This document shows positions 1-64,000 of a stretch of 64,000 bases of DNA, one piece after another (position 1 is the stretch's first letter; the number at the start of each line of letters is the position of its first letter). The notes under the pieces were generated by a model that made no database searches, had not been told where the DNA came from, and saw only the letters and a list, made by a program, of their open reading frames with translations. The stretch covers positions 1 through 64,000 of the forward strand of contig CAJOIP010000001.1 in NCBI GenBank assembly GCA_905234785.1. Direction: 5' to 3'. The translations under genes and the position numbers were made by a program. This stretch comes from an uncultured Eggerthellaceae bacterium. GTDB lineage: Bacteria > Actinomycetota > Coriobacteriia > Coriobacteriales > Eggerthellaceae.

Positions 1-99
1 GGCCACCACCACTACACGATGGACGCCCACGAGCGCGACGTGTGCGTGGCCAAGTGGGGCTGGCGCTACGAGGGCATATCCTGGTACGGCATGAGGTAG
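1..99 (+). CDS. C-terminal end of a DUF5648 repeat protein (5' end outside window)
   Basis: The first 32 codons are open and end in TAG. They encode one DUF5648-type repeat (GHHHYT, ERDVCV, GWRYEG) finishing with SWYGMR. The same closing unit, with SWYGMN, ends the amidase at 11101-13269, and WYGM closes the repeat block of the glucosaminidase at 15029-16162. The gene is therefore most likely another secreted wall protein with DUF5648 repeats at its C terminus. Nothing can be said about its catalytic part, which lies upstream of the window. Confidence 0.85.
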   Translation, partial: GHHHYTMDAHERDVCVAKWGWRYEGISWYGMR

Positions 100-136
100 C
101 GCGATAGAGTGCCCTGTGCCCCATCTTCGGCTGTAG

Positions 137-142
137 TATCAT
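137..142 (+). promoter_or_regulatory. candidate -10 element for the glycosyltransferase at 174
   Basis: TATCAT preceded by TGTAG lies 31 bases upstream of the start at 174, in a spacer that otherwise holds nothing. No good -35 hexamer is visible, so this is only a candidate. Confidence 0.35.
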
Positions 143-173
143 TTGAACACATCAAGCTGTTGGAAGGGGTTCG

Positions 174-2321
174 ATGATAGGCGAAGCCATGGCAAAGGGT
201 CGTTCGACAGCGGTGCGCTTGTACAGGCGCCTCATTGACGGGGAGCCCGATGGCGCGCAAGACGTTCCCGTTGAACAACGTATCGACGTCAGGTTTGTCG
301 ATTGCATTCCAGATGGCGATCAACTCATCATTCGCTCGTCGAGCACGGTCGTTGGGGGCGAAGTTTGCGCAGACTTGTCGTTTGCGACTTCTGACGCACA
401 GGGCGAGCCCGTCGATTCTTCCACGATCGTTTTGGGCCGCACGTTTTTCAGCGCGGACGCCGAAGGTGGTGCTCCGAAGTGGGAGATTATTTCATCGACG
501 CGCGTAGCTCGAGCGAGCGTTCCGTTTCGTTTGCGCGTATCCGACAATTCTCATCAACATGTCGAGGCGACGAGAGTGTTCAACGCCCGACGTATGCACA
601 AGCTTCTGTCCGAACGGAAGCGCCTTATGGCCAATGCTTGGGACAATCCCGCGTATGCGGCATGGTTCAAAGGCCATCGCGTCACAGAAGCGCAATTGTC
701 GAGCCAAGCGATGCGTCGGTTTGAATACGAGCCGCTCATAAGCATTGTTGTGCCCCTGTACCACACGCCTAAGGGTTATCTCGCGGACATGGTAGATTCC
801 GTTTTGGCCCAAAGCTATACAACATGGGAGCTCGTACTCGTGAACGCCAGCCCACAGGACGAAGAAATGCGCTTCGCGCTGCAGGGCGTTTCTGATGAGC
901 GCGTTCGCGTCATCGACTTGGAAACGAACAAAGGAATCGTCGGCAACACGAATGCGGGTATTGAAGCTGCTCGCGGTGATTACATCGCGTTTCTCGATCA
1001 TGATGACTTCATCGAGCCCGACGCGCTGTTCTGCTATGTGTCAGCTATCAACGACGCTGGCGAATGCGGCGTGCTGTACTGCGACGAGGACTCGTACACG
1101 CCAGGCGGTCGTTTCGTGCATCCCCACTTCAAGCCCGACTTCAACCGCGATTTGCTGTACACGCATAACTACATCACTCATTTCCTCATGATCAAGACAG
1201 AGCTCATACGGACGGCAGGTGTTTCTCCCGAGTATGTGGAAGGGGCGCAAGATTACGACCTGACGCTGCGTGCAATCGAACGTACGGATATCGTCGCGCA
1301 CATTCCGCGTGTGCTCTACCATTGGCGCATACATGCCGAATCGACAAGCGCCAACGCAGCGAGTAAGCAATACGCTCAAACAGCAGGAAAGCGCGCCCTT
1401 GAAGACCATTTCAAGCGTCGGGGCATCGCAGTGAACATTGAAGACGGTCAAGACGCTTTCACGTATATCGAGTCGTACCAGCTTGAAAGCGCGCCGCTCG
1501 TCTCGATAATCATCCCGTCAAAAGACCATGTCGACGTGCTGTCGCCCTGCCTCGAATCCATTATCGAAAAAGCGACGTATCCGAATTACGAAATCGTGGT
1601 TGTCGAGAACAACAGCGAAGATGCGGCGACATTCGAATTCTACGAGACAATCGAGCGGGCGCACGAGCATGTCCGCGTCGTTCGATTCGAAGGCCCGTTT
1701 AACTATTCCAAGGTCGTCAATTTCGGCGCAGCCCAAGCACAAGGCGAATATCTCTTATTCCTGAACAACGATACCGAGGTCATAACCCCCGATTTCATCG
1801 AGCGCATGCTTGGGTTCTTTGCGAGGCCGGAAGTCGGCGTTGTAGGCGCGAAGCTCCTTCACCTCGACAATACGATTCAACATGCAGGTGTCATCGTCGG
1901 TCCTCACGAGGAGCCCTGGCATGTGTTCATGAACGCGCCAGCCGATTATCGCGGTTACATGGGGCGGGCGCATCATACGCAAGATTACTTGGCGGTTACG
2001 GGTGCATGCCAACTTGTGAGCCGGCGCGTTTTTGACGAAGTGGGGGGCTACGACGAATCATTCTGCGTTGCCTACAACGACGTCGACTTCTGCCTTCGTG
2101 CTCGCGAATCGGGATACCTGACCGTGTACTGTGCTCAGGCGAGGCTCTACCACCGCGAGTTCACCTCGCGCGGCCGCGACGTGTCTCCGCAGGCCCGCAC
2201 GCGTTTCTATTCCGAAAAGGGCTTGTTGCATCACCGTTGGGCGCGTCTTTTCGTTGAAGGGGATCCGTACTGTAGTCCCAACTGCGACCGCGATAGCCTG
2301 TTCTTCTCCCTTTCGCGTTAG
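174..2321 (+). CDS. two-domain GT2 glycosyltransferase
   Basis: A 715-residue protein with an N-terminal region of about 185 residues followed by two GT-A (family 2) domains. The first begins near residue 185 (ISIVVPLYH) and has a metal-binding DHDD near residue 274. The second begins near residue 440 (VSIIIPSKDH) and has LNNDTE near residue 530. This layout is typical of large bacterial transferases that build rhamnan or O-antigen-like chains, each domain adding one sugar. The start is supported by GGAAGGGG 5-8 bases upstream. The next GT2 gene starts 9 bases after the stop, so the two form an operon. Sugar donor and acceptor cannot be read from the sequence; a rhamnose or galactofuranose polymer would fit the neighbours. 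Confidence 0.88.
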   Translation: MIGEAMAKGRSTAVRLYRRLIDGEPDGAQDVPVEQRIDVRFVDCIPDGDQLIIRSSSTVVGGEVCADLSFATSDAQGEPVDSSTIVLGRTFFSADAEGGAPKWEIISSTRVARASVPFRLRVSDNSHQHVEATRVFNARRMHKLLSERKRLMANAWDNPAYAAWFKGHRVTEAQLSSQAMRRFEYEPLISIVVPLYHTPKGYLADMVDSVLAQSYTTWELVLVNASPQDEEMRFALQGVSDERVRVIDLETNKGIVGNTNAGIEAARGDYIAFLDHDDFIEPDALFCYVSAINDAGECGVLYCDEDSYTPGGRFVHPHFKPDFNRDLLYTHNYITHFLMIKTELIRTAGVSPEYVEGAQDYDLTLRAIERTDIVAHIPRVLYHWRIHAESTSANAASKQYAQTAGKRALEDHFKRRGIAVNIEDGQDAFTYIESYQLESAPLVSIIIPSKDHVDVLSPCLESIIEKATYPNYEIVVVENNSEDAATFEFYETIERAHEHVRVVRFEGPFNYSKVVNFGAAQAQGEYLLFLNNDTEVITPDFIERMLGFFARPEVGVVGAKLLHLDNTIQHAGVIVGPHEEPWHVFMNAPADYRGYMGRAHHTQDYLAVTGACQLVSRRVFDEVGGYDESFCVAYNDVDFCLRARESGYLTVYCAQARLYHREFTSRGRDVSPQARTRFYSEKGLLHHRWARLFVEGDPYCSPNCDRDSLFFSLSR

Positions 2322-2330
2322 GAGCGCTTC

Positions 2331-3233
2331 ATGGCAAACGTGACTGTCGTCATCCCCGTTCACAATGCGGGCAAGTACCTTGCCGAATGCTTGGCCAGCG
2401 TCGAATGCCAGAGCCTGCGCGACATCGAGGTATTGTGCCTCGACGACGCGTCAACCGATGAAAGCGCTGCGATGTGCCAGCAGTTCGCGCAAGACGACGA
2501 GCGGTTCAAGGTGGTCTCGTTCGACGAAAGCCGCGGTGCTGCGGGGGCGCGCAATGCGGGCATCGCGATGGCGACGGGCGATTACCTCATGTTCATGGAC
2601 GCCGACGACTGGTACCCGACTGACAAGGTGCTCGAGCGCCTTTACCGGGCTGCCGTGGAACATGATGCGCTCATCGTCGGTGGGTCGTTCAGCGAATACG
2701 ACGAGAAAACCGGCAAGGTCCGCACCAAGTTCAAAGGGCATCAGGCGTGCTACAGCTTCGATTCCGAGGGTTTCATCGAGTACGCCGACTGGCAGGGCGA
2801 CATCGGTTTCCATCGTTTCATGTTCAAGCGCGCGTTCCTCGTTGAAAACGACGTGACGTATCCTGCGTTCCTCAGGTACGAAGATCCCGTCTTCCTGGTG
2901 AATGCGATGATCGCCGCTGGGCGGTTCTACGCCGTGCCCGACGTCGTGTACCGGTACCGCTTCAATCATAAGGAGCTTGCCCTGCGCGAACGCGCCCTCT
3001 CCGACGCCATCGAAGCCCACGCCGAGTTGCTCGTGACCGCTTCGAATAACGACCTCCCACGTTTGAGGGAGTGGGTGATCGAATCTTTGACGTGGCATCT
3101 TGCCACCCAAACGCCCGAAGCTCAGGAAGCTCATCGCGAAGCAGAAGCGGTACGTCAGTCGAAGTCGTACCGGTTGGGCAATCTGGTGATGGGGCCGATT
3201 CGCGCGCTAACCGACGCGTTGCATGGTCGCTAG
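2331..3233 (+). CDS. GT2 glycosyltransferase
   Basis: A 300-residue single-domain family 2 transferase. VTVVIPVHN starts at residue 4, DDASTDES follows near residue 43, and the metal-binding DADDWY is near residue 90. The C-terminal third is helical, with no obvious membrane span. The start has AGGAGCG at a good distance and lies 9 bases after the preceding transferase, so the two are co-transcribed. It is convergent with the CDP-glycerol-type transferase (11 bases between stops). The substrate is unknown; a role in wall-polysaccharide assembly is inferred from the locus. Confidence 0.87.
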   Translation: MANVTVVIPVHNAGKYLAECLASVECQSLRDIEVLCLDDASTDESAAMCQQFAQDDERFKVVSFDESRGAAGARNAGIAMATGDYLMFMDADDWYPTDKVLERLYRAAVEHDALIVGGSFSEYDEKTGKVRTKFKGHQACYSFDSEGFIEYADWQGDIGFHRFMFKRAFLVENDVTYPAFLRYEDPVFLVNAMIAAGRFYAVPDVVYRYRFNHKELALRERALSDAIEAHAELLVTASNNDLPRLREWVIESLTWHLATQTPEAQEAHREAEAVRQSKSYRLGNLVMGPIRALTDALHGR

Positions 3234-3244
3234 GCTTAGGGGCA

Positions 3245-4480
3245 TTAGTTCGGCCCAGCCTGAAGCGCGCGGCTTTTTTCCAAAAGGTAGTCCACGACGC
3301 GTGAAGCGGCTTCCCCGGGATGACACCAGCATTCTGAACGCACCCTGTCGCGGCCCTGTTGGAATCGGGGGTTCTCGAGACAGTCGTCGATGAGCTCCTT
3401 GAGGTCTTGCTCGTCAATTTCGAGTTTTTGGCCGATCATGGGGAGTCGGGTGAGAGTCCAGGTGGTTTCGTCGAGCCAGCATGCGTCATATGGTGCAAGG
3501 TCGAGGTTCGGTTCGGTGTATATAATCGGCCGGTCGAATCCGAGCGCGAAGTCGAAAACGACGCTTGAATAGTCGCTTATGAGGATGTCCGACCTCTCGA
3601 GAACTTCGAAGTTGTTGTTGTCACGGTTCCATTCAAGTTGGTCAGATGAAGGGAAGTCTGACATGATCTGCGAAATCAGGTCGGCTTCCGAAACGAAAGA
3701 CTGCGGGTGTGGGCGCACGATGATGTGGTAACCCGTGTCGAGCAGCTTCTCGATGATGGAGCCGCCATACAAATTGAATATCGAGCTTTCCCCCCACGAC
3801 GGTGCGAGCAGGACGGTTGGGATGTCGCCACGAACATGCCGGTTCTCAGAAGCGCCGATTTGGCAGGTGAGGTTGTCCATGTATGTCGAGCCGGTCAATA
3901 TGAGCTCCTTGGCTGGCAATCCCCGAGCTTCCTCGAGTTTCCGAGCTTGGTCGGCGAGGAGCGCTCCGTTTAGCAGCAGCGCGTCGTAGTAGTCCGTTCC
4001 GAACATGCGGTACAAGGTGATGTCACCCACCGCATGCGTGATGTGCGCATACCATTTCACATCACGCGAGCGTTTCCACTGGTACACGTCGAGCTCCGGG
4101 GTCGTGGCAAGCACAATGTCGGCTTTAAGCAGGTTCATCTTCGCGAAACCTCGGTTCTCCTCGCCGATGAACTCGCATTTCACGTGCTCGTACGTCTTTT
4201 TAAGCGCCGGATCGTCAGGTGAGCCGGTGTAGAACAGCAGCGGCTTGCCGCGACGTTCGAACTCGTCGCAAATCGGTTCGAAGACGTTCCAGTAGCGCCT
4301 GCTTTCCGAGAGGATCACGATGGAATGCGTTTCGTCAGAACCTTTCTCGCGACCGCCGCTGAGTAGGAAGCGCGCGTTTACGATGGCGTTTCTCGCCGCA
4401 TAGACGCCTGCGCTTAGCACGCCGATCAGGATGGTGAACAGCATGCTGCCGGTGCCGGGGTCGATGTATTTCACGATCAT
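3245..4480 (-). CDS. CDP-glycerol glycerophosphotransferase family protein (TagB/TagF-like)
   Basis: A 411-residue protein with an N-terminal membrane segment (residues about 10-35) and a C-terminal half typical of the CDP-glycerol:poly(glycerophosphate) glycerophosphotransferase family: APSWGESS, RPHPQSF, then SDYSSVVFDFALG near residue 305. Family members transfer glycerol- or ribitol-phosphate from a CDP-activated donor to a wall polymer at the inner face of the membrane. GAGGAGGAG sits just before the ATG. The gene lies 24 bases downstream of the broken YidC-sulfatase fusion and is probably in its operon. The sulfatase domain of that neighbour belongs to the phosphoglycerol-transferase superfamily, so both suggest a phospho-polyol decoration. 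Confidence 0.85.
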   Translation of the reverse strand: MIVKYIDPGTGSMLFTILIGVLSAGVYAARNAIVNARFLLSGGREKGSDETHSIVILSESRRYWNVFEPICDEFERRGKPLLFYTGSPDDPALKKTYEHVKCEFIGEENRGFAKMNLLKADIVLATTPELDVYQWKRSRDVKWYAHITHAVGDITLYRMFGTDYYDALLLNGALLADQARKLEEARGLPAKELILTGSTYMDNLTCQIGASENRHVRGDIPTVLLAPSWGESSIFNLYGGSIIEKLLDTGYHIIVRPHPQSFVSEADLISQIMSDFPSSDQLEWNRDNNNFEVLERSDILISDYSSVVFDFALGFDRPIIYTEPNLDLAPYDACWLDETTWTLTRLPMIGQKLEIDEQDLKELIDDCLENPRFQQGRDRVRSECWCHPGEAASRVVDYLLEKSRALQAGPN

Positions 4481-4504
4481 GCGCGCTCCTCCTCTCGCGT
4501 ATCC

Positions 4505-7263
4505 CTAGTACTCGCCCAAGAAGCGCCAGTTATCGTTCACGGTTATGTCGTCATGCACCGCGAACCAGTTGCCGGGCAGGAACGTGTTGCCGTTGTTTTC
4601 GTTAACCTGCCAGTACGTTGCGTATTGGAGGTGCAGCTCAGGAGCGTTCTTGTCGGAGCTGTCGATGGTTGCGCCCGTGAAGGGATTGACGGGCGCATTG
4701 ATAAGGCCTTGCATGGCAAGGACCGGAGTATCGGCGTTGGTCATGAAGGCAGTGTCGGTTTGAAGGGGTCCGGATGCATCGAAGTCCTTTACAAGCAGCA
4801 TGCAGTTGAACACCGATGCGTCCCAAACGTCCCCCGAGCCTTCGTCGCCGACGATAATCTCGTCGTTTTGGCCGAGCGGCCATGCGTGATCAGATACGAT
4901 GATGATGCGCGTGTTGTCGAACACGCCGTTCTCGCGCAGGTAATCGAGCCAGGCTCCCAACTTCAAAAACGCGGCCATGTTCGCATGGTAATGAATCATT
5001 TGGGTGTCGCTTGCGAGCGTGACAGAGCCGCCGTCAACTTTCTGGCGCACTAAGCGCGTCGCACCGTATTCTGTGTTGTCGACCTTCCAAGCAGGAATGT
5101 AGTCCGGCTCGGAGAGCAGTATGGGCTCGTGGGTCGTCTCATTGGCCATCATGAGGAACGTACTCGAGTCGGACTGCGTGATCTCCGTGATGTCTTCCAA
5201 GTGCTCGAGGACCCCAAACGAGTTCATGAAGCCGCTTTCGACGCCCGTGCTCATCGAGATGCTGTCGCGGATTTGAATCGGCGGCAGGTTCGTGGAATTA
5301 TAGGCGCCGTTGTTGTACAGGGCCGGCTGCAACACGAGTGGCGCGATCTTGAAGATGCTGTAGCAGAAGAAATTGCGCATCCATGCGGCATGCTCCTGAT
5401 CGGAAGTCGACGACAGCTCGAACCCTTCCACGTCGTAGCGTCCGTCTTGCGTGACGAACGCCTTAATGTCAGGGTAGTCGTCGTAGATTCCCAAGTCGGG
5501 TATCCAGGAATAGCCGGCATAGCTCGGATCGCATACGGTGACATCGTATCCGTTCTGGTCGAACAAGACCGGCATGACTTTCAAGGCCTCGTCGTGTTTT
5601 TCGCTCAAGGGCGTGTCGGCACGCTCGTTCATGCGCTCAGGTGTGTACTCGTAACCTCCGTAGAGCGCTGGCGCACCGACGTTGGTGGCGGATCCAAATG
5701 AGACGGTGTTAGGGTAGTAAGTAAACCCGTCGAGTATCTCTTGCAACTCTGGTTTCTCGTACATGAGCGCTGGCAAATAGCACGATGCCGAACGGTCCAT
5801 CATCAACACGACGACGTTCTTGCCCGTTGCGCTCAACGGAATGCGGGGCTCTTCCTGGGCTGAGGACTCGATGGCTGATTGGGCCGAGGCTATTTCCGCG
5901 TTGATTCCCACAACGTTTGCCGCAGACATGCCGACGGCTGCCAGCACATGGCGATGGCTGCCACGCGGACGACGGTGCCGTTCTTGCGCCATATCGCATA
6001 GAGCGCGAAGCCGAGGACCGTCAGAACACCAAGGTTCACGAGCTTTTCGAGCGTGGTGATGACGGGCGCGACATCGAACTAGAGCAGCGATGAGAGGTTA
6101 CCGTATCCTGTCCCGAAGAACATGTAGTCGACGACTGCGATTCCCGCGAATATGAAGATCGCGACTTCAAGCGTGCGCTTGCCAGAGGGCGATGCTAGGT
6201 GATAGAAAATCTCGAACCAGATGAGGAACGTGCCGGCAGCGATGAGCAGTGCGTTAAGCACGTACCAGAGCGGTGACTCGAACGCGTTGACGTCAAAGAA
6301 TTCGAGCGGCGAGGCGTTCACGACCGCCGAAGGGATGAGCAGGCTGGTCAGAAGCGTCAGGAAGATGCAGCAATACAAGAAAGCGCGTCCGTCAGACTTT
6401 TGCGGGACGGCACGTTGGCGTTTGCTCGCCGGCTTGAAGCGATACAGCGCAAGGGGGACTTGCAGAAGCACGCTACAGGCGGTGGCGAATGCCTGGAGGC
6501 CCGCCGTTGAGAGCGGATGCACGAACAGGACGACAACCGCAAGCGCGATGCCCGCCAGGGAGGCGAGGATGGAAAGAGCGCGTTTCGGGTTCTTGAGCTT
6601 GTAGAAGATGTTCTTCACCAGGGAAAACACGTTGTTCAGCGTCCAGTAGAACACCAGACCCGCAGGCGATCCGTATAAGAGGATGAGGAAAATCGCCGCG
6701 ATACCGTACATCTGAACCTTGCCCTGCAGGGGAAACCCCTTCATGTAAATCGCCGCCGAGACGACGTTGATGGCGGTCATGAGCAAAGGCAGCACGTTGA
6801 TGGAAACGCTGCCGATGACCAATAGCCCATCGGGGGCGCCGAGGTCGGTGATCGGCCCGAATGGCACTCCGTTGAGCAAGCTGAGGTTCGAGAGGAAATG
6901 GTATGCGGCGATGAAGAATGGAATCTCGAGCAGAAGGGATACCGAGCCTTTAAGCGAATCGGTTTACTTGTAGTTGTTCTGCCGGTAGTAGGTTTGCAGC
7001 ATCATGAAGCGTTCGTCGCCCTTGAAGGTCTTCTTGATGTGGTCGACCCACGGCTTCATCTTCGCGGCGCGGTCGCGCTCCTGCTCTTGCAGGGCGTCAG
7101 CGCGTCGGTACAGGGACAGCACCAGGAAGTTCATCGCAAGGCTGAGCGCGATGATCGACAGCCCGGGATTGCCGATGATGCGGTTTGCAAGGGCGAACAG
7201 CACTTCGAAGAACAGCTCGAGCGGTCCGATGAACAGTTGGTATAGGGCGCTTAACACGGTCAT
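4505..7263 (-). pseudogene. YidC/Oxa1-membrane-sulfatase fusion, inactivated by two stops and a frameshift
   Basis: Read from 7263 downwards, the frame encodes a YidC/Oxa1 core (TM segments, then PWVDHIKKTF and LQTYYRQNNYK), stops at TAA 6964-6966, and continues in the same frame (TDSLKGSVSLLLEIPFF) through the rest of the Oxa1 domain and further TM segments. It stops again at TAG 6079-6081 and resumes (FDVAPVITTLEK) through two more TM helices. Near 5940-5950 the reading shifts by one base into the 495-codon sulfatase/LTA-synthase-like domain (VVVLMMDRS, SFGSATN, IIIVSDHAWP) that ends in TAG at 4505. Both stops could come from a single C-to-T change in a Gln codon, and restoring one C in TGCTGG would repair the shift. 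Intact length would be about 919 codons. The ATG overlaps the TGA of the upstream transferase (ATGA). Sequencing error is possible, but three separate lesions make decay more likely. Confidence 0.85.
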
Positions 7264-9038
7264 GCGATACGACCTTCGCCCGAAAGCTTACGGCGCAGAG
7301 AGCGAAGGGCAGCCCTTGCCTCGATGGGGACGGCTTGGCGAATCGCGCTCGAAGTGGTTTCGAATGCGCCAATGCGCTGCATGTCGTCATCGGTCCAGAT
7401 GCGCTGAAGGACCGTGGCGTGCTCGACACGGCTGAACGTGCATACATCGGAGATGCGATCGAGGAAGGTTCCAGGATCCTCGTACTCGCTCGGTTGAATG
7501 CCCAGATCGCCGAGGACGAAGCGGGGGAAACACCAGCTAGCGGTAGGCGCCGTTTGGCGTAGGGGCGTTTCGTCGCCGTCTTTGCGGCAGTAGGCAGGGT
7601 CGATGGCGTCTGCGCAAAACAGGGCGTGGCCACCGATAATGGGCGCTTCTCCACATTTCCAGAACTGCCGCACGGCGAGGCATCGTATGACGGACCCGGG
7701 ATGGCTGGCTACGCCCGCTTTGAAAGCCTCGACCCAGTTATCGGATACAAGGTCGCCTTCGTCCATGATCGCGATGTACATGCCGCAAGCTGCAATGCAG
7801 GCATCATCGATAGCTGCGCGCAGGTTTCCGACGGGCGGTAGCGTGCGCATGCGGCCCGCTAGCGATTCTGGGAATTCGCGTGCAAGCGCCTCCGCTGCGT
7901 GGGCTTGCCCGTTGCCGACGGGGGCGATAAGCACCTCGAAATCAGCTGAGTTTTGGGCCGCCAAGCAGGTGAGCGCTTCGGCAAGTTCGTCGCTGAGTGT
8001 TTTCTGGGCAGGAATGACCACGCTGAGGAATGGCTGCTTCGGCGCGCTCGCGTTTGCGGGTTGTGCGCCTGCCTGAATCCTCCGATCTATGGTGGGTGCT
8101 GGGCCCCAACTGATTGTGCCTAGTCCCGTTGCGCCGTGATGAAGCGAGCGGTAAGCAGTGTGGTCGATTCCGCGGAACGTTGCTGCTGCGCTTCCTCCTT
8201 CGATCTGGTCGGGCAGCTTTCCCGCTTTTTCAAGTTTTTTATAAGCAAGCGTCGCTGATTTGCGGAGCGGGTTGCCGTCCCAGGTGAATTCAGCAAGCAT
8301 TGTTCTTACAAGATTTGCATCGCCCCATTTTCGCGCGAGCAAGAGCTTTCCAAGCGCATCGTGGTACTGCTCGGTTTCGCCTGCTTCCCAGATTCCGCGC
8401 GGCGATAGGCGATGGGGGTGGAAAGCTGCTGCCGCAGGTTGGTACACGACGCGGTGCCCGGCGTTGCGGACGGCCCAAGAAATATCAACGTCTTCGCAGT
8501 ACATGAAAAACGTTTCGTCATCGAAGCCCTCTGCGGCCTCGAACGCTTCACGGCGTGCGAGCAGGCAAGCACCGCATGCCCAAGCAGCCTCTCCCGAAGC
8601 GGGATCGAACCACTTCGCGTTCTCGATTGGCATCTGGCGTGCTTCGACAAGCCCGACCGAGGGATCAGCCAGCGCTGTTTCCACAAGCCGTTTGATGCAA
8701 CGAGGTGCGAAAACGATGTCGGGGTTGATGAACAGCAGGAAATCGTCTTGCGAGCCTTGCGACAGGAGGTTGTGCCCCTTGCCGTAGCCGGTGTTTTCGT
8801 TGAAGAACACGTACTCAACAGCAATGCGATTGCCCGCTACCTCTTTCATTTTCGCGAGCTCATCAGGCGAGAGAACGGGCGCAGGGGAGGCGTCGCCAAT
8901 CTTCAGCGTGATGATCGGCGCGTTTTCCTCGTCGTGCCAATGCGCCGCGCTAGCGCCAATGCTGGCGACCGTGCGCATGATGGCAGGCAAGTTTTCGTTG
9001 TACAGCACCATTTGGATGCGTAATGAGCTGCAAGGCAT
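7260..9038 (-). CDS. GT2 glycosyltransferase, rhamnosyltransferase-like, with second degenerate GT-A domain
   Basis: A 592-residue protein when started at the ATG at 9038, which has GGGAG 6 bases upstream; an in-frame ATG at 9098 has no ribosome site. The N-terminal domain is a family 2 transferase: RIQMVLYNEN at residue 7, FFNENTGYGKGHN, FINPDI, then FFMYCEDVDIS, a pattern common in rhamnosyltransferases. A second GT-A-like domain starts near residue 330 (LSVVIPAQKT), but its acidic motif reads MDEGD and is probably weak or regulatory. Its stop codon overlaps the start of the YidC-sulfatase gene, implying translational coupling. Its promoter region is shared with the divergent licCA-like gene and contains a perfect 17-bp inverted repeat. 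Confidence 0.83.
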   Translation of the reverse strand: MPCSSLRIQMVLYNENLPAIMRTVASIGASAAHWHDEENAPIITLKIGDASPAPVLSPDELAKMKEVAGNRIAVEYVFFNENTGYGKGHNLLSQGSQDDFLLFINPDIVFAPRCIKRLVETALADPSVGLVEARQMPIENAKWFDPASGEAAWACGACLLARREAFEAAEGFDDETFFMYCEDVDISWAVRNAGHRVVYQPAAAAFHPHRLSPRGIWEAGETEQYHDALGKLLLARKWGDANLVRTMLAEFTWDGNPLRKSATLAYKKLEKAGKLPDQIEGGSAAATFRGIDHTAYRSLHHGATGLGTISWGPAPTIDRRIQAGAQPANASAPKQPFLSVVIPAQKTLSDELAEALTCLAAQNSADFEVLIAPVGNGQAHAAEALAREFPESLAGRMRTLPPVGNLRAAIDDACIAACGMYIAIMDEGDLVSDNWVEAFKAGVASHPGSVIRCLAVRQFWKCGEAPIIGGHALFCADAIDPAYCRKDGDETPLRQTAPTASWCFPRFVLGDLGIQPSEYEDPGTFLDRISDVCTFSRVEHATVLQRIWTDDDMQRIGAFETTSSAIRQAVPIEARAALRSLRRKLSGEGRIA

Positions 9039-9113
9039 GGAAACTCCCGTCGGTGCGTTGCAGCAGGATTGTAGCATGTCGGGATTTGCGTTCTGCATGT
9101 GCGCTTGCCATCG

Positions 9114-9148
9114 TTCGTCGATAAGGTGCCAGGCACCTTATCGACGAA
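9114..9148. repeat. perfect 17-bp inverted repeat between divergent genes
   Basis: Two perfect 17-bp arms (9114-9130 and 9132-9148, core GATAAGGTGCC) flank a single A at 9131. The element lies in the 180-bp gap between the divergent glycosyltransferase and HTH-LicC-LicA genes, 22 bases upstream of a TATAAT box. It could be an operator, for instance for the HTH domain of the downstream protein, or a dispersed palindrome that forms a cruciform or RNA hairpin. There is no T-tract, so it is not a standard terminator. Confidence 0.75.
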
Positions 9149-9169
9149 TGGGAGTTCTGTTTGATAGCG

Positions 9170-9175
9170 TATAAT
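9170..9175 (+). promoter_or_regulatory. -10 element TATAAT upstream of the HTH-LicC-LicA gene
   Basis: A perfect TATAAT lies 43 bases upstream of the ATG at 9218. Because transcription would begin near 9182, the TTG at 9161 that lengthens the frame cannot be the start. No convincing -35 is visible. Confidence 0.55.
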
Positions 9176-9217
9176 TTTCAGGCATGCTTTGATGAAATTG
9201 AACGCTTGGAGTTGGAA

Positions 9218-10975
9218 ATGCTTACGCGAAACCAGTTTGGAGTCTTGTCCGATGCCGCGGTTCACGGAGCCTGCTCGCAGAGGGCCGTTGCAATTCGGGT
9301 TGGCGTCTCGCTTGGCAGCGTGAACACGGCGGTGCGCGAGCTCAAGGAAATGGGGGCTCTTGACGAAAGCGGCGCAATCACGCAAAAGGGCCTCGAATTG
9401 CTCGCGCCGCACAAGGTCGACAACGCCATCATCATGGCCGCGGGCATCTCGTCGCGCTTCGCGCCCATCTCGTACGAGCGCCCCAAGGGCCTGCTGCGCG
9501 TGAAGGGCGAGGTCCTCATCGAACGGCAAATCGGGCAGCTGCAGGAAGCCGGCATCGACGACATAACCTTGGTCGTCGGTTACATGAAGGAGCAGTTCTT
9601 CTACCTTGAAGACAAGTTCGGCGTGAAGATCCGCGTGAACGAGGAATACGCCAACCGCAACAACAACTCCACGCTCATGCTCGTGCGTGAGCAGCTCGGC
9701 AACACCTTCATCTGCTCGTCGGACAACTACTTCACGGAAAACGTGTTCGAGCCGTACGTGTACCAGGCGTATTACGCGGCGACGTTCTTCCCGGGACACA
9801 CCAACGAGTACCTGCTCGACACGGGGGCTGGCAAGCGCATCATAGGCGTGCGCATCGGCGGCGAGGATGCGTTCGGCATGCTGGGGCATGCGTACTTCGA
9901 CCGCGCGTTCTCCGCGGAGTTCAGGCGCATACTGGAAGAAGAGTACGACCGTCCCGAGACGGCGCCGAAGCTGTGGGAGGACATCTACCGCGAGCACCTC
10001 GACACGCTGAAGATGGTCATGCGCCCTTACGGTGCCGGCGTGGTGCACGAGTTCGATTCGCTGACCGAGCTCAGCGAGTTCGACCCATCGTTCATCGAGA
10101 ACGTCGATTCCAGCATCCTCGACAACATCTGCAAGACGCTCGACGCGAAGCGCGCCGACATAACGGGCATCGCCCCCATCAGCCAGGGCCTCACGAACCT
10201 GTCGTTCAAGTTCGACGTGCGCGGCGAGTCGTATGTGTACCGCCATCCCGGTGCTGGCACCGACAAGATCATCAGCCGCGAGGCGGAGGCGTTCTCGCAG
10301 GAGGTCGGACGTGACCTCGGTCTCGACGACACGTTCATCTACGAGGACCCGCACGAGGGCTGGAAGATATCGCGCTACCTGCACGATTGCACCGAGCTCG
10401 ACTACGGGAACTGGGACCAGGTCGCCCAGGCGCTATCGATGGCGCGCACGCTGCATACGAGTGGCGCAGAGTCCCGTTGGTCGTTCGACGTGTACGAGAA
10501 GGCGCAGGAGCTGGTCGGGTTGCTCGACGAGCAGCACCGTGCGTCGTTCGCCGATTTCAAAGAGCTGTACGATTTGATTGACGGGCTGGCGAAATGCGTC
10601 GCAAGCGACGGCACGCCACTGTGCTTGTGCCACAACGACTTCTATAGTCCTAACTTGCTCGTGGCGCAAGGCAAGATGTACCTCATCGACTGGGAGTACT
10701 CTGGCATGTCCGATTACGCGAGCGACCTGGGCACGTTCGTATGCTGCAGCCCCTATGGCTTGGAAGAGGCCGACCGTGTGCTCGAGCTGTACTTCGGGCG
10801 CACGCCGACGGAGGCCGAGCGTGCGCACTGCCTTAGCTACATCGCCATTTCCAGCTTCTACTGGTTCGTGTGGGCGCTGTACAAGGACGCCTGCGGCGCG
10901 CCTGTGGGCGAATGGCTGTACCTGTGGTATCGCAACGCGAAGACGTTCGGCAAAGCCGCTCGCGAACTCGTGTAA
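9218..10975 (+). CDS. fusion of winged-helix domain, LicC-type nucleotidyltransferase and LicA-type kinase
   Basis: A 585-residue three-part protein. Residues about 1-65 form a winged helix-turn-helix (NQFGVLSDAAVHG, SQRAVAIRVGVS). Residues about 70-290 are a sugar/choline-phosphate nucleotidyltransferase (IIMAAGISSRF, RPKGLLRVKGE). Residues about 310-585 are a choline/aminoglycoside kinase fold with CHNDFYSPN near 470 and IDWEYSGM near 488. By family, LicA phosphorylates choline and LicC makes CDP-choline for phosphocholine decoration of teichoic acid or polysaccharide; the exact amino-alcohol here is inferred. The ATG at 9218 follows TTGGAG and a TATAAT at 9170. No LicB transporter or LicD transferase is visible in the window. 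The HTH part could let the enzyme bind DNA, perhaps the inverted repeat upstream. Confidence 0.85.
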   Translation: MLTRNQFGVLSDAAVHGACSQRAVAIRVGVSLGSVNTAVRELKEMGALDESGAITQKGLELLAPHKVDNAIIMAAGISSRFAPISYERPKGLLRVKGEVLIERQIGQLQEAGIDDITLVVGYMKEQFFYLEDKFGVKIRVNEEYANRNNNSTLMLVREQLGNTFICSSDNYFTENVFEPYVYQAYYAATFFPGHTNEYLLDTGAGKRIIGVRIGGEDAFGMLGHAYFDRAFSAEFRRILEEEYDRPETAPKLWEDIYREHLDTLKMVMRPYGAGVVHEFDSLTELSEFDPSFIENVDSSILDNICKTLDAKRADITGIAPISQGLTNLSFKFDVRGESYVYRHPGAGTDKIISREAEAFSQEVGRDLGLDDTFIYEDPHEGWKISRYLHDCTELDYGNWDQVAQALSMARTLHTSGAESRWSFDVYEKAQELVGLLDEQHRASFADFKELYDLIDGLAKCVASDGTPLCLCHNDFYSPNLLVAQGKMYLIDWEYSGMSDYASDLGTFVCCSPYGLEEADRVLELYFGRTPTEAERAHCLSYIAISSFYWFVWALYKDACGAPVGEWLYLWYRNAKTFGKAARELV

Positions 10976-11035
10976 AGGAATGAATCGCGAGGGACGTCCT
11001 GCCTCATTCAGCATAAATACTGCACAACCTGGTAG

Positions 11036-11041
11036 TACAAT
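11036..11041 (+). promoter_or_regulatory. candidate -10 element for the secreted amidase
   Basis: TACAAT in the context GGTAGTACAAT. The upstream region of the glucosaminidase gene at 15029 contains the related GGGAGTAGAAT, and both leaders go on to share GCTGTCAACGG and GGAGATC before ATGGCGGC. The two 5' regions look duplicated and are probably regulated together. Confidence 0.45.
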
Positions 11042-11100
11042 AATCGCTCCAATTTTGCCAAAGTTAGATGCTGTCAACGGAATTTGAAATGGAGATCGGT

Positions 11101-13269
11101 ATGGCGGCGAGCAAACGAGTTCTTTTATCCCTCCTGTCGTTCGTGCTGGCGTTCGGGCTTATGCCGCTTCCCGCATTTGCAGATGAGGGTGTCGAAGACC
11201 CGGAAGATGCGGTTGAGGAAATCGTTGATGACGAGATCGTTGACAACGAAGGCGAGGGCGCAGAGGAAAACGCAGCCGCTTTCGAAGGCGCGGTTGAAGC
11301 CGATTTGGCGGAAATCGCGTTCGTGTATATCGAATCGCCGAGCGCGCCTGCTGACTCCGTTCAGAACATTGTCGTGGGCTTTGCTGATGATGCACTTGTG
11401 GCTGATGTGGCAGAGCTCGACCTTGTTGGTCCAACTGGCGATGTCGTGACGTTTGAATACAGCGATGTGGTGGAAGGCGCAGTTCTGTTCGCCATCGATG
11501 CATCAACGCTTGACCAAGGCGAATACGCCATCATCGAGTTGCGCTATCGCGTTGCCGGAGAAGAGGCGGCGCATATCGTCCCGTTCGCGCAAGACAATAC
11601 CGTTGAGTACACGTTCGAGGTAAGCGATGAAATCGCTGGTATGGCTGATGAAGAAGGGCCGACAACCGAAGCGTACACCATTAGCCCCGATGGTGAGTAC
11701 GTTCAGACCGATAGCATCGCTTCCGCAATGGCCGCTGCTGGCGTCGACCCTAATGAAGGACCATCGGCGGCGTATGAGGCAACAGAGGAAGGCGCTCTTA
11801 CGACTCAGTCCAGCGACGGCTTCGTCATCGTGCTCGATCCGGGCCACGGTGGTTCCGAAGGCGGCGCGACGGGCATCGGCTTCAACGAGAAAGACGTGAA
11901 TCTGAAAATCGCCCAGTATTGCAAGGCCAAGCTCGAGCAGACGCCGGGTGTCACCGTGTACATGACGCGCACGAGCGACGTAACCGTGTCGCTGCAGGAC
12001 CGCGTGAGCTTCGCCGTGGCCCACAATGCCGACTTGGTGGTAAGCCTGCATAACAACGCCGGTGGCGGCAAGGGTTCCGAAGTAATCGTGCCGCGCAGCG
12101 GGTCGTGGTACTACCAGGAAACGTACGTCACGGGCACCGAGCTCGGCAAGGCGATTTTAAGCAAGCTGAATGCCCTGGGCCTTTCCACGCACATCGGCGT
12201 GTATTCGCGCGATTGCACGTCGGGCGAAACGTATCCCGATGGCACGCTGAGCGATTATTACACGCTTATCGACGGCCCCCGTTACGAAGGCATTTTGGGC
12301 ATCATCGTCGAGCATGCGTTTGTGGACAATGCGAGCGATGCGGCGTTCCTGAACAACGAGGACAATCTGAAACGCCTTGGTGAGGCTGATGCCCAGGCCA
12401 TCGTTGATTATTACAACACCTCTGATGGTATCGCGCGCCTGTATTGGGGCGTGTACGATTACGACTATTACACGTCGCATTATCCCGATGTGAAAACCCA
12501 AACCGGTGGCAGCAAGATTAACACGTTGGCCTACTTTAAGAAGAACGGCATGGCTGCCGGGCAACGCGGTAACGTGCTGTTCGATGTCGAGTATTACAAG
12601 TCGCATAATGCCGACTTGCAGAAAGTGTACGGAAACGACCTTGAACGCTATTACACGCACTTCCTTGAAAACGGCATGAGCGAAGGGCGTCAAGGGTCGG
12701 CCGATTTCTCGCCAACGTACTATAAGGCAGCGTATTCTGATTTGCAGGCGGCATTTGGCAACGATTGGAAAGCATACTACAACCATTATGTGACGTATGG
12801 CCAGAAGGAAGGCCGCGTGGCGGTTGGAAGCACGCCGACACCAGATACGGCAATCACCAAGCAGCCACTGTATCGCCTGTACAAGCCTGCAACAGGCGAG
12901 CATCATTATACGCTCGACGCCCATGAGCGCGACGTGTGCGTGGCGCAATGGGGCTGGCGTTACGAGGGCATTGCCTGGTATTGCCCGTCCAGGTCAGCCA
13001 CGCCGGTTTACCGCCTGTACAATCGCGAAACGGGGCTGCATCACTACACGACCGATGCTTATGAGCGCAGCGTGTGCATAAGCCGCTGGGGTTGGACATC
13101 CGAAGGCATTGCCTGGTATTCCGATGATTCGCACAGCGTGCCGTTGTATCGACTGTATCAGCCTTCCTCCGGCCATCATCACTATACGAAGGATGCTCAT
13201 GAGCGCGACGTGTGCGTGGCGCAGTGGGGCTGGCGCTACGAGGGCTTGTCCTGGTACGGCATGAATTAA
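11101..13269 (+). CDS. secreted N-acetylmuramoyl-L-alanine amidase with three DUF5648 repeats
   Basis: A 722-residue exported protein when started at 11101, where GGAG lies 6 bases upstream. Residues 1-28 form a signal peptide ending in AFADE. After an acidic, low-complexity region and a beta-rich domain, an Amidase_3 domain starts near residue 240: DPGHGG, FNEKD, VSLHNNAGG and IIVEHAF supply the zinc ligands and catalytic Glu, so it should cleave the amide bond between MurNAc and the stem peptide. Residues about 450-575 contain three approximately 45-residue repeats (YY....DL, then GM..G or EGR). The C terminus holds three DUF5648 units in the order KPATGEHHYT, NRETGLHHYT, QPSSGHHHYT. This order recurs in the glucosaminidase at 15029, implying a shared wall-binding module. 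A hairpin terminator follows. Confidence 0.9.
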   Translation: MAASKRVLLSLLSFVLAFGLMPLPAFADEGVEDPEDAVEEIVDDEIVDNEGEGAEENAAAFEGAVEADLAEIAFVYIESPSAPADSVQNIVVGFADDALVADVAELDLVGPTGDVVTFEYSDVVEGAVLFAIDASTLDQGEYAIIELRYRVAGEEAAHIVPFAQDNTVEYTFEVSDEIAGMADEEGPTTEAYTISPDGEYVQTDSIASAMAAAGVDPNEGPSAAYEATEEGALTTQSSDGFVIVLDPGHGGSEGGATGIGFNEKDVNLKIAQYCKAKLEQTPGVTVYMTRTSDVTVSLQDRVSFAVAHNADLVVSLHNNAGGGKGSEVIVPRSGSWYYQETYVTGTELGKAILSKLNALGLSTHIGVYSRDCTSGETYPDGTLSDYYTLIDGPRYEGILGIIVEHAFVDNASDAAFLNNEDNLKRLGEADAQAIVDYYNTSDGIARLYWGVYDYDYYTSHYPDVKTQTGGSKINTLAYFKKNGMAAGQRGNVLFDVEYYKSHNADLQKVYGNDLERYYTHFLENGMSEGRQGSADFSPTYYKAAYSDLQAAFGNDWKAYYNHYVTYGQKEGRVAVGSTPTPDTAITKQPLYRLYKPATGEHHYTLDAHERDVCVAQWGWRYEGIAWYCPSRSATPVYRLYNRETGLHHYTTDAYERSVCISRWGWTSEGIAWYSDDSHSVPLYRLYQPSSGHHHYTKDAHERDVCVAQWGWRYEGLSWYGMN

Positions 13270-13276
13270 TCTGGCG

Positions 13277-13314
13277 AACTATCCTCGGATTTAACAAGGT
13301 CCGAGGATAGTTTT
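13277..13314 (+). terminator. bidirectional hairpin terminator
   Basis: A perfect 13-bp stem (13277-13289 with 13300-13312) and 10-base loop lie between the convergent amidase and ABC ATPase genes. The right arm ends in TT and continues into TTTT-AG. Confidence 0.75.
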
Positions 13315-13316
13315 AG

Positions 13317-14069
13317 CTACATATTGCGATAGGCCTCGCACACATCGTCGACATTGCCGACCATACGCATGTGGCCCTTTTCAATCCAGACGGCCTTGTT
13401 GCAGACGCGCTCCACCTGATCGATGCTGTGCGAAACGAATAGCAGGGTTGTGCCGTGCTCTTCGACGAGCTCGTTGATGCGCGCTTCGCATTTTTCCTGG
13501 AAGAGGAAGTCGCCGACTGAAAGCGCTTCATCGACTATGAGGATGTCTGGGATTGTTGCTGTTGCAACAGCAAATGCAACACGCGCAATCATGCCCGATG
13601 AATAGTTTTTCATAGGCATGTCGAGAAAATCATGCACTTCGGCGAAATCGACGATGCTGTCGAATCGTTCTTCGATGAATTGCTTGCTGTAGCCGAGGAG
13701 CGCGCCATTTAAGTAGATGTTTTCGCGAGCGGTCAGCTCCATATCGAATCCAGCGCCAAGTTCAATAAGGGGTGCAATGGTGCCGCCGATGGCAACACGT
13801 CCCTCTGATGGCTCTAAGACGCCTGCAACAATTTTTAGCAGCGTCGACTTCCCAGACCCATTTGTGCCGACGATGCCATAGCGTTCGCCTTTGCTGACAA
13901 TAAAGTCAATATCGTCGAGCGCGCGGAAAGGTTTGAAGTGCAGCTGCCGCTTTATTAGCGCCAGGAAATACTCCTTCAGGCTGTTCAGCTGCTCAGATGC
14001 GATATTGAACACCATGGAAACATGGTTGATGACGACAATCGGCTCTCTCGTTGTAGGATCTGCAGTCAT
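13317..14069 (-). CDS. polysaccharide/teichoic acid ABC exporter, ATP-binding subunit (Wzt/TagH-like)
   Basis: A 250-residue ABC ATPase started at the ATG at 14069, 7 bases after the permease stop; the open frame upstream of it overlaps the permease and is unlikely to be coding. Walker A is GTNGSGKS, the signature is NYSSGM, and Walker B is DILIVDEALS. The segment FRALDDIDFIV and the early loop EQLNSLKEYF are typical of O-antigen and teichoic-acid exporters. No C-terminal carbohydrate-binding extension is present, so the substrate is not selected by a Wzt-type terminal-sugar domain. It pairs with the adjacent permease to flip a lipid-linked polymer outwards. Confidence 0.9.
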   Translation of the reverse strand: MTADPTTREPIVVINHVSMVFNIASEQLNSLKEYFLALIKRQLHFKPFRALDDIDFIVSKGERYGIVGTNGSGKSTLLKIVAGVLEPSEGRVAIGGTIAPLIELGAGFDMELTARENIYLNGALLGYSKQFIEERFDSIVDFAEVHDFLDMPMKNYSSGMIARVAFAVATATIPDILIVDEALSVGDFLFQEKCEARINELVEEHGTTLLFVSHSIDQVERVCNKAVWIEKGHMRMVGNVDDVCEAYRNM

Positions 14070-14076
14070 CTTAGTC

Positions 14077-14934
14077 CTAGATATACAGAATGAATTTGCT
14101 CTCGGTTTTGCGGAACACAATGAAACCGACGAGAAGCGTTATGGCTGCCATGCCAAAGCATATGAGGCACTCCAATCCGCCCGGATTCGTGTTCCACATC
14201 ATGATGTCGCGGAAGAACGTGACGTAATGGTACATGGGATTGAATTGCATAATCGTCTGCATCCAGCCGGCGAGCATCTCATAGGGGTAAAAAATGGGCG
14301 TTGCATAGTTCCAGGCGGTTAAAAGCACCGACCATAAGTGGATGATATCGCGGAAAAACACTGAGAGTGCGGCGACGAGCAAGCCGAGCCCTGCAGTGAA
14401 AGCGGTAACGCATACGATGAGGAAAGGCAGGCCCCACAGCGCATGAACTGATGGCGCAATTTGGTAATACACCATGACGATTATGGCCGCAACGAGCGAA
14501 ATGGCGAAATTCAACAGCTCAAAGGCCGATTTCTCAAGTGGGAAGATCATCTTTTCGATACGGATCTTCTTGATGAGGGCTTGGGCGTTGATAATCGACT
14601 CCAAAGCTTCGGATGTTCCGCGCCTCATGAAGTCGAACATGATGGTTCCCAGAATCAGGTACAGCGGGAAATTCTCGATGTTGAAGCGGAACATATACGA
14701 GAACACGGCAGCCATGACCACCATCATGAGCAGGGGGTTCAACAAGCTCCAGAGAATGCCGAGTACGCTACGGCGGTATTTCAGCTTGAAATCGCGCGTC
14801 ACGAGCGAGCGCAGCACGAACATGTTTTGCTTGAACTCGTTTCGCGGGCGGCGTTTGCGAACGAGCTCGTAAGCGGTAGCGGTGTCGAGCGTTTCGGCTT
14901 GCACGCCGCTATGTTCTTCTATTTGAGAAGTCAT
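14077..14934 (-). CDS. polysaccharide/teichoic acid ABC exporter, permease subunit (Wzm/TagG-like)
   Basis: A 285-residue ABC-2 type permease. A cytoplasmic N terminus of about 60 residues (FKLKYRRSVLGILWSLLNP) is followed by six hydrophobic segments, as usual for Wzm/TagG. It forms the membrane channel for the ATPase encoded 7 bases downstream. There is no Shine-Dalgarno sequence before the ATG; instead TATAAT on this strand ends 8 bases before it, so the mRNA probably begins at the start codon. It is divergent from the glucosaminidase gene. A Wzx-like flippase is also encoded in the window, so the locus may export two polymers. Confidence 0.9.
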   Translation of the reverse strand: MTSQIEEHSGVQAETLDTATAYELVRKRRPRNEFKQNMFVLRSLVTRDFKLKYRRSVLGILWSLLNPLLMMVVMAAVFSYMFRFNIENFPLYLILGTIMFDFMRRGTSEALESIINAQALIKKIRIEKMIFPLEKSAFELLNFAISLVAAIIVMVYYQIAPSVHALWGLPFLIVCVTAFTAGLGLLVAALSVFFRDIIHLWSVLLTAWNYATPIFYPYEMLAGWMQTIMQFNPMYHYVTFFRDIMMWNTNPGGLECLICFGMAAITLLVGFIVFRKTESKFILYI

Positions 14935-14942
14935 GGCTCTGC

Positions 14943-14948
14943 ATTATA
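14943..14948 (-). promoter_or_regulatory. -10 element TATAAT, probable leaderless promoter of the exporter operon
   Basis: TATAAT on the minus strand is separated by 8 bases from the ATG of the permease. That spacing would place the transcription start at or next to the start codon, and no ribosome site is present. The same arrangement is seen before prfB. Confidence 0.6.
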
Positions 14949-14965
14949 ACTGCATAAACGGGGAG

Positions 14966-14971
14966 TAGAAT
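14966..14971 (+). promoter_or_regulatory. candidate -10 element for the secreted glucosaminidase
   Basis: TAGAAT in a context resembling the region upstream of the amidase gene (GGTAGTACAAT there, GGGAGTAGAAT here). Confidence 0.4.
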
Positions 14972-15028
14972 GCATTCTCCAATATCTCTAGACTAATTGC
15001 TGTCAACGGGCTTGAAACGGAGATCATC

Positions 15029-16162
15029 ATGGCGGCAAAGAAGGTGCTATTAGCGTTCCCCTTGCTACTCATTCTCACGTTTGTTTTCGCGTTTGGGATT
15101 ATGCCATCCCCGGCATTCGCGGATGAAACGCTCATAACTGGTTCAGCCCAGTTCGGTTCGGAAGTGTCGCTTACGACGGCGGCCTCCGATACGTCCGCTT
15201 CACGCCAGCCGCTCTATCGGCTGTATCAGCCGAAAACCGGCGAGCACCACTATACGCTCGACGCCTACGAGCGCGACGTTTGCGTAGCCCGTTGGGGTTG
15301 GCGCTACGAAGGTGTCGCCTGGCACTGCCCGAGCACGGGCAGTCAACCCGTTTACCGTTTGTATAACCGTTCGAGTGGCTTGCACCACTACACGCTCGAC
15401 GCTCACGAGCGCGACGTGTGCGTTGCCCAATGGGGTTGGACGTACGAGGGCATTGCCTGGTACTCCGACGATGCGAAGGGCGCGCCGCTTTACAGGCTAT
15501 ACCAGCCCTCGTCAGGTCATCACCACTACACGCTCGACGCTCACGAGCGCGACGTGTGCGTTGCCCAGTGGGGTTGGCGTTACGAAGGGGTCGCATGGTA
15601 CGGCATGGGCTCCGAAACCGAAGCTTCCGTAACAGGTAGTTATTTCATCATGGGAACGAGCCAGACGTCGGTCGCCCAGATGGTGCGCCGCTACAACGCG
15701 ACGGGCAAGGCATATCCGAGTAGCGTATATGCGCAATATGGCGCTACCACCATCGAGCAGTTCTGCCAAATACTCTACGAAGAGGCAACGGCCGAAGGAG
15801 TGCGTGCCGAAGTCGTGTTCGCGCAGGCCATGCATGAAACCGGTTGGTTGCAGTTCGGCGGCGACGTGAAGGCGAATCAGTGCAACTTCGCGGGTATCGG
15901 GGCTACGGGCGGCGGAAACCCAGGCAACAGCTTCAACGATTGGGGAGCCAACTCGGTGCGGAAGGGCCTGCGCGCACAAGTTCAGCATCTGAAGGCGTAC
16001 GCGTCAAAGGATCCGTGCGTCAACGCCGTTGTAGACCCTCGGTTCACTTACGTCACGCGCGGCTGTGCTCCGACCGTGGAATCGCTCGGTGGCAAATGGG
16101 CTACGAGCGCAGCGTATGGGGATGCGCTCGTCAACCAGATCAAAGCGCTTCTTGCGGCGTAA
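15029..16162 (+). CDS. secreted endo-beta-N-acetylglucosaminidase with three DUF5648 repeats
   Basis: A 377-residue exported protein. Residues 1-31 are a signal peptide ending in AFADE. Three DUF5648 repeats follow directly (residues about 55-195) in the same order as in the amidase: QPKTGEHHYT, NRSSGLHHYT, QPSSGHHHYT. The C-terminal domain (about 205-377) matches the glucosaminidase family: QFCQILYEEA, VFAQAMHETGW with the catalytic Glu, and NFAGIGATGGG. It should cut the glycan strands of peptidoglycan. GGAG lies 6 bases before the ATG. The binding repeats are N-terminal here and C-terminal in the amidase, which shows module shuffling. rmlA follows 21 bases later, linking wall turnover to polymer synthesis. 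Confidence 0.9.
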   Translation: MAAKKVLLAFPLLLILTFVFAFGIMPSPAFADETLITGSAQFGSEVSLTTAASDTSASRQPLYRLYQPKTGEHHYTLDAYERDVCVARWGWRYEGVAWHCPSTGSQPVYRLYNRSSGLHHYTLDAHERDVCVAQWGWTYEGIAWYSDDAKGAPLYRLYQPSSGHHHYTLDAHERDVCVAQWGWRYEGVAWYGMGSETEASVTGSYFIMGTSQTSVAQMVRRYNATGKAYPSSVYAQYGATTIEQFCQILYEEATAEGVRAEVVFAQAMHETGWLQFGGDVKANQCNFAGIGATGGGNPGNSFNDWGANSVRKGLRAQVQHLKAYASKDPCVNAVVDPRFTYVTRGCAPTVESLGGKWATSAAYGDALVNQIKALLAA

Positions 16163-16183
16163 AACAGATTGAAAGGCAATAGC

Positions 16184-17086
16184 ATGAAGGGCATCATCTT
16201 GGCAGGAGGCAGCGGCACGCGGCTGTATCCGCTGACGACCGTCACGTCAAAGCAATTGCTTCCCGTGTATGACAAGCCGATGATTTACTATCCTTTGTCG
16301 GTGCTGATGATGGCGGGCATCCGCGATATCCTCGTGATTTCGACCCCGACTGACTTGCCCAACTTCGAACGACTTCTTGACGATGGGTCGCAGTTCGGGG
16401 TGTCGCTGTCGTATGCGGAGCAGCCATCGCCTGATGGTTTGGCGCAGGCGTTTCTCATAGGCGAAGACTTCATTGCAGGTGAGAGCTGTGCGCTCGTGCT
16501 CGGAGACAATATCTTTTACGGTAACGGCCTGAAGAAACACCTTCGCCGTGCCGTGGCCGACGCGGAAGAGCGTGGCGGTGCGACGGTGTTCGGCTACCAC
16601 GTTGACGATCCGGAGCGTTTCGGTGTGGTCGAGTTCGACGCCGACTACAATGCCATTTCCATCGAAGAGAAGCCTGAACACCCCAAAAGCAGCTATGCCG
16701 TTACCGGCCTATACTTCTACGATTCGCGCGTGTGCGAATTCGCGAAGCAAGTGAGGCCTTCTGCGCGTGGCGAGCTTGAAATTACGACGCTGAACCAAAT
16801 GTACCTCGAGGCGGGCGCGCTGAACGTGGTGACGCTTGGTCGCGGTTATGCGTGGCTCGACACGGGCACGATGGAAAGCCTATTCGAGGCATCGGAGTTC
16901 GTGCGGGTGGTTGAGCGCAGCCAGGGCATGCCTGTTTCCATCTTGGAGGAAATCGCATACGAAAACGGTTGGATCGCACATGATGATTTGCTTGCAGCTG
17001 CCGAGCGTTACGCTAAAAGTGAGTACGGTAAGCATCTGAAGGAAGTCGCCGAGGGCAAGATTATTCCCCGCAAGGAGCGTGCGTAA
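16184..17086 (+). CDS. rmlA: glucose-1-phosphate thymidylyltransferase
   Basis: A 300-residue enzyme making dTDP-glucose from dTTP and glucose 1-phosphate, the first step to dTDP-L-rhamnose. [11 protein letters not shown] at residue 8 is the nucleotide-binding loop, followed by [23 protein letters not shown] and the product-binding YAWLDTGTM are intact. The ATG at 16184 is preferred over the TTG at 16169 because AAAGGC lies in front of it. rmlD follows with only one base between stop and start. The other two rhamnose genes, rmlB and rmlC, lie 17 kb away beyond the AT-rich island. Confidence 0.95.
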
Positions 17087-17087
17087 C

Positions 17088-17993
17088 ATGCGACTGCTCA
17101 TTACGGGCTCGCGTGGCCAGCTTGGCAACGAGCTGCGCCGCTGCCTGGAAACCATGACCGCGGAAATCGGCCCAATTCCCGAGGAATATCGTGGTGCTGA
17201 GGTCGATTATGTCGACTACGATACGCTTGATATCGCTGACGTGCGTGCGGTCAATACATGGTTCGAAGAGCATGGCCCCTACGATGTTGTTGTCAACTGC
17301 GCAGCTATCACGAACGTCGACGGTTGTGAAGCCGACGAGCAGGGGGCGTATCGCGTGAATGCCCGTGGCGCTGAGAACGTGGCTCGTGGCGCCGAGGCCT
17401 GCGGTGGCAAAATCGTGCACATTTCGACCGATTATGTTTTTCCGGGAGATGATCCCGAACCGCGTGTCGAAACGGATAAGCCGCATCCCATATCCGCGTA
17501 TGGACGTACGAAAATGACCGGTGAGCTTTTAGTGGCTGACGCATGTGAGCGGTCGTTTATCGTTCGCACTGCGTGGCTGTACGGCTATGTGGGCAAGAAC
17601 TTCGCTAAGACGATGCTGAGACTCGCGCGCGAACACGGCAAGATTTCTGTGGTGGCTGACCAATACGGAAACCCAACCAGCGCAAACGACCTTGCTTACG
17701 AGATATTGAAGCTGGCGTTGACCGAGAAATACGGCGTATACCATTGCACGAATAATGGCACGTGCAGTTGGTTCGACTTCGCAAGTGCCGTCGTCGACTC
17801 TGCTGGCGTTCCGTGCGAAAAGAAGCCGCTCTCGTCTGCCGAGTACAAGGAGCGCTTCCCGCAGTCAGCGAATCGTCCGACGTATTCCAGCTTGGACAAT
17901 GCTCGGCTGCGTGAAGCCATCGGCGACGAGATGAGGCCGTGGCAAGAGGCGCTGGCAACGTATATGGATAATCTCCCAAGGCTTGACGGTTAA
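17088..17993 (+). CDS. rmlD: dTDP-4-dehydrorhamnose reductase
   Basis: A 301-residue short-chain reductase that performs the last, NAD(P)H-dependent step to dTDP-L-rhamnose. The N terminus LLITGSRGQLG is the dinucleotide-binding motif; VNCAAITNVDGCE, STDYVFPGD and YGRTKMTGE (Tyr/Lys catalytic pair) are all present. The ATG at 17088 is preceded by AAGGAG, which lies inside the end of rmlA, so the pair is translationally coupled. The gene is convergent with the large glycosyltransferase at 18070; the 76-base gap shows no clear terminator. Confidence 0.95.
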   Translation: MRLLITGSRGQLGNELRRCLETMTAEIGPIPEEYRGAEVDYVDYDTLDIADVRAVNTWFEEHGPYDVVVNCAAITNVDGCEADEQGAYRVNARGAENVARGAEACGGKIVHISTDYVFPGDDPEPRVETDKPHPISAYGRTKMTGELLVADACERSFIVRTAWLYGYVGKNFAKTMLRLAREHGKISVVADQYGNPTSANDLAYEILKLALTEKYGVYHCTNNGTCSWFDFASAVVDSAGVPCEKKPLSSAEYKERFPQSANRPTYSSLDNARLREAIGDEMRPWQEALATYMDNLPRLDG

Positions 17994-18069
17994 TACGATA
18001 GCCGTTAGCAGTCGACAGCGAGGTACTGTGCCTTCCGATCTACGATTGCGGCGACGATGAAGCAAGTAA

Positions 18070-20109
18070 TTAATCGGGCGTTGGCCCTGAATGGCGAATT
18101 GCTTCCTTCCAGGCGCGATACATATCGAGCCTGCGAGGGTGGCTGCCGAAGATTCCCCTATGCAGCTCTTCCAGAATGGTGCGCCGAATAGTGGAGTGCT
18201 TTCGAAGGAACTCCAGAGATCGTAGCATGCCGTCCATCTGCCCCCAATGCGCAGCATAAGTGTAATGTCGTTGGCGCAATGTGTCGAGATTGAGAGGTTT
18301 GGCGATTATCTCATCGACAAAATCGCAAAAGCCTTCAGTGAAAACATCCCAAGAATCGATATACTCCCCTTTGTGTTCGGGCGTAGAAATCGCCTCCTCA
18401 ACTAGATCGGGCAAATCGTCAAACAAATCGAAGAAGAGAAGGTTTGTGGCAAAGCCACCCAAGTGTTCTTTAAGTTCGTGGTTTAACTCGTTTTGATTAG
18501 CGATAACAGTTTTTCCGCAAGAGAGAGCATTGACTATCGGTAATCCGAAACCTTCGTAAACGCTCGGAAAAATGAAGGCCCTACATTGCCTATACAGCTC
18601 GATTAGCTCTCCGTCACTCAACCGGCCGTTTCTTAGGCCATATACATTCGGAAATATAAAACCGTTTTCTTTCCACCCCAAGGCGACGTAGTTTCGTCCG
18701 CTATTGTCAAGTGCTTCAACAGCTTCCTTAAGCGCCTTGTGATTGAGGGGGTTTCCGGCAATTAAGACATAATCATTAAACGGAATAAGGTTCTCGAGTG
18801 CTTCTGCGTTTACCTGGGAACTGCTAGCGTCGAACTTTGATGCGACATACAATCGTTTAGAAGGTTTGTTGAGGATGGAGGGGTCATCTTGGAAGAAATC
18901 AAGATAATCCCGTCTTGAATAATCGCTGATTGCAATAATGCCATCACAATTCTCAAGGCCCAGGCGTACCGCTTCGATGGCTCCATAGACATTCATACTG
19001 TCAATGTAGCGGCAACGGAGGAGGATGGTGTCCAGCATGGTGTAAATCATGCGGGCACAGTGTCGGTCAACAATTACTTGGCGAAAAACCTCAGTAGGCT
19101 GAAAAGCGTAGAGCCCAATGTCGTATACGCCGAGATCGCTTTCGTCATATACGATTTGCTCGCAATACTGCTTAAGGTTATGGAATTGAGCCCCCTCTTT
19201 GTTTGAGAAGACATGGATTTCGTACTTATCAGCGAAATTGCGTTGTAACGAAGAAAGAAGTCCCACTTGGTACTCTGTCAAGCCACAATGGTTCGCAGGC
19301 ATATTTGAATAGTCGAGAAGAATGGACGGCGTGGTTTTCTCGTTTGAGCAGATAATGTCTTTAAACCGATCGATTGGGTCAATTCCGGTGTGCTTAAACT
19401 GCTCAATTGCGTGATCCACAAACTCGTATTCTTCTATTAGCCTGTACCAATCATTGCTGCTGTCATGTGGTATCGGCTGCTTTGAGTAAGAGTCAATTGA
19501 AATAAAGGCGTGATTGAGCATGACGCTATCGAACCCGCGTGCATTGACGCGCAATGCATAGTCCCATAGTGCATATTCCAATGAGTCGTAAGAATCGTCA
19601 AGAAGGCCAAACATTTTTATTTGGCGACTTTTAAGGTATACGCATGAGCTAGTCGGGAATGGGACTCGGGTGATGCAAGGCAAATTGTCCAAAGCGAATG
19701 GCGCTTCATCTTGCTTAAGGAAGAACCATCCAGGGATATCCATGCGCGGAGATCCGAGAGCGTACCGTTCGAATGCGTACATTCCTGCTTGCATGTCGTC
19801 GATGACTGATGGCGTAATCTCGCAATCTGCGTCGTTGGTTAACAGGATGTCGTAGTCTTTCCAGTCAAGATGAGCGTTAATAGCTTCGTTAAACGCCCTG
19901 ATTAAATCTGATGAAAGGTTGTCGTATTCAATTGCAACAACTCCGTATTTCTCGCGCCAGTTTTTAACAAGCTCCCCAGTGCCTCGTGGGCAAAAAATGA
20001 CCACTCGATGCCCTGCTTTGTAGAGATTCGATAGAAGACTTTCGTTGGAGACGAAAGAGGGAAGTGTGTTGATTGCAATTGCGTATATAACGATGTGTTT
20101 CTTTCCCAT
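18070..20109 (-). CDS. large glycosyltransferase with C-terminal GT4 domain (paralogue of 29813-31867)
   Basis: A 679-residue protein. The N-terminal third (HIVIYAIAIN, LLTNDADCEITPSVIDDM) looks like a GT2/GT-A-type domain with a DADCE metal motif near residue 112. The C-terminal half is a GT-B family 4 domain (ILLDYSNMPANHCG, GIIAISDYSRRDYL, FIFPSVYEGFGLP, with the EGFGLP nucleotide-sugar loop). Codon use is clearly more AT-rich than that of the rml genes. It shares layout and many motifs with the protein at 29813-31867, which lies at the other edge of the same island in opposite orientation. GGGGGG lies just before the ATG. It is the last gene of the minus-strand island set. The donor sugar is unknown; GDP-rhamnose or a related GDP sugar is plausible because rmd is adjacent. 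Confidence 0.8.
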   Translation of the reverse strand: MGKKHIVIYAIAINTLPSFVSNESLLSNLYKAGHRVVIFCPRGTGELVKNWREKYGVVAIEYDNLSSDLIRAFNEAINAHLDWKDYDILLTNDADCEITPSVIDDMQAGMYAFERYALGSPRMDIPGWFFLKQDEAPFALDNLPCITRVPFPTSSCVYLKSRQIKMFGLLDDSYDSLEYALWDYALRVNARGFDSVMLNHAFISIDSYSKQPIPHDSSNDWYRLIEEYEFVDHAIEQFKHTGIDPIDRFKDIICSNEKTTPSILLDYSNMPANHCGLTEYQVGLLSSLQRNFADKYEIHVFSNKEGAQFHNLKQYCEQIVYDESDLGVYDIGLYAFQPTEVFRQVIVDRHCARMIYTMLDTILLRCRYIDSMNVYGAIEAVRLGLENCDGIIAISDYSRRDYLDFFQDDPSILNKPSKRLYVASKFDASSSQVNAEALENLIPFNDYVLIAGNPLNHKALKEAVEALDNSGRNYVALGWKENGFIFPNVYGLRNGRLSDGELIELYRQCRAFIFPSVYEGFGLPIVNALSCGKTVIANQNELNHELKEHLGGFATNLLFFDLFDDLPDLVEEAISTPEHKGEYIDSWDVFTEGFCDFVDEIIAKPLNLDTLRQRHYTYAAHWGQMDGMLRSLEFLRKHSTIRRTILEELHRGIFGSHPRRLDMYRAWKEAIRHSGPTPD

Positions 20110-20124
20110 GATCCCCCCAGGTGC

Positions 20125-21060
20125 TTATTTGCCACTTTCGGCACGATAGTGTTCGAACATGTTTTGTAATACATCGTTGACGGTGTATTCCGGACGCCAT
20201 TTAGTTGCTACCGCTAGTTTTGTATAATCACAAACGCTTACCGGGTTATCGCTTGGGCGCAGGCGCTCGGGTGCGACTATCACTTCAATGTCCACGTCTG
20301 CAAACGAGATGATGGTGTCGAGCAGCTGTCTGAGCGAGTGGCCTACGCCGCTGCCAACGTTGAACACCTGGCCGGAATAGTCGCCTTCGAGGAGCAGACG
20401 GTAGGCGCGCGCGATGTCGCGCACATCGCTGAAGTCGCGTACGACTTCGAGATTGCCCACTTCGATGGTGCCCGGTTTGCCCGTGGCGGCTATTTGCGCC
20501 GCCTGCTTGCAGAAGCTCGGGAGTACGAACGTGTCCGTTTGGCCTACGCCCGTGTGATTGAACGAGCGCGTGCGGACGATGTCGAGGCCGAATTTGCTTG
20601 CGTATAAATCCGAAAACTGACCCTGCATGACCTTCGAAATCCCATAGGGGCTCAAGGCGGAGACGGGAGACTCCTCGGTGAGAGGCTCTTCGCTCGGGGC
20701 ATACTCTTCGCCTGACCCGATGAGGAGGATCTTCGCGGGGTAGTCGGCGGCTTTAACGGCTTCGAATACGTTTATGGCTCCCAGCACGTTCACGTTCACG
20801 GTTTGCTGCGGGATGGTCCACGACTGGCCGACGCTGCTGATCGCCGCGAGGTTGATGATGGCGTCAGGTCGTATGTCGGCAACAAGCTGCTTCACCGATT
20901 CGGCGTCGGTGATGTCAGCCGAACGGTACTCGTCGACTTCTTCAACCGCGCAGCTTTCGGTCCGGTCGGTGCCGGCGACGCTGTATCCGTTGGCGTGGAG
21001 CTCGCGCGCAAGGTAAGCGCCAACGAAACCGCTGGCGCCAAAGATGAGGGCGGTCTTCAC
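20125..21060 (-). CDS. rmd: GDP-6-deoxy-D-mannose reductase-like SDR enzyme
   Basis: A 311-residue extended short-chain dehydrogenase: ALIFGASGFVGAYLARE at the N terminus, INLAAISSVGQSW, GSGEEYAP, YGISK (Tyr/Lys pair) and SFNHTG. It follows gmd directly and should reduce GDP-4-keto-6-deoxymannose to GDP-D-rhamnose, although a GDP-fucose or talose branch cannot be excluded from sequence alone. The start is GTG at 21060, one base after the gmd stop, with GGAAGGCG upstream; the longer open frame overlaps gmd. GC content resembles gmd and manC rather than the AT-rich transferases around them. Confidence 0.8.
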   Translation of the reverse strand: MKTALIFGASGFVGAYLARELHANGYSVAGTDRTESCAVEEVDEYRSADITDAESVKQLVADIRPDAIINLAAISSVGQSWTIPQQTVNVNVLGAINVFEAVKAADYPAKILLIGSGEEYAPSEEPLTEESPVSALSPYGISKVMQGQFSDLYASKFGLDIVRTRSFNHTGVGQTDTFVLPSFCKQAAQIAATGKPGTIEVGNLEVVRDFSDVRDIARAYRLLLEGDYSGQVFNVGSGVGHSLRQLLDTIISFADVDIEVIVAPERLRPSDNPVSVCDYTKLAVATKWRPEYTVNDVLQNMFEHYRAESGK

Positions 21061-21061
21061 G

Positions 21062-22117
21062 CTATTCGCCTTCCGCCTGTTTGAGTGCTGCTTCGCGGGC
21101 TGCAAGCTGCATGTCGTGCTTCATCATGATAGAGCACAGTTCGCGCACGGAGGTCTTCGCCGGGTCCCAGCCGAGCAGCTTCTTGGCCTTGGCAGGATTG
21201 CCCAATAGGTTAACGACGTCTGTCGGGCGGTAGAATTCGGGGTTCACGCATACGAGCATCTTGCCTGTCGCCTTGTCATAGCCCTTTTCCTCGACGCCTT
21301 CGCCTTGCCAATCAAGCTCGATGCCGGCAGCTTCAAATGACCATTCGACGAATTCGCGCACAGTGTGCTGTTCGCCTGTAGCGATGACGAAGTCGTCGGG
21401 TTCGCTGTGCTGCAGGATGAGCCACATGCATTCGACATAGTCCTTGGCATAGCCCCAGTCACGCAGAGAGTCGAGGTTGCCGAGCTCGAGGTGGTCCTGG
21501 ATACCTGCGGCTATGCGGCTTGCAGCCAACGTGATCTTGCGCGTGACGAATGTCTCGCCGCGGCGCTCGGACTCGTGGTTGAACAAGATGCCGTTCGACG
21601 CGAACATACCGAACGCATCGCGATACTGGCGCATGATCCAGAAGCCGTACTGTTTGGCCACGGCGTAGGGCGAGTAGGGATGGAATGGCGTTTCCTCGTC
21701 CTGCGGGACGGCTTCGACCTTGCCGTATAGCTCGGATGTAGACGCCTGGTAGATTCGGCAGGTATCGCCCAAACCGAGCGTACGCACTGCTTCAAGGATG
21801 CGCAGCACGCCGAGCGCGTCGACTTCTCCGGTGTACTCGGCGGCATCGAACGATACGCCAACATGCGATTGGGCGGCCAGGTTGTAAATCTCATCCGGCC
21901 TGATCACAGCAATCGCTTTCACAACTGAAGACGAGTCAGCTAAGTCGCCATCATGCAGCTTTATGCTGCCGTCAGCGATGAGATGGTCGATGCGCGAGGT
22001 GGTGTGAACCGACGAGCGACGGATAAGGCCGTGAACCTCGTATCCTTTTTCCAGCAGGAATTCTGCAAGGTAAGAGCCGTCTTGACCTGTGATGCCTGTT
22101 ATGAGTGCTTTCTTCAT
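21062..22117 (-). CDS. gmd: GDP-mannose 4,6-dehydratase
   Basis: A 351-residue enzyme converting GDP-D-mannose to GDP-4-keto-6-deoxy-D-mannose. Family motifs are complete: [66 protein letters not shown] (catalytic Tyr/Lys), [16 protein letters not shown] and [26 protein letters not shown] precedes the ATG. With manC upstream and rmd downstream it forms a complete GDP-6-deoxyhexose branch starting from mannose 1-phosphate. Confidence 0.96.
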
Positions 22118-22154
22118 TTCATTTCCCTTCCCATACAGTAGCTGCGTTGCCAGT

Positions 22155-23495
22155 TTATTCGTTATCCCAGAAGAAGCCGAACCGTTCGATGTCCTCTTCG
22201 ATGAGCTCGCTTCCGATTTGCACTTCGATGATGTGAAGGCGCGTGAGGGCGCGCACGGCGTGTTTGCGCCGTACCGGTATTACGATGACCGAACCGGTGG
22301 AAACGGGCTGCACTTCGTCGTCGAGTACGACTTCGCCTTCGCCTTCCACAATCGTCCAGACCTCGGTGCGCTTCTGGTGCCGCTGATACGACAGTTGCTT
22401 GCCCGCGTTCACGATGAGCATCTTCTCGAGCGACTTGTTCGAAGAGCTGAACGAATTCTGCCCCAAGACGATGTACTCGCCCCATTGGCGCGACTCGTAC
22501 ATCGGTCGCGTTTCAGCTGCTTTGGCGACGAGCGACTTGATGTTCGCACTACGTTCTTTGTCAGACACGAGTATGCCGTCGGGCGTTGCGACCACGACGG
22601 CGTCATGCAGACCGGCTACGACCATGGGCAAGCCGGTTTCGTTGACGACGTGCGTGTTTTCGCACATCTCGTCGTATACGACCCGACCCGAGCATGTCTC
22701 TTCCATTTCTTCGGTAAGGGTGTTCCACGTGCCGAGGTCTTTCCATGCGCCCGAGAACGGCAGGACGCTAATCGAATCGGCTTTTTCGACCACTTCGTAG
22801 TCGAAACTGTTCTTCGGCAGCGTGGTGAATGCGCCACGTACGCCTTCGAATGTGGTTTCCTGGCAGTAGCCGCTCAGCACATCGATGAGGAAACGGAGCT
22901 TGAAGCCGAACACACCGCAGTTCCACAGCGCCCCGCGTTTGATCAGTTCGGCTGCGGCAGCCTCTTCTGGCTTCTCGACGAACTTCTCGACCGTCGAAGT
23001 GCCGCTGACGGGCACGATGTATCCGTACTTGGCGGAGGGGTATGTAGGCTCGACGCCCAGCAGCACCAAGTCGGATTGCCCCGATTGCACGGTTTCGTCT
23101 ATGTCGAGGATGCGGTCGTAGTAGTCTTGCTGGGCGTACGTGTCGATCGGCATGACGATGACGGTGTCGTCGTCGGCGCCGTTCTGCTGGTACTTCAGGA
23201 ATGCCGCCGCGAGCATGATCGCAGGTGCAGTGTCGCGGCGTTCTGGCTCTACGACGATGTCGTACAATCCGTCAACCTGCGCTTCGATGGATGCAACCTG
23301 AGAGGCGCATGTCGCGATGACGATGTTAGAGTCGACGTCGAGGTTGCGAATCTTCTCGAACGTGCGCTGTACCATCGACTGGGGCTTGTGTTTCGAATTT
23401 CGCAGCACCTTCAAGAACTGCTTCGAACGGGCTTCGTTGGAAAGCGGCCACAAGCGCGATCCCGAACCGCCGGAAAGAAGAACGATGTGTAACAT
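22155..23495 (-). CDS. manC: mannose-1-phosphate guanylyltransferase / mannose-6-phosphate isomerase
   Basis: A 446-residue bifunctional-type enzyme. The N-terminal GTP:mannose-1-P guanylyltransferase domain has [13 protein letters not shown] and RSKQFL; the C-terminal cupin ([39 protein letters not shown]) is the PMI type II domain. It makes GDP-mannose, the substrate of gmd downstream. AGGAGA lies before the ATG at 23495; an upstream ATG at 23543 lacks a ribosome site. The upstream gap 23496-23640 contains AT-rich TATATA and TACAAT stretches on this strand that could hold an internal promoter, since GC content rises here. Confidence 0.94.
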
Positions 23496-23640
23496 GCGGT
23501 GATTCTCCTTTGCTGAGGGTTGCATACTGCAATATATACACAAGCTAATATTGTACGCTACAACCCAATGTGGTTAGCGAACTCACTAAAATCGAACAAG
23601 GGACTTTGCGCAGTCTCTCAGAGTGCGGTTTTCTGCTTGA

Positions 23641-24657
23641 CTATTGTCCGTAGCTTTCATGTGCGCTGGCAGTGTGGCCCAGACGGCTTCTTATCAAATA
23701 CAAAGCCGTCTTCAAACCAATGTAGTAGACATATACGACATGCAGCATGAAGGACGGGTCTTTATGCACGACGGCAAGGCGTATTGCGTCAAACACGACG
23801 GGGAGGATGAAGCCAGCGTACGCAACGAAGAGCTTCTTTCTCTTTGCAAGCAAGGGGTTGCTACCTTCACGGGAGGAAAAGCCGCTCTCCTCTTTGTGGA
23901 ATAGGTTATTGACGATTCGAAAATCGAGTTTCTTCAAATATTGGTGAAAACTCGCGCTCGAATGATGCAGTATGTTGTCACCCTCGATACAAGCGCAGCA
24001 CTGCGTGAGTTGCACGATTGCGTCGAATGCCGAGCATGCGAACGATATGTCACCTAGGCGGTCTGAGAAGTTCTGGCGGATGAAATCCATGCTTAACGTA
24101 GTTGATCCGCCGTCTCCGATGGGTTTGATGTCGTCTGGCTTGAATCTCAAAATGCTGCTGACGGCTCCATTTTCCCCGACGATAATATTATGTGCGAACG
24201 TGGTTCTTACCGAGCCTTTGCTGCGGTAGCAAAAGTACGTGAACGGATCGCCTAGAGTATTGACGTAATGTGTAGCGATTCCAGCATGCTGTGGTGTGAC
24301 CAGCCGATCAGCCAGCAAAGCCTGCACGTCAGGGTTTGCTTCGAGTAGTTCTTTCCTCTTGAGTAGTTGGTCTTGGTAGAGCAACTCCTCGTCGGAGTCG
24401 AGGCGCACTATGAATTTACCCGACGCATGTTGTAACCCGATGCTCTTTGCGTATTCGGGAAGCCGTTGAGGGTTTTCGATAACGGTTGCTCCATATCGTT
24501 TGGCGATGACCCTGGTATTGTCGGTTGAGCCTCCGTCGATAACGAGCAGTTCCAACTCTGATTGGTCGATGGTCTGATTCCGAAGGGCGTCGAGAACGGT
24601 TTCGAGTGTTGCGGCGGAGTTGTATGTCGGCATGACGATGCTGAAATAGGGCGTCAT
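23641..24657 (-). CDS. GT2 glycosyltransferase
   Basis: A 338-residue family 2 transferase: FSIVMPTYNSAATL at residue 5, LLVIDGGSTDNT near residue 37, and RLDSDEE near residue 85. The C-terminal part (AYAGFILPVVFDAI, VYVYYIGLKTALYL) is hydrophobic and probably membrane-associated. AGGAATAA lies before the ATG and the preceding stop is 2 bases away, so it is co-translated with the epimerase gene. AT-rich codon use. Donor and acceptor unknown. Confidence 0.86.
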   Translation of the reverse strand: MTPYFSIVMPTYNSAATLETVLDALRNQTIDQSELELLVIDGGSTDNTRVIAKRYGATVIENPQRLPEYAKSIGLQHASGKFIVRLDSDEELLYQDQLLKRKELLEANPDVQALLADRLVTPQHAGIATHYVNTLGDPFTYFCYRSKGSVRTTFAHNIIVGENGAVSSILRFKPDDIKPIGDGGSTTLSMDFIRQNFSDRLGDISFACSAFDAIVQLTQCCACIEGDNILHHSSASFHQYLKKLDFRIVNNLFHKEESGFSSREGSNPLLAKRKKLFVAYAGFILPVVFDAIRLAVVHKDPSFMLHVVYVYYIGLKTALYLIRSRLGHTASAHESYGQ

Positions 24658-24659
24658 CG

Positions 24660-25778
24660 TTATTCCTCGACGAGTTTTGATAGCGAATCGGCAATGATAG
24701 ATGAGGGCGATTGCTCAGGAGAAACGGGGTTTCGTCGCATGCTCTGATACGTGCTGAGGAAATGCTTGATTGAATCTACGCTTCCATCGTAGAGGGTTGC
24801 ATTTTTGCCGAGACCTTCCTGACGTTCAGTGTGCGTGCGGAGTATGAGCGCGGGGATGCCCATATATGAGAGTTCTTCTTGGTTGCTTCCCCCGTCGGTA
24901 AGTACATAGTCTGACGATCCAAGGAGTTTCATGAAATCGCAATACTCGACGCGGGGAAGGAGCGTGACCGTTGGACATGCTTCGAGTTTGTCGAGAAGTC
25001 CCATGGCTTGAAGCGTCACGCGTGTTGGCTCGTGCATAATAAAGGCGCATGCCGAGTCGCTAGGCTGACAGGCGATATCCACCATTTCTCTAACCAGTTT
25101 CAGATTATTCAGGTTTTCTTGGCGGTGCACTACCATGACCGAATGGGGCTGCGCAATTAGCGGCTCCAAAGCTGCATTCTTGCACGGAATTGTCTGAGCA
25201 ATGGCGAGGCTGTCGATAAGCGTGTTGTTGTGGGTGTTGATAATTTGGCCTTTAACGCCAGCCCTCTTTAGGTTTTCCATGGCTGCATCGCCTGGAGCGA
25301 AGTGAATGTTAGCTCGTTTGCTGACGATTGATCGGTCGATTTCCTCGGGAAATGGGTTGAGCCAGTTGAAACTTCTCAAGCCCGCTTCGACATGCGCAAG
25401 TCTGAGTCCAAGCTTCTTCGCGGCGATTGCGCCCATGACGGTCGAGACGGTGTCGCCATGGACGATGAAAACGGTGCTTTTCGAATACGCAATCGAGTTT
25501 CGGATAGCGGTTGCTGTAATGCGGTTAGTCTTGATAAACCATGTCAGCAGGCCGCGTGCCGATTTGACAATAGAGTCTTCGCTACTGAGTTCAAGATCGA
25601 TCGGCTTTTTTACGATTTGATTCAGGATGTAACTGTGATTCAGATCATTTTGCCCGCTACAGACGAGCTTGTAGTCAAGGCCGAGATCGGTGATCTTTAG
25701 GAGGATGGGAAACAGCTTGATGAGCTCAGCGTCTGTGCCGACGAAAAAAACGAGCTTATGGGGGTGTTCTCCTTTCAC
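24660..25778 (-). CDS. wecB: UDP-N-acetylglucosamine 2-epimerase family protein
   Basis: A 372-residue GT-B-fold epimerase: FFVGTDAELIKL, VHGDTVSTVMGA, HVEAGLRSF, PEEIDR, TLIDS, VMVVHRQENL and TDGGSNQEEL match the non-hydrolysing family that makes UDP-ManNAc. The leading GTDAELIK replaces the usual GTRPE-IK, so the first-loop Arg/Pro are changed and activity should be tested. The start is GTG at 25778, overlapping the flippase stop (GTGA), with AAAGGAGG 9 bases upstream. The ATG at 25802 would place that ribosome site inside the gene. The symbol is by family resemblance. Confidence 0.82.
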   Translation of the reverse strand: MKGEHPHKLVFFVGTDAELIKLFPILLKITDLGLDYKLVCSGQNDLNHSYILNQIVKKPIDLELSSEDSIVKSARGLLTWFIKTNRITATAIRNSIAYSKSTVFIVHGDTVSTVMGAIAAKKLGLRLAHVEAGLRSFNWLNPFPEEIDRSIVSKRANIHFAPGDAAMENLKRAGVKGQIINTHNNTLIDSLAIAQTIPCKNAALEPLIAQPHSVMVVHRQENLNNLKLVREMVDIACQPSDSACAFIMHEPTRVTLQAMGLLDKLEACPTVTLLPRVEYCDFMKLLGSSDYVLTDGGSNQEELSYMGIPALILRTHTERQEGLGKNATLYDGSVDSIKHFLSTYQSMRRNPVSPEQSPSSIIADSLSKLVEE

Positions 25779-27061
25779 AGTGGTCGCCTCCTTTTGGGCC
25801 ACGTTTGATCACTGCTTCTTGCCTGTAGCATTATGTGTATGAGATTAGCAATCGCGATAATTGCAATAATACATGCCAAGACAAGTATGACTGACGTTGC
25901 ATTAGGGTGCCAGATTGTTATGAACCCAGCACTTACTGCAACGCCGATTGCGCCAGATGCGTTAAAAAAACCCATCCTATTAGATGCTGCTGCGAAATTC
26001 GCGACGATTGTTACAAGGGTTAGCGATAGCGCGAGTGCGGAGACGGCTGGGAGATATCCAATTGAAGAGGTGTAGCGTTCGCCAAAGAAAAGATCAATCA
26101 GCGGTTTTCCGAAGATGCAGAGTGCGAGAGAACATGCAATTGCGATTATGGATCCATAGCCGATTGCCTTCCAGAGCAGTCTGAGTGTGTTTCCCCCGTT
26201 TGTTGAAGAAGCTGCAACGAAAGGAAACAAAACGCCGACAAGCGCGCTCGAGGCGAATAACGGAATCTTTCCAAGCACCATGCCAGACGAATACGCGCCG
26301 GCAACTTCTGGAGAGAATAATGCTTTGACTAAAAGTATATCGCCATTAGTGAACACAGCAAGTACAACTTGGAGGATGAGCAGATTCCTAAGCGGCTTGA
26401 GTAAGCTTAGCGTTTTCGAAATGCCCGTAAATGTAAAGCTGAACGGAAGATGGCGGGCGATGCAAATCGCACAGTATAAACCAGCGAATACCGGTGCGAT
26501 AACTATCCCTGCCATTGCGCCTATAAGATTCAATCCGGCAATGACGAAAAAGAGCGAGAATGCGAGCTTTGAGAGCATTGATGCAACCTGAGCGCCCCCG
26601 TAATGATTGAGCTGGTCGCCTCCTTGTAAGATGCCGCAGAGTGAGTTGAAGACGCAGTTGAACCCGACAAACAAAGTTGCTATTGCGACTACTGAGGTAT
26701 TGTCAAGTTGTAACCAGGAGGCAATTGACATAGAAAGCGCGAGGCATAAGACGGTCATTGCGAGCCCGAAGAAAACGCTCATTGAGATTATGGGGGATAG
26801 TGTGGCGCTGAGCTTGCCACGGTTTTTGCGTATGCTCTCTTGAGCAGTAGCCCTTGATGCAATCATGAGGAAGGCTCCGGCGGGGATCCCCGCAATAGTG
26901 ATGAATGCTTGAATGGCGTTGAGAGCGCCGAAATCAGTCACGCTCAGCACGTTTCCCATGACAACTTGGTATATATAATTCACAACGTTAGCAGTCATCA
27001 TCAAGCCGAATAAGCTGATGCTCGCGATTTCAAAACTGGATTTGGGGCGTTCGCTAGACAT
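25775..27061 (-). CDS. polysaccharide flippase-type membrane protein (Wzx/MOP superfamily)
   Basis: A 428-residue protein with about 12 hydrophobic segments (IASISLFGLMMTANVVNYIY, VFNSLCGILQG, LLKPLRNLLILQVVLAVFT, GLPAVSALALS-type C-terminal helices) and early GNVLSVTDFGALNA, as in lipid-linked oligosaccharide flippases. It should move a polyprenyl-linked repeat unit or glycan across the membrane. The ATG at 27061 overlaps the end of the upstream membrane protein; its stop overlaps the GTG of the epimerase. Its presence beside a complete ABC exporter suggests two export routes, or that one flips a side-chain donor made by the GtrB-like enzyme. Confidence 0.85.
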   Translation of the reverse strand: MSSERPKSSFEIASISLFGLMMTANVVNYIYQVVMGNVLSVTDFGALNAIQAFITIAGIPAGAFLMIASRATAQESIRKNRGKLSATLSPIISMSVFFGLAMTVLCLALSMSIASWLQLDNTSVVAIATLFVGFNCVFNSLCGILQGGDQLNHYGGAQVASMLSKLAFSLFFVIAGLNLIGAMAGIVIAPVFAGLYCAICIARHLPFSFTFTGISKTLSLLKPLRNLLILQVVLAVFTNGDILLVKALFSPEVAGAYSSGMVLGKIPLFASSALVGVLFPFVAASSTNGGNTLRLLWKAIGYGSIIAIACSLALCIFGKPLIDLFFGERYTSSIGYLPAVSALALSLTLVTIVANFAAASNRMGFFNASGAIGVAVSAGFITIWHPNATSVILVLACIIAIIAIANLIHIMLQARSSDQTWPKRRRPL

Positions 27062-28745
27062 GGTTACCGTCGATGATGTCGGGCTCCTGATCCGCCGCAT
27101 TGGTCTGAGTGGCAGTTACTATCACGAGCGTATGATCGTTGGGTTCGGAGACGGCGATTTCCGAATGCTCTGAGTAGTAAGTCATGTTTTCGAGCATAGC
27201 GCCATCGACGTTCTTTCCGAGCGCGAGAACAGATGAGTCTGGGTAGTATTTCAACACATAATCATATGCTGTTCCGCTGGCGGGTTTCTCGTTGATGAAC
27301 GTGTATGTCTTTCCCGTAATAGAGCTTGCATATTCACTGAGGTAGGACATGTCGTGATACAAACCGATGAATCCTGAAGCGTATATCGTTGCTCCGTCTT
27401 CAATGTCTGCGAATTGTTTTGAATGAACGACGTCGTCAAACAGTTCGTATTTATTATCCTGCCAATCAAGGATTTCGGCATAAACCCTGTTGTTGTACTC
27501 GCTATGCATTCCAATAAGAGAGAATGCCAAGAAGACAATGGCCATAAATATTTTTGCAATGGCAGGTGGGAGGGAATCGCGTTTTAAGATGGAGGATAAT
27601 CCCGCCAAGAAACATGTTGTAGCGGCGATGAGCAAGAAGAATGCATAATATGATACATCACAGCCCCTCATGCCGTAGTTTAGCGCCCAATCTGAATATT
27701 GGACGCTGAGCCCATAAGGTAGGCAGAGTAAAAATGCGCTTACTATAAATACCACTCCAAATCCAAAGAGCTTGCCTGGTTTGCAGTCATGGCGTCGTAG
27801 AAGGTATACGGCGTAAAAAGAGAAGGCAATGGATTTTGCCCAGCTAAAACACGTTGCAGGTGAAATAACCAATATGGAACTCGCGAATGCTCGCATGCCG
27901 TTTGCGGTTCGAATGAATGGCATGGCACCAGTGAGGTAAATGCTTGTCACTTTGATGACAGTGAAAAATGAACGCTCGAATGATATCTTTGTTCCCTCGT
28001 AATGTGCGGGAGCGGTTAATGCCATGAATAGATAAACTGCAAGGTATGCCAATTCGGGTATTGCGTAGTAAAGCGCATACCGCACAATGCGTTGAGCAGT
28101 TAACTTTCCAGTTTGTTTGAAGAGGTAGACATACAATGCTGCAATGGGGGCGCATGATGTAACGAAAGCCTCGTATAGTCCCGACACAAAAACATAAAGC
28201 AGGATTGAGGCGATGAGATATGAGCGCTTCCCCGTATTAACGTGCCAGATAATAAGTTCAAGCAATAAGAAAAGATACGCTATGTGAATCTTGTACGTCC
28301 AGCCAAAAGCGAGAAACGCATTGTAGTCAGCGTCGGAGAACGATGCGCAAATGAAAAACAATATTATGAAAAGACGACCGATTTCCTTCGAAAATAGCAT
28401 GCGCATGAACCGGTATGCGCAATACATCGCTATGCCTAAGGCGGCGATATCGAACAAACGGTAGGTGACTTCGTCAGTAGCACAGTATTGGGGAAATTGC
28501 GCGAAAACGTCGAGAACAAAGAGTCCTCGCGGTGAGGACAGATAGCCGACGATGCCTTTTTCGAAGTAAACCCCTTCCCTTACGTTCATAATTGAATGCA
28601 GTTCGTCGTGGGTGAGCACGCCTGCATTGATCATGTAAAAGAAAAAGGTTGCCAACCCGACGGCGAACATCGTGACAAAAAGCCCGTTGCTTTCGAGTAG
28701 CGTTTCTGCTTTCAGCTTGAATCTCGAAATATGATTATTCAACAT
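27054..28745 (-). CDS. polytopic membrane protein, GtrII-like/GT-C candidate
   Basis: A 563-residue protein with about ten membrane segments followed by a C-terminal extracytoplasmic domain of about 120 residues. After the first span come THDELHSIMN and later GWTYKIHIAYLFLLLE. An acidic pair in the first outside loop (DE of THDELH) is common in GT-C polyprenyl-sugar transferases. Encoded directly after a GtrB-like transferase and overlapping it by 11 bases, it is a good candidate for the enzyme that uses polyprenyl-phosphate-sugar outside the cell to decorate the polymer. No close family is recognised from sequence alone. Start chosen at 28745 because the longer frame lies inside the upstream gene. 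Confidence 0.72.
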   Translation of the reverse strand: MLNNHISRFKLKAETLLESNGLFVTMFAVGLATFFFYMINAGVLTHDELHSIMNVREGVYFEKGIVGYLSSPRGLFVLDVFAQFPQYCATDEVTYRLFDIAALGIAMYCAYRFMRMLFSKEIGRLFIILFFICASFSDADYNAFLAFGWTYKIHIAYLFLLLELIIWHVNTGKRSYLIASILLYVFVSGLYEAFVTSCAPIAALYVYLFKQTGKLTAQRIVRYALYYAIPELAYLAVYLFMALTAPAHYEGTKISFERSFFTVIKVTSIYLTGAMPFIRTANGMRAFASSILVISPATCFSWAKSIAFSFYAVYLLRRHDCKPGKLFGFGVVFIVSAFLLCLPYGLSVQYSDWALNYGMRGCDVSYYAFFLLIAATTCFLAGLSSILKRDSLPPAIAKIFMAIVFLAFSLIGMHSEYNNRVYAEILDWQDNKYELFDDVVHSKQFADIEDGATIYASGFIGLYHDMSYLSEYASSITGKTYTFINEKPASGTAYDYVLKYYPDSSVLALGKNVDGAMLENMTYYSEHSEIAVSEPNDHTLVIVTATQTNAADQEPDIIDGNHV

Positions 28746-29706
28746 CGTCGGGAGGTGCTCCTGAAGCCTGCTTTGAGATAACTGCTTTCGTAATATATTG
28801 GGGACGATGTTTGCCTTCAACATAGCTCAGCCCGATATATTCGCCGATGATACCCATCGAAAAGAGTTGTATACCACTTGTCAACAACAACACGCAAATC
28901 AGCGTTGGGTATCCAGGAATCTCGTTTCCGCCGACGATGGTGGAAACGACAGTGATTATGAAATAAGTGAGCGCGCAAAGCGAGATGATCAGCCCCAGCG
29001 TCATGGCGATTCTAAGTGGTTTTATTGAAAACGAGGTTATTCCGCTCAGGGCGTATCTGAAAAGGCCCTTGGTTGACCAGGAGCTTTTCCCAGATAGCCT
29101 TTTGTTGGCTTGATACGTGATGTAATGAGTATTGAACCCAATCCACGAAAACAAGCCCTTGCTGAATCTATGGTATTCGGGCATGTTCATAAGCGCTTCA
29201 GCAACTTGACGCGTAAACACTCGGAAATCGCTCGCATTTGAACGCAAGTCTACATCGGTAAGCGCATTGAAAATACGATAGAAGGCGGTTTTAAGTCCGC
29301 TGATAAGCGCTGCTTCTTTTCGCTTTTCTTGAACGGCAGCAACACTGTCGAATTCGGGATGCGATTTTAAAAAGTGGAGCATTTTTACTGCTATTTGTGG
29401 GTCTTGTTGCATGTCAGCGTCAATGATCCCGATATACTCGCCGCTTGATTGCTCGAGGCCAGCTAAGATTGCGGCCTCTTTTCCAAAGTTTCTTGAAAAC
29501 GAGATAACCTTATAGGATACGTTTGCGCTTGTCGTATCAGCGATAAGCGTTTTGAGCTTATTGAAAGTCGAATCAACACTGCCATCGTTGACGAAAATAA
29601 TTTCGCAGCTTTCGCGTAGAGTTGACAATGTAAGAGTTGCTGATCTGAAAAACGCAGTAATGCATTCTCCCTCGTTGTAGCAAGGCACGATAAGAGAGAA
29701 GTTCAT
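28735..29706 (-). CDS. GtrB-like polyprenyl-phosphate glycosyltransferase (GT2 with two TM helices)
   Basis: A 323-residue protein: GT2 domain (SLIVPCYNEGECI, IIFVNDGSVDST, FSRNFGKEAAILAGLE, IDADMQQDP) and two C-terminal TM helices (LGLIISLCALTYFIITVV, LICVLLLTSGIQLFSMGIIGEYIG) ending in RPQYITK, the classic GtrB/DPM1-type pattern. Members make polyprenyl-phosphate-glucose or a similar donor at the inner membrane face. AAAAGGA lies 6 bases before the ATG at 29706. It is the first gene of the minus-strand island set, with TATAAT on this strand at 29762-29767. Confidence 0.9.
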   Translation of the reverse strand: MNFSLIVPCYNEGECITAFFRSATLTLSTLRESCEIIFVNDGSVDSTFNKLKTLIADTTSANVSYKVISFSRNFGKEAAILAGLEQSSGEYIGIIDADMQQDPQIAVKMLHFLKSHPEFDSVAAVQEKRKEAALISGLKTAFYRIFNALTDVDLRSNASDFRVFTRQVAEALMNMPEYHRFSKGLFSWIGFNTHYITYQANKRLSGKSSWSTKGLFRYALSGITSFSIKPLRIAMTLGLIISLCALTYFIITVVSTIVGGNEIPGYPTLICVLLLTSGIQLFSMGIIGEYIGLSYVEGKHRPQYITKAVISKQASGAPPDDVE

Positions 29707-29761
29707 GCACGTCCTTTTCATGGTCTTCGGCTTTTAGTTCTGCATGGGAGCGTAATAACTC

Positions 29762-29767
29762 ATTATA
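29762..29767 (-). promoter_or_regulatory. -10 element TATAAT for the minus-strand island operon
   Basis: TATAAT on the minus strand, 55 bases upstream of the ATG at 29706, in the 106-base gap between divergent genes. The -35 region has no clear match. Confidence 0.5.
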
Positions 29768-29812
29768 GTGGATGAGTTGCGATGGCGGCGGGCGGGATAA
29801 GAGAGGCAAGGG

Positions 29813-31867
29813 ATGGTTTGCATGGCTAATTCGAGCAAGCATATCCTGGTGTGCATAGTTGCTGAGCGCGCGCTTCCCAATTTTGTGTTCAATGGTCAGC
29901 GCATGACTGATTTAGCTAATGAAGGGCATGAGGTTATTGCCCTCGTGCCAGAGGGGACCAAGGACCTGCTTACAGGCCAAGAAGAGAACGGTCTTCTACA
30001 AATAGTCGAAGAGTTCCCCGACTGCGCGTCAGGGGTTATTCAGGCTTTCAATGACGCAATTGAGCGTTATCTAGTTTGGCGGGATTATGATGTACTTGTT
30101 GTAGCGGGTGATGATTTCGACATCTCGCCAGATATTCTGAATCAAATGTCTGAAGAAGTGAGGCGATTCGATCGCTATGCAATCGCAACACCTCGCTCGA
30201 ACGACCATGGTCCATTACATTTGCGTGCCCAAGATGCAGGCTATGCAAGAGAGTCGCTCCAGCGCGTAATGCGCAGCCCTTTTCCGTTAAACGGATGTGT
30301 GTATATTCGAGGGGAAATACTCCACTCTTTTGCTCCTCTTGATGAATCGTTGAAGAGTTTTAGGGGAGCCTTAAGAGAGTTTGCATTGCGGATAAATGAC
30401 TATGGATATGATTGTGTAGTACTGAATCGAGTTTTCGTCAGGCTGCTAGAATGTGATAGGCGCATTGACGCACCAATGTGCGTCAATTCGCAAGATGAGA
30501 TCTTGCTCGAACAGCGTTATCCTTATCTGCCTTATATCGTTAACGAGTTTCTGCAAAGCGGCATCGATCCTGTTGATCGCTTTATGCCGCTATTGCACGG
30601 TGAAAAGCAGATTAAGTCGAAGATCCTGCTAAATCTGATGGAGATGCCGCCATTCTATTGTGGCTCGTCAGAAATGCAACTTGCATTTCTGAAGCACCTT
30701 GTAGGTATGTATTCGGATCGCTATGAATTCACCGTGCTTGTAAACCAAGAGAGTTCAGAATTCCATCACCTGGAAGATATTACGCCACAAATCGTATATG
30801 ACGAAAGAGACTTAGGCATATACGACCTGGGGTTTTGCGCGTTTCATCCAAGAAAGCTGTTAGCGCAGATTGCGATGGTGAATCATTGCGTGCGTTGTAT
30901 ATACATCATGCTTGATGCGATTATGCTTAGGTGCAATAGCATAGGGGCAATTGCCGCCGGTGCTTCGGGCATGATTCGCTTTGCTCTGGAGAACTCTGAT
31001 GGAATTGTGGCAATCAGCAATTTTTCCCTTCACGATACGCTCGAGTATTACCAAGACGATGATGTCATTTGTTCGAAACCGGCAAAGCGTGTCTATATTG
31101 CAACCGACATGGGCGAGCAGCCCGTTGAATGCCCCGAAAGAATCGGCTCATTTGCTCCTTTTGAGGAGTTTGTGCTTGTTGCGGGCAACGGATTTAAGCA
31201 CAAAGCGCTTCGTGAAACCATCCATGCCCTGAAAAACAGTTCAAGAAACTATATTGTTATAGGTTTTGGCAATAACGATTACCTGTATCCCAATATCTAC
31301 GGGCTAAGTAATGGTTTCATCAGCGATTCCGATCTTCTTAGTCTGTATCGTGAGTGTTCGGCACTGGTGTTTCCTAGCATGTATGAAGGGTTTGGACTGC
31401 CGATCACTATCGCATTAAAGTGCGGCAAAGATGTTGTTGTCTGCAATAATGATCTGAACAACGAGCTTATCGATCATTTTTCGGAACACGCCAGTTCGTT
31501 TCACCTTTTCGATTCGTTTGAAGAAATACCTGGTCTTGTTGAGCTGGCTATCGAGGGGTCAAAAACGGGGAAGCCGCCGTTTTCAAATTCATGGAAAGAC
31601 GCTACTGTGGATTTGGAGTCTTTCTTTGCTGAGATTCTTGCGCAGCCAGTTGATCCGACATCGCTAAGAGCTCGGTGGCATCGATATGCAGCTTTGCAAA
31701 GTCATGTGGCTGAAGTCGCAGAAGACCTAGCGTCCGAAAACGCTAAGGTATCTGCGTTGAGAAACGCCACCTTTTTAGAATATGCGCGCCATCGAGGCGC
31801 CGTTCAGCATCCTTTGTTGAGTAGTATTTCACATGCGTTGGGCAATCTGAGAAGGCGTATGCACTAA
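29813..31867 (+). CDS. large glycosyltransferase with C-terminal GT4 domain (paralogue of 18070-20109)
   Basis: A 684-residue protein with the same architecture as the one at 18070-20109. The N-terminal part has HILVCIVAERALPNFVF and VVAGDDFDISPDIL, with GDDFD in place of the paralogue's NDADCE. The GT-B half has ILLNLMEMPPFYCGSSE, GIVAISNFSLHD and LVFPSMYEGFGLP. The start at 29813 follows GAGAGG; an ATG at 29822 is also possible. The gene stands alone on the plus strand at the right edge of the AT-rich island, opposite in direction to its paralogue at the left edge. Donor sugar unknown. Confidence 0.8.
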   Translation: MVCMANSSKHILVCIVAERALPNFVFNGQRMTDLANEGHEVIALVPEGTKDLLTGQEENGLLQIVEEFPDCASGVIQAFNDAIERYLVWRDYDVLVVAGDDFDISPDILNQMSEEVRRFDRYAIATPRSNDHGPLHLRAQDAGYARESLQRVMRSPFPLNGCVYIRGEILHSFAPLDESLKSFRGALREFALRINDYGYDCVVLNRVFVRLLECDRRIDAPMCVNSQDEILLEQRYPYLPYIVNEFLQSGIDPVDRFMPLLHGEKQIKSKILLNLMEMPPFYCGSSEMQLAFLKHLVGMYSDRYEFTVLVNQESSEFHHLEDITPQIVYDERDLGIYDLGFCAFHPRKLLAQIAMVNHCVRCIYIMLDAIMLRCNSIGAIAAGASGMIRFALENSDGIVAISNFSLHDTLEYYQDDDVICSKPAKRVYIATDMGEQPVECPERIGSFAPFEEFVLVAGNGFKHKALRETIHALKNSSRNYIVIGFGNNDYLYPNIYGLSNGFISDSDLLSLYRECSALVFPSMYEGFGLPITIALKCGKDVVVCNNDLNNELIDHFSEHASSFHLFDSFEEIPGLVELAIEGSKTGKPPFSNSWKDATVDLESFFAEILAQPVDPTSLRARWHRYAALQSHVAEVAEDLASENAKVSALRNATFLEYARHRGAVQHPLLSSISHALGNLRRRMH

Positions 31868-32147
31868 AGCCGATGTTGTTTTTGGCGAAGGATTCTCTAC
31901 ATTAATTGTGCCAAGTATTAATTAGGCGTTGCGGTTCAGCCAAAAGGATGAATTCAAGAAAAGTCTGGAATGGGTGAATATGTACAGTTTGCATCAGCAT
32001 GGTTCATTATTGTGATGTTCAGCTCCATCTCTTTCCGTGGCTAAGACATATGCGGCCCGAGAGCTTCGATGTCGGGCACGCCAAGCGGAGGGCCGCCGCT
32101 GACCCATCTGCAGGGATAAACGGGTTTCATAGCGCTATGCGATAACC
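31868..32147. other. gap without recognised gene
   Basis: No supported coding frame. A short GC-rich patch (32050-32105) contains an imperfect dyad around GCCCGAGAGC...GTCGGGC and short open stretches of about 30 codons on each strand that match nothing recognisable. It lies at the ragged right end of the AT-rich island and may be gene debris. Confidence 0.5.
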
Positions 32148-32426
32148 TTAATGGAGTAAGTCGTGTGGCTTGGGTTTAATTGCCTCGCGTATTTCCTCAG
32201 GGTTGTCACTAGTTTCAATTAAGACCTTCGTTAATGTTTCAATGCTACGATTCAGCTGCTTTAAAGATTCGGCAATTGATGACAAACAGTTCATATTCGC
32301 GAGACTTATTGTTTCCATTGCTTTTCGATGGCTCAAATTGCGTTTCCTTGTTTGGCTTTCTCCTATAGCGTTATACAGACTCGCAGTATTGCTGGCGATT
32401 TCCGCAAAACCTGACAAAGGGTCCAT
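32148..32426 (-). CDS. small hypothetical protein
   Basis: A 92-residue protein with no recognised family. It is mostly helical and polar, with MNCLSSIAESLKQLNRSIETLTKVLIE in its middle suggesting an amphipathic or coiled-coil helix, and a charged C terminus (NPEEIREAIKPKP). AAGGAG lies 5 bases before the ATG, which strongly supports that it is translated. It stands alone between the island's last transferase and the ATPase remnants. A phage- or plasmid-type accessory origin is possible but not shown. Confidence 0.6.
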   Translation of the reverse strand: MDPLSGFAEIASNTASLYNAIGESQTRKRNLSHRKAMETISLANMNCLSSIAESLKQLNRSIETLTKVLIETSDNPEEIREAIKPKPHDLLH

Positions 32427-33353
32427 TTTGCTCCTTATTACAGTTCAACATGCTTTGTTATGGTCTCGTTGGTGAGCATTATATGATTTGATCTTCAGAT
32501 GACGCGAAAGAAGATAGATGGCTTTTGTCGCAGATCATTGGAAGATCGATGCGATTCCTCTGTTACTCAAGCAAGCTGGCCTAGATGAGCTCTACATACC
32601 CAATCGAAAGATTCGATAAGTAAAACTCGCTTTGCATGCGAGCCATGGGATACGTGCCTGTTGATGTTCTGGACGTGCTTCACAGGTGCGGAATGAGGTT
32701 CCCTCACGAGGAAGTGCGCTAATGGAGGTCGTTCACGCGCTTCACGATAAATGTTGTCAGATGATAGATGCCGATATTCAGTGCGATGCGGAAAGAGTCT
32801 TGGCGCTTCCGCTCAAGCTGGTCGATGATGAAATTCCGACAGCTCGAACCCCACGGTGTTCCTGTCAGATCCGTTGATGACGCCCTGCCTAAGTAGACGC
32901 TCGCGGTACGTGTTCGCGTAACTGCTTGCATTGCCCATACGTGAAACTACGCCTTTAATCAGCGTACCGTTTTAGCCGCCGGCGCGAGTTCATAATATTC
33001 GTTGCGTTTCGGTTGTCGGCCTGCTCATTAATAACGGATGCATGTGGGCTGAGGTCGAGCTGTTCGGGATTCACTACCTTATCGTGAAGCTCTTCGCTAC
33101 GGCGGTCGTGGCAATGTGGAATTTCTTCACGCGTCGGCATTTTCTTGATGCAGGAGCTGCATAGAGGATGGCGATAGCCCGATAGCGCCAAAATATCGTG
33201 GTCACTCGCAACGCTAGCCAGCGTCGCCATTTCGTCGAATGATACGGCAGAATATTATCGTAACTCAGATATATTCGTATGAGTTGTGCGGCTTTTTACG
33301 AACGAGCGCCGCTTGGTAGGAGCCGCCGAATCGAGCAAGCAAGCAGATTCCCG
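32427..33353. other. decayed accessory region with ATPase remnant
   Basis: A 927-base stretch with only short frames. The one interpretable part is the ATPase C-terminal remnant at 32794-32971. A 33-codon plus-strand frame at about 32519-32620 (MAFVADHWKIDAIP) and a 91-codon minus-strand frame at 32955-33230 (two Cys pairs, CSSC and HCHD-like spacing) are not recognised and lack good ribosome sites. The region looks like the debris of one or more accessory genes. Confidence 0.55.
32794..32971 (-). pseudogene. C-terminal remnant of an AAA ATPase related to 33354-34457
   Basis: On the minus strand, codons from 32971 read LIKGVVSRMGNASSYA then YRERLLRQGVI and FELSEF. After a frameshift near 32840 they continue as FIIDQLERKRQDS. 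This matches the wing-helix end of the intact neighbour (SDIARRMGVTGDYA, YRKRLISSGII, VPFLADYL) in order and spacing, but with different residues. It is therefore a diverged second copy, not a recent duplicate. No ATPase core is left. Confidence 0.7.
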
Positions 33354-34457
33354 TTAATCCAGTGAGTCTCTCAGATAGTCTGCCAGAAACGGCACTGCAA
33401 TCGACACATAACCGCGGCGCGGCGCCTCGATGATGCCGGAGCTGATAAGGCGCTTGCGGTACTTTTGGGCATAGTCGCCCGTCACGCCCATGCGTCGGGC
33501 GATGTCCGATATGTTGCTTTGCTCATCGTCTATCAGCATGGCGCGCAGGAAATCGACATCCTTGTCAGACAAGGCGGCGACGGTCGTCGAGCAGACGTCT
33601 TCTTTGAAGGAAGACGCCGCCGTTGAAAGCGCATCGCTGAAGCCACCGTTGCTGATATGGCCGTTATCGTCAGCATATTCGACGATGTAGTGGCCAACGA
33701 GTTGAAGCATGTAAGGCGAACCCTCGGTATGCAGCGCGGCTTCGCGGCGCATCTCCCGGTCGAGCATGACGCCCGCCTTGGGGAAAGCCTGCGCGAAGAA
33801 CGCATCGACGTCGCCAATGGCAAGAGGGCCAAGTTGAATCTTGTGAGCCCGATTAAGGAATGTGAGCACCCGTTCGTTGAGGACCGCAGAAACGGCGCCG
33901 GGAAGGCCGGCGAGCACCAGCGCAACGTTTCGCCGTTCCCCGACTAGCTCTAGATACGAAGTCACAAGTTGCTTGAGCTCGGGTGAGCTTGCCTGCACTT
34001 CGTCGACGAGAACGAGGATGCCCCGGTCTTGCTCTTCGAGCCGCTCGCTGAGCTTTGCGAGCTTGTAACCGAAGCTCTTGGTTTCTTGCACTGCGTCGCT
34101 GAACTGCAGGCCAACGGTGAATCCGAGCGCCCCGACCGTTCCTCCTACGAGACGCCCTCGTTTGTCTTTCATGAACCGTTCGCCGTCATCTTGGATTTTC
34201 TCGATGATTCTCTCGGGCATGTTGTCGGAAACGACGGTGGGCGACGCGACGACGAAGCCGCGCTCTCGTGCGAGATCCGCAATCTCCCATAACAAGACAG
34301 TCTTGCCAAAGCCCCTCTGCCCAAGCAGGAGCGTTGCGCGTTCCTTGCTTCCCGGTTCGCTTTCAAGGCCTTCGAGTATGTCGTTAGTTATTTTGCTTCT
34401 GCCGACAAGCTGGTTCGGTCGGTTTCCGAATGCTGGGGAGAATACGGTGTCTTTCAT
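33354..34457 (-). CDS. AAA+ ATPase with C-terminal winged helix
   Basis: A 367-residue STAND/Orc1-Cdc6-like ATPase. After FVGR-type QLVGRSKI, Walker A is LLLGQRGFGKTVLL (residue about 44), Walker B is GILVLVDEVQ (about 147), sensor-1-like LVLAGLPG follows, and the C-terminal winged helix is SDIARRMGVTGDYAQKYRKRL. Such proteins are common in accessory regions and are often of unknown role; some act in defence or as mobile-element-linked switches. GAGGAATC precedes the ATG, itself preceded by an unusual series of AGGAA motifs (34464-34504). It is divergent from rmlB. No partner gene is visible apart from the decayed relative downstream. Confidence 0.82.
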   Translation of the reverse strand: MKDTVFSPAFGNRPNQLVGRSKITNDILEGLESEPGSKERATLLLGQRGFGKTVLLWEIADLARERGFVVASPTVVSDNMPERIIEKIQDDGERFMKDKRGRLVGGTVGALGFTVGLQFSDAVQETKSFGYKLAKLSERLEEQDRGILVLVDEVQASSPELKQLVTSYLELVGERRNVALVLAGLPGAVSAVLNERVLTFLNRAHKIQLGPLAIGDVDAFFAQAFPKAGVMLDREMRREAALHTEGSPYMLQLVGHYIVEYADDNGHISNGGFSDALSTAASSFKEDVCSTTVAALSDKDVDFLRAMLIDDEQSNISDIARRMGVTGDYAQKYRKRLISSGIIEAPRRGYVSIAVPFLADYLRDSLD

Positions 34458-34463
34458 GATAGA

Positions 34464-34504
34464 TTCCTCGTTTCCTTTATTTCCTATTTTTTCCTTTTTT
34501 TCCT
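34464..34504 (-). promoter_or_regulatory. array of five AGGA(A) motifs before the AAA ATPase
   Basis: On the minus strand AGGAA-type motifs occur five times in 41 bases (plus-strand TTCC at 34464, 34472, 34481, 34491, 34500), 8-10 bases apart, separated by A/T runs. Only the one nearest the ATG (GAGGAATC) is in ribosome-binding position. The rest may be a standby site, a protein-binding array spaced about one helical turn, or a slipped-strand repeat. Confidence 0.5.
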
Positions 34505-34636
34505 AATAGTCAAGCGTCCAGTATCGTTTTTCATCTCAGTGGGGCAGGTGCTTCACGGCGATTACGTCGCCGTTGCTACGCGCATGAATGTCGTGTAGTC
34601 GCTAGTTGTCGGCGGAGGGGCTTTCTGACGGTTCGC

Positions 34637-34642
34637 TATAAT
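34637..34642 (+). promoter_or_regulatory. -10 element TATAAT for rmlB-rmlC
   Basis: TATAAT lies 52 bases upstream of the rmlB start; no clear -35. This marks the start of the right-hand operon rmlB-rmlC-GlfT-like. Confidence 0.5.
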
Positions 34643-34684
34643 GATTTCAGAAACATTCGAGGGGGCTGTGGCTCCTGAGATTGA

Positions 34685-35713
<1,029 letters not shown>

Positions 35714-35723
35714 AGGGGGCGTC

Positions 35724-36302
35724 ATGGCTGCTGAAACCATCCAATCCGGCAACTTCACCTTCACGCCGACCTCGATCGACGGCGTCATCATCGTCGATGT
35801 GAAGTCGTATGGCGACGAGCGCGGTTACTTCATGGAAACGTACAAGCGCCCTGATTTCGTAGCGGGTGGCATCGACGTCGAGTTTGTGCAGGACAACCAG
35901 TCGGCATCGACCAAGGGCGTGTTGCGCGGCTTGCATTTCCAGATTAACCACCCGCAGAGCAAGCTTGTGCGCGTCGTGAAAGGCGAGGTGTTCGACGTGT
36001 GCGTCGACCTGCGCGAAGGCAGCCCGACGTACGGCAAGTGGGAAGGGGTCGTGCTGTCGGCCGAGAACCGTCGCCAGTTCTTCATCCCGCGCGGGTTCGC
36101 CCACGGGTTCCTCGTGCTTTCCGACACGGCAGAGTTCTGCTACAAGTGCGATGACGTGTACCATCCGAATGACGAGGGCGGACTCATGTGGAACGATCCC
36201 GCGATTGGGATCGACTGGCCGCCGTTGCAGGGCGATGACGCGCTTGACGCATCGAAGGTCATTCTGAGTGAAAAGGACAAGCAGCACCCGGCGTTCTCGT
36301 AG
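35724..36302 (+). CDS. rmlC: dTDP-4-dehydrorhamnose 3,5-epimerase
   Basis: A 192-residue cupin enzyme, third step to dTDP-L-rhamnose. DERGYFMETYK, FVQDNQSAST, VLRGLHFQ (catalytic His), KLVRVVKGEVFDVCVDLR and FIPRGFAHGFLVL are the family signatures. The ATG at 35724 follows AAGGGGGC. A longer open frame from 35439 is only a shadow of rmlB. The gene ends 28 bases before the GlfT2-like protein. Confidence 0.96.
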   Translation: MAAETIQSGNFTFTPTSIDGVIIVDVKSYGDERGYFMETYKRPDFVAGGIDVEFVQDNQSASTKGVLRGLHFQINHPQSKLVRVVKGEVFDVCVDLREGSPTYGKWEGVVLSAENRRQFFIPRGFAHGFLVLSDTAEFCYKCDDVYHPNDEGGLMWNDPAIGIDWPPLQGDDALDASKVILSEKDKQHPAFS

Positions 36303-36330
36303 CGCCCGGTTGCGAAGCGAAGGGGAGGGC

Positions 36331-38220
36331 ATGCGCCGGTTCAAGCTTGCGAACGTGTTGCTCGGCTTGGAGGATTTCCTGGCCGAGATTCCCGAGGTGC
36401 TATACCAGGTAGAAGACGGGTCATCGTGCGAATACGATGATCGCTCGGGCGAGCTCGCCGTTTCGGGGCTCGTCGATTTCTGCACGTACTTCAACGGAGC
36501 ATCGGTTGCCAAGTGGCGTCGCTACACGGTGGCCAAGCGCATCTTCCTGCACCTCGAGCTCGCGGGAGACGCCTGCACGGTGGCATTGCGCACACTCGAT
36601 GCGCCCGATGCGAGCTCGCCGGCTTTGTCGGAAGTTGTTGAAGCGCTGGAAGTCGAGCCTGCTGCATCCTTCCGCGAAATCGAACTCGAGATGCCCGAGG
36701 ATGTCGTCATCGCGGGATTCGCGCTCATGACGGCTGGTACGGTGAAGGTGCGTAACGCGTACTACTACACCGAGGTCGACGAAGAAAGCGTGCGTGATAT
36801 CCGCGTTGCGGTTTGCACTACGACGTTCCAAAAAGAGGAGTTCATCGTTCCCAACATCGCCCGCATCCGGAAGGGCGTGTTGGAAAGCGCCGACGAAATA
36901 GCCGATCGCTTTCACATGTTCGTGGTTGACAACGGGCGCACACTCGACGCCGCAGGACTTTCTGGCGGTGGCGTCACGGTTATCCCGAACCCTAACGCCG
37001 GCGGCGCTGGCGGCTTTGCGCGTGGCATGATGGAGGCGCTTGATGCGCCTGATGGCTTTACGCACGTCATTCTCATGGACGATGATGTTCGCATGTCAGT
37101 TGAAAGCTTCCATCGCACGTTCGCGCTGTTGTCGCTTGCTTGCGAAGAATATGCGCTTGCCTGCCTGAACGGCGCGATGCTGGAACTCGAGCGACCGTGG
37201 TTGCAATACGAAGACGTCGCCTTCGCCCGCGAAATGGGCGGATACGATCGCCTGAAGCACGACTACCGCATCACGAACCAGACAGAGATTGTGCAAAACG
37301 AGCTCTTCGACGTGGAAGTGCCGCATGCGTACGGAGCTTGGTGGTACAGCTGCGTTCCTCTTGCGCTCGTGCGTGAAAAAGGCCTGCCGATGCCGTTCTT
37401 CGTGCGGTGCGACGATGCTGAATTCGGCGTGCGCCTTGGCGCGAAATACATGACCATGAACGGCATCTGCGTATGGCACGCTCGGTTCGACACGCGTTTC
37501 AACGCTGCCGTCGACTTGTACCAGTACGCGCGTAATGTCATGGCGATGATGGCGTTGCACGACGACTTCTTCGACCAGGATAAGTTCATGATGCTGTATT
37601 GGCGCATCTTCCATTTCCGCATGCGCAAGATGGAATATGACGCGATTGAATTGTGGCTCGACGGGCTTGAGGACTACCTCAAAGGCCCTGAATTCCTCAT
37701 GGAGGTTGACGGGGCGGCGTTGCTGAAGCAGAACAACGAACGGAAAGAGCGGCTCGTGCCCGTTGACGAGCTCGACCCGGCGATTATGGCCGAATTGGAA
37801 TACGATCCGGCATGGCTGTCTCGCCCGGAAGATCCCGTGCGCGACAACGCTCTTGCAAATGCGGCGTTTCATGTATCCGATCGGGCAAAAAAGCTGTTCA
37901 TGACGATACCGTACGATCGGCACCTGCTTCCCGATTTCATGCTCAGCCCGAAACCCGGCGTGGTGACTGGCGTCGACTCGTTTTCGCCGTGGTGGACGAT
38001 CGTCGCGCGCAGCAACCTCGTTGTTTTGAACTCCGACGCCACGATGGGCCATGTGCGCACGCTCGACCGCGAGCGTTATAAGCAGTTGACCGAGCGCTTC
38101 AAGGACCTGATGAAGCGCTATCGTGAAGAGGGCGCCGCCATCGCCGCGCGGTGGCGCGAGAAGATGCCCGAAATGACGTCCGAGGAATTCTGGCGCGCGT
38201 ATTTGGAACGGTTGAGCTAG
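36331..38220 (+). CDS. galactofuranosyltransferase GlfT2-like protein
   Basis: A 629-residue protein with the GlfT2 layout: an N-terminal beta-sandwich (residues about 1-165), a GT-A domain (RVAVCTTTFQKEEFIVPNI, VVDNGRTLD, NPNAGGAGGFARGM, ILMDDDVRM), a domain with VPHAYGAWWYSC and FVRCDDAEFGVR near residues 335-365 followed by VWHARF, and a helical C terminus. In mycobacteria GlfT2 polymerises the cell-wall galactan from UDP-galactofuranose with the DDD and DDAEF acidic clusters seen here. GGGGAGGGC precedes the ATG at 36331. No UDP-galactopyranose mutase is visible in this window, so the donor must come from elsewhere or differ. Confidence 0.85.
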   Translation: MRRFKLANVLLGLEDFLAEIPEVLYQVEDGSSCEYDDRSGELAVSGLVDFCTYFNGASVAKWRRYTVAKRIFLHLELAGDACTVALRTLDAPDASSPALSEVVEALEVEPAASFREIELEMPEDVVIAGFALMTAGTVKVRNAYYYTEVDEESVRDIRVAVCTTTFQKEEFIVPNIARIRKGVLESADEIADRFHMFVVDNGRTLDAAGLSGGGVTVIPNPNAGGAGGFARGMMEALDAPDGFTHVILMDDDVRMSVESFHRTFALLSLACEEYALACLNGAMLELERPWLQYEDVAFAREMGGYDRLKHDYRITNQTEIVQNELFDVEVPHAYGAWWYSCVPLALVREKGLPMPFFVRCDDAEFGVRLGAKYMTMNGICVWHARFDTRFNAAVDLYQYARNVMAMMALHDDFFDQDKFMMLYWRIFHFRMRKMEYDAIELWLDGLEDYLKGPEFLMEVDGAALLKQNNERKERLVPVDELDPAIMAELEYDPAWLSRPEDPVRDNALANAAFHVSDRAKKLFMTIPYDRHLLPDFMLSPKPGVVTGVDSFSPWWTIVARSNLVVLNSDATMGHVRTLDRERYKQLTERFKDLMKRYREEGAAIAARWREKMPEMTSEEFWRAYLERLS

Positions 38221-38244
38221 GAGAGGCTGGGTACGTATCCCACT

Positions 38245-38320
38245 GTCATCCCGAGCGAAGCGAGGGATCTCCGCGAAGCGGCGGGCAGAGCCCGAGATAC
38301 CTCGCTTCGCTCGGGATGAC
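38245..38320. repeat. dispersed palindromic element (GTCATCCCGAGCG type)
   Basis: The arms GTCATCCCGAGCGAAGCGAGG and its exact complement end a 76-base element located between the two GlfT-like genes. The same outer sequence bounds the element at 51982-52111 (with CCTGAGC) and forms the unit of the minisatellite at 41667-41918. It is noncoding and could act as a weak hairpin terminator. Confidence 0.85.
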
Positions 38321-38356
38321 AAAACAGCTTTATAGTTGGTTGTCCGAGGAGGGACG

Positions 38357-40456
38357 TTGGAAGGCAAAGTCGCCATCGTGGTGGTCACCTACAAGCGCCA
38401 GCGCTTGCTGGCCGACTTGCTGGGCTCCTACCTTTCGCTGACTGTCGCGCCGTGGCGCGTGGTCATCGTCGACAACGAGAACTCGCCCGCAACCGAGCGC
38501 GTCATCGAGGTCGCACGGCGCGAAATCGCCGAGGGCAACACGCACGTGCCTTGGCCCGAAGGCGGCGATACGTTCGTGTACGCCCCGCAGCCGGAAAACA
38601 CCGGCGGATCGGGCGGTTTTTCCATGGGCGTGCGCATCGCCTACGATTTGGGCGCCGACTGGTTCTGGCTCATGGACGACGACGTGGAGGTTCTGCCCGA
38701 TTCGCTCGCAGGGCTTTCCGCGTGGACAGATGGCCATGACGTCGTGCAGGGCAGCCGCCTCGATTACGACGGCGGCCCGTTCTACTGGCAGTACCATTTC
38801 ATCGCGCCGCTCGGCATTTACGACCCGCTGGCAACGGCGAAATTCGGCGAAGCGGGCTTCAAGCACACGAACACGATGTGCTTCGAAGGCGGGTTGTTCT
38901 CGCGCAGCATCGTCGAGCAAATCGGTTTTCCCGACGATCGGTTCTTCATATACTGGGACGATTGCGTGTACGGTTATCTGGCCAGCAAGGTCACGGATTC
39001 CGTGGTCGTTTCCGATTTCATCCTCAAGCGCACGCGTGAAGTGGTGAATTGGGAGGTCACGGGCACGCGTCAGCTAAGCTCTTCGTCGAACATGGTGCGG
39101 TATTACAACATGCGCAACCGCGGGCATATGGCGCGCTATCTGCAACTGCACGGTGACTACAACCCGGTGCTGTTCGGAGCGGGCACGGTGCTCAGCTTCG
39201 CGAAGGAGTTCGTGCGGCTGGCTGTGGTTGACCGCGAGCTATTCGCAAGCGGCGCAAAGCGGCTCGTCGACGGGTGGCTCGATTCGCGGCGCATCATACA
39301 CGACCCGAGCTGGCAGCCAATGGAAAAGCCGGCGTTCACGGGCGATGCGCCAGCGAAACCCGTCGTTTCGGTCATCGTTCCGATTTACAACGTCGAACGC
39401 TATCTCGACCAGGCGCTTTCGAGCTTGGAAAACCAGACGCTGCGCGATATCGAGATCATCTGCGTGAACGATGGCTCGACCGATGGCTCACTTGCCATCA
39501 TGCAAGCCCACGCTGCGCGCGATGCCCGCGTGCGCATCATCGACAAACCCAACGGCGGGTACGGTTCGGCCATGAACTGCGGCCTTGATGCGGTGCGCGG
39601 CGAGTGGATCGCCATCTTGGAACCCGACGACTACATCGACGAGGGCATGTTCAAGGATCTGACCGAGTTCGCGGCTTCGTTCGACCAGCCGATCGACATC
39701 GTGCGCGCGCCGTACTGGAGCATCTGGATGCCCGACACGCCACAGCAGCGTCGCATGCACTGCACGTACAAGGGCATGATCCGCCCTGCGGCTCAGCCGT
39801 TCACGGTGTTCGAGCCGGCGGGCGCCGAGCTCATGGCGCACCATCCTTCCATCTGGTCGGCGTTGTACCGCCGCGCGTTCCTGGAAGAGCACGGCATCCG
39901 CTTCCACGAGATTCCCGGTGCCGGATGGGCCGACAACCCGTTTTTGTACGACACGCATTGCCGCGCGAAGGCCATCGCGTACTGGGACAAGCCGTACTAC
40001 AACTACCGCGAGGAGACGCCCGAGAAGCAGGCGGCGTTCGCGCATCGCAGCACGCTGCTGCCAATCGAGCGCTGGAACGACATCCAGGACATCGTGGACG
40101 AGCTCGGCATCACCGAGGAATGCGTGCTGCGCACCCAGGTGAAGCGCGCGTTCCTATATGCGAGCGGCATCGTGGAGGAGGTCGGAACCGAGCGGCCCGA
40201 TGTGCATGAGGCGCTTATGGGCATGTTCAACCGGCTCGACGACGAGCTCGTGTTCTCCGATTCCGCCGTGTCGCCCGCGTGGAAGGCACGCTATGCCGAG
40301 ATGAAGGGCGTTGCCATGCCCGAAGTCTCGCCGGTTCCCTACGCGCTGAACCTTGCCGAGCGCGGCATTCACACCCTGCGCTACTCCGGCCCTGCTCATG
40401 CCGCGTACATGGTCCGCGGCTTCCTCACCCGCCACAAGTCCCGCACCGGCAACTAG
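38357..40456 (+). CDS. bifunctional glycosyltransferase: GlfT1-like domain fused to GT2 domain
   Basis: A 699-residue protein. The N-terminal domain (VAIVVVTYKRQRLLADLL, VIVDNENS, NTGGSGGFSMGVRIAYD, WLMDDDVEVLPDSL, FIYWDDCVYGYL) resembles the galactan-initiating transferase GlfT1. The second domain begins near residue 335 (VSVIVPIYNVERYLDQAL, ICVNDGSTDGS, ILEPDDYIDEGMF) and is an ordinary GT2. The best start is TTG at 38357, preceded by GAGGAGGG; the upstream TTG at 38336 lacks a site. With the GlfT2-like neighbour this suggests a galactofuran-type polymer with a further sugar added by the fused domain. A 27-bp inverted repeat follows the gene. Confidence 0.83.
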   Translation: MEGKVAIVVVTYKRQRLLADLLGSYLSLTVAPWRVVIVDNENSPATERVIEVARREIAEGNTHVPWPEGGDTFVYAPQPENTGGSGGFSMGVRIAYDLGADWFWLMDDDVEVLPDSLAGLSAWTDGHDVVQGSRLDYDGGPFYWQYHFIAPLGIYDPLATAKFGEAGFKHTNTMCFEGGLFSRSIVEQIGFPDDRFFIYWDDCVYGYLASKVTDSVVVSDFILKRTREVVNWEVTGTRQLSSSSNMVRYYNMRNRGHMARYLQLHGDYNPVLFGAGTVLSFAKEFVRLAVVDRELFASGAKRLVDGWLDSRRIIHDPSWQPMEKPAFTGDAPAKPVVSVIVPIYNVERYLDQALSSLENQTLRDIEIICVNDGSTDGSLAIMQAHAARDARVRIIDKPNGGYGSAMNCGLDAVRGEWIAILEPDDYIDEGMFKDLTEFAASFDQPIDIVRAPYWSIWMPDTPQQRRMHCTYKGMIRPAAQPFTVFEPAGAELMAHHPSIWSALYRRAFLEEHGIRFHEIPGAGWADNPFLYDTHCRAKAIAYWDKPYYNYREETPEKQAAFAHRSTLLPIERWNDIQDIVDELGITEECVLRTQVKRAFLYASGIVEEVGTERPDVHEALMGMFNRLDDELVFSDSAVSPAWKARYAEMKGVAMPEVSPVPYALNLAERGIHTLRYSGPAHAAYMVRGFLTRHKSRTGN

Positions 40457-40463
40457 TTTGATT

Positions 40464-40562
40464 GATGCACCGGAGGGGAGCTGGTGCATCGTTTCGCAAG
40501 AAAGGCTCCGGGCTCCCTTGCACTCGCTGCAAAATGATGCACCAGCTCCCCTCCGGTGCATC
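40464..40562. repeat. perfect 27-bp inverted repeat (GATGCA-GGAGGGG family)
   Basis: The arms 40464-40490 and 40536-40562 are perfect complements around a 45-base centre; the outer sequence is GATGCACCGGAGGGGAGC. It starts 8 bases after a stop codon and is followed by GTTGTTTT, so it may terminate transcription. Related elements are at 41613-41650 and 53983-54067. Confidence 0.88.
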
Positions 40563-40630
40563 GTTGTTTTGCGCATATTCGCACTAAGGTATAGACTGGT
40601 AAATTCCACGCTTTAGAAAGGAACCACACC

Positions 40631-41596
40631 ATGACCGTCCTCGAATCGAACACCCTCCGCGAGACTCCTTCGTTGTCGCAGACCGACGTGAACGCGGGCT
40701 TCACGCTGCGCGAGTATGACGATAAGAACGAGATTCAGCGCTTCATCATGAGCGACGCCGTGAACCTGCGCCTACGCACGCACGGCATCAAGCTCGTCGA
40801 GATGGACCATCCCTACGAGATCCCCGAGAAGTTCCGCGAGTACTCGAAGATCATGCTCGAGCACCAGCTCGGCCGGGTCGACCCCGGCCAGTTCGAGAAC
40901 CACCGCATCTGCGGTTTGTACAGCGACCTGAAGCCCGACACCGAAACTGCCACCATCGGGCTGGTCGAGTACTACGACCTGCTGGCCACGTTCTACTCGT
41001 TCCCGTTCGTGTACAAAAACGACAACGACGCCATCGAATTCAAGGGCTCGAGCTACATCTACAACGACTTCGGCGTGCTGTATCCGCTGTCGCTGATGCT
41101 CGGCGCGAACCCTATCGGCGCTAACACGCTTGCCATCACCAAAGACTTCCGCATTCTCGTTTACAAGCAGCCTGAAGACGCGCACATCAACCCCGGCCGC
41201 CTCATGCCGTCGGGCTCGGGTTCCGCCAGCTGGCACGACTACATCGATATCGACGCCGAGACGCTGCAGGACATCGTGAAGCACGGCGCCGAATGGAAGA
41301 TGCGCAACGAATGCAAGATTCCCGAGAGCTGCGGCACGTCGACGCACATTTTGGGCATGGCCCGCGTGCCCATCGGCATGAAGCCCGACTTCTACTGCTT
41401 CACCATGCTCGACGCCACGTGGGACGAGCTTCAGGCCGCAGGCGTCACGCCGTACGAGGTGGTGGAGGCGCGCGACGCCGAGCACATGTCCGACGCCCTG
41501 TTCGCCTACATCGACGCGAAGAACGCCGAGAAGCCGGGCAGCGTTTCCATCCAGCTGTACCTGCAAGCCAAGCTCCTCTCGGAAGTCTGCCGCTAA
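40631..41596 (+). CDS. conserved-looking protein of unknown function
   Basis: A 321-residue soluble protein with no signal peptide or membrane span and no motif I can assign. It has a well-structured composition, with central NDFGVLYPLSLMLGANPIGANTLAITKDFRILVYKQ and NPGRLMPSGSGSASWHDYID, and a C-terminal alpha/beta segment (FYCFTMLDATWDEL). AAAGGA lies before the ATG. Codon use is that of the surrounding core genes, so it is not a recent arrival. It sits alone between two palindromic elements: one upstream, one acting as terminator downstream. A remote relation of the GS...SWHDYID part to Nudix-like folds crossed my mind but the Nudix box is absent. Confidence 0.75.
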   Translation: MTVLESNTLRETPSLSQTDVNAGFTLREYDDKNEIQRFIMSDAVNLRLRTHGIKLVEMDHPYEIPEKFREYSKIMLEHQLGRVDPGQFENHRICGLYSDLKPDTETATIGLVEYYDLLATFYSFPFVYKNDNDAIEFKGSSYIYNDFGVLYPLSLMLGANPIGANTLAITKDFRILVYKQPEDAHINPGRLMPSGSGSASWHDYIDIDAETLQDIVKHGAEWKMRNECKIPESCGTSTHILGMARVPIGMKPDFYCFTMLDATWDELQAAGVTPYEVVEARDAEHMSDALFAYIDAKNAEKPGSVSIQLYLQAKLLSEVCR

Positions 41597-41612
41597 ACGT
41601 AAAACGAGGGCT

Positions 41613-41655
41613 CCCCTCCCGCTGCATCGTGTGCGATGTAGCGGGAGGGGTTTTT
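41613..41655 (+). terminator. strong hairpin terminator (GATGCA-GGAGGGG family)
   Basis: A 17-bp stem (41613-41629 with 41634-41650, one G-T pair), a TGTG loop and TTTTT follow the unknown gene. The stem sequence (CCCCTCCCGCTGCATC) belongs to the same family as the inverted repeats at 40464 and 53983. Confidence 0.9.
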
Positions 41656-41666
41656 CTGTGCACATT

Positions 41667-41918
41667 GTCATCCCGAGCAAAGCGCGAGTGCATCCCCATG
41701 ACAACCCGAGCAAGGCGCGAGTGCATCCCCATGTCAACCCGAGCAAAGCGCGAGTGCATCCCCATGACAACCCGAGCAAGGCGCGAGTGCATCCCCATGT
41801 CAACCCGAGCAAGGCGCGAGTGCATCCCCATGTCATCCCGAGCGGAGCGCGAGTGCATCCCCATGTCAACCCGAGCAAGGCGCGAGTGCATCCCCATGTC
41901 ATCCCGAGCGGAGCGCGA
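41667..41918. repeat. 33-bp tandem repeat array (seven complete units plus a partial)
   Basis: Units start at 41667, 41700, 41733, 41766, 41799, 41832 and 41865, with a partial eighth at 41898. Each reads G(T/A)CA(A/T)CCCGAGC, then (A/G)(A/G)(A/G)GCGCGAGTGC and ATCCCCAT, with changes at only four or five positions. The beginning equals the outer arm of the palindromes at 38245 and 51982. Because 33 is divisible by three, all frames stay open and produce long false reading frames on both strands, such as MGMHSRLARVD. The array is noncoding. It lies between a terminator and glnA. Confidence 0.92.
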
Positions 41919-42050
41919 AGCGCGGAGTCGAGGGATCTCCCCCGTCACAACGGAGTAAACCCTCGCTTACGCCCGGTATGACATATGTGGGTCAATTCCA
42001 TCGTTAAAACTTCGTGAACAGGCTGCGGATGCGGCGTCGTTGGGCCTCGT

Positions 42051-42064
42051 GGTAAGGTATTACC
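42051..42064. promoter_or_regulatory. dyad GGTAA-GGTA-TTACC upstream of glnA
   Basis: A perfect 5-bp dyad lies 43 bases upstream of the glnA start and could be an operator. It is not a clear match to the actinobacterial GlnR box, so the link with the adjacent regulator is only a suggestion. The rest of 41919-42106 shows nothing recognisable. Confidence 0.3.
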
Positions 42065-42106
42065 ATTCTGGAAGAGATTGCGCCATCGACGTTAGGGGCT
42101 AGCGCC

Positions 42107-43444
42107 ATGAATCCGGAGCTCGATTTCGTGCTGAAGACCATCAAGAGCCGCGACGTGCACTTCGTGCGCCTGTGGTTCACCGACGTGCTGGGAACGTGCA
42201 AGTCGTTTGCCGTGTCGCCGTCGGAAATCGAGGATGCGTTCGTCGACGGCATGGGCTTCGACGGCAGCTGCGTGGCGGGCTTCAGCCCGGCCGAGGAATC
42301 GGACATGCTGGCGTTTCCCGACCCCGAGACGTTCCAAGTGCTGCCGTGGCGCCCCTCGCAGGACGCCGTGGCGCGCATGTTCTGCGATATTCGCACGCCC
42401 GACGGCTCCGCATTCGAAGGCGACCCGCGCCAGGTGCTGCGCCGCATGGTGAACAAGGCGGCCGACGCCGGCTACATCTTCAACGTCGGCCCCGAGCTCG
42501 AGTACTACTACTTCAAGGACTCCACGACGCCCGCGGTGCTCGACCATGGCGGCTACTTCGACCTGACGAGCCTCGATTACGCGTCTGACCTGCGCCGCGA
42601 TACGGTGCTATCGCTCGAGAAGATGGGCATTCCCATCGAGTACTCGCACCACGAGAACGGCCCATCCCAGCACGAGATCGACCTGCGCTACACCGACGCG
42701 CTTTCCATGGCCGATGCTGTCATGACGTACAAGCTGGTCGTGAAGGAAATCGCGCGCGTGCACGGCGTGTATGCGTCGTTCATGCCCAAGCCGCTCGTCG
42801 ACGCGCCGGGCAGCGGCATGCACGTGCACCAAAGCCTCGTCGATTTCGACGGGAACAACCTGTTCTACGACGAGTCCGACCCGCTGGGCTACAACCTCTC
42901 CGAGCTCGCGAAGCACTACATTGCGGGCATTTTGAAGTATGCGCCCGAGTTCAGCCTGGTCACGAACCAGTACGTGAATTCGTACAAGCGCCTCATCGGC
43001 AACGGCGACGTGCCGGCGTGCCTGTCGTGGGCGCGCACGAACCGCTCGACCTTGTTGCGCGTGCCGGGCTATCGCCCGCATCGCCCGGATGCCTGCCGCA
43101 TCGAACTGCGCAGCCCCGACCCGGCGGCCAACCCGTACCTTGCGTTCGCCGTCATGCTGGCGGCCGGTATGGCGGGCATCGAAGAGGGGCTGGAACCGCC
43201 CGCGCCCGTCGAGGACAAAAACCTGTTCTCGTACTCCACGCACGCCGCCGAGGAAGCGGGGCTTGCCTTGCTGCCGGCGAACCTGGGCGAGGCAGTCGAT
43301 TTGTTCGAGTCGTCGCAACTCATGAAGGACACGCTTGGCGAGCACATTCACTCGTACCTGGTGAAAACGAAGCGCGCCGAGTGGATGGACTACCTGCGTC
43401 ACGTCAGCTCGTGGGAGCTCGACCGCAACCTGGCGGTGCTGTAA
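42107..43444 (+). CDS. glnA: glutamine synthetase type I
   Basis: A 445-residue cytoplasmic enzyme that condenses ammonia and glutamate using ATP. Signatures: MGFDGSCVAGF (near residue 50), metal-binding ELEYYYF (about 130), HHENGPSQHEIDLRY, GSGMHVHQSL (about 245), NSYKRLI and the glutamate-binding RIELRSPDPAANPYLAFA. The length is that of the GSI-alpha form, and the adenylylation region of GSI-beta enzymes is not seen, so control is probably by feedback and transcription. AGGGG precedes the ATG. A response-regulator-like gene follows 73 bases later. Confidence 0.96.
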   Translation: MNPELDFVLKTIKSRDVHFVRLWFTDVLGTCKSFAVSPSEIEDAFVDGMGFDGSCVAGFSPAEESDMLAFPDPETFQVLPWRPSQDAVARMFCDIRTPDGSAFEGDPRQVLRRMVNKAADAGYIFNVGPELEYYYFKDSTTPAVLDHGGYFDLTSLDYASDLRRDTVLSLEKMGIPIEYSHHENGPSQHEIDLRYTDALSMADAVMTYKLVVKEIARVHGVYASFMPKPLVDAPGSGMHVHQSLVDFDGNNLFYDESDPLGYNLSELAKHYIAGILKYAPEFSLVTNQYVNSYKRLIGNGDVPACLSWARTNRSTLLRVPGYRPHRPDACRIELRSPDPAANPYLAFAVMLAAGMAGIEEGLEPPAPVEDKNLFSYSTHAAEEAGLALLPANLGEAVDLFESSQLMKDTLGEHIHSYLVKTKRAEWMDYLRHVSSWELDRNLAVL

Positions 43445-43517
43445 TGCGAAGGCGAGCTAATACCCGTAGATGCGCAAATCTCTGCGCCACCGTTGCGCAG
43501 GTTGGCGGTGGTGCCCG

Positions 43518-44186
43518 ATGAGGAAGACGGTCGTCTTCATCGCCGACTCGCTCGACAACGCCTACAAGTTCCAGCAGGTGCTGAGCGGCTTCGACGTGGA
43601 CATTTCGGCCGGGTCGACGGTGCAGATTAAGAAGCTGCTCGCGCCGGGTGCCAGCCACGACCTCATCGTGTTCGAGGCACGCGGCTCGGCCAGCGCGAAC
43701 CTGCCAGAAATCGTGCAGCTCTCCGAAGACCGCACGTGTCCGCTGCTCGTCATCGTGGACGAGTCGGAAGCGGGGCGCCTGAAGTTGCCCGGCCTCGTGC
43801 CGAGCGACTTCATCGTGCACGGCGCCAGCTTGGAAGAGTGCTCGGCTCGCGTGCGGCGCCTGCTGCAAGACGATGGCGCGGCGGGAAACGGGGAGGTCAT
43901 TTCCATCGACGCCATGACCATAAACCTGGCGACGTACCAGGTGACGGTTGCCGACGAACCGGTCGACTTCACGTATTTGGAATACGCGTTGCTGTCGTTC
44001 TTGGTGCGCCATCCGGGCCACACGTTCTCGCGCGACGCGCTGCTGCAGCACGTGTGGGGCTTCGACTACTACGGCGGCTCGCGCACCGTCGACGTGCACG
44101 TACGCCGCATCCGCGCCAAACTCGGCCCCGAACTTGCCCAACGCCTCGAAACCGTCCGCGGCGTCGGCTACCTCTGGAGCAACTAA
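43518..44186 (+). CDS. OmpR-type regulator with atypical receiver, GlnR-like by context
   Basis: A 222-residue protein: receiver-like domain (residues 1-115) and C-terminal OmpR/PhoB winged helix (VDFTYLEYALLSFLVRHPG, SRDALLQHVWGFDYYGGSRTVDVHVRRIRAKLG). The acidic pair is reduced to D10, the phosphoacceptor position is Glu53 (DLIVFEARG) and the conserved beta-5 Lys is missing, so phosphorylation is unlikely. No histidine kinase is adjacent. The position after glnA and the orphan, atypical receiver recall actinobacterial GlnR, which also works without phosphorylation; a nitrogen role is an inference. The ATG at 43518 has only a weak GGTGG upstream. A 13-bp hairpin follows the stop. Confidence 0.85.
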   Translation: MRKTVVFIADSLDNAYKFQQVLSGFDVDISAGSTVQIKKLLAPGASHDLIVFEARGSASANLPEIVQLSEDRTCPLLVIVDESEAGRLKLPGLVPSDFIVHGASLEECSARVRRLLQDDGAAGNGEVISIDAMTINLATYQVTVADEPVDFTYLEYALLSFLVRHPGHTFSRDALLQHVWGFDYYGGSRTVDVHVRRIRAKLGPELAQRLETVRGVGYLWSN

Positions 44187-44188
44187 CT

Positions 44189-44217
44189 CATCCAAACAGC
44201 CTTAGGCCGTTTGGATG
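44189..44217 (+). terminator. hairpin after the regulator gene
   Basis: A 13-bp stem (44189-44201 with 44205-44217, one G-T pair) with loop TTA starts 2 bases after the stop codon. No T-tract follows, so it may be a weak terminator or mRNA-end stabiliser. A looser copy of its core (CCAAACGGCTTCAGGCC) comes next at about 44225-44241. Confidence 0.55.
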
Positions 44218-44266
44218 AAAGTCAACCAAACGGCTTCAGGCCACATGGTTGGCTCCGATTTGCCTT

Positions 44267-44272
44267 TATACT
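44267..44272 (+). promoter_or_regulatory. candidate -10 element for polA
   Basis: TATACT 24 bases upstream of the polA ATG; the -35 region is unclear. Confidence 0.4.
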
Positions 44273-44296
44273 TTCCCCTAACGGAAAGGATTCCCC

Positions 44297-46939
44297 ATGC
44301 CCAAAAAGATTGCAGTCATCGACGGAAACTCGCTCATGCACCGCGCTTATCATGCGGTGCCGCCGACCATGAACGCACCCGACGGCACGCCGACCAACGC
44401 CGTGTTTGGGTTCTGCTCGATGCTGTTCAAGTTCATCGAAATCGCCCAGCCCGACGGCATCGTCTGCGCGTTCGACGCGGGCAAGCCGAAGTTCCGCATG
44501 GAAGCGCTCGAGCAGTACAAGGCCCAGCGCCCGCCGATGGACGACGAGCTGCGCGTGCAATTCCCGATCATGGAAAGCCTGCTGGAATCGATGAACATCC
44601 CGGTCGTGAAGGTGCCGGGTTGGGAAGGCGACGACATCCTGGGCACGGTGGCCGCCCGCGACGAGGCGCGCGGCTACGAGACGCTGCTCGTGTCGGGCGA
44701 CAAGGACGTGAACCAGCTGGTCACCGAGCTCACGCACGTGGTCACCACGAAGAAGGGCATTACCGACGTGGTGATTTACGACCCCGAAACCGTCGAGGAG
44801 AAGTACGGCATCACGCCCGCGCAATTCCCCGACTACCTGGGCTTCATGGGCGACGCGTCCGACAACATCCCCGGCGTGCCCGGCATCGGCCCCAAATCGG
44901 CGCAGAAGCTGTTGGCGCAGTTCGGCTCGATGGAAGGCGTCTACGAGAACCTCGACAGACTGAAGGGCAAGCAGCTGGAAAACATCCGCGACAACAAGGA
45001 CCTCGCGTTCCTGTCGCGCAAGATCGCCACGATCGTGACCGACCTCGATTTCGAGCTCGACGTCGACGAGGTGGCGTGGCCGTCGTTCGACGCGGAAACG
45101 GTGGCGCAGGCGTTCGGCGCCATCCGCTTCAACGCGCACCTCGACAAGCTCATGCGCCTAGCCGGGCAAGAGGGCGCCGTTTCGGCCGTCGACGCCTTCG
45201 AAGTGCAAGAGCCGGTGGAAGGCTCCGAGGCGGCGGTACTCGTGGAAGCGGCGCTGCAGCGCGGCGAACGTGTGAGCGTGGCGTTCACGCGGCCGGCGCA
45301 GGAGTCGCTGTTCGATTCGGGCGTCACGATGGCCGTATCCACGTCAGAGGGCGCGGGCCTGTTCGAAGGTGACGAGGCGGTCAGCCTGTTCGCGCGCATT
45401 GTCAAGGAGGGATCGTTCGCAGCGCACGATGCGAAGGCGGCGCTTCACGAGGCGTATCCGGTCGATTCAGCCGCCGCCGCCGACCTGACCGACGCCGAGG
45501 TGCTGGCCGCCGACCTGTTCGATGTGGCCCTTGCCGCCTATGTGCTCGACTCGTCGGCGGGCAAGTACCCGCTCGACGCGTTGGTCGAAACGCATCTGGG
45601 CGCAGCGCTACCCGACGCGCAAGACGACCGCATCCGCGTTTCTGCGGAAGCCCAGGCTGTTCGCGCTCTCGCCGAGGCGCTGGCCAAGAAGCTGGAAGAC
45701 GACGGCACGGCGAACGTGTACTACGACATAGACTTGCCGCTCGTCGGGCCGCTGACGGTGATCGAGCGCAACGGCGCGCCCATCGACACCTGTGCGCTCG
45801 CCGACCTCGGCGCCAGCACGCAGGAGGAAATCGACGGCTTGAAGGCGCGCATCTACGAGCTCGCCGGCGAGGAGTTCAACATCGATTCGCCCAAGCAGCT
45901 CGGCCACATCCTCTTCGAGGTGCTGGGCATGCCGCACGGCAAGAAGAACCAGCGCGGCTACTCGACCGATGCCCAGGTGCTGAAGAAGCTCGCGGCCGAA
46001 TACGAGCTGCCGGCCGTCGTGCTGCACTACCGCGAGTTCGCGAAGATTAAATCGACCTATATCGACGCGCTGCCGCAAATCGCGCGCCGCTACGACGACG
46101 GCCGCGTGCACACGTCGTTCAACGAGACGGTCACGGCCACCGGGCGCCTGTCGTCTTCCGACCCGAACCTGCAGAACATTCCCGTGCGCACCGATTTCGG
46201 GCGCAAGATCCGCGGATGCTTCGGGCCGCTGAACCCGGCTGCGGGCGATGTGTTCCTGTCAGCCGACTACTCGCAAATCGAGCTGCGCCTGCTCGCGCAC
46301 TTGTCGGGCGATGAGCATCTGGTTGCCGCGTTCAATTCCGGCGCCGATTTCCACGCCTCCACGGCGGCACGTGTGTTCGGCGTGCCGGTCGAAGAGGTCA
46401 CGCCGCAAATGCGCAGCCGCGCGAAGGCCGTGAACTTCGGCATCGTGTACGGCCAGCAGGCGTTCGGCCTGTCGCAGAGCCTCGAGATTCCCATGGCCGA
46501 GGCCAAGGAGATGATCGACCGCTACTTCGAGGCGTACCCCGGCGTGCGCGCATACCTCGACCGCACGGTCGACGAGGCGCGGAGCGCGGGCTATGCCGAG
46601 ACCATGTTCGGCCGCCGGCGCCACATTCCCGAGCTGACGGCGCGTAACGCGGTGCAGCGCGGCTTCGGCGAGCGCACGGCCATGAACCACCCGATGCAGG
46701 GCACGGCCGCCGACATCATCAAGCTCGCCATGAACGAGGTGTCGCGCCGCCTGGTCAGCGACGGCTTCGAGGCGCGCCTGCTCATCCAGGTGCACGACGA
46801 GCTCGACTTCTCGGTTCCCGCCGACGAGATCGAGCGCCTCAGCGCCATGGTGAAAGAGGTCATGGAAGGCGCCGCCGAGCTTTCGGTGCCGCTCATTGCC
46901 GACGTCAGCTACGGCCCAACCTGGGCAGAAGCGCACTAA
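44297..46939 (+). CDS. polA: DNA polymerase I
   Basis: An 880-residue replication and repair polymerase. The N-terminal 5'-3' exonuclease (residues 1-295) has VIDGNSLMHRAYH, WEGDDILGT, VSGDKDVNQL and GDASDNIPGVPGIGPK. The middle domain lacks the DxE exonuclease motifs, so proofreading is probably absent, as in many Gram-positive enzymes. The polymerase domain has TGRLSSSDPNLQNIP, motif A LSADYSQIELR, O-helix RAKAVNFGIVYG (Phe at the ddNTP-discriminating position) and motif C QVHDELDF. GGAAAGGA precedes the ATG. Confidence 0.97.
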   Translation: MPKKIAVIDGNSLMHRAYHAVPPTMNAPDGTPTNAVFGFCSMLFKFIEIAQPDGIVCAFDAGKPKFRMEALEQYKAQRPPMDDELRVQFPIMESLLESMNIPVVKVPGWEGDDILGTVAARDEARGYETLLVSGDKDVNQLVTELTHVVTTKKGITDVVIYDPETVEEKYGITPAQFPDYLGFMGDASDNIPGVPGIGPKSAQKLLAQFGSMEGVYENLDRLKGKQLENIRDNKDLAFLSRKIATIVTDLDFELDVDEVAWPSFDAETVAQAFGAIRFNAHLDKLMRLAGQEGAVSAVDAFEVQEPVEGSEAAVLVEAALQRGERVSVAFTRPAQESLFDSGVTMAVSTSEGAGLFEGDEAVSLFARIVKEGSFAAHDAKAALHEAYPVDSAAAADLTDAEVLAADLFDVALAAYVLDSSAGKYPLDALVETHLGAALPDAQDDRIRVSAEAQAVRALAEALAKKLEDDGTANVYYDIDLPLVGPLTVIERNGAPIDTCALADLGASTQEEIDGLKARIYELAGEEFNIDSPKQLGHILFEVLGMPHGKKNQRGYSTDAQVLKKLAAEYELPAVVLHYREFAKIKSTYIDALPQIARRYDDGRVHTSFNETVTATGRLSSSDPNLQNIPVRTDFGRKIRGCFGPLNPAAGDVFLSADYSQIELRLLAHLSGDEHLVAAFNSGADFHASTAARVFGVPVEEVTPQMRSRAKAVNFGIVYGQQAFGLSQSLEIPMAEAKEMIDRYFEAYPGVRAYLDRTVDEARSAGYAETMFGRRRHIPELTARNAVQRGFGERTAMNHPMQGTAADIIKLAMNEVSRRLVSDGFEARLLIQVHDELDFSVPADEIERLSAMVKEVMEGAAELSVPLIADVSYGPTWAEAH

Positions 46940-46956
46940 ACCAACACATTCCGCAG

Positions 46957-46985
46957 TTGACTCTGCAGTTCACGGCTGATAAAGT
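46957..46985 (+). promoter_or_regulatory. sigma-A promoter of rplU-rpmA
   Basis: TTGACT at 46957-46962, a 17-base spacer and TAAAGT at 46980-46985. This is the best-formed -35/-10 pair seen in the window. Transcription would start near 46992. Confidence 0.65.
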
Positions 46986-46989
46986 ATCG

Positions 46990-47011
46990 GTTTGCGTCTT
47001 TGCACGCAAAC
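46990..47011 (+). promoter_or_regulatory. hairpin at the 5' end of the rplU leader
   Basis: A perfect 8-bp stem (46990-46997 with 47004-47011) and 6-base loop lie at the predicted start of a leader of about 90 bases before rplU. It could stabilise the message or take part in ribosomal-protein autoregulation, as known for L21 leaders in other bacteria. The match to any known leader family was not tested. Confidence 0.4.
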
Positions 47012-47084
47012 GCACAGATGGCGCGTCCCACCCATACGTGTCGTCGTGTTAGAAATGCTTTAGGCACAGCTAAGGAGAAAGCAT

Positions 47085-47441
47085 ATGTACGCAGTAGTTA
47101 AAACGGGTGGCAAGCAGTACAAGGTCGCTCCGGGCGACGTCATCGAGATCGAGAAGCTCGATGTCGAGGAAGGCGCCGAAGTCGAACTGCCGGTCATTTT
47201 CGTGGCCGACGGCGACAAGATCGAGGCCGACCCCGAGAAGGCTGCAGCCACGAAGGTAACCGCCAAGGTTCTCGCCCAGTTCAAGGGTAAGAAGCAGCTC
47301 GTCTTCAAGTTCAAGAAGCGCAAGGGCTACAAGAAGCTGAACGGCCATCGCCAGCAGCTCACCCGCGTCCGCATCATGTCCGTGGGCGGCGAGAAGTGGT
47401 CCAAGCCGGCCAAGAAGGCCGAAAAGGCCGATGAGGAATAG
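47085..47441 (+). CDS. rplU: 50S ribosomal protein L21
   Basis: A 118-residue 23S rRNA-binding protein: YAVVKTGGKQYKV at the N terminus, ADGDKIEADP, then KKRKGYKKLNGHRQQLTRVRI, and a Lys/Glu-rich tail longer than the usual L21. AAGGAGAAAGC precedes the ATG. rpmA follows after 12 bases in the standard rplU-rpmA-obg order. Confidence 0.98.
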   Translation: MYAVVKTGGKQYKVAPGDVIEIEKLDVEEGAEVELPVIFVADGDKIEADPEKAAATKVTAKVLAQFKGKKQLVFKFKKRKGYKKLNGHRQQLTRVRIMSVGGEKWSKPAKKAEKADEE

Positions 47442-47453
47442 GAGGGGAGAAAC

Positions 47454-47711
47454 ATGGCACATAAGAAGGGTCTTGGTTCATCCCGTAACGGCCGCGATTC
47501 CCACGCACAGCGACTGGGCGTGAAGAAGTTCGCCGGCGAGTACGTGAAGGCTGGCAACATCATCGTGCGCCAGCGCGGCACGAAGTTCCATCCCGGCGAG
47601 AATGTCGGCCGCGGCAAGGACGACACGCTGTTCGCGAAGTGCGACGGCCACCTGGTGTTCACCAAGGGCATGAAGCGCCGCATCCACGTTCGCCCGCTCG
47701 AGGTGGATTAG
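47454..47711 (+). CDS. rpmA: 50S ribosomal protein L27
   Basis: An 85-residue protein of the peptidyl-transferase region: [37 protein letters not shown], and FTKGMKRR. The N terminus begins directly with AHKKG, so there is no Firmicutes-type cleaved presequence. GGAGGGGAGAAAC precedes the ATG. A hairpin terminator lies between this gene and obg. Confidence 0.98.
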
Positions 47712-47749
47712 GCATAAAGCCTAACGGCGACAACATCGTACGTTACCGG

Positions 47750-47782
47750 GCGCCCTCTGCTAGCCAGGGGGCGCTTTCGTTT
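47750..47782 (+). terminator. hairpin terminator after rpmA
   Basis: A 10-bp stem (47750-47759 with 47765-47774, one G-T pair), loop CTAGC and TTTCGTTT follow the rplU-rpmA pair, probably lowering readthrough into obg. Confidence 0.75.
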
Positions 47783-47787
47783 AGAAT
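47782..47787 (+). promoter_or_regulatory. candidate -10 element of obg, near-leaderless
   Basis: TAGAAT ends 9 bases before the obg ATG, right after the terminator, and the ATG has no Shine-Dalgarno sequence. A leaderless or near-leaderless message is possible; the -35 would overlap the terminator hairpin and is not clear. Confidence 0.4.
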
Positions 47788-47790
47788 TGA

Positions 47791-49192
<1,402 letters not shown>

Positions 49193-49194
<2 letters not shown>

Positions 49195-49227
49195 ATGTGC
49201 CATGAGGGTACCCTTCGTGGCACATTT
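49193..49227 (+). terminator. hairpin between obg and proB
   Basis: A 10-bp perfect stem (49193-49202 with 49218-49227) encloses the palindrome AGGGTACCCT. It overlaps the obg stop codon and precedes the proB ribosome site; the right arm ends in ATTT. It may terminate or modulate transcription. Confidence 0.6.
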
Positions 49228-49244
49228 GCAGGACTGGAGGAACG

Positions 49245-50360
49245 ATGAAACGCTTGGTGGTGAAAATCGGTTCGTCGACGCTGACGACGGGCGAGGGGCG
49301 CATCGACCATGAGTACCTCGAGTCGTTCGCGCAGCAGGTGGAAGCCGTGCGCGCACAGGGGTGGCAGGTCGTCATCGTGTCGTCGGGCGCCATCGCGTGC
49401 GGGCTCGAGCGGCTCGGCATGTCGGGCAAACGCCCCGACGATATGCCCACGCTGCAGGCTGCGGCGTCGGTGGGCCAAGGGCTGTTCGCCAGCGCCTGGG
49501 GCGATGCGTTCGCCAACCACGGCATGGTCACGTCGCTCGTGCTGCTGACGCGGCGTGACACGGCCGACCGCACGGCGTACCTGCACGCGCGCGACACGCT
49601 CGAGCGCTTGCTCAGCTTGGGCGTGGTTCCCATCGTGAACGAGAACGACACGGTGTCGGTCGAGCAGATCCGCTTCGGCGACAACGACACGCTCGGCGCG
49701 CTCGTGGCATGCCTCATCAGCGCCGACCTCGCCATCATCCTTTCCGATATCGACGGTTTGTACGACGCAAATCCGGCGAAGGACCCGAACGCGAAGCTCA
49801 TCCGGCGCATCGACCACATTAGCCAGGAGATCGTCGGCGCCGCGGGCGACGCGGGTTCGGCCATGGGGTCGGGCGGAATGGTCACCAAGGTGAAGGCGGC
49901 GCGCGTGCTCGGCGTGGCGGGAATTCCGCTCGTCATCTGCGCGGGCAGGCGCGAGAACGCCATTGTCGACGCGGCAGCCGGCAACGAGGTCGGTAGCCTG
50001 TTCACGGCGGAAGGCGTCGCGCACGAAATCACCCCGCGCAAGCTGTGGATAGCGCTCGGCGACTCGTCGCGCGGTTCCATCACGGTCGACGCTGGCGCCA
50101 AGCAGGCGCTGCAGCGCAAGGGCAGCTCGCTTCTGGTCGTGGGCGTCGCCGCGGTCGACGGCGATTTCGAGAACGGCGACATCGTCGATATCCTCGACGA
50201 ATCAGGTTACCTGTTCGCACGCGGCCGGGCGGCATTCAGCCGCGACGAGGCCGAGCTGGCGCTGGGCCGCACGCGCGACGAGCTTTCCCGCAACCGCCTG
50301 CTGGCGGAAATGGCCGAAAAGCCGCTCGTTCACCGCGACGACCTCGTGATATTCGAATAG
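49245..50360 (+). CDS. proB: glutamate 5-kinase
   Basis: A 371-residue enzyme, first step of proline synthesis from glutamate. The amino-acid kinase domain (LVVKIGSSTLT, VIVSSGAIACG, PIVNENDTVS, FGDNDTLGALVA, LSDIDGLYDANP, GSGGMVTKVKAA) is followed by a C-terminal PUA domain (residues about 275-355, GSITVDAGAKQAL). TGGAGGA precedes the ATG. The partner gene proA is not downstream in the same direction but faces it; the 217-base gap is filled by palindromic repeat sequence. Confidence 0.96.
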   Translation: MKRLVVKIGSSTLTTGEGRIDHEYLESFAQQVEAVRAQGWQVVIVSSGAIACGLERLGMSGKRPDDMPTLQAAASVGQGLFASAWGDAFANHGMVTSLVLLTRRDTADRTAYLHARDTLERLLSLGVVPIVNENDTVSVEQIRFGDNDTLGALVACLISADLAIILSDIDGLYDANPAKDPNAKLIRRIDHISQEIVGAAGDAGSAMGSGGMVTKVKAARVLGVAGIPLVICAGRRENAIVDAAAGNEVGSLFTAEGVAHEITPRKLWIALGDSSRGSITVDAGAKQALQRKGSSLLVVGVAAVDGDFENGDIVDILDESGYLFARGRAAFSRDEAELALGRTRDELSRNRLLAEMAEKPLVHRDDLVIFE

Positions 50361-50577
50361 AAGAAGGCCGCAGGTTTCGTTAACCCCGCAAGGGCGCATG
50401 CGCGGCAGCGCACAATTTCGAACAGAAGAAGGCTGCGGGTCCCGACAACCCCGTAGGGGCGCACTCCGTGCGCCCGCGCCCGAAGGGCGCATGCGCGACA
50501 GCGCATAATTTCGAATTGAAACGTGCCACCTTCGGCGGCGGGCGCACGGAGTGCGCCCCTACGGCTAACCTAAAGCG
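50361..50577. repeat. repeat-filled gap between convergent proB and proA, with 25-bp inverted repeat
   Basis: Two near-identical segments follow each other (AGAAGAAGGC, GCGCATGCGCG-CAGCGCA, AATTTCGAA). Perfect 25-bp arms at 50451-50475 and 50540-50564 (CCGTAGGGGCGCACTCCGTG, then CGCCC) bound a 114-base element. The same arm sequence occurs inside nadD (52784) and inside the transketolase gene (62202). It can fold in both transcripts and probably helps end both genes. Confidence 0.88.
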
Positions 50578-51864
50578 TTACAGATCGCGGTGGGTGAAGG
50601 TGCGCTTGCCGGTGGCGTAATCGCCGACGATGTGCCCGTGGCCTTCGAGCAGGTACTTGTACGTGACCAGGCCCTCCAAGCCCACAGGCCCGCGGGCGTG
50701 CACCTTCGCGGTGGAAATGCCCACCTCGGCGCCGAAGCCGTAGCGGAACCCATCGGCGAAGCGCGTCGAGCAATTGCGGTACACGCCGGCTGAATCGACC
50801 AAGCGCATGAACAGAGCCGCAGCCTCGTCGTCCTCGGTGATGATGCAGTCGGTGTGGTGCGAGCCATGCGCGTTCACGAATGCGCACGCTTGCGCCAAGT
50901 CGTCGACGAGGGCGACGGAAAGGGTGCATTCCAGGTACTCGCGGAAGTCGGCGACTTCAACGGCTTCCCATGGGCAGCTGTCCCCGAACAGCGCGCCCGC
51001 CTCGTCCGTTGCGCGGACGCCCACGCCTGCCGCGGCAAGCGCCGCTCCCAGCTCGGGCAAGAACGCCGGCGCCGCCGCGCGCGCCACCAGGATGGTTTCC
51101 ACCGCATTGCATGCCGCCGGGTACTGGGTCTTGGCGTCCACGATGACGCGGCATGCCAAATCGAAGTCGGCGGCGGCGTCCACGTAGATGTGGCAGATGC
51201 CGTCCGCATGCCCCATGACGGGGATCTTCGTGTGGTCCATGATGTAGCGCACGAACGCGTTCGACCCGCGTGGGATGAGCAAGTCGACGCAGTCGTCGCA
51301 GGACAAAAGCTCGTCGATTTCGGCATGCGCTTCGACTTGCAGGAGGCAGGCCTCGGGCAACCCGGCTTCGACGGCGGCATCGTGAATGATCCCGAACAGC
51401 GCGCGGTTCGTCTCGGCCGTCTCGCTGCCGCCCTTCAGCACTGCGCAATTGCCGCTCTTCAGGCACAGCGTGGAAATCTGCACGAGCGCATCGGGCCGCG
51501 CCTCGAAGATGACGCCGATCACGCCGATGGGGCACGTCACGCGCCGAAGCACCAGGCCCTCGTCGAGCTCGCGCAAAAGCGTCGTTCGGCCGGTGGGGTC
51601 GGGCAGGCCCACAAGCTGGCGGATGCCCGCCAGCACGTCTTCGAGCTTGTGCTCGTCGAAGCGCAGGCGCTGCACGATGCTTTGCGCCACGCCCGATTCC
51701 TCGGCGGCGGCCAGGTCGCGCGCGTTCGCCTCGAACACCTCGTCGGCTTTGGCGGCCAGCGCCTGGGCTACCGCCTCGAGCGCCGCATCGCGCTTCTCGC
51801 GCGGCGCGGACGCCAGGTACGGCGCCGCCATCTTCATCTTCAGGACGTCTTCTCGCACGGTCAT
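50578..51864 (-). CDS. proA: gamma-glutamyl phosphate reductase
   Basis: A 428-residue NADPH-dependent enzyme, second step of proline synthesis. CPIGVIGVIFEARPDA, LKGGSE, LIPRGSNAFVRYIM, YPAACNAVETILV (catalytic Cys), HHTDCIITED and GAEVGISTAKVHARGPVGLEGL are the family signatures. AAAGGA precedes the ATG. It is convergent with proB, so the two enzymes of one pathway are made from opposing transcripts. Confidence 0.96.
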   Translation of the reverse strand: MTVREDVLKMKMAAPYLASAPREKRDAALEAVAQALAAKADEVFEANARDLAAAEESGVAQSIVQRLRFDEHKLEDVLAGIRQLVGLPDPTGRTTLLRELDEGLVLRRVTCPIGVIGVIFEARPDALVQISTLCLKSGNCAVLKGGSETAETNRALFGIIHDAAVEAGLPEACLLQVEAHAEIDELLSCDDCVDLLIPRGSNAFVRYIMDHTKIPVMGHADGICHIYVDAAADFDLACRVIVDAKTQYPAACNAVETILVARAAAPAFLPELGAALAAAGVGVRATDEAGALFGDSCPWEAVEVADFREYLECTLSVALVDDLAQACAFVNAHGSHHTDCIITEDDEAAALFMRLVDSAGVYRNCSTRFADGFRYGFGAEVGISTAKVHARGPVGLEGLVTYKYLLEGHGHIVGDYATGKRTFTHRDL

Positions 51865-51981
51865 GGCCGGTCCTTTCGTTTGGCATTTCGGTCATTCTAC
51901 CGCACGCATCATGGACTTCGGGTGGTGGCCGGTTTTTCGCGGCGCCCATCTCTGCGATAATCACTACAGCTCATAGTATCT

Positions 51982-52111
51982 GTCATCCTGAGCGAAGCGC
52001 CAAAGGCGCGTAGTCGAAGGATCCCGGGCTCTGCCCGCTCAACCCGGGTAGCACGGGCAGAGCCCGAGATCCTTCGACTCCGGCGGCTGCGCCGCCTTCG
52101 CTCAGGATGAC
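51982..52111. repeat. 130-bp dispersed palindromic element (GTCATCCTGAGCG type)
   Basis: The outer arms GTCATCCTGAGCGAAG and CTTCGCTCAGGATGAC enclose nested complementary pieces (TAGTCGAAGGATC with GATCCTTCGACT; CGGGCTCTGCCCG with CGGGCAGAGCCCG). It lies in the divergent promoter gap between proA and nadD and ends 36 bases before nadD. It shares its ends with the element at 38245 and the minisatellite unit. Confidence 0.88.
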
Positions 52112-52147
52112 ATTGAAATTGATTATCAGGAAACGAGGCAAGGGCTT

Positions 52148-53500
52148 TTGGCGGTTATCAGCGAGCGATTCGACAGCTTGGGGGCAGGCGGCGCCCCGGC
52201 GAAGCTCGGGCTCATGGGCGGCACGTTCGACCCGATTCACAACGGGCACTTGCGCGTGGCCGAGGAAATGCGAGAGGCGCTCGACCTCGACGCCGTGCTG
52301 TTCATCCCCACGGGTGCGCCGGTGTTCAAGCGCGACCAAAACGTGACCGACCCCGAGGTGCGCTTCGCGAACGTGCGCGCGGCGGTGGCGGGCAACCCGC
52401 ATTTCGACGTCAGCCGCATCGAGATCGACCGCGAAGGTGACACGTTCACGGTCGACACGCTGCGCCAACTGCGCGAGCACTACCCCGAAAACGTCGAGTT
52501 CTACTTCATCGTCGGCTCCGACACGGCGGCGACGGTGGGGAAGTGGAAGGGCCGCGAGGAAATCGCGCAACTGGCGCACCTCGCCGTGGCGGTGGGCAGG
52601 CCCGGATCGGCCGACGCCGACGCGCTGCGCGAGGCGGTCATGGCTGCCGGCCCCTTCCAGTTGCACCTCGTGCGCGTGAGCGTCCTGGAAATCTCCTCAA
52701 CCGACATCCGCGAGCGCCTGGCGCAGGGAAAGTCGATTCGCTATTTCGTACCGGAGTCCATTGGAAAGAATCTTGCAGGTTATCCCGTAGGGGCGCACTC
52801 CGGGCGCCCGGAGTGCGCCGCTTCGGGAAAACCAGAGTCAGAAGACCCGCTTTCCAAGGCCTTCTTCAACGCGCGCAAAGCCGAGCTTGAGAAGCGCGTG
52901 TCCCCGAAGCGCTTCCAGCACAGCCTGGGCGTGTCGGACACGTGCGTTCAGCTGGCGAAGGAATACGGCCTCGACGTGAAGAAGGCGCGCTTGGCCGGCT
53001 TGCTTCACGATTGGGACAAAGGCTACGACGACGACCAGGCGCGCGCCCGCGTGCGCGAGCTTCACATGGAAGACGAGATCGACCCGTACATCGTCGAGCA
53101 GATGCCCGGCGTGCTTCATGGCATTACGGCGGCCCGCGCACTGGGGCAGGAGCTCCCGGGCATCCCCGCCGACATCTTGCAGGCCATCAGCCGCCACACC
53201 ACGGCGGCGCCCGACATGTCGCCGCTCGACATGGCGCTGTACATCGCCGACGCCATCGAACCGAACCGCCAGTTCGGGCGCATCGACGAGCTGCGGGCGG
53301 CCGTGGGTAGGGAAACGCTCGAGGAGCTGTACTTCCAAACCTATGAATATTGGGTTTTTCTGCTGTTCGAGCGCCGCAAGCCCTTGCACCCCGATACGAT
53401 AGCCATCTGGAACGCCTACACCGCGCGGCACCCCCGCAAGGGCAAGCGCGGCAACGGCGACGGCTCGGTTTCGGGCAAGAAGCACAAAGGAAAGAAATAA
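52148..53500 (+). CDS. nadD: fusion of nicotinate-nucleotide adenylyltransferase (NadD) and YqeK-type HD hydrolase
   Basis: A 450-residue protein. The N-terminal NadD domain (residues about 15-210: LGLMGGTFDPIHNGHL, FIPTGAPVFK, SRIEIDREGDTFTVDTL, ISSTDIRERL, YFVPESI) makes deamido-NAD. The C-terminal HD domain (about 245-420: RFQHSLGVSDTCVQLA, LAGLLHDWDKGY, ISRHTTA, DMALYIADAIEPNR) is the YqeK Ap4A hydrolase family, usually a separate downstream gene. The linker (about 212-240) contains a palindromic repeat encoding VGAHSGRPECA. The start is TTG at 52148 with GAGGCAAGGG upstream; no ATG fits before the catalytic loop. rsfS follows after 3 bases. Confidence 0.93.
   Translation: MAVISERFDSLGAGGAPAKLGLMGGTFDPIHNGHLRVAEEMREALDLDAVLFIPTGAPVFKRDQNVTDPEVRFANVRAAVAGNPHFDVSRIEIDREGDTFTVDTLRQLREHYPENVEFYFIVGSDTAATVGKWKGREEIAQLAHLAVAVGRPGSADADALREAVMAAGPFQLHLVRVSVLEISSTDIRERLAQGKSIRYFVPESIGKNLAGYPVGAHSGRPECAASGKPESEDPLSKAFFNARKAELEKRVSPKRFQHSLGVSDTCVQLAKEYGLDVKKARLAGLLHDWDKGYDDDQARARVRELHMEDEIDPYIVEQMPGVLHGITAARALGQELPGIPADILQAISRHTTAAPDMSPLDMALYIADAIEPNRQFGRIDELRAAVGRETLEELYFQTYEYWVFLLFERRKPLHPDTIAIWNAYTARHPRKGKRGNGDGSVSGKKHKGKK
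52784..52819. repeat. palindromic repeat inside the nadD-yqeK linker
   Basis: CCCGTAGGGGCGCACTCCGG is followed by a complementary half: 52792-52819 is a perfect 28-bp palindrome without loop. The first 18 or so bases match the arms of the proB-proA element. It is read in frame and adds a Gly/Ser/Pro-rich piece to the linker. Confidence 0.88.
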
Positions 53501-53503
53501 GAC

Positions 53504-53971
53504 ATGACCGAAAACGCAACATCGAAAGACATGGCAATCGTCGCGGCCCGCGCGGCCGACGAGAAGAAGGCGACCGACATCGTCGTGCAGAACGTCGGCG
53601 AGCTTATCAGCGTGACCGAGTACTTCGTCATCGTGACCGCCGCCAACAGCCGACAGGTCAGCGCCATCATCGACGAGATCGAGGAACAGGAACGCGAGCA
53701 GCTCGGCATGAAGCCGCTGCACCGCGAGGAGACGCGCGACGGCTCGTGGGAGCTGCTCGACTACGGCAGCGTCGTCGTGCACGTGTTCCAGCCCGAAACG
53801 CGCGAGTTCTATCGCCTGGAAGCCTTGTGGAACGATGCCCCGGTCATGGATCTGGCTGCCGAGGCGGGCATCACCGACGCCGTGTACTCCGACCGCATCG
53901 CCGCGCTGCTCGGCGACCGCGAGGCAGGCGCCGAGCTGGAAGAGAGCCGCCAAGAACAACCGGAAGAATAA
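53504..53971 (+). CDS. rsfS: ribosomal silencing factor RsfS
   Basis: A 155-residue protein that binds L14 and blocks 50S-30S joining in starvation. IVAARAADEKKATDIVVQNVGEL, TEYFVIVTAANSRQVSAI, EETRDGSWELLDYGSVVVHVF and REFYRLEALWNDAP are the DUF143 family features; an acidic tail of about 35 residues follows. It begins 3 bases after nadD-yqeK and is surely co-transcribed with it, the usual arrangement. Confidence 0.96.
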   Translation: MTENATSKDMAIVAARAADEKKATDIVVQNVGELISVTEYFVIVTAANSRQVSAIIDEIEEQEREQLGMKPLHREETRDGSWELLDYGSVVVHVFQPETREFYRLEALWNDAPVMDLAAEAGITDAVYSDRIAALLGDREAGAELEESRQEQPEE

Positions 53972-53982
53972 CGCACGGGAGC

Positions 53983-54067
53983 GATGCACGGGAGGGGGGC
54001 TACTGCATCATTTTGCAGGGAGGCTTCCATATGCCAAAATGATGCAGTAGCCCCCCTCCCGTGCATC
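53983..54067. repeat. perfect 33-bp inverted repeat (GATGCA-GGAGGGG family)
   Basis: The arms 53983-54015 and 54035-54067 are exact complements with a 19-base centre. It begins 11 bases after rsfS and can form a long RNA hairpin, so it probably separates rsfS from the regulator gene. The outer sequence GATGCACGGGAGGGGGGC resembles the elements at 40464 and 41613. Confidence 0.9.
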
Positions 54068-54189
54068 ATTCCGCAAGCAGTTGTGGGTGTTCGGCTGCGA
54101 ATCGCATATCTGGCAGCTTGCGCAGCGCGCGTTTCGTCCGTTACGATTAAGCTGACCAAAGCCTGAGTATTCCGCAAAAAGGAACGCTC

Positions 54190-56748
54190 ATGCAAAAATC
54201 AGGATTCATCTCCAAAGCCGCGTGTCACGGCTATCGTCCGCGACGCCTCACCTCCTACAACGTCATTCAGCGCGACCGGCTCATAACCCGTCTGGCGCGC
54301 GACCGCCTCGTTTCCCGTTTCATCGTCGCGCCCGCTGGCTACGGGAAAACAAGCCTTGCGATCGATTATGCCGAGACGATGTTCTCGTGGGGGCATGTGT
54401 TCTGGCTGAACGCGAAAAGCCCGTGCTTCATCCGCGATTTGGACGATGGCGACATCGCAAGCGAATGCCTATCCGTCGACCCCGAGGCGAAGCTCGTCAT
54501 CATCGAGGACGTTCCCCAGCTTGACGCGCAGCGGGTCCAGCAGTTCTCGCTCGAAATCGACACGCTCCTCGCGCATGGGTGCGAAGTCATCGTCACGTGC
54601 GTTCCCTCGTGCGACTTGGTGGGCGGGCTGCAGCTCGACCGGCTTCGCCTGGGAGCGGCGGAGCTTCTGCTCGACGACGACGAGGTGGAAGCTGCGCAGG
54701 ACGACGAAGCGGGTCGCGCCGCCTCTTCTTCGGTACCGCCCGCATATCGCGTTCCAGCGCTCATGTGGGGGAAGTCGCCCGAATCGGAGCAGCGTTTCGT
54801 CGCGGGGGTCCTCGACGAGGACCTTCCCGCCGATTTGCAGCTTGTCACCGCCACGGTTCTCGTGCTTCATCGGGGATCGTTCGAACGGCTGGCTGGCATA
54901 TGCCCGATCAGCGGGATGGCTGCAGATGAGACGCCTGCCGATTACCCGCACCTGGGCCTCGACTTCGAAGAGCGCCGTTTCGAGGCCGCGCCCCTCGATG
55001 CCGAGGTGGTGTCGCATGCCCTTAAAGGGGACCTGGACAGCATGGTCGGCCGTTCGCAGTTTTCGACGCGCGTTGAGCTGGTGCGCGCCTGGGCCGAAGC
55101 GGCGCTTGCCTCGCGCCGCACTGCCGGTAGGGCGTGCGACGTGGTTCGCGTGCTGCTTCCCGCGAAGGACCGGGCCCAATGGCTCGTTGAAAACGGGCGC
55201 GTCCTCGTGCGCAGGGGCTGCTTCCATGCCATGCAGCGATTGGCGAGCGGCCTGTACAGGGCCCCTTTCGACGCGAAGGACCGCATTCGCATTCTCGAAG
55301 CGCTCAGCTGCCGGATGCTCGGGAACGAAGAGCATGCGCTCCTGCTGGCGAAGCGCTGCGCGTTCGACGGGACGGCGCACGACGACGCTCGGGCAATCGG
55401 GCTCATGATGACGGCGCGACTTGGGAAAGGGGTCTTGCGGGACAATGCGGCCGATGCATTGGAAACGTGGCGTTTGTCAATCAACGCTCGCGGCGGCGCT
55501 TTGGCATGGCACGAAGCGCTCGTTCTCGCGTGGGCTGCGCGAGACGAGGGGGTCGCTGGCCTGGCCAATGCGTGGCAGGCGTTTCGCGAGCAAGGCGCCG
55601 ACGATGACGTGCTGTGCGTCGTCGCATCGTGGATGTACGGGCTTGTGCAGGGCAACGATGGCGCTGCCGTGGCCATTGACGCAGCGGCCGAGCCCGTCGA
55701 ACGGTACGTTCGGGCGCGTTTAGCCGAAGAGGAGCCAGGAGCGGCCGACTTCCTCGCTGCTTCTGCGGGCCTTTCCATGGAGCATGCGCACATGCAGGGC
55801 ATGCCGTATTTCGGCGGCCCTCTTCCTGCCGCTACGCTGTTCGAGCTCAGGCGCACGGAAGCTTCGATCCTTCGCCAGCGCCACCAATACGGGCAAGACC
55901 TGCGCCGTGAAAGCTCGCTGCAACCGCGCATGCCGAAAGACATGCCCGTCGCGCAGCTTTCCCGCGCCAAATCGAAGGATGCGCGCATGGCGCAAGTTCC
56001 CATATTGGAGGTGAGGGCGTTCGGTAGGTTCGACGTGAGCTTGGACGGCGTTCCCATCGAGCTTTCGCGGATGAGGCGCAAGCACACGCGCGAATTGCTC
56101 GTCCTGCTTGCGGCGAATTGGGGGCGCGAGGTTTCCATCGACTCGCTAGCGGCCGCGATGTGGCCGACAAGCGACTTCTCCATCGCGCGGAAGAACTTCT
56201 ACACCACATGGTCGCAGCTCAAGCGGTCGCTCACGCTTCCCGATGGCACCTGCCCGTATCTTGTGCGCACCCGGTACGGCTGCAGGTTGAACGACCTGTA
56301 CGCGCGAAGTGACCTGGCGCATCTCGGCGACATGTGCCGCGAGCTGGTGTTAGGGCGCATCGATTTCGACGCGTGGCTCGAAATATACAACGAGATTGAA
56401 CGCGAGTATTCCGGCGAGCTGCTTCCCGTCGACTCGCGCAACCACCTCATCGAGAAAGCACGCAAGGAATACGGGGAGCGGCTCGTCGACGCGCTTTCGA
56501 CGGCATCGCAGCGGCTGGTTGATGCGGGGAATGCCCAATGGGGGATATGGTTCGCGCGCTTGGCGCTTTCGCATGGGCCGACGCGCGAAGACGTGTACGT
56601 GACGCTCATGCGCGCGCAAATCGCGCATGGCCAGCGCACGGCTGCCATGATGACGTACCTAAACTGCCGACGCATGCTCAACGATGAACTCGGCATCGAC
56701 CCTTCGCCCGAAACCCAGTCGCTCTACGACGGCCTCCTCGACAGCTGA
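54190..56748 (+). CDS. STAND ATPase transcriptional regulator with C-terminal BTAD domain
   Basis: An 852-residue regulator. The N-terminal NTPase resembles MalT/LuxR-type STAND proteins (Walker A VAPAGYGKTSLA at about 45, Walker B KLVIIEDVPQ at about 102). The middle is a helical, Ala/Arg-rich repeat region. Near residue 598 begins LEVRAFGRFDVSLDG with an OmpR-type winged helix (RRKHTRELLVLLAANWGREV), followed by a bacterial transcriptional activation domain (DRE..LLPVDS, GPTREDVYVTLMRAQIA, ELGIDPSPETQSLYD). It has the parts of a SARP-like activator in reverse order, with the sensor first. AAAAAGGAA precedes the ATG. Its targets are unknown; it stands alone before secA. Confidence 0.88.
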   Translation: MQKSGFISKAACHGYRPRRLTSYNVIQRDRLITRLARDRLVSRFIVAPAGYGKTSLAIDYAETMFSWGHVFWLNAKSPCFIRDLDDGDIASECLSVDPEAKLVIIEDVPQLDAQRVQQFSLEIDTLLAHGCEVIVTCVPSCDLVGGLQLDRLRLGAAELLLDDDEVEAAQDDEAGRAASSSVPPAYRVPALMWGKSPESEQRFVAGVLDEDLPADLQLVTATVLVLHRGSFERLAGICPISGMAADETPADYPHLGLDFEERRFEAAPLDAEVVSHALKGDLDSMVGRSQFSTRVELVRAWAEAALASRRTAGRACDVVRVLLPAKDRAQWLVENGRVLVRRGCFHAMQRLASGLYRAPFDAKDRIRILEALSCRMLGNEEHALLLAKRCAFDGTAHDDARAIGLMMTARLGKGVLRDNAADALETWRLSINARGGALAWHEALVLAWAARDEGVAGLANAWQAFREQGADDDVLCVVASWMYGLVQGNDGAAVAIDAAAEPVERYVRARLAEEEPGAADFLAASAGLSMEHAHMQGMPYFGGPLPAATLFELRRTEASILRQRHQYGQDLRRESSLQPRMPKDMPVAQLSRAKSKDARMAQVPILEVRAFGRFDVSLDGVPIELSRMRRKHTRELLVLLAANWGREVSIDSLAAAMWPTSDFSIARKNFYTTWSQLKRSLTLPDGTCPYLVRTRYGCRLNDLYARSDLAHLGDMCRELVLGRIDFDAWLEIYNEIEREYSGELLPVDSRNHLIEKARKEYGERLVDALSTASQRLVDAGNAQWGIWFARLALSHGPTREDVYVTLMRAQIAHGQRTAAMMTYLNCRRMLNDELGIDPSPETQSLYDGLLDS

Positions 56749-56863
56749 GCGTGTCCTATCTGCTCATTGTCTGCAGCATGGCAACAGGTTGGTGGCGGCT
56801 GCATCGGGGTATGGTAGAGTTGACAAGATTGTACAAATGACGTGCGAAAAGAGGACGCATTCC

Positions 56864-59755
<2,892 letters not shown>

Positions 59756-59768
59756 ATTCTGCGGCGGC

Positions 59769-59825
59769 GGGTGCAAAACCTCGAATCTCGAGCACTTAAT
59801 GTTCCAGATTTAAGGTTTTGCACCC
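59769..59825. repeat. palindromic repeat with GGGTGCAAAACC ends
   Basis: The 12-bp arms 59769-59780 and 59814-59825 are exact complements. Between them is ATGTTCCAGATT, the core of the tandem repeat that follows. Located 13 bases after secA, it probably forms the 3' end hairpin of the secA message. Confidence 0.8.
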
Positions 59826-59895
59826 GAGCGCTCGACTCCCGGATTCCGCGACCTGCGGAAACACCAAGCACATATGCGTTTCAAGCGACATTTCA

Positions 59896-60014
59896 GGTGC
59901 AAAACCCTGAATCTCGTGCATTCGATGTTCCAGATTGCAGGTTCTGCACCCCAGGATGTTCCAGATTGCGGGTTTTGCACCTCAGGATGTTCCAGATTGC
60001 GGGTTTTGCACCCC
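59896..60014. repeat. second GGTGCAAAACC palindrome expanded into 31-bp tandem repeats
   Basis: The left arm GGTGCAAAACC at 59896 pairs with the complementary ends of three right-hand units. A 31-bp unit (GATGTTCCAGATTGC, (G/A)GGTT(T/C)TGCACC) occurs three times with starts at 59924, 59955 and 59986. Only the right half of the palindrome has multiplied. Apparent short reading frames across it are artefacts. The region 59756-60077 holds nothing else. Confidence 0.85.
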
Positions 60015-60077
60015 GCGAAGCGCATGTGTTCCAGCTTGCTTGTGCAGCTAGCCGATCGGGCTGTTGCTGATTGGGCG

Positions 60078-61169
60078 TTACTGCGAGGCGCGCCATTTGT
60101 GGTAGGCGATCACGAAGTCGTCGATGTCGCCCGCCAAGACCGCATCGACGTTGCCGGTTTCGTGGTTGCTGCGCAGGTCCTTCACCATCTGGTAGGGATA
60201 CAGCACGTAGTTGCGTATCTGGCTGCCGAACGAGTTTTCCATGCGCTCGCCGCGCAGCTCGTCGATTTCGGCCTGGCGCTTCTGCTCTTCGAGCTCGTAT
60301 AGCTTGGCCTTCAGCACGCGGAAGGCGGCTTCCTTGTTCTGCAGCTGCGACTTCTGGTTCTGGCACGTTACGACGATGCCGGTGGGAATGTGCGTCAGTC
60401 GCACGGCCGAGTCGGTGGTGTTCACGCATTGGCCGCCGGGGCCGCTGGCGCGGAACACGTCGACGCGCACGTCGTTGGGGTCGAGGTCGACTTCGATGTC
60501 CTCGGGAAGCACCGGCAGAAGCTCGACGCTGGCGAACGTGGTGTGGCGGCGCGCCTTGGCGTCGGTCGGCGAGATGCGCACCAGGCGGTGCACGCCGATT
60601 TCCGAGCGCAGCATACCGTAAGCGTTGCGGCCTTCGAACTGGATGGTGGCGCGGTCGATGCCGATGCCCTCGGCGTACGTGATGTCGAGTACGTGAACCT
60701 TCCAGCCCTTCGACTCGCCGTAGTGCGAGTACATCTTGAAGAGCATGTCGGCCCAGTCGTTGGCCTCAAGGCCGCCCTGGCCGGGGTTCACCGTGAGGAT
60801 GGCGTCGCCTTCGTCGAACTGGCCTGTGAACCACGACGACAGCTCGAGCGCATCGAGCATGCCCGACAGCCGCTCGCACGCATCGGCGGCTTCCTCGGCG
60901 AAGGCCTCGTCCTCGCCCGCCAGCTCGAAGGCCGTTTGGGCGTCGGAAAAGAGCTGTGCCGCCTCGTCGTATTCGCGAATGGTGTCGCGCAGGTTGCCCG
61001 CCCGCTTCGAGACGGCCTGCGCATGCGCCGTGTCGTCCCAGAAGCCGGGACGGGCCGTTTCCTCGTCGAGCTTCGCCAGCTCGGCCGTTTTCTCGTCGAG
61101 GTGCAGGTAGGCGCGCGCGTCGGTTACGCGTTGTCCCAGCTGCTCGATTGTCTTCGCGTCGATTTCCAC
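60078..61169 (-). CDS. prfB: peptide chain release factor 2, with S-P-T recognition tripeptide
   Basis: A 363-residue class I release factor. RF2 identity is shown by RPGFWDD, GGLEANDWADMLFKMY, the N-terminal helical domain and overall length. The catalytic GGQ is present (SGPGGQCVNTTDSAVR). The stop-reading loop is VRISPTDAKARRHTT: the usual RF2 S-P-F is S-P-T here (codons TCG CCG ACC). There is no in-frame TGA near codon 25, so the frameshift autoregulation of many RF2 genes is absent. The start is GTG at 61169, with no ribosome site; TATCAT on this strand ends 8 bases before it, suggesting a leaderless message. It is convergent with secA and divergent from the transketolase gene. Confidence 0.95.
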   Translation of the reverse strand: MEIDAKTIEQLGQRVTDARAYLHLDEKTAELAKLDEETARPGFWDDTAHAQAVSKRAGNLRDTIREYDEAAQLFSDAQTAFELAGEDEAFAEEAADACERLSGMLDALELSSWFTGQFDEGDAILTVNPGQGGLEANDWADMLFKMYSHYGESKGWKVHVLDITYAEGIGIDRATIQFEGRNAYGMLRSEIGVHRLVRISPTDAKARRHTTFASVELLPVLPEDIEVDLDPNDVRVDVFRASGPGGQCVNTTDSAVRLTHIPTGIVVTCQNQKSQLQNKEAAFRVLKAKLYELEEQKRQAEIDELRGERMENSFGSQIRNYVLYPYQMVKDLRSNHETGNVDAVLAGDIDDFVIAYHKWRASQ

Positions 61170-61177
61170 AGAGAACT

Positions 61178-61183
61178 ATGATA
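61178..61183 (-). promoter_or_regulatory. -10 element TATCAT, probable leaderless promoter of prfB
   Basis: TATCAT on the minus strand is 8 bases from the GTG start codon and an in-frame TAG lies within it, so translation cannot begin further upstream. Spacing equals that before the ABC permease gene. Confidence 0.5.
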
Positions 61184-61354
61184 ACGCAGAATGCGGGTTT
61201 GGAATCGAAACAGGAAGTTTGGCCCGCATCGCGATTTCTCTGCGAGAAAAGGGGTCTCGCCCATTGCTCGTTTCGAACCTGCGAAAAGAACGCGAAGCAC
61301 CACACACGCACACTATTCCTTGGTACAATGGGCATCCTGAGAGAAAGGTGCTCC

Positions 61355-63277
61355 ATGAGCGTGGAAATGCTGACAAAAACTGCCAATGACCTGCGGATAA
61401 GCATCGTGAAGATGATTGCCGAGGCAGGCAGCGGACATCCGGGTGGTTCCCTTTCATGCGCCGACATCATGACGGCGCTTTATTTTGGGGGCGTGCTGGA
61501 ACACGACCCCGCCAACGCCGAGTCTCCGCGCGACCGTTTCATCCTGGCGAAGGGCCATGCGGCGCCGGCTCTGTACGCCGCGCTCGCGCATGCGGGCTAC
61601 TTCCCGGTCGATGAGCTCATGACGCTGCGCAAGTTCGGCTCGCGACTGCAGGGCCATCCCGATTGCAACTTGCTGCCGGGCGTCGAGGTTTCCACCGGCT
61701 CGCTCGGCCAGGGCCTTTCCATCGCGTCGGGCTTAGCTGCGGGCTTGCGCCTGGAAGGCGACGATCACACGGTGTTCGCGCTTCTGGGCGACGGCGAATG
61801 CCAGGAAGGCCAGGTGTGGGAGGCGGCCATGTTCGCCGCGCACCAGGGCCTCGACAACCTGGTTGCCATCGTCGACCGCAACTGCCTGCAGATCGACGGC
61901 AACACGGCCGACGTGTGCGACCCGGGCGATTTGGGCGCGAAGTTCGCCGCGTTCGGGTGGGAAACCTCCGAGGTCGACGGCCACGACATCACCGCCGTCA
62001 TCGAAACGCTGAACGCTGCGAAGGCCGCCCGCACGGGCAAGCCCCAGGCCATCATCGCCCGCACCGTGAAGGGCAAGGGCGTCTCGTTCATGGAAGACCA
62101 AGCTGGCTGGCACGGCAAGGCGCCGAACGCCGAGCAGCTCGCCCAGGCGTTGGAAGATCTGGGCTGCAAGCCGGATAATGACGGAGATGGTTTGGCCGTT
62201 TCCGCAGGGGCGCACTCCGAGCGCCCGGTGAGCGAAGCGAGTTTCGATAAGGCTGCGACTGATTCGCTGTCGCAGCCATCTGCGAGCGCGGCAAGCAGCG
62301 CCGGGCGCACGGTGTGTGCCCCTACGGGCGATTCTTCCAAGAAGGCCACCCGCGCAGCATACGGCGTCACCCTTGCCGAGCTTGCCGACGAAGGTCTTCC
62401 CATCGTAGCGGTCGAAGCCGATCTGTCCGGCTCCACCACGACCGCAAAGTTCGCGTCAGCAAAGCCCGAATACGCCAAGCGGCTGTTCAACTGCGGCATC
62501 GCCGAGCAGAACATGACCGATGTGGCGGCGGGCTTGGCACTCGCGGGCAACATCGCCTTCACCGGCAGCTTCGCCGTGTTCGGCACGGGCCGCGCGTACG
62601 ACCAGATCCGCAATACGGTGTGCTATTCCAACCTGAACGTGAAAATCGCCCCGACGCACGCGGGCATCTCGGTCGGTCCCGACGGCGGCAGCCACCAAAT
62701 GCTCGAGGACATCTCGCTCATGCGCGGGCTTCCCAACATGCGCGTGCTCGTGCCCGCCGATTATGCGTCGGCTGCGGGCGCCATCCGCTTGGCGGCCACC
62801 ACGCCGGGCCCGGTGTACGTGCGCATGGGCCGCGAATCGGTGCCCTGCGTGTATGCCGACGGTACCGAGCTTCAGCTCGGCGGCTCCTTCCAGTTGCGCG
62901 AAGGCGCCGACGCCACCATCGTCGCCTGCGGTCTCGAGGTGCGTGAAGCGCTCATTGCCGCCGACCAGCTTGCCGAAGAGGGCATCTCGGTCGACCTCAT
63001 CGACGCCTACAGCGTGAAACCGCTCGACGCGCAGGCCATCGTCGCCTCGGTTGCCAAGACCGGTTGCGCCGTCACGGCCGAAGAGCACAGCGTGTACGGC
63101 GGCCTGGGTTCCGCCGTCGCCGAGCTGTTGTCTGCCGAGCACCCGGCGCCTGTCGAGTTCGTCGGCATGCACGACAAGTTCGGCAAGTCCGGCGGATATG
63201 CCGAGCTATCTGCGCACTTCAAGATGGATGCGGCTGCGATTGCTGATGCTGTGAAGAGGGTTATCGCCCGTAAATAG
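61355..63277 (+). CDS. tkt: transketolase, single chain with repeat-derived linker
   Basis: A 640-residue thiamine-diphosphate enzyme of the pentose phosphate pathway. The N half (residues 1-275: GSGHPGGSLSCADIM, ILAKGHAAPALY, TGSLGQGLSIASGLA, LLGDGECQEGQVWEAA with the TPP-binding GDG...N) and the C half (about 325-640: GIAEQNMTDVAAGLALAG, HAGISVGPDGGSHQMLED, YVRMGRESVP, AEEHSVYGGLGSAV) correspond to the split-type transketolase subunits of many anaerobes, here joined. The joint (residues about 283-325) is encoded by a 126-base palindromic element. AAAGGTG precedes the ATG at 61355; an in-frame ATG at 61328 lacks a site. Confidence 0.94.
   Translation: MSVEMLTKTANDLRISIVKMIAEAGSGHPGGSLSCADIMTALYFGGVLEHDPANAESPRDRFILAKGHAAPALYAALAHAGYFPVDELMTLRKFGSRLQGHPDCNLLPGVEVSTGSLGQGLSIASGLAAGLRLEGDDHTVFALLGDGECQEGQVWEAAMFAAHQGLDNLVAIVDRNCLQIDGNTADVCDPGDLGAKFAAFGWETSEVDGHDITAVIETLNAAKAARTGKPQAIIARTVKGKGVSFMEDQAGWHGKAPNAEQLAQALEDLGCKPDNDGDGLAVSAGAHSERPVSEASFDKAATDSLSQPSASAASSAGRTVCAPTGDSSKKATRAAYGVTLAELADEGLPIVAVEADLSGSTTTAKFASAKPEYAKRLFNCGIAEQNMTDVAAGLALAGNIAFTGSFAVFGTGRAYDQIRNTVCYSNLNVKIAPTHAGISVGPDGGSHQMLEDISLMRGLPNMRVLVPADYASAAGAIRLAATTPGPVYVRMGRESVPCVYADGTELQLGGSFQLREGADATIVACGLEVREALIAADQLAEEGISVDLIDAYSVKPLDAQAIVASVAKTGCAVTAEEHSVYGGLGSAVAELLSAEHPAPVEFVGMHDKFGKSGGYAELSAHFKMDAAAIADAVKRVIARK
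62202..62327. repeat. 126-bp palindromic element inside the transketolase gene
   Basis: The arms 62202-62228 (CCGCAGGGGCGCACTCCGAG, then CGCCCGG) and 62301-62327 are complementary at 23 of 27 positions. A nested perfect 9-bp pair (GGCTGCGAC / GTCGCAGCC) lies between them. The arms match the proB-proA element. The length is exactly 42 codons, open in the coding frame, giving a Ser/Ala-rich linker (AGAHSERP ... AGRTVCAPTG). Confidence 0.88.
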
Positions 63278-63330
63278 GTCTGGTAGAATCAGCTTCGTCT
63301 CAGTAAACGACTATTTGAACGGAGCATTCT

Positions 63331-64000
63331 GTGACAGAAGCCACCAACCAGGGGGCTCGGCAGCCGTATCAGGCGGCTGCAACTCAGACGATGCGATCGG
63401 CTCCCGACCTTTCAACGGCGCTGCCTTCGCTGGAAGTCGACGATATCCCCCAGCAGGGAACCCCCGTCATTGCGTTCGACCGCGTGTCGAAGGTGTATCC
63501 GGCCCAGCCTAACCGCCCGGCGCTCGAGAACATCTCGCTGCAGATTTACCCTGGCGAGTTCGTGTTCCTCGTCGGCCATTCCGGTTCGGGCAAATCAACG
63601 CTTGTGCGCCTGATCATCCGCGAGCTGCGCCCCAGCTCGGGCACCATCACCATCGCCAACGAAGACCTGGGCAGCATGCGCAACTGGCGCGTGCCGTACC
63701 TGCGCCGCAACATCGGCTGCGTGTTCCAGGACTTCAAGCTGCTGCCGAACAAGACGGTCTACGAGAACGTCGCGTTCGCGCTCGAGGTAATCGGCAAGAA
63801 CCGCAACGTCATCCGCACGCAGGTGCCCGAGGTCCTGCGCCTGGTCGGCCTGCAGGACAAGCTCGACAAGCTGCCCGACCAGCTGTCCGGCGGCGAGGCC
63901 CAGCGCGTTTCCATCGCGCGTGCCATCGTCAACCGCCCGCCGCTGCTCGTGTGCGACGAGCCCACCGGCAACCTCGACCCGCAGACGTCGCGCGGCATCA
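63331..64000 (+). CDS. ftsE: cell division ATP-binding protein FtsE (3' end outside window)
   Basis: 223 codons are visible. After a low-complexity N-terminal extension of about 45 residues, unusual for FtsE, comes the ABC domain: [23 protein letters not shown], Walker [34 protein letters not shown], signature [16 protein letters not shown] and Walker [14 protein letters not shown]. FtsE with FtsX regulates peptidoglycan hydrolases at the division site. The start is GTG at 63331 with CGGAGC upstream. ftsX is expected just beyond the window. Confidence 0.93.

Follow-up and report, generated by a model that had tools for sequence, protein, structure and literature searches.

Proteins of the Oxa1 family, E. 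coli YidC among them, have been described as scrambling lipids by way of the insertion groove, in vitro and in simulation (PMC10491306). The gene at 4505-7263 on the minus strand of the window (the whole 64,000-nucleotide stretch from an uncultured Eggerthellaceae bacterium analysed here) begins with a domain that is homologous to the YidC/Oxa1 insertases (PF02096) and unlike them in being fused to envelope phosphotransferases, in occurring beside an ordinary YidC and in having, in the type found in the window, Asn instead of the groove Arg. Its five helices and outer alkaline-phosphatase-superfamily domain are common to LtaS, LtaP, PbgA (YejM) and MCR-1, but the fusion carries a whole YidC-like domain in front of them and the identity is about 10-16 %. 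The TagF/TarF CDP-glycerol transferases (PF04464) have the same fold and Pfam family as the enzyme encoded next to the fusion, whereas the TagF-like proteins of this module have a YIDPGTGSM hairpin or are fused to a YidC-like domain, and CDP-amine genes are often near them. Glycan-decoration systems of the load-flip-transfer kind consist of a cytosolic loading enzyme, a lipid mover and an outer transferase, and the module as proposed here would parallel all three; in contrast to those systems, the mover proposed here belongs to the Oxa1 superfamily and is covalently joined to an enzyme. The lic phosphocholine and PntC phosphonate loci contain the same LicC-type cytidylyltransferase, accompanied either by a choline kinase or by the pair PEP mutase and PhnW; they have been described with LicD-like transferases or glycosyltransferases, and YidC, sulfatase and CDP-glycerol are absent from the main text of that description (PMC6697681). 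In one open-access library, searched by title or start of the abstract, we found no paper on fusions of YidC with a phosphotransferase or with TagF.

The fusion gene and its neighbours in the window

Read from 7263 on the minus strand, the gene runs for 99 aa to a TAA and for another 294 aa to a TAG, and the remainder is in another frame that is open from 5992 to 4505 (Table 1). Along the gene, a YidC-like domain is followed by membrane helices and an alkaline-phosphatase-superfamily domain. When the pieces were scanned alone, 6963-6082 matched PF02096 60KD_IMP (7.4e-15) and 5992-4508 matched PF00884 Sulfatase (6.9e-7); the 99-aa piece gave no Pfam match and weak NCBIfam YidC matches (5e-4). 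Read across the first stop in the whole-genome search, the PF02096 domain reached 6.8e-22 and 78.4 bits against a cut-off of 35. Frames and domain scans thus bear out the sequence-only reading, which had placed here an Oxa1-fold domain, membrane helices and an extracellular domain interrupted by two stops and a frame shift. The flanking genes were also as it had named them, a CDP-glycerol-type transferase just after the fusion gene and a coupled glycosyltransferase overlapping its start. The TagF-like protein matches PF04464 at 9e-14, its model (pLDDT 85.1) has TagF 3l7l as the top Foldseek match (9.1e-13), and its NCBIfam TarF/TarL scores are far under the cut-off. Homologues of the protein encoded at 9161-10975 were present in 70 of 109 genomes of the family (E below 1e-100).

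Table 1. Features of the fusion gene and its surroundings (positions in the window)
Feature	Positions	Strand	Basis or remark
YidC-like domain, first 99 aa, up to TAA 6964-6966	6967..7263	-	Groove position Asn, not Arg/Lys
Remaining YidC-like domain (PF02096) with the larger part of the 5-TM block, up to TAG 6079-6081	6082..6963	-	5-TM block assigned via the L022 model
TAG and reading-frame change, within the last membrane helices ahead of the extracellular domain	5950..6081	-	Limits approximate
Open frame, extracellular alkaline-phosphatase-superfamily domain (PF00884)	4505..5992	-	Thr and Asp-His pattern kept in relatives; fold from a relative
TagF-like CDP-X phosphotransferase with N-terminal YIDPGTGSM membrane hairpin	3245..4480	-	PF04464; 24 bases after the fusion gene
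GT2 glycosyltransferase, start/stop overlap (four bases) with the fusion gene	7260..9098	-	Frame and domain scan
Winged-helix, LicC-like nucleotidylyltransferase and LicA-like choline/ethanolamine kinase in one protein	9161..10975	+	Domain scans
ABC-2 exporter pair, ATPase and membrane subunit; presumably for surface polysaccharide	13317..14934	-	

Intact fusions in related genomes

Relatives of the extracellular domain were found at 33 loci by a search of genome contigs, mostly in Clostridia and their relatives, and also in an actinobacterium, in Erysipelotrichaceae and in a member of the Spirochaetaceae. The YidC-like and extracellular parts form one open frame of 843-1003 aa at 27 of these loci, a range that takes in the intact protein of about 919 residues foreseen from the window; of the remaining six, four run into a contig end and two (L027 and L046) are frame-broken. 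The two parts as separate genes, the observation that would have spoken against a fusion, were not found at any of the 33 loci, and the fusion claim stands. With a single open frame at 27/33 loci the fusion is more than chance, and a chance or chimeric joining is ruled out. Intact fusions were also found in relatives from the window's own family and order (G016 and G052). Intact copies are common in gut bacteria, and the copy in the window genome is broken. A TagF-like gene is present at 27 of the 33 loci and lies directly beside the fusion at 26, the exception being L047, where a nucleotidyltransferase gene stands between the two.

An ordinary separate YidC was found in 28 of the 31 genomes that hold the fusion (absent from G140, G141 and G169), and the fused copies are therefore extra. 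Some genomes hold many YidC-phosphotransferase fusions, about ten in G161 and about eight in G168, and at L041 three stand in tandem.

To compare the window copy with its relatives, the stop and the unreadable join were each written as X. So aligned, it differs at 2 of the 92 positions that are invariant among the 27 intact copies; the intact copies, each left out in turn, showed 0-11 such departures. That only two invariant positions are altered argues for a break that is probably recent or a sequencing error. The gene had been described as decaying from its sequence, and the stops and the frame change are indeed present, but decay is uncertain when the number of violations falls within the range of the intact relatives. 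Old decay is unsupported by the same two positions. Against a special decoding of the stops stand their absence from intact relatives and the additional frame change in the window copy. Broken copies are not unique to the window, since L027 and L046 are also broken; both of them keep both halves.

Structure and conserved residues

A model of L022, an intact relative of 911 aa, was based on 25 aligned rows and had a mean pLDDT of 84.9 and a pTM of 0.78. It is laid out as a YidC-like domain (1-248), five helices (292-468; 292-317, 332-356, 359-383, 404-427 and 429-468) and, after them, an outer catalytic domain with the phosphotransferase fold (475-911). Among the first Foldseek matches to the model are MCR-1, phosphonate monoester hydrolases, PbgA/YejM, LtaP and LtaS. 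Residues 480-911 gave VIA Z values of 19-21 against sulfatases, PMH, PbgA, LtaP and LtaS, as for an alkaline-phosphatase-superfamily fold, and 6v8q aligned with the model over 289-911 (rmsd 15). From this layout and these matches it follows that the protein consists of a complete YidC-like domain and, behind it, a complete 5-TM membrane phosphotransferase. The extracellular part had been read as LTA-synthase-like, and an LtaS-like phosphotransferase it is; the fold, however, is common to MCR-1, PbgA, LtaP and LtaS and does not point to LtaS specifically. YidC is missing from the matches listed for the full-length model, since the outer domain takes up the list, and that search is not informative on the YidC-like part. 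By sequence, the profile picks out PDB chains of YidC at 5e-11.

In the outer domain T527, D793, H794, H713 and D490 are invariant in 27/27 intact copies, and the Thr may serve as nucleophile and the Asp and His residues as metal site. Along the YidC-like part about 40 positions are invariant (within 14-217). The groove position that holds Arg or Lys is Asn in 26 of the 27 intact copies and in the window, and Thr in L047; in the YidC-like domains fused to TagF a Lys is kept at the matching place (consensus K41, five before P46). The Asn hints at a changed use of the YidC-like domain and is not proof of lost insertase activity. The change is only a hint because the groove Arg, although strictly conserved, is dispensable in E. 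coli YidC given a polar neighbour (PMC8920935).

Two arrangements of one module

We observed that the module, consisting of a TagF-like CDP-transferase, a YidC-like domain and a 5-TM phosphotransferase, exists in two arrangements. In the first, that of the window, the YidC-like domain is fused to the phosphotransferase and the TagF-like gene is linked with it as in an operon. In the second, the YidC-like domain is fused to TagF, and the 5-TM phosphotransferase is a separate gene, usually adjacent in relatives. The window genome itself holds two more YidC-like proteins, both intact YidC-TagF fusions (contigs C29 and C68), together with three separate partner phosphotransferases (contigs C82, C42 and C12), and all three of its PF04464 matches belong to units of a YidC-like protein and TagF. 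As the genome retains these related modules, a lost copy need not mean a lost decoration, and the earlier statement that the decoration is probably lost was too strong.

All three parts also occur in a single frame, in G071, G115 and G119 (1408, 1373 and 1414 aa); by Pfam, each of the three frames contains PF02096 and PF00884, and two contain PF04464. In two of these frames the assignment of one or more parts is weaker, PF00884 and PF04464 being slightly under the cut-offs in L093 and the TagF part being found by tblastn only in L094.

Of 109 family genomes, the same 35 carried both the YidC-TagF fusion and the separate enzyme and the other 74 carried neither; ten genera were mixed. Fusions were scored by the length of the open frame (G098 was included on a partial row and G132 on a short frame). 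The separate enzyme was scored at E below 1e-60, and a weak match in G082 was left out. Fisher's p for the co-occurrence is 2e-29, a value inflated by relatedness and linkage; identical distributions are partly to be expected of linked genes in related genomes.

The two groups of YidC-like domains each form a clade of their own, and a tree that joins them was not rejected (AU p 0.142), so that they may have arisen once or twice; the tree of the larger set was a quick one and carries a long-branch warning. The YIDPGTGSM hairpin of the first-arrangement TagF was also compared with the YxDPSVMT hairpin of the second-arrangement phosphotransferase; hhalign gave a local P of 1.1e-4 at a probability of 57 %, and 2.6 % globally, so that homology of the hairpins is suggestive only. 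Both arrangements are present in a Firmicutes genome (L139:4982-8692), where, as the one Firmicutes example, the separate phosphotransferase is without the YxDP hairpin and stands just before the YidC-TagF gene.

Genes for the headgroup

LicC/LicA-type matches were found at 15 of the 33 first-arrangement loci, and no LicC/LicA-like gene was found at the other 18 within the locus DNA examined. The company of the LicC-type gene differs among loci: a choline/ethanolamine kinase and an EamA transporter at L030, PEP mutase and 2-aminoethylphosphonate aminotransferase (PhnW) at L050, and at L047 and L048 a CobD/HisC-like PLP enzyme to which the LicC-type part is fused. Neighbours of the second arrangement include LicC-LicA with an EamA-type gene at L084, PEP mutase at L094 and a PLP enzyme on C68 of the window genome. 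A strong LicC-LicA match (E below 1e-100) was found in 34/35 genomes with the second arrangement versus 36/74 others. Within 10 kb of the second arrangement there was a match in 11 of the 35 genomes, against a rough expectation of 0.6, the 11 including weaker matches in G022 and G119 and the kinase half in G004 and G003. To judge from these genes, every route would give an amine on a phosphate or phosphonate, activated by cytidylyl transfer. PntC/LicC enzymes have been linked to surface phosphonates (PMC6697681). In the sequence-only reading the intact fusion of relatives may couple insertion or lipid movement to decoration with phospho-polyols. Coupling to lipid movement is plausible, but the decoration may be a phospho-amine, since many loci carry CDP-amine genes.

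Internal stops were seen in partner phosphotransferase or LicC-LicA genes of other genomes (G120:C154, G002:C119, G012:C48, G033:C1 and G112:C10). Together with L027, L046 and the window, these broken genes suggest repeated loss, like that of a variable surface trait.

Proposed function and alternatives

The best explanation, which we hold tentatively and regard as nearly an even matter, is that a lipid loaded with the headgroup is carried by the YidC-like domain from the TagF-like transferase in the cytosol to the outer phosphotransferase. The order of steps that we infer would start with the TagF-like enzyme, which would load a membrane lipid from a CDP- or CMP-activated group; at loci showing the genes, this group would be phosphocholine, a phosphoethanolamine-like group or 2-aminoethylphosphonate. 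The YidC-like domain would then act as a scramblase built into the enzyme, its groove letting the loaded lipid intermediate cross the membrane, and the outward-facing alkaline-phosphatase-superfamily domain would put the group onto a surface glycan as the putative acceptor. A channelling role would lead one to expect the YidC-like domain fused to one enzyme, to the other or to both. Against this explanation count the 18 first-arrangement loci where no LicC/LicA-like gene was found, the share of the co-occurrence owed to linkage and relatedness, the dispensability of the groove charge in E. coli YidC, the Lys kept at the groove in the second arrangement and the chemical diversity of PF00884 members.

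Alternatively, the module could be a teichoic-acid-like pathway, in which TagF would build a polymer of glycerol or ribitol phosphate, the outer enzyme, like LtaS, would take glycerol phosphate from phosphatidylglycerol and add it, the YidC-like domain would help to hold the polymer or pass it on, and the LicC/LicA genes would serve another modification. PF04464 and PF00884 are families classically linked to teichoic acids, and the Foldseek matches include TagF 3l7l and LtaS/LtaP. However, three unrelated routes for making amine-phosphates recur at the loci and the linkage to LicC-LicA is far above the rough expectation, and we consider such a pathway rather unlikely. It is also unlikely, and slightly more so, that the YidC-like domain has no role in catalysis and is a private insertase or chaperone for its own multi-helix partner or for a partner protein, as the homology of PF02096 to insertases and the retained groove Lys of the second arrangement would allow. 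The domain is also fused to TagF, a mostly cytosolic enzyme, the partner enzyme of the second arrangement is a separate gene, a separate YidC is present in nearly all genomes with the fusion, and the groove charge is absent from every intact first-arrangement copy. That the YidC-like domain is a mere assembly platform keeping both enzymes together in the membrane would fit its swapping between the two enzymes and its joining of both in the three single-frame versions, but is improbable, as a mere anchor is not expected to hold so many invariant positions and both enzymes already come with their own membrane helices.

Returning to a lipid-moving YidC-like domain, it is possible, if on the doubtful side, that the Oxa1 superfamily gave rise, perhaps twice, to dedicated lipid movers within envelope-decorating enzymes, in some species as a single-polypeptide machine. 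If true, this would be a natural setting where YidC-type lipid scrambling is a selected function and not a side activity. The module may also be an unexamined route by which many gut and rumen bacteria display phosphocholine, phosphoethanolamine or phosphonate groups, and such groups on other bacteria are recognised by hosts. As scrambling by insertases in vitro is already published (PMC10491306), a fused YidC-like domain beside an ordinary YidC would offer a direct test of its cellular relevance.

In the window, the regions 13317-17993 and 34694-40456 contain the ABC-2 exporter, dTDP-rhamnose-type genes and large glycosyltransferases (names partly given by eye), which suggest one long surface-polysaccharide locus. 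The exporter is flanked by genes for two predicted secreted proteins (11068-13269 and 15029-16162), amidase-like and glucosaminidase-like by eye, which share tandem repeats with an HHYT motif.

Follow-up and report, generated by a model that had tools for sequence, protein, structure and literature searches.

A GTAG-class REP doublet lies in frame in the linker of a fused transketolase, with related copies in other conserved genes, in an uncultured Eggerthellaceae bacterium

REPs of the GTAG class combine a GTAG tag with a short GC palindrome (PMC3733652), and inverted doublets of REPs are known as REPINs (PMC3116915). A 2013 study described GTAG REPs in frame, both single and dimeric, and proposed that flexible linkers tolerate them; intragenic copies of the class were most abundant in O. 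terrae (PMC3733652). In Pseudomonas fluorescens SBW25, almost all REPIN copies are extragenic, with 14 of 1,067 16-mers overlapping genes (PMC3116915). Two of the Rickettsia palindromic elements (RPE), RPE-4 and RPE-6, have been counted among the CGTC repeats (PMC3733652). Here, we examine a repeat family of this general kind in an uncultured Eggerthellaceae bacterium (GCA_905234785.1; here G000), starting from a 64,000-nucleotide (nt) stretch of its DNA that we refer to as the window. The source genome is a metagenome-assembled genome (MAG) of 2.26 Mb that is 97% complete and gives no sign of local misassembly.

The window carries a tkt gene (61355 to 63277, plus strand) that encodes a fused transketolase of 640 amino acids, consisting of an N half, a linker, and a C half in one open frame and matching transketolase models in both Pfam and NCBIfam. 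Pfam places Transketolase_N at residues 8 to 275, Transket_pyr at 329 to 497, and Transketolase_C at 514 to 629. An earlier note on this DNA had described 126 bases, exactly 42 codons, between the two halves, bounded by arms like those of elements at proB-proA and nadD and containing nested hairpins, and each of these points held up on analysis. The element (62202 to 62327, plus strand) is in the single tkt frame and encodes the peptide SAGAHSERPVSEASFDKAATDSLSQPSASAASSAGRTVCAPTG. Its left arm (62202 to 62227, plus strand) reads CC-GCAG-GGGCGCAC-TCC-GAGCGCCC-G, and its right arm (62302 to 62327), in the opposite orientation, reads GTAG-GGGCACAC-ACC-GTGCGCCC on the minus strand. Each arm is thus a G(T/C)AG tag with an 8-bp GC stem, the two facing each other, and they match the copies at 50451 to 50564 (proB-proA spacer) and 52785 to 52811 (within nadD-yqeK) at 88 to 96%. 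An inner hairpin with a perfect 9-bp stem, GGCTGCGAC / GTCGCAGCC, is nested in the spacer (62251 to 62277, plus strand).

The whole element folds end to end as one long hairpin, both as DNA (-47.8 kcal/mol, z -5.9) and as RNA (-80.8 kcal/mol, z -6.0), and none of 200 shuffles folded as well. Two inverted REPs around a spacer, forming one hairpin with a z of about -6, make this element a REPIN. An Rfam search of window positions 61000 to 63600 returned no match up to an E value of 1, and a reading as an RNA family was rejected on this result. Because its left arm is degenerate, with GCAG in place of GTAG and one stem mismatch, we regard the tkt element as a somewhat decayed copy. In vitro, a Stenotrophomonas enzyme barely cut a GCAG tag (PMC8266576), and by analogy the tkt copy may therefore no longer be mobile.

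The earlier note had named a low genomic copy number as a finding that would count against its reading, and the opposite was found: GTAGGGGCGC occurs 97 times in G000, versus 17 times for the reversed control pattern. Within the window, there are 5 REP hairpins with the GGGGCGC core, versus 0 in 40 dinucleotide shuffles. Stretches sampled around matches to the core 12-mer, a procedure that misses any copy whose 12-mer carries more than one change, contained 82 hairpin units grouped into 58 single or doublet elements. These range from 52 to 144 nt; about half are single units standing alone, and 66-nt doublets are frequent. Nearly all 82 units carry GTAG, with GCAG in the tkt left arm as a variant. 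Stems are 8 to 9 bp and loops 2 to 3 nt, and the stem variants GCGCAC/GTGCGC, GCGCTC/GAGCGC, GCGCAGA/TCTGCGC, GCGCGAT/ATCGCGC, and GCGCAAT/ATTGCGC are compensatory between subfamilies, so the hairpin structure has been maintained. With GTAG at the palindrome end, a short GC-rich stem, and a high copy number, the family belongs to the GTAG-class REPs, and extragenic copies predominate (about 43 of the 58 elements are not in frame in any recognized gene). One intergenic example is the 114-nt REPIN between proB and proA (50451 to 50564). Where the window has this REPIN, the relative G004 has unrelated sequence; that spacer (L250, G004:C169:6500-10000, about 2075 to 2260) holds a different long inverted repeat of the AGGACGTTCCTG... 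type.

The window contains further repeats. Between secA and prfB (59770 to 60014) are 31-nt repeats, GATGTTCCAGATTGCRGGTTYTGCACCC, in tandem and inverted arrangement. A second family comprises tandem 33-nt repeats at 41633 to 41951, together with 38244 to 38321 and 51974 to 52105, and is related to palindromic TGTCATCCCGAGCGAAGCG elements in the window. A third, palindromic family is represented by two copies, at 40464 to 40562 and 53978 to 54072, of a long inverted repeat whose arms are of the GATGCACCGGAGGGG type.

The same REP core is expanded in G008, a congener (271 copies versus 19 for the control), in G004 (60 versus 14), and in G079 (107 versus 23), while most other relatives have it at the control level. 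In G079, a complete genome of the same family and another genus (L258-L287), many of the approximately 107 copies have an identical spacing of 94 nt. G008 also encodes a 173-amino-acid Y1 transposase for which the best NCBIfam model is that of the REP-associated tyrosine transposase (RAYT), NF047646, at 79.6 bits (cutoff, 80), and which matches the structure of TnpArep (PDB 4er8). REPs of the same family lie on both flanks of this gene (L159), the only one among the Y1 transposases fetched from relatives with these REPs nearby. Searches of G000 with PF01797, NF047646, and the G008 protein as queries found neither a RAYT nor any other Y1 transposase; in a MAG with 97% completeness, this is not proof of absence. 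G079 likewise has no recognizable RAYT despite its 107 copies and complete genome. We infer that the REPs of G000 were mobilized by a RAYT.

Of the 58 sampled elements, about 15 are in frame within conserved genes, namely tkt and about a dozen others, and the remaining 43 or so are not, which bears out the earlier suggestion that coding insertions form a pattern and not a chance occurrence. The second coding copy that had been proposed within the window is also real and also in a linker, although it is not a 126-nt doublet. It consists of a single REP unit (52785 to 52811) with a short palindromic partner (together 52785 to 52833, plus strand), encodes the peptide PVGAHSGRPE, and lies in the linker between the NadD and YqeK parts of a fused gene of 450 amino acids (52148 to 53500, plus strand) that matches Pfam CTP_transf_like and HD and the NCBIfam nadD and YqeK models.

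As a group, the in-frame copies fall in linkers and tails. DnaX has a 144-nt copy in the linker region behind domain III. HypF has two, the first (126 nt) between the zinc fingers and the YrdC domain and the second between the YrdC and Kae1-like domains. In Elp3, a 66-nt copy lies within the radical-SAM region, in a part that is variable, and the copy in MurF is between recognized ligase parts. Two units are found in the N-tail of MenG, and N-tails also hold copies in GrpE and HypD; the copies in MetA and XseB are in C-tails. Further in-frame copies are present in a U32/DUF3656 protein and in a coproporphyrinogen oxidase-like (CPO-like) protein. Finally, a 131-amino-acid protein with a single membrane span and no assigned family (L182:1814-2206; L312 near 3993) has a REP-derived, repeat-rich N-tail in G000; its G008 homologue has a REP in the same tail. 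Under a uniform and strict automatic rule, 9 of 58 elements in G000 are internal to genes, whereas G008 has 1 of 45 and G079 has 0 of 17 (Fisher p 0.007), a contrast that is suggestive only, because the codon scores were trained on window genes and other genomes may be undercounted. With 1 of 45 and 0 of 17 internal copies in these two genomes, we rejected the idea that coding REPs are a general property of the family.

These insertions also show a reading-frame bias. Read from the GTAG side, the repeat is open in two frames, and TAG closes the third. Of 13 in-frame elements read from this side, with frames assigned by eye, 12 use the Val-Gly-Ala frame and 1, in MurF, uses the Arg-Arg-Gly frame (binomial p 0.003). 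This bias likely reflects selection favoring small neutral residues over an Arg-rich peptide.

The in-frame sites compared with the same genes in sister species were those in tkt, nadD-yqeK, menG, hypD, hypF, metA, elp3, grpE, the CPO-like gene, and the U32 gene. Among relatives in this genus group, those with names are MAGs of uncultured Eggerthellaceae, from ruminants and from roe deer. Most inserts are absent from the sister species, and the sites in menG, hypD, hypF, metA, elp3, grpE, and the CPO-like gene are polymorphic in the manner of a REPIN/RAYT system. The 162-nt insert in menG is absent in G004, G002, and G005. A 20-mer of host sequence, GATTGACACGGCGACTGGCA, occurs once in G004 and three times in G000 (the third with one change at the first base), around two 81-nt units, which has the appearance of a tandem duplication of the 81-nt unit. 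HypD of sister species lacks the 22-residue insert behind Met-Ala, and the hypD site has no target-site duplication. The first HypF insert is absent in all five relatives compared. At the second HypF site (L206, residues approximately 450 to 477), G000 and G004 share an older REP remnant, SVGTRFIAPA, and an adjoining newer unit is present only in G000; to judge from these sequences, one linker has received insertions repeatedly. In sister species, no insert is present in MetA, Elp3, GrpE, or the CPO-like protein, and the U32 insert is common to G000 and G004 and absent in G002 and G005. Some of the compared regions are variable in any case; the clean empty sites are those in menG, hypD, and metA.

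The position of the tkt element raises the question as to whether it made the fusion that it now occupies, as the earlier note had suggested. Outside the genus, tkt is split at all Eggerthellaceae loci examined. (In Raoultibacter timonensis, L107 3001-5632, the tkt N half is seemingly interrupted by secA sequence with an N nearby, probably a scaffold misjoin.) Within the genus, tkt is fused in ten genomes and split in three. The linker scan for GTAG/GCAG hairpins, in which the G006 motif was not found, identified none in the fused linkers of all nine other congeners, nor in any split junction scanned. A weak hairpin in the G002 linker (z -2.1, no GTAG unit) was considered as a REP remnant from an earlier time and rejected. 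The nine congeners, with REP-free fused linkers of similar length, are of the kind that had been named in advance as telling against a creative role, and the claim that the element created the fusion is not borne out. The single observation in its favor comes from the nearest relative: G004, with 98% N-half and 94% C-half identity, has a split and element-free tkt. On the tree, the window tkt groups with split G004/L041 (support, 100/98), and both group with fused G002 and G005. The fused and split states require about four changes on this tree, so the fused state is either older or recurrent. The nadD-yqeK gene provides a second case, being fused without a REP in 5 of 5 relatives. Because tkt and nadD-yqeK are both fused in relatives that have no REP at these points, the element was not needed for either fusion, and two REP-filled fusion points are not evidence for element-made fusions.

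It is nonetheless conceivable that since the split from the sister species the REPIN landed across the stop and start of two adjacent tkt genes, removing or reading through both and joining the frames with a stop-free linker, which would make a selfish hairpin element the cause of a gene fusion. Consistent with this, the closest relative is split and element-free, the old start region VKLASPEQAQQ is missing in the window exactly at the position of the element, and a GGAG...ATGG remnant lies out of frame about 13 nt upstream. We consider this origin unlikely. Apart from the nine fused congeners, the four or so changes on the tree, and a nadD-yqeK fusion that predates the arrival of its REP, the next nearest relatives, G002 and G005, have a fused tkt in which, as in the window, an Asp codon stands three residues ahead of KKATRA (D-L-P / D-M-P / D-S-S). 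In addition, identity between the window and G004 is only 72 to 78% over the initial 120 nt of the C half, compared to 90 to 94% for the remainder, and the window residues at the start of the C half resemble those of fused G005. This anomalously divergent junction and G005-like tract indicate that the split state of G004 probably arose via recombination. From these alignments, local replacement of the junction is the likeliest account, with G004 as its probable site; the split junction cannot be aligned base by base, and the empty site at tkt is thus not a clean one.

A separate issue is what the insert does in the protein. An AlphaFold model of the tkt product, built with 46 rows, has a pLDDT of 88 and a pTM of 0.89 and matches solved transketolases, the best PDB match being human transketolase (3ooy). 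Its only stretch with a pLDDT below 50, residues 276 to 317, nearly matches the part that the REPIN encodes, residues 283 to 325. The model thus predicts that the REPIN-encoded insert is most likely a disordered linker. Alternatively, the C half might also be made separately, from an internal start just before the element, with the REPIN hairpin in the mRNA tuning the balance between fused and separate products. A Shine-Dalgarno-like GGAG is followed at 5-nt spacing by an in-frame TTG (62192) directly before the element (62183 to 62194, plus strand), which on a reading of the sequence could be a start of the C half, either vestigial or alternative; the RNA hairpin is very stable; and the split layout of relatives means that the halves are able to work apart. 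However, TTG is weak as a start, GGAG is short enough to occur by chance, the other in-frame copies lack such a signal pattern, and without a stop between the halves at least some of the long product must be made. We judge such an internal start to be quite improbable. Less probable still, in our estimation very unlikely, is that the repeats represent MITEs belonging to a DDE insertion sequence instead of REPs mobilized by a RAYT. Long terminal inverted repeats, an element length of 52 to 144 nt, and a G000 genome without a RAYT would all suit MITEs. Yet every arm is a GTAG-tagged palindrome in its own right and units stand alone in about half of the elements, features that fit REPs and not MITE ends, and both the hypD site, where no target-site duplication was seen, and the REP-flanked RAYT of G008 weigh against that origin.

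Taken together, these findings make it quite probable that the REPIN inserted in frame into the flexible linker of a tkt gene, and most likely one that had been fused beforehand. A RAYT would act on single-stranded hairpins and thereby mobilize the REPs, and a REPIN would have landed in the existing linker that connects the two tkt halves. Selection would remove most REP insertions into genes. The genic copies that survive would be those that keep the frame, avoid the frame containing TAG, and place their peptide (typically PVGAHS..., ...CAPTG) in disordered linkers, loops, or tails that can tolerate it. The tkt insert would thereafter serve as a linker and nothing more. On this evidence, proteins of G000 would carry pieces of selfish DNA in their flexible parts. 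New protein sequence rarely arises from selfish DNA within proteins, and this source has been little tested. Here there are about a dozen in-frame cases, and for most of them a close relative has the empty site, so one can directly ask what kinds of insertion are tolerated by proteins, in which frame, and with or without functional change.

Our literature searches turned up nothing relevant on REPs in Eggerthella and, using those phrases, no paper on split or fused transketolase. Like the RPEs, the G000 elements are palindromic repeats that occur in frame within many conserved genes for proteins; they differ in occurring in another phylum and in having a GTAG tag, as opposed to the CGTC class of RPE-4 and RPE-6, a distinction that is based on the description of the tags. 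The REPIN/RAYT system of SBW25 (PMC3116915) shares with them the inverted doublet and spacer as a unit and the REP-flanked cognate RAYT, which here is found in a congener. Unlike in SBW25, about a quarter of the sampled elements are coding, and a RAYT was not found in G000 itself. The closest likeness is to the GTAG REPs of PMC3733652, with which these elements share the GTAG tag, the GC palindrome, the in-frame occurrence within conserved genes as single units and as inverted dimers, and repeat-flanked RAYT genes. The text of that paper does not name Eggerthella, Slackia, Gordonibacter, or Actinobacteria; the hosts here are metabolic and housekeeping genes, and orthologous empty sites in sister species date the insertions. 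In-frame GTAG REPs as such have therefore been known since 2013, and what stands out here is their unusual density and the resolution that empty sites in sister species provide.
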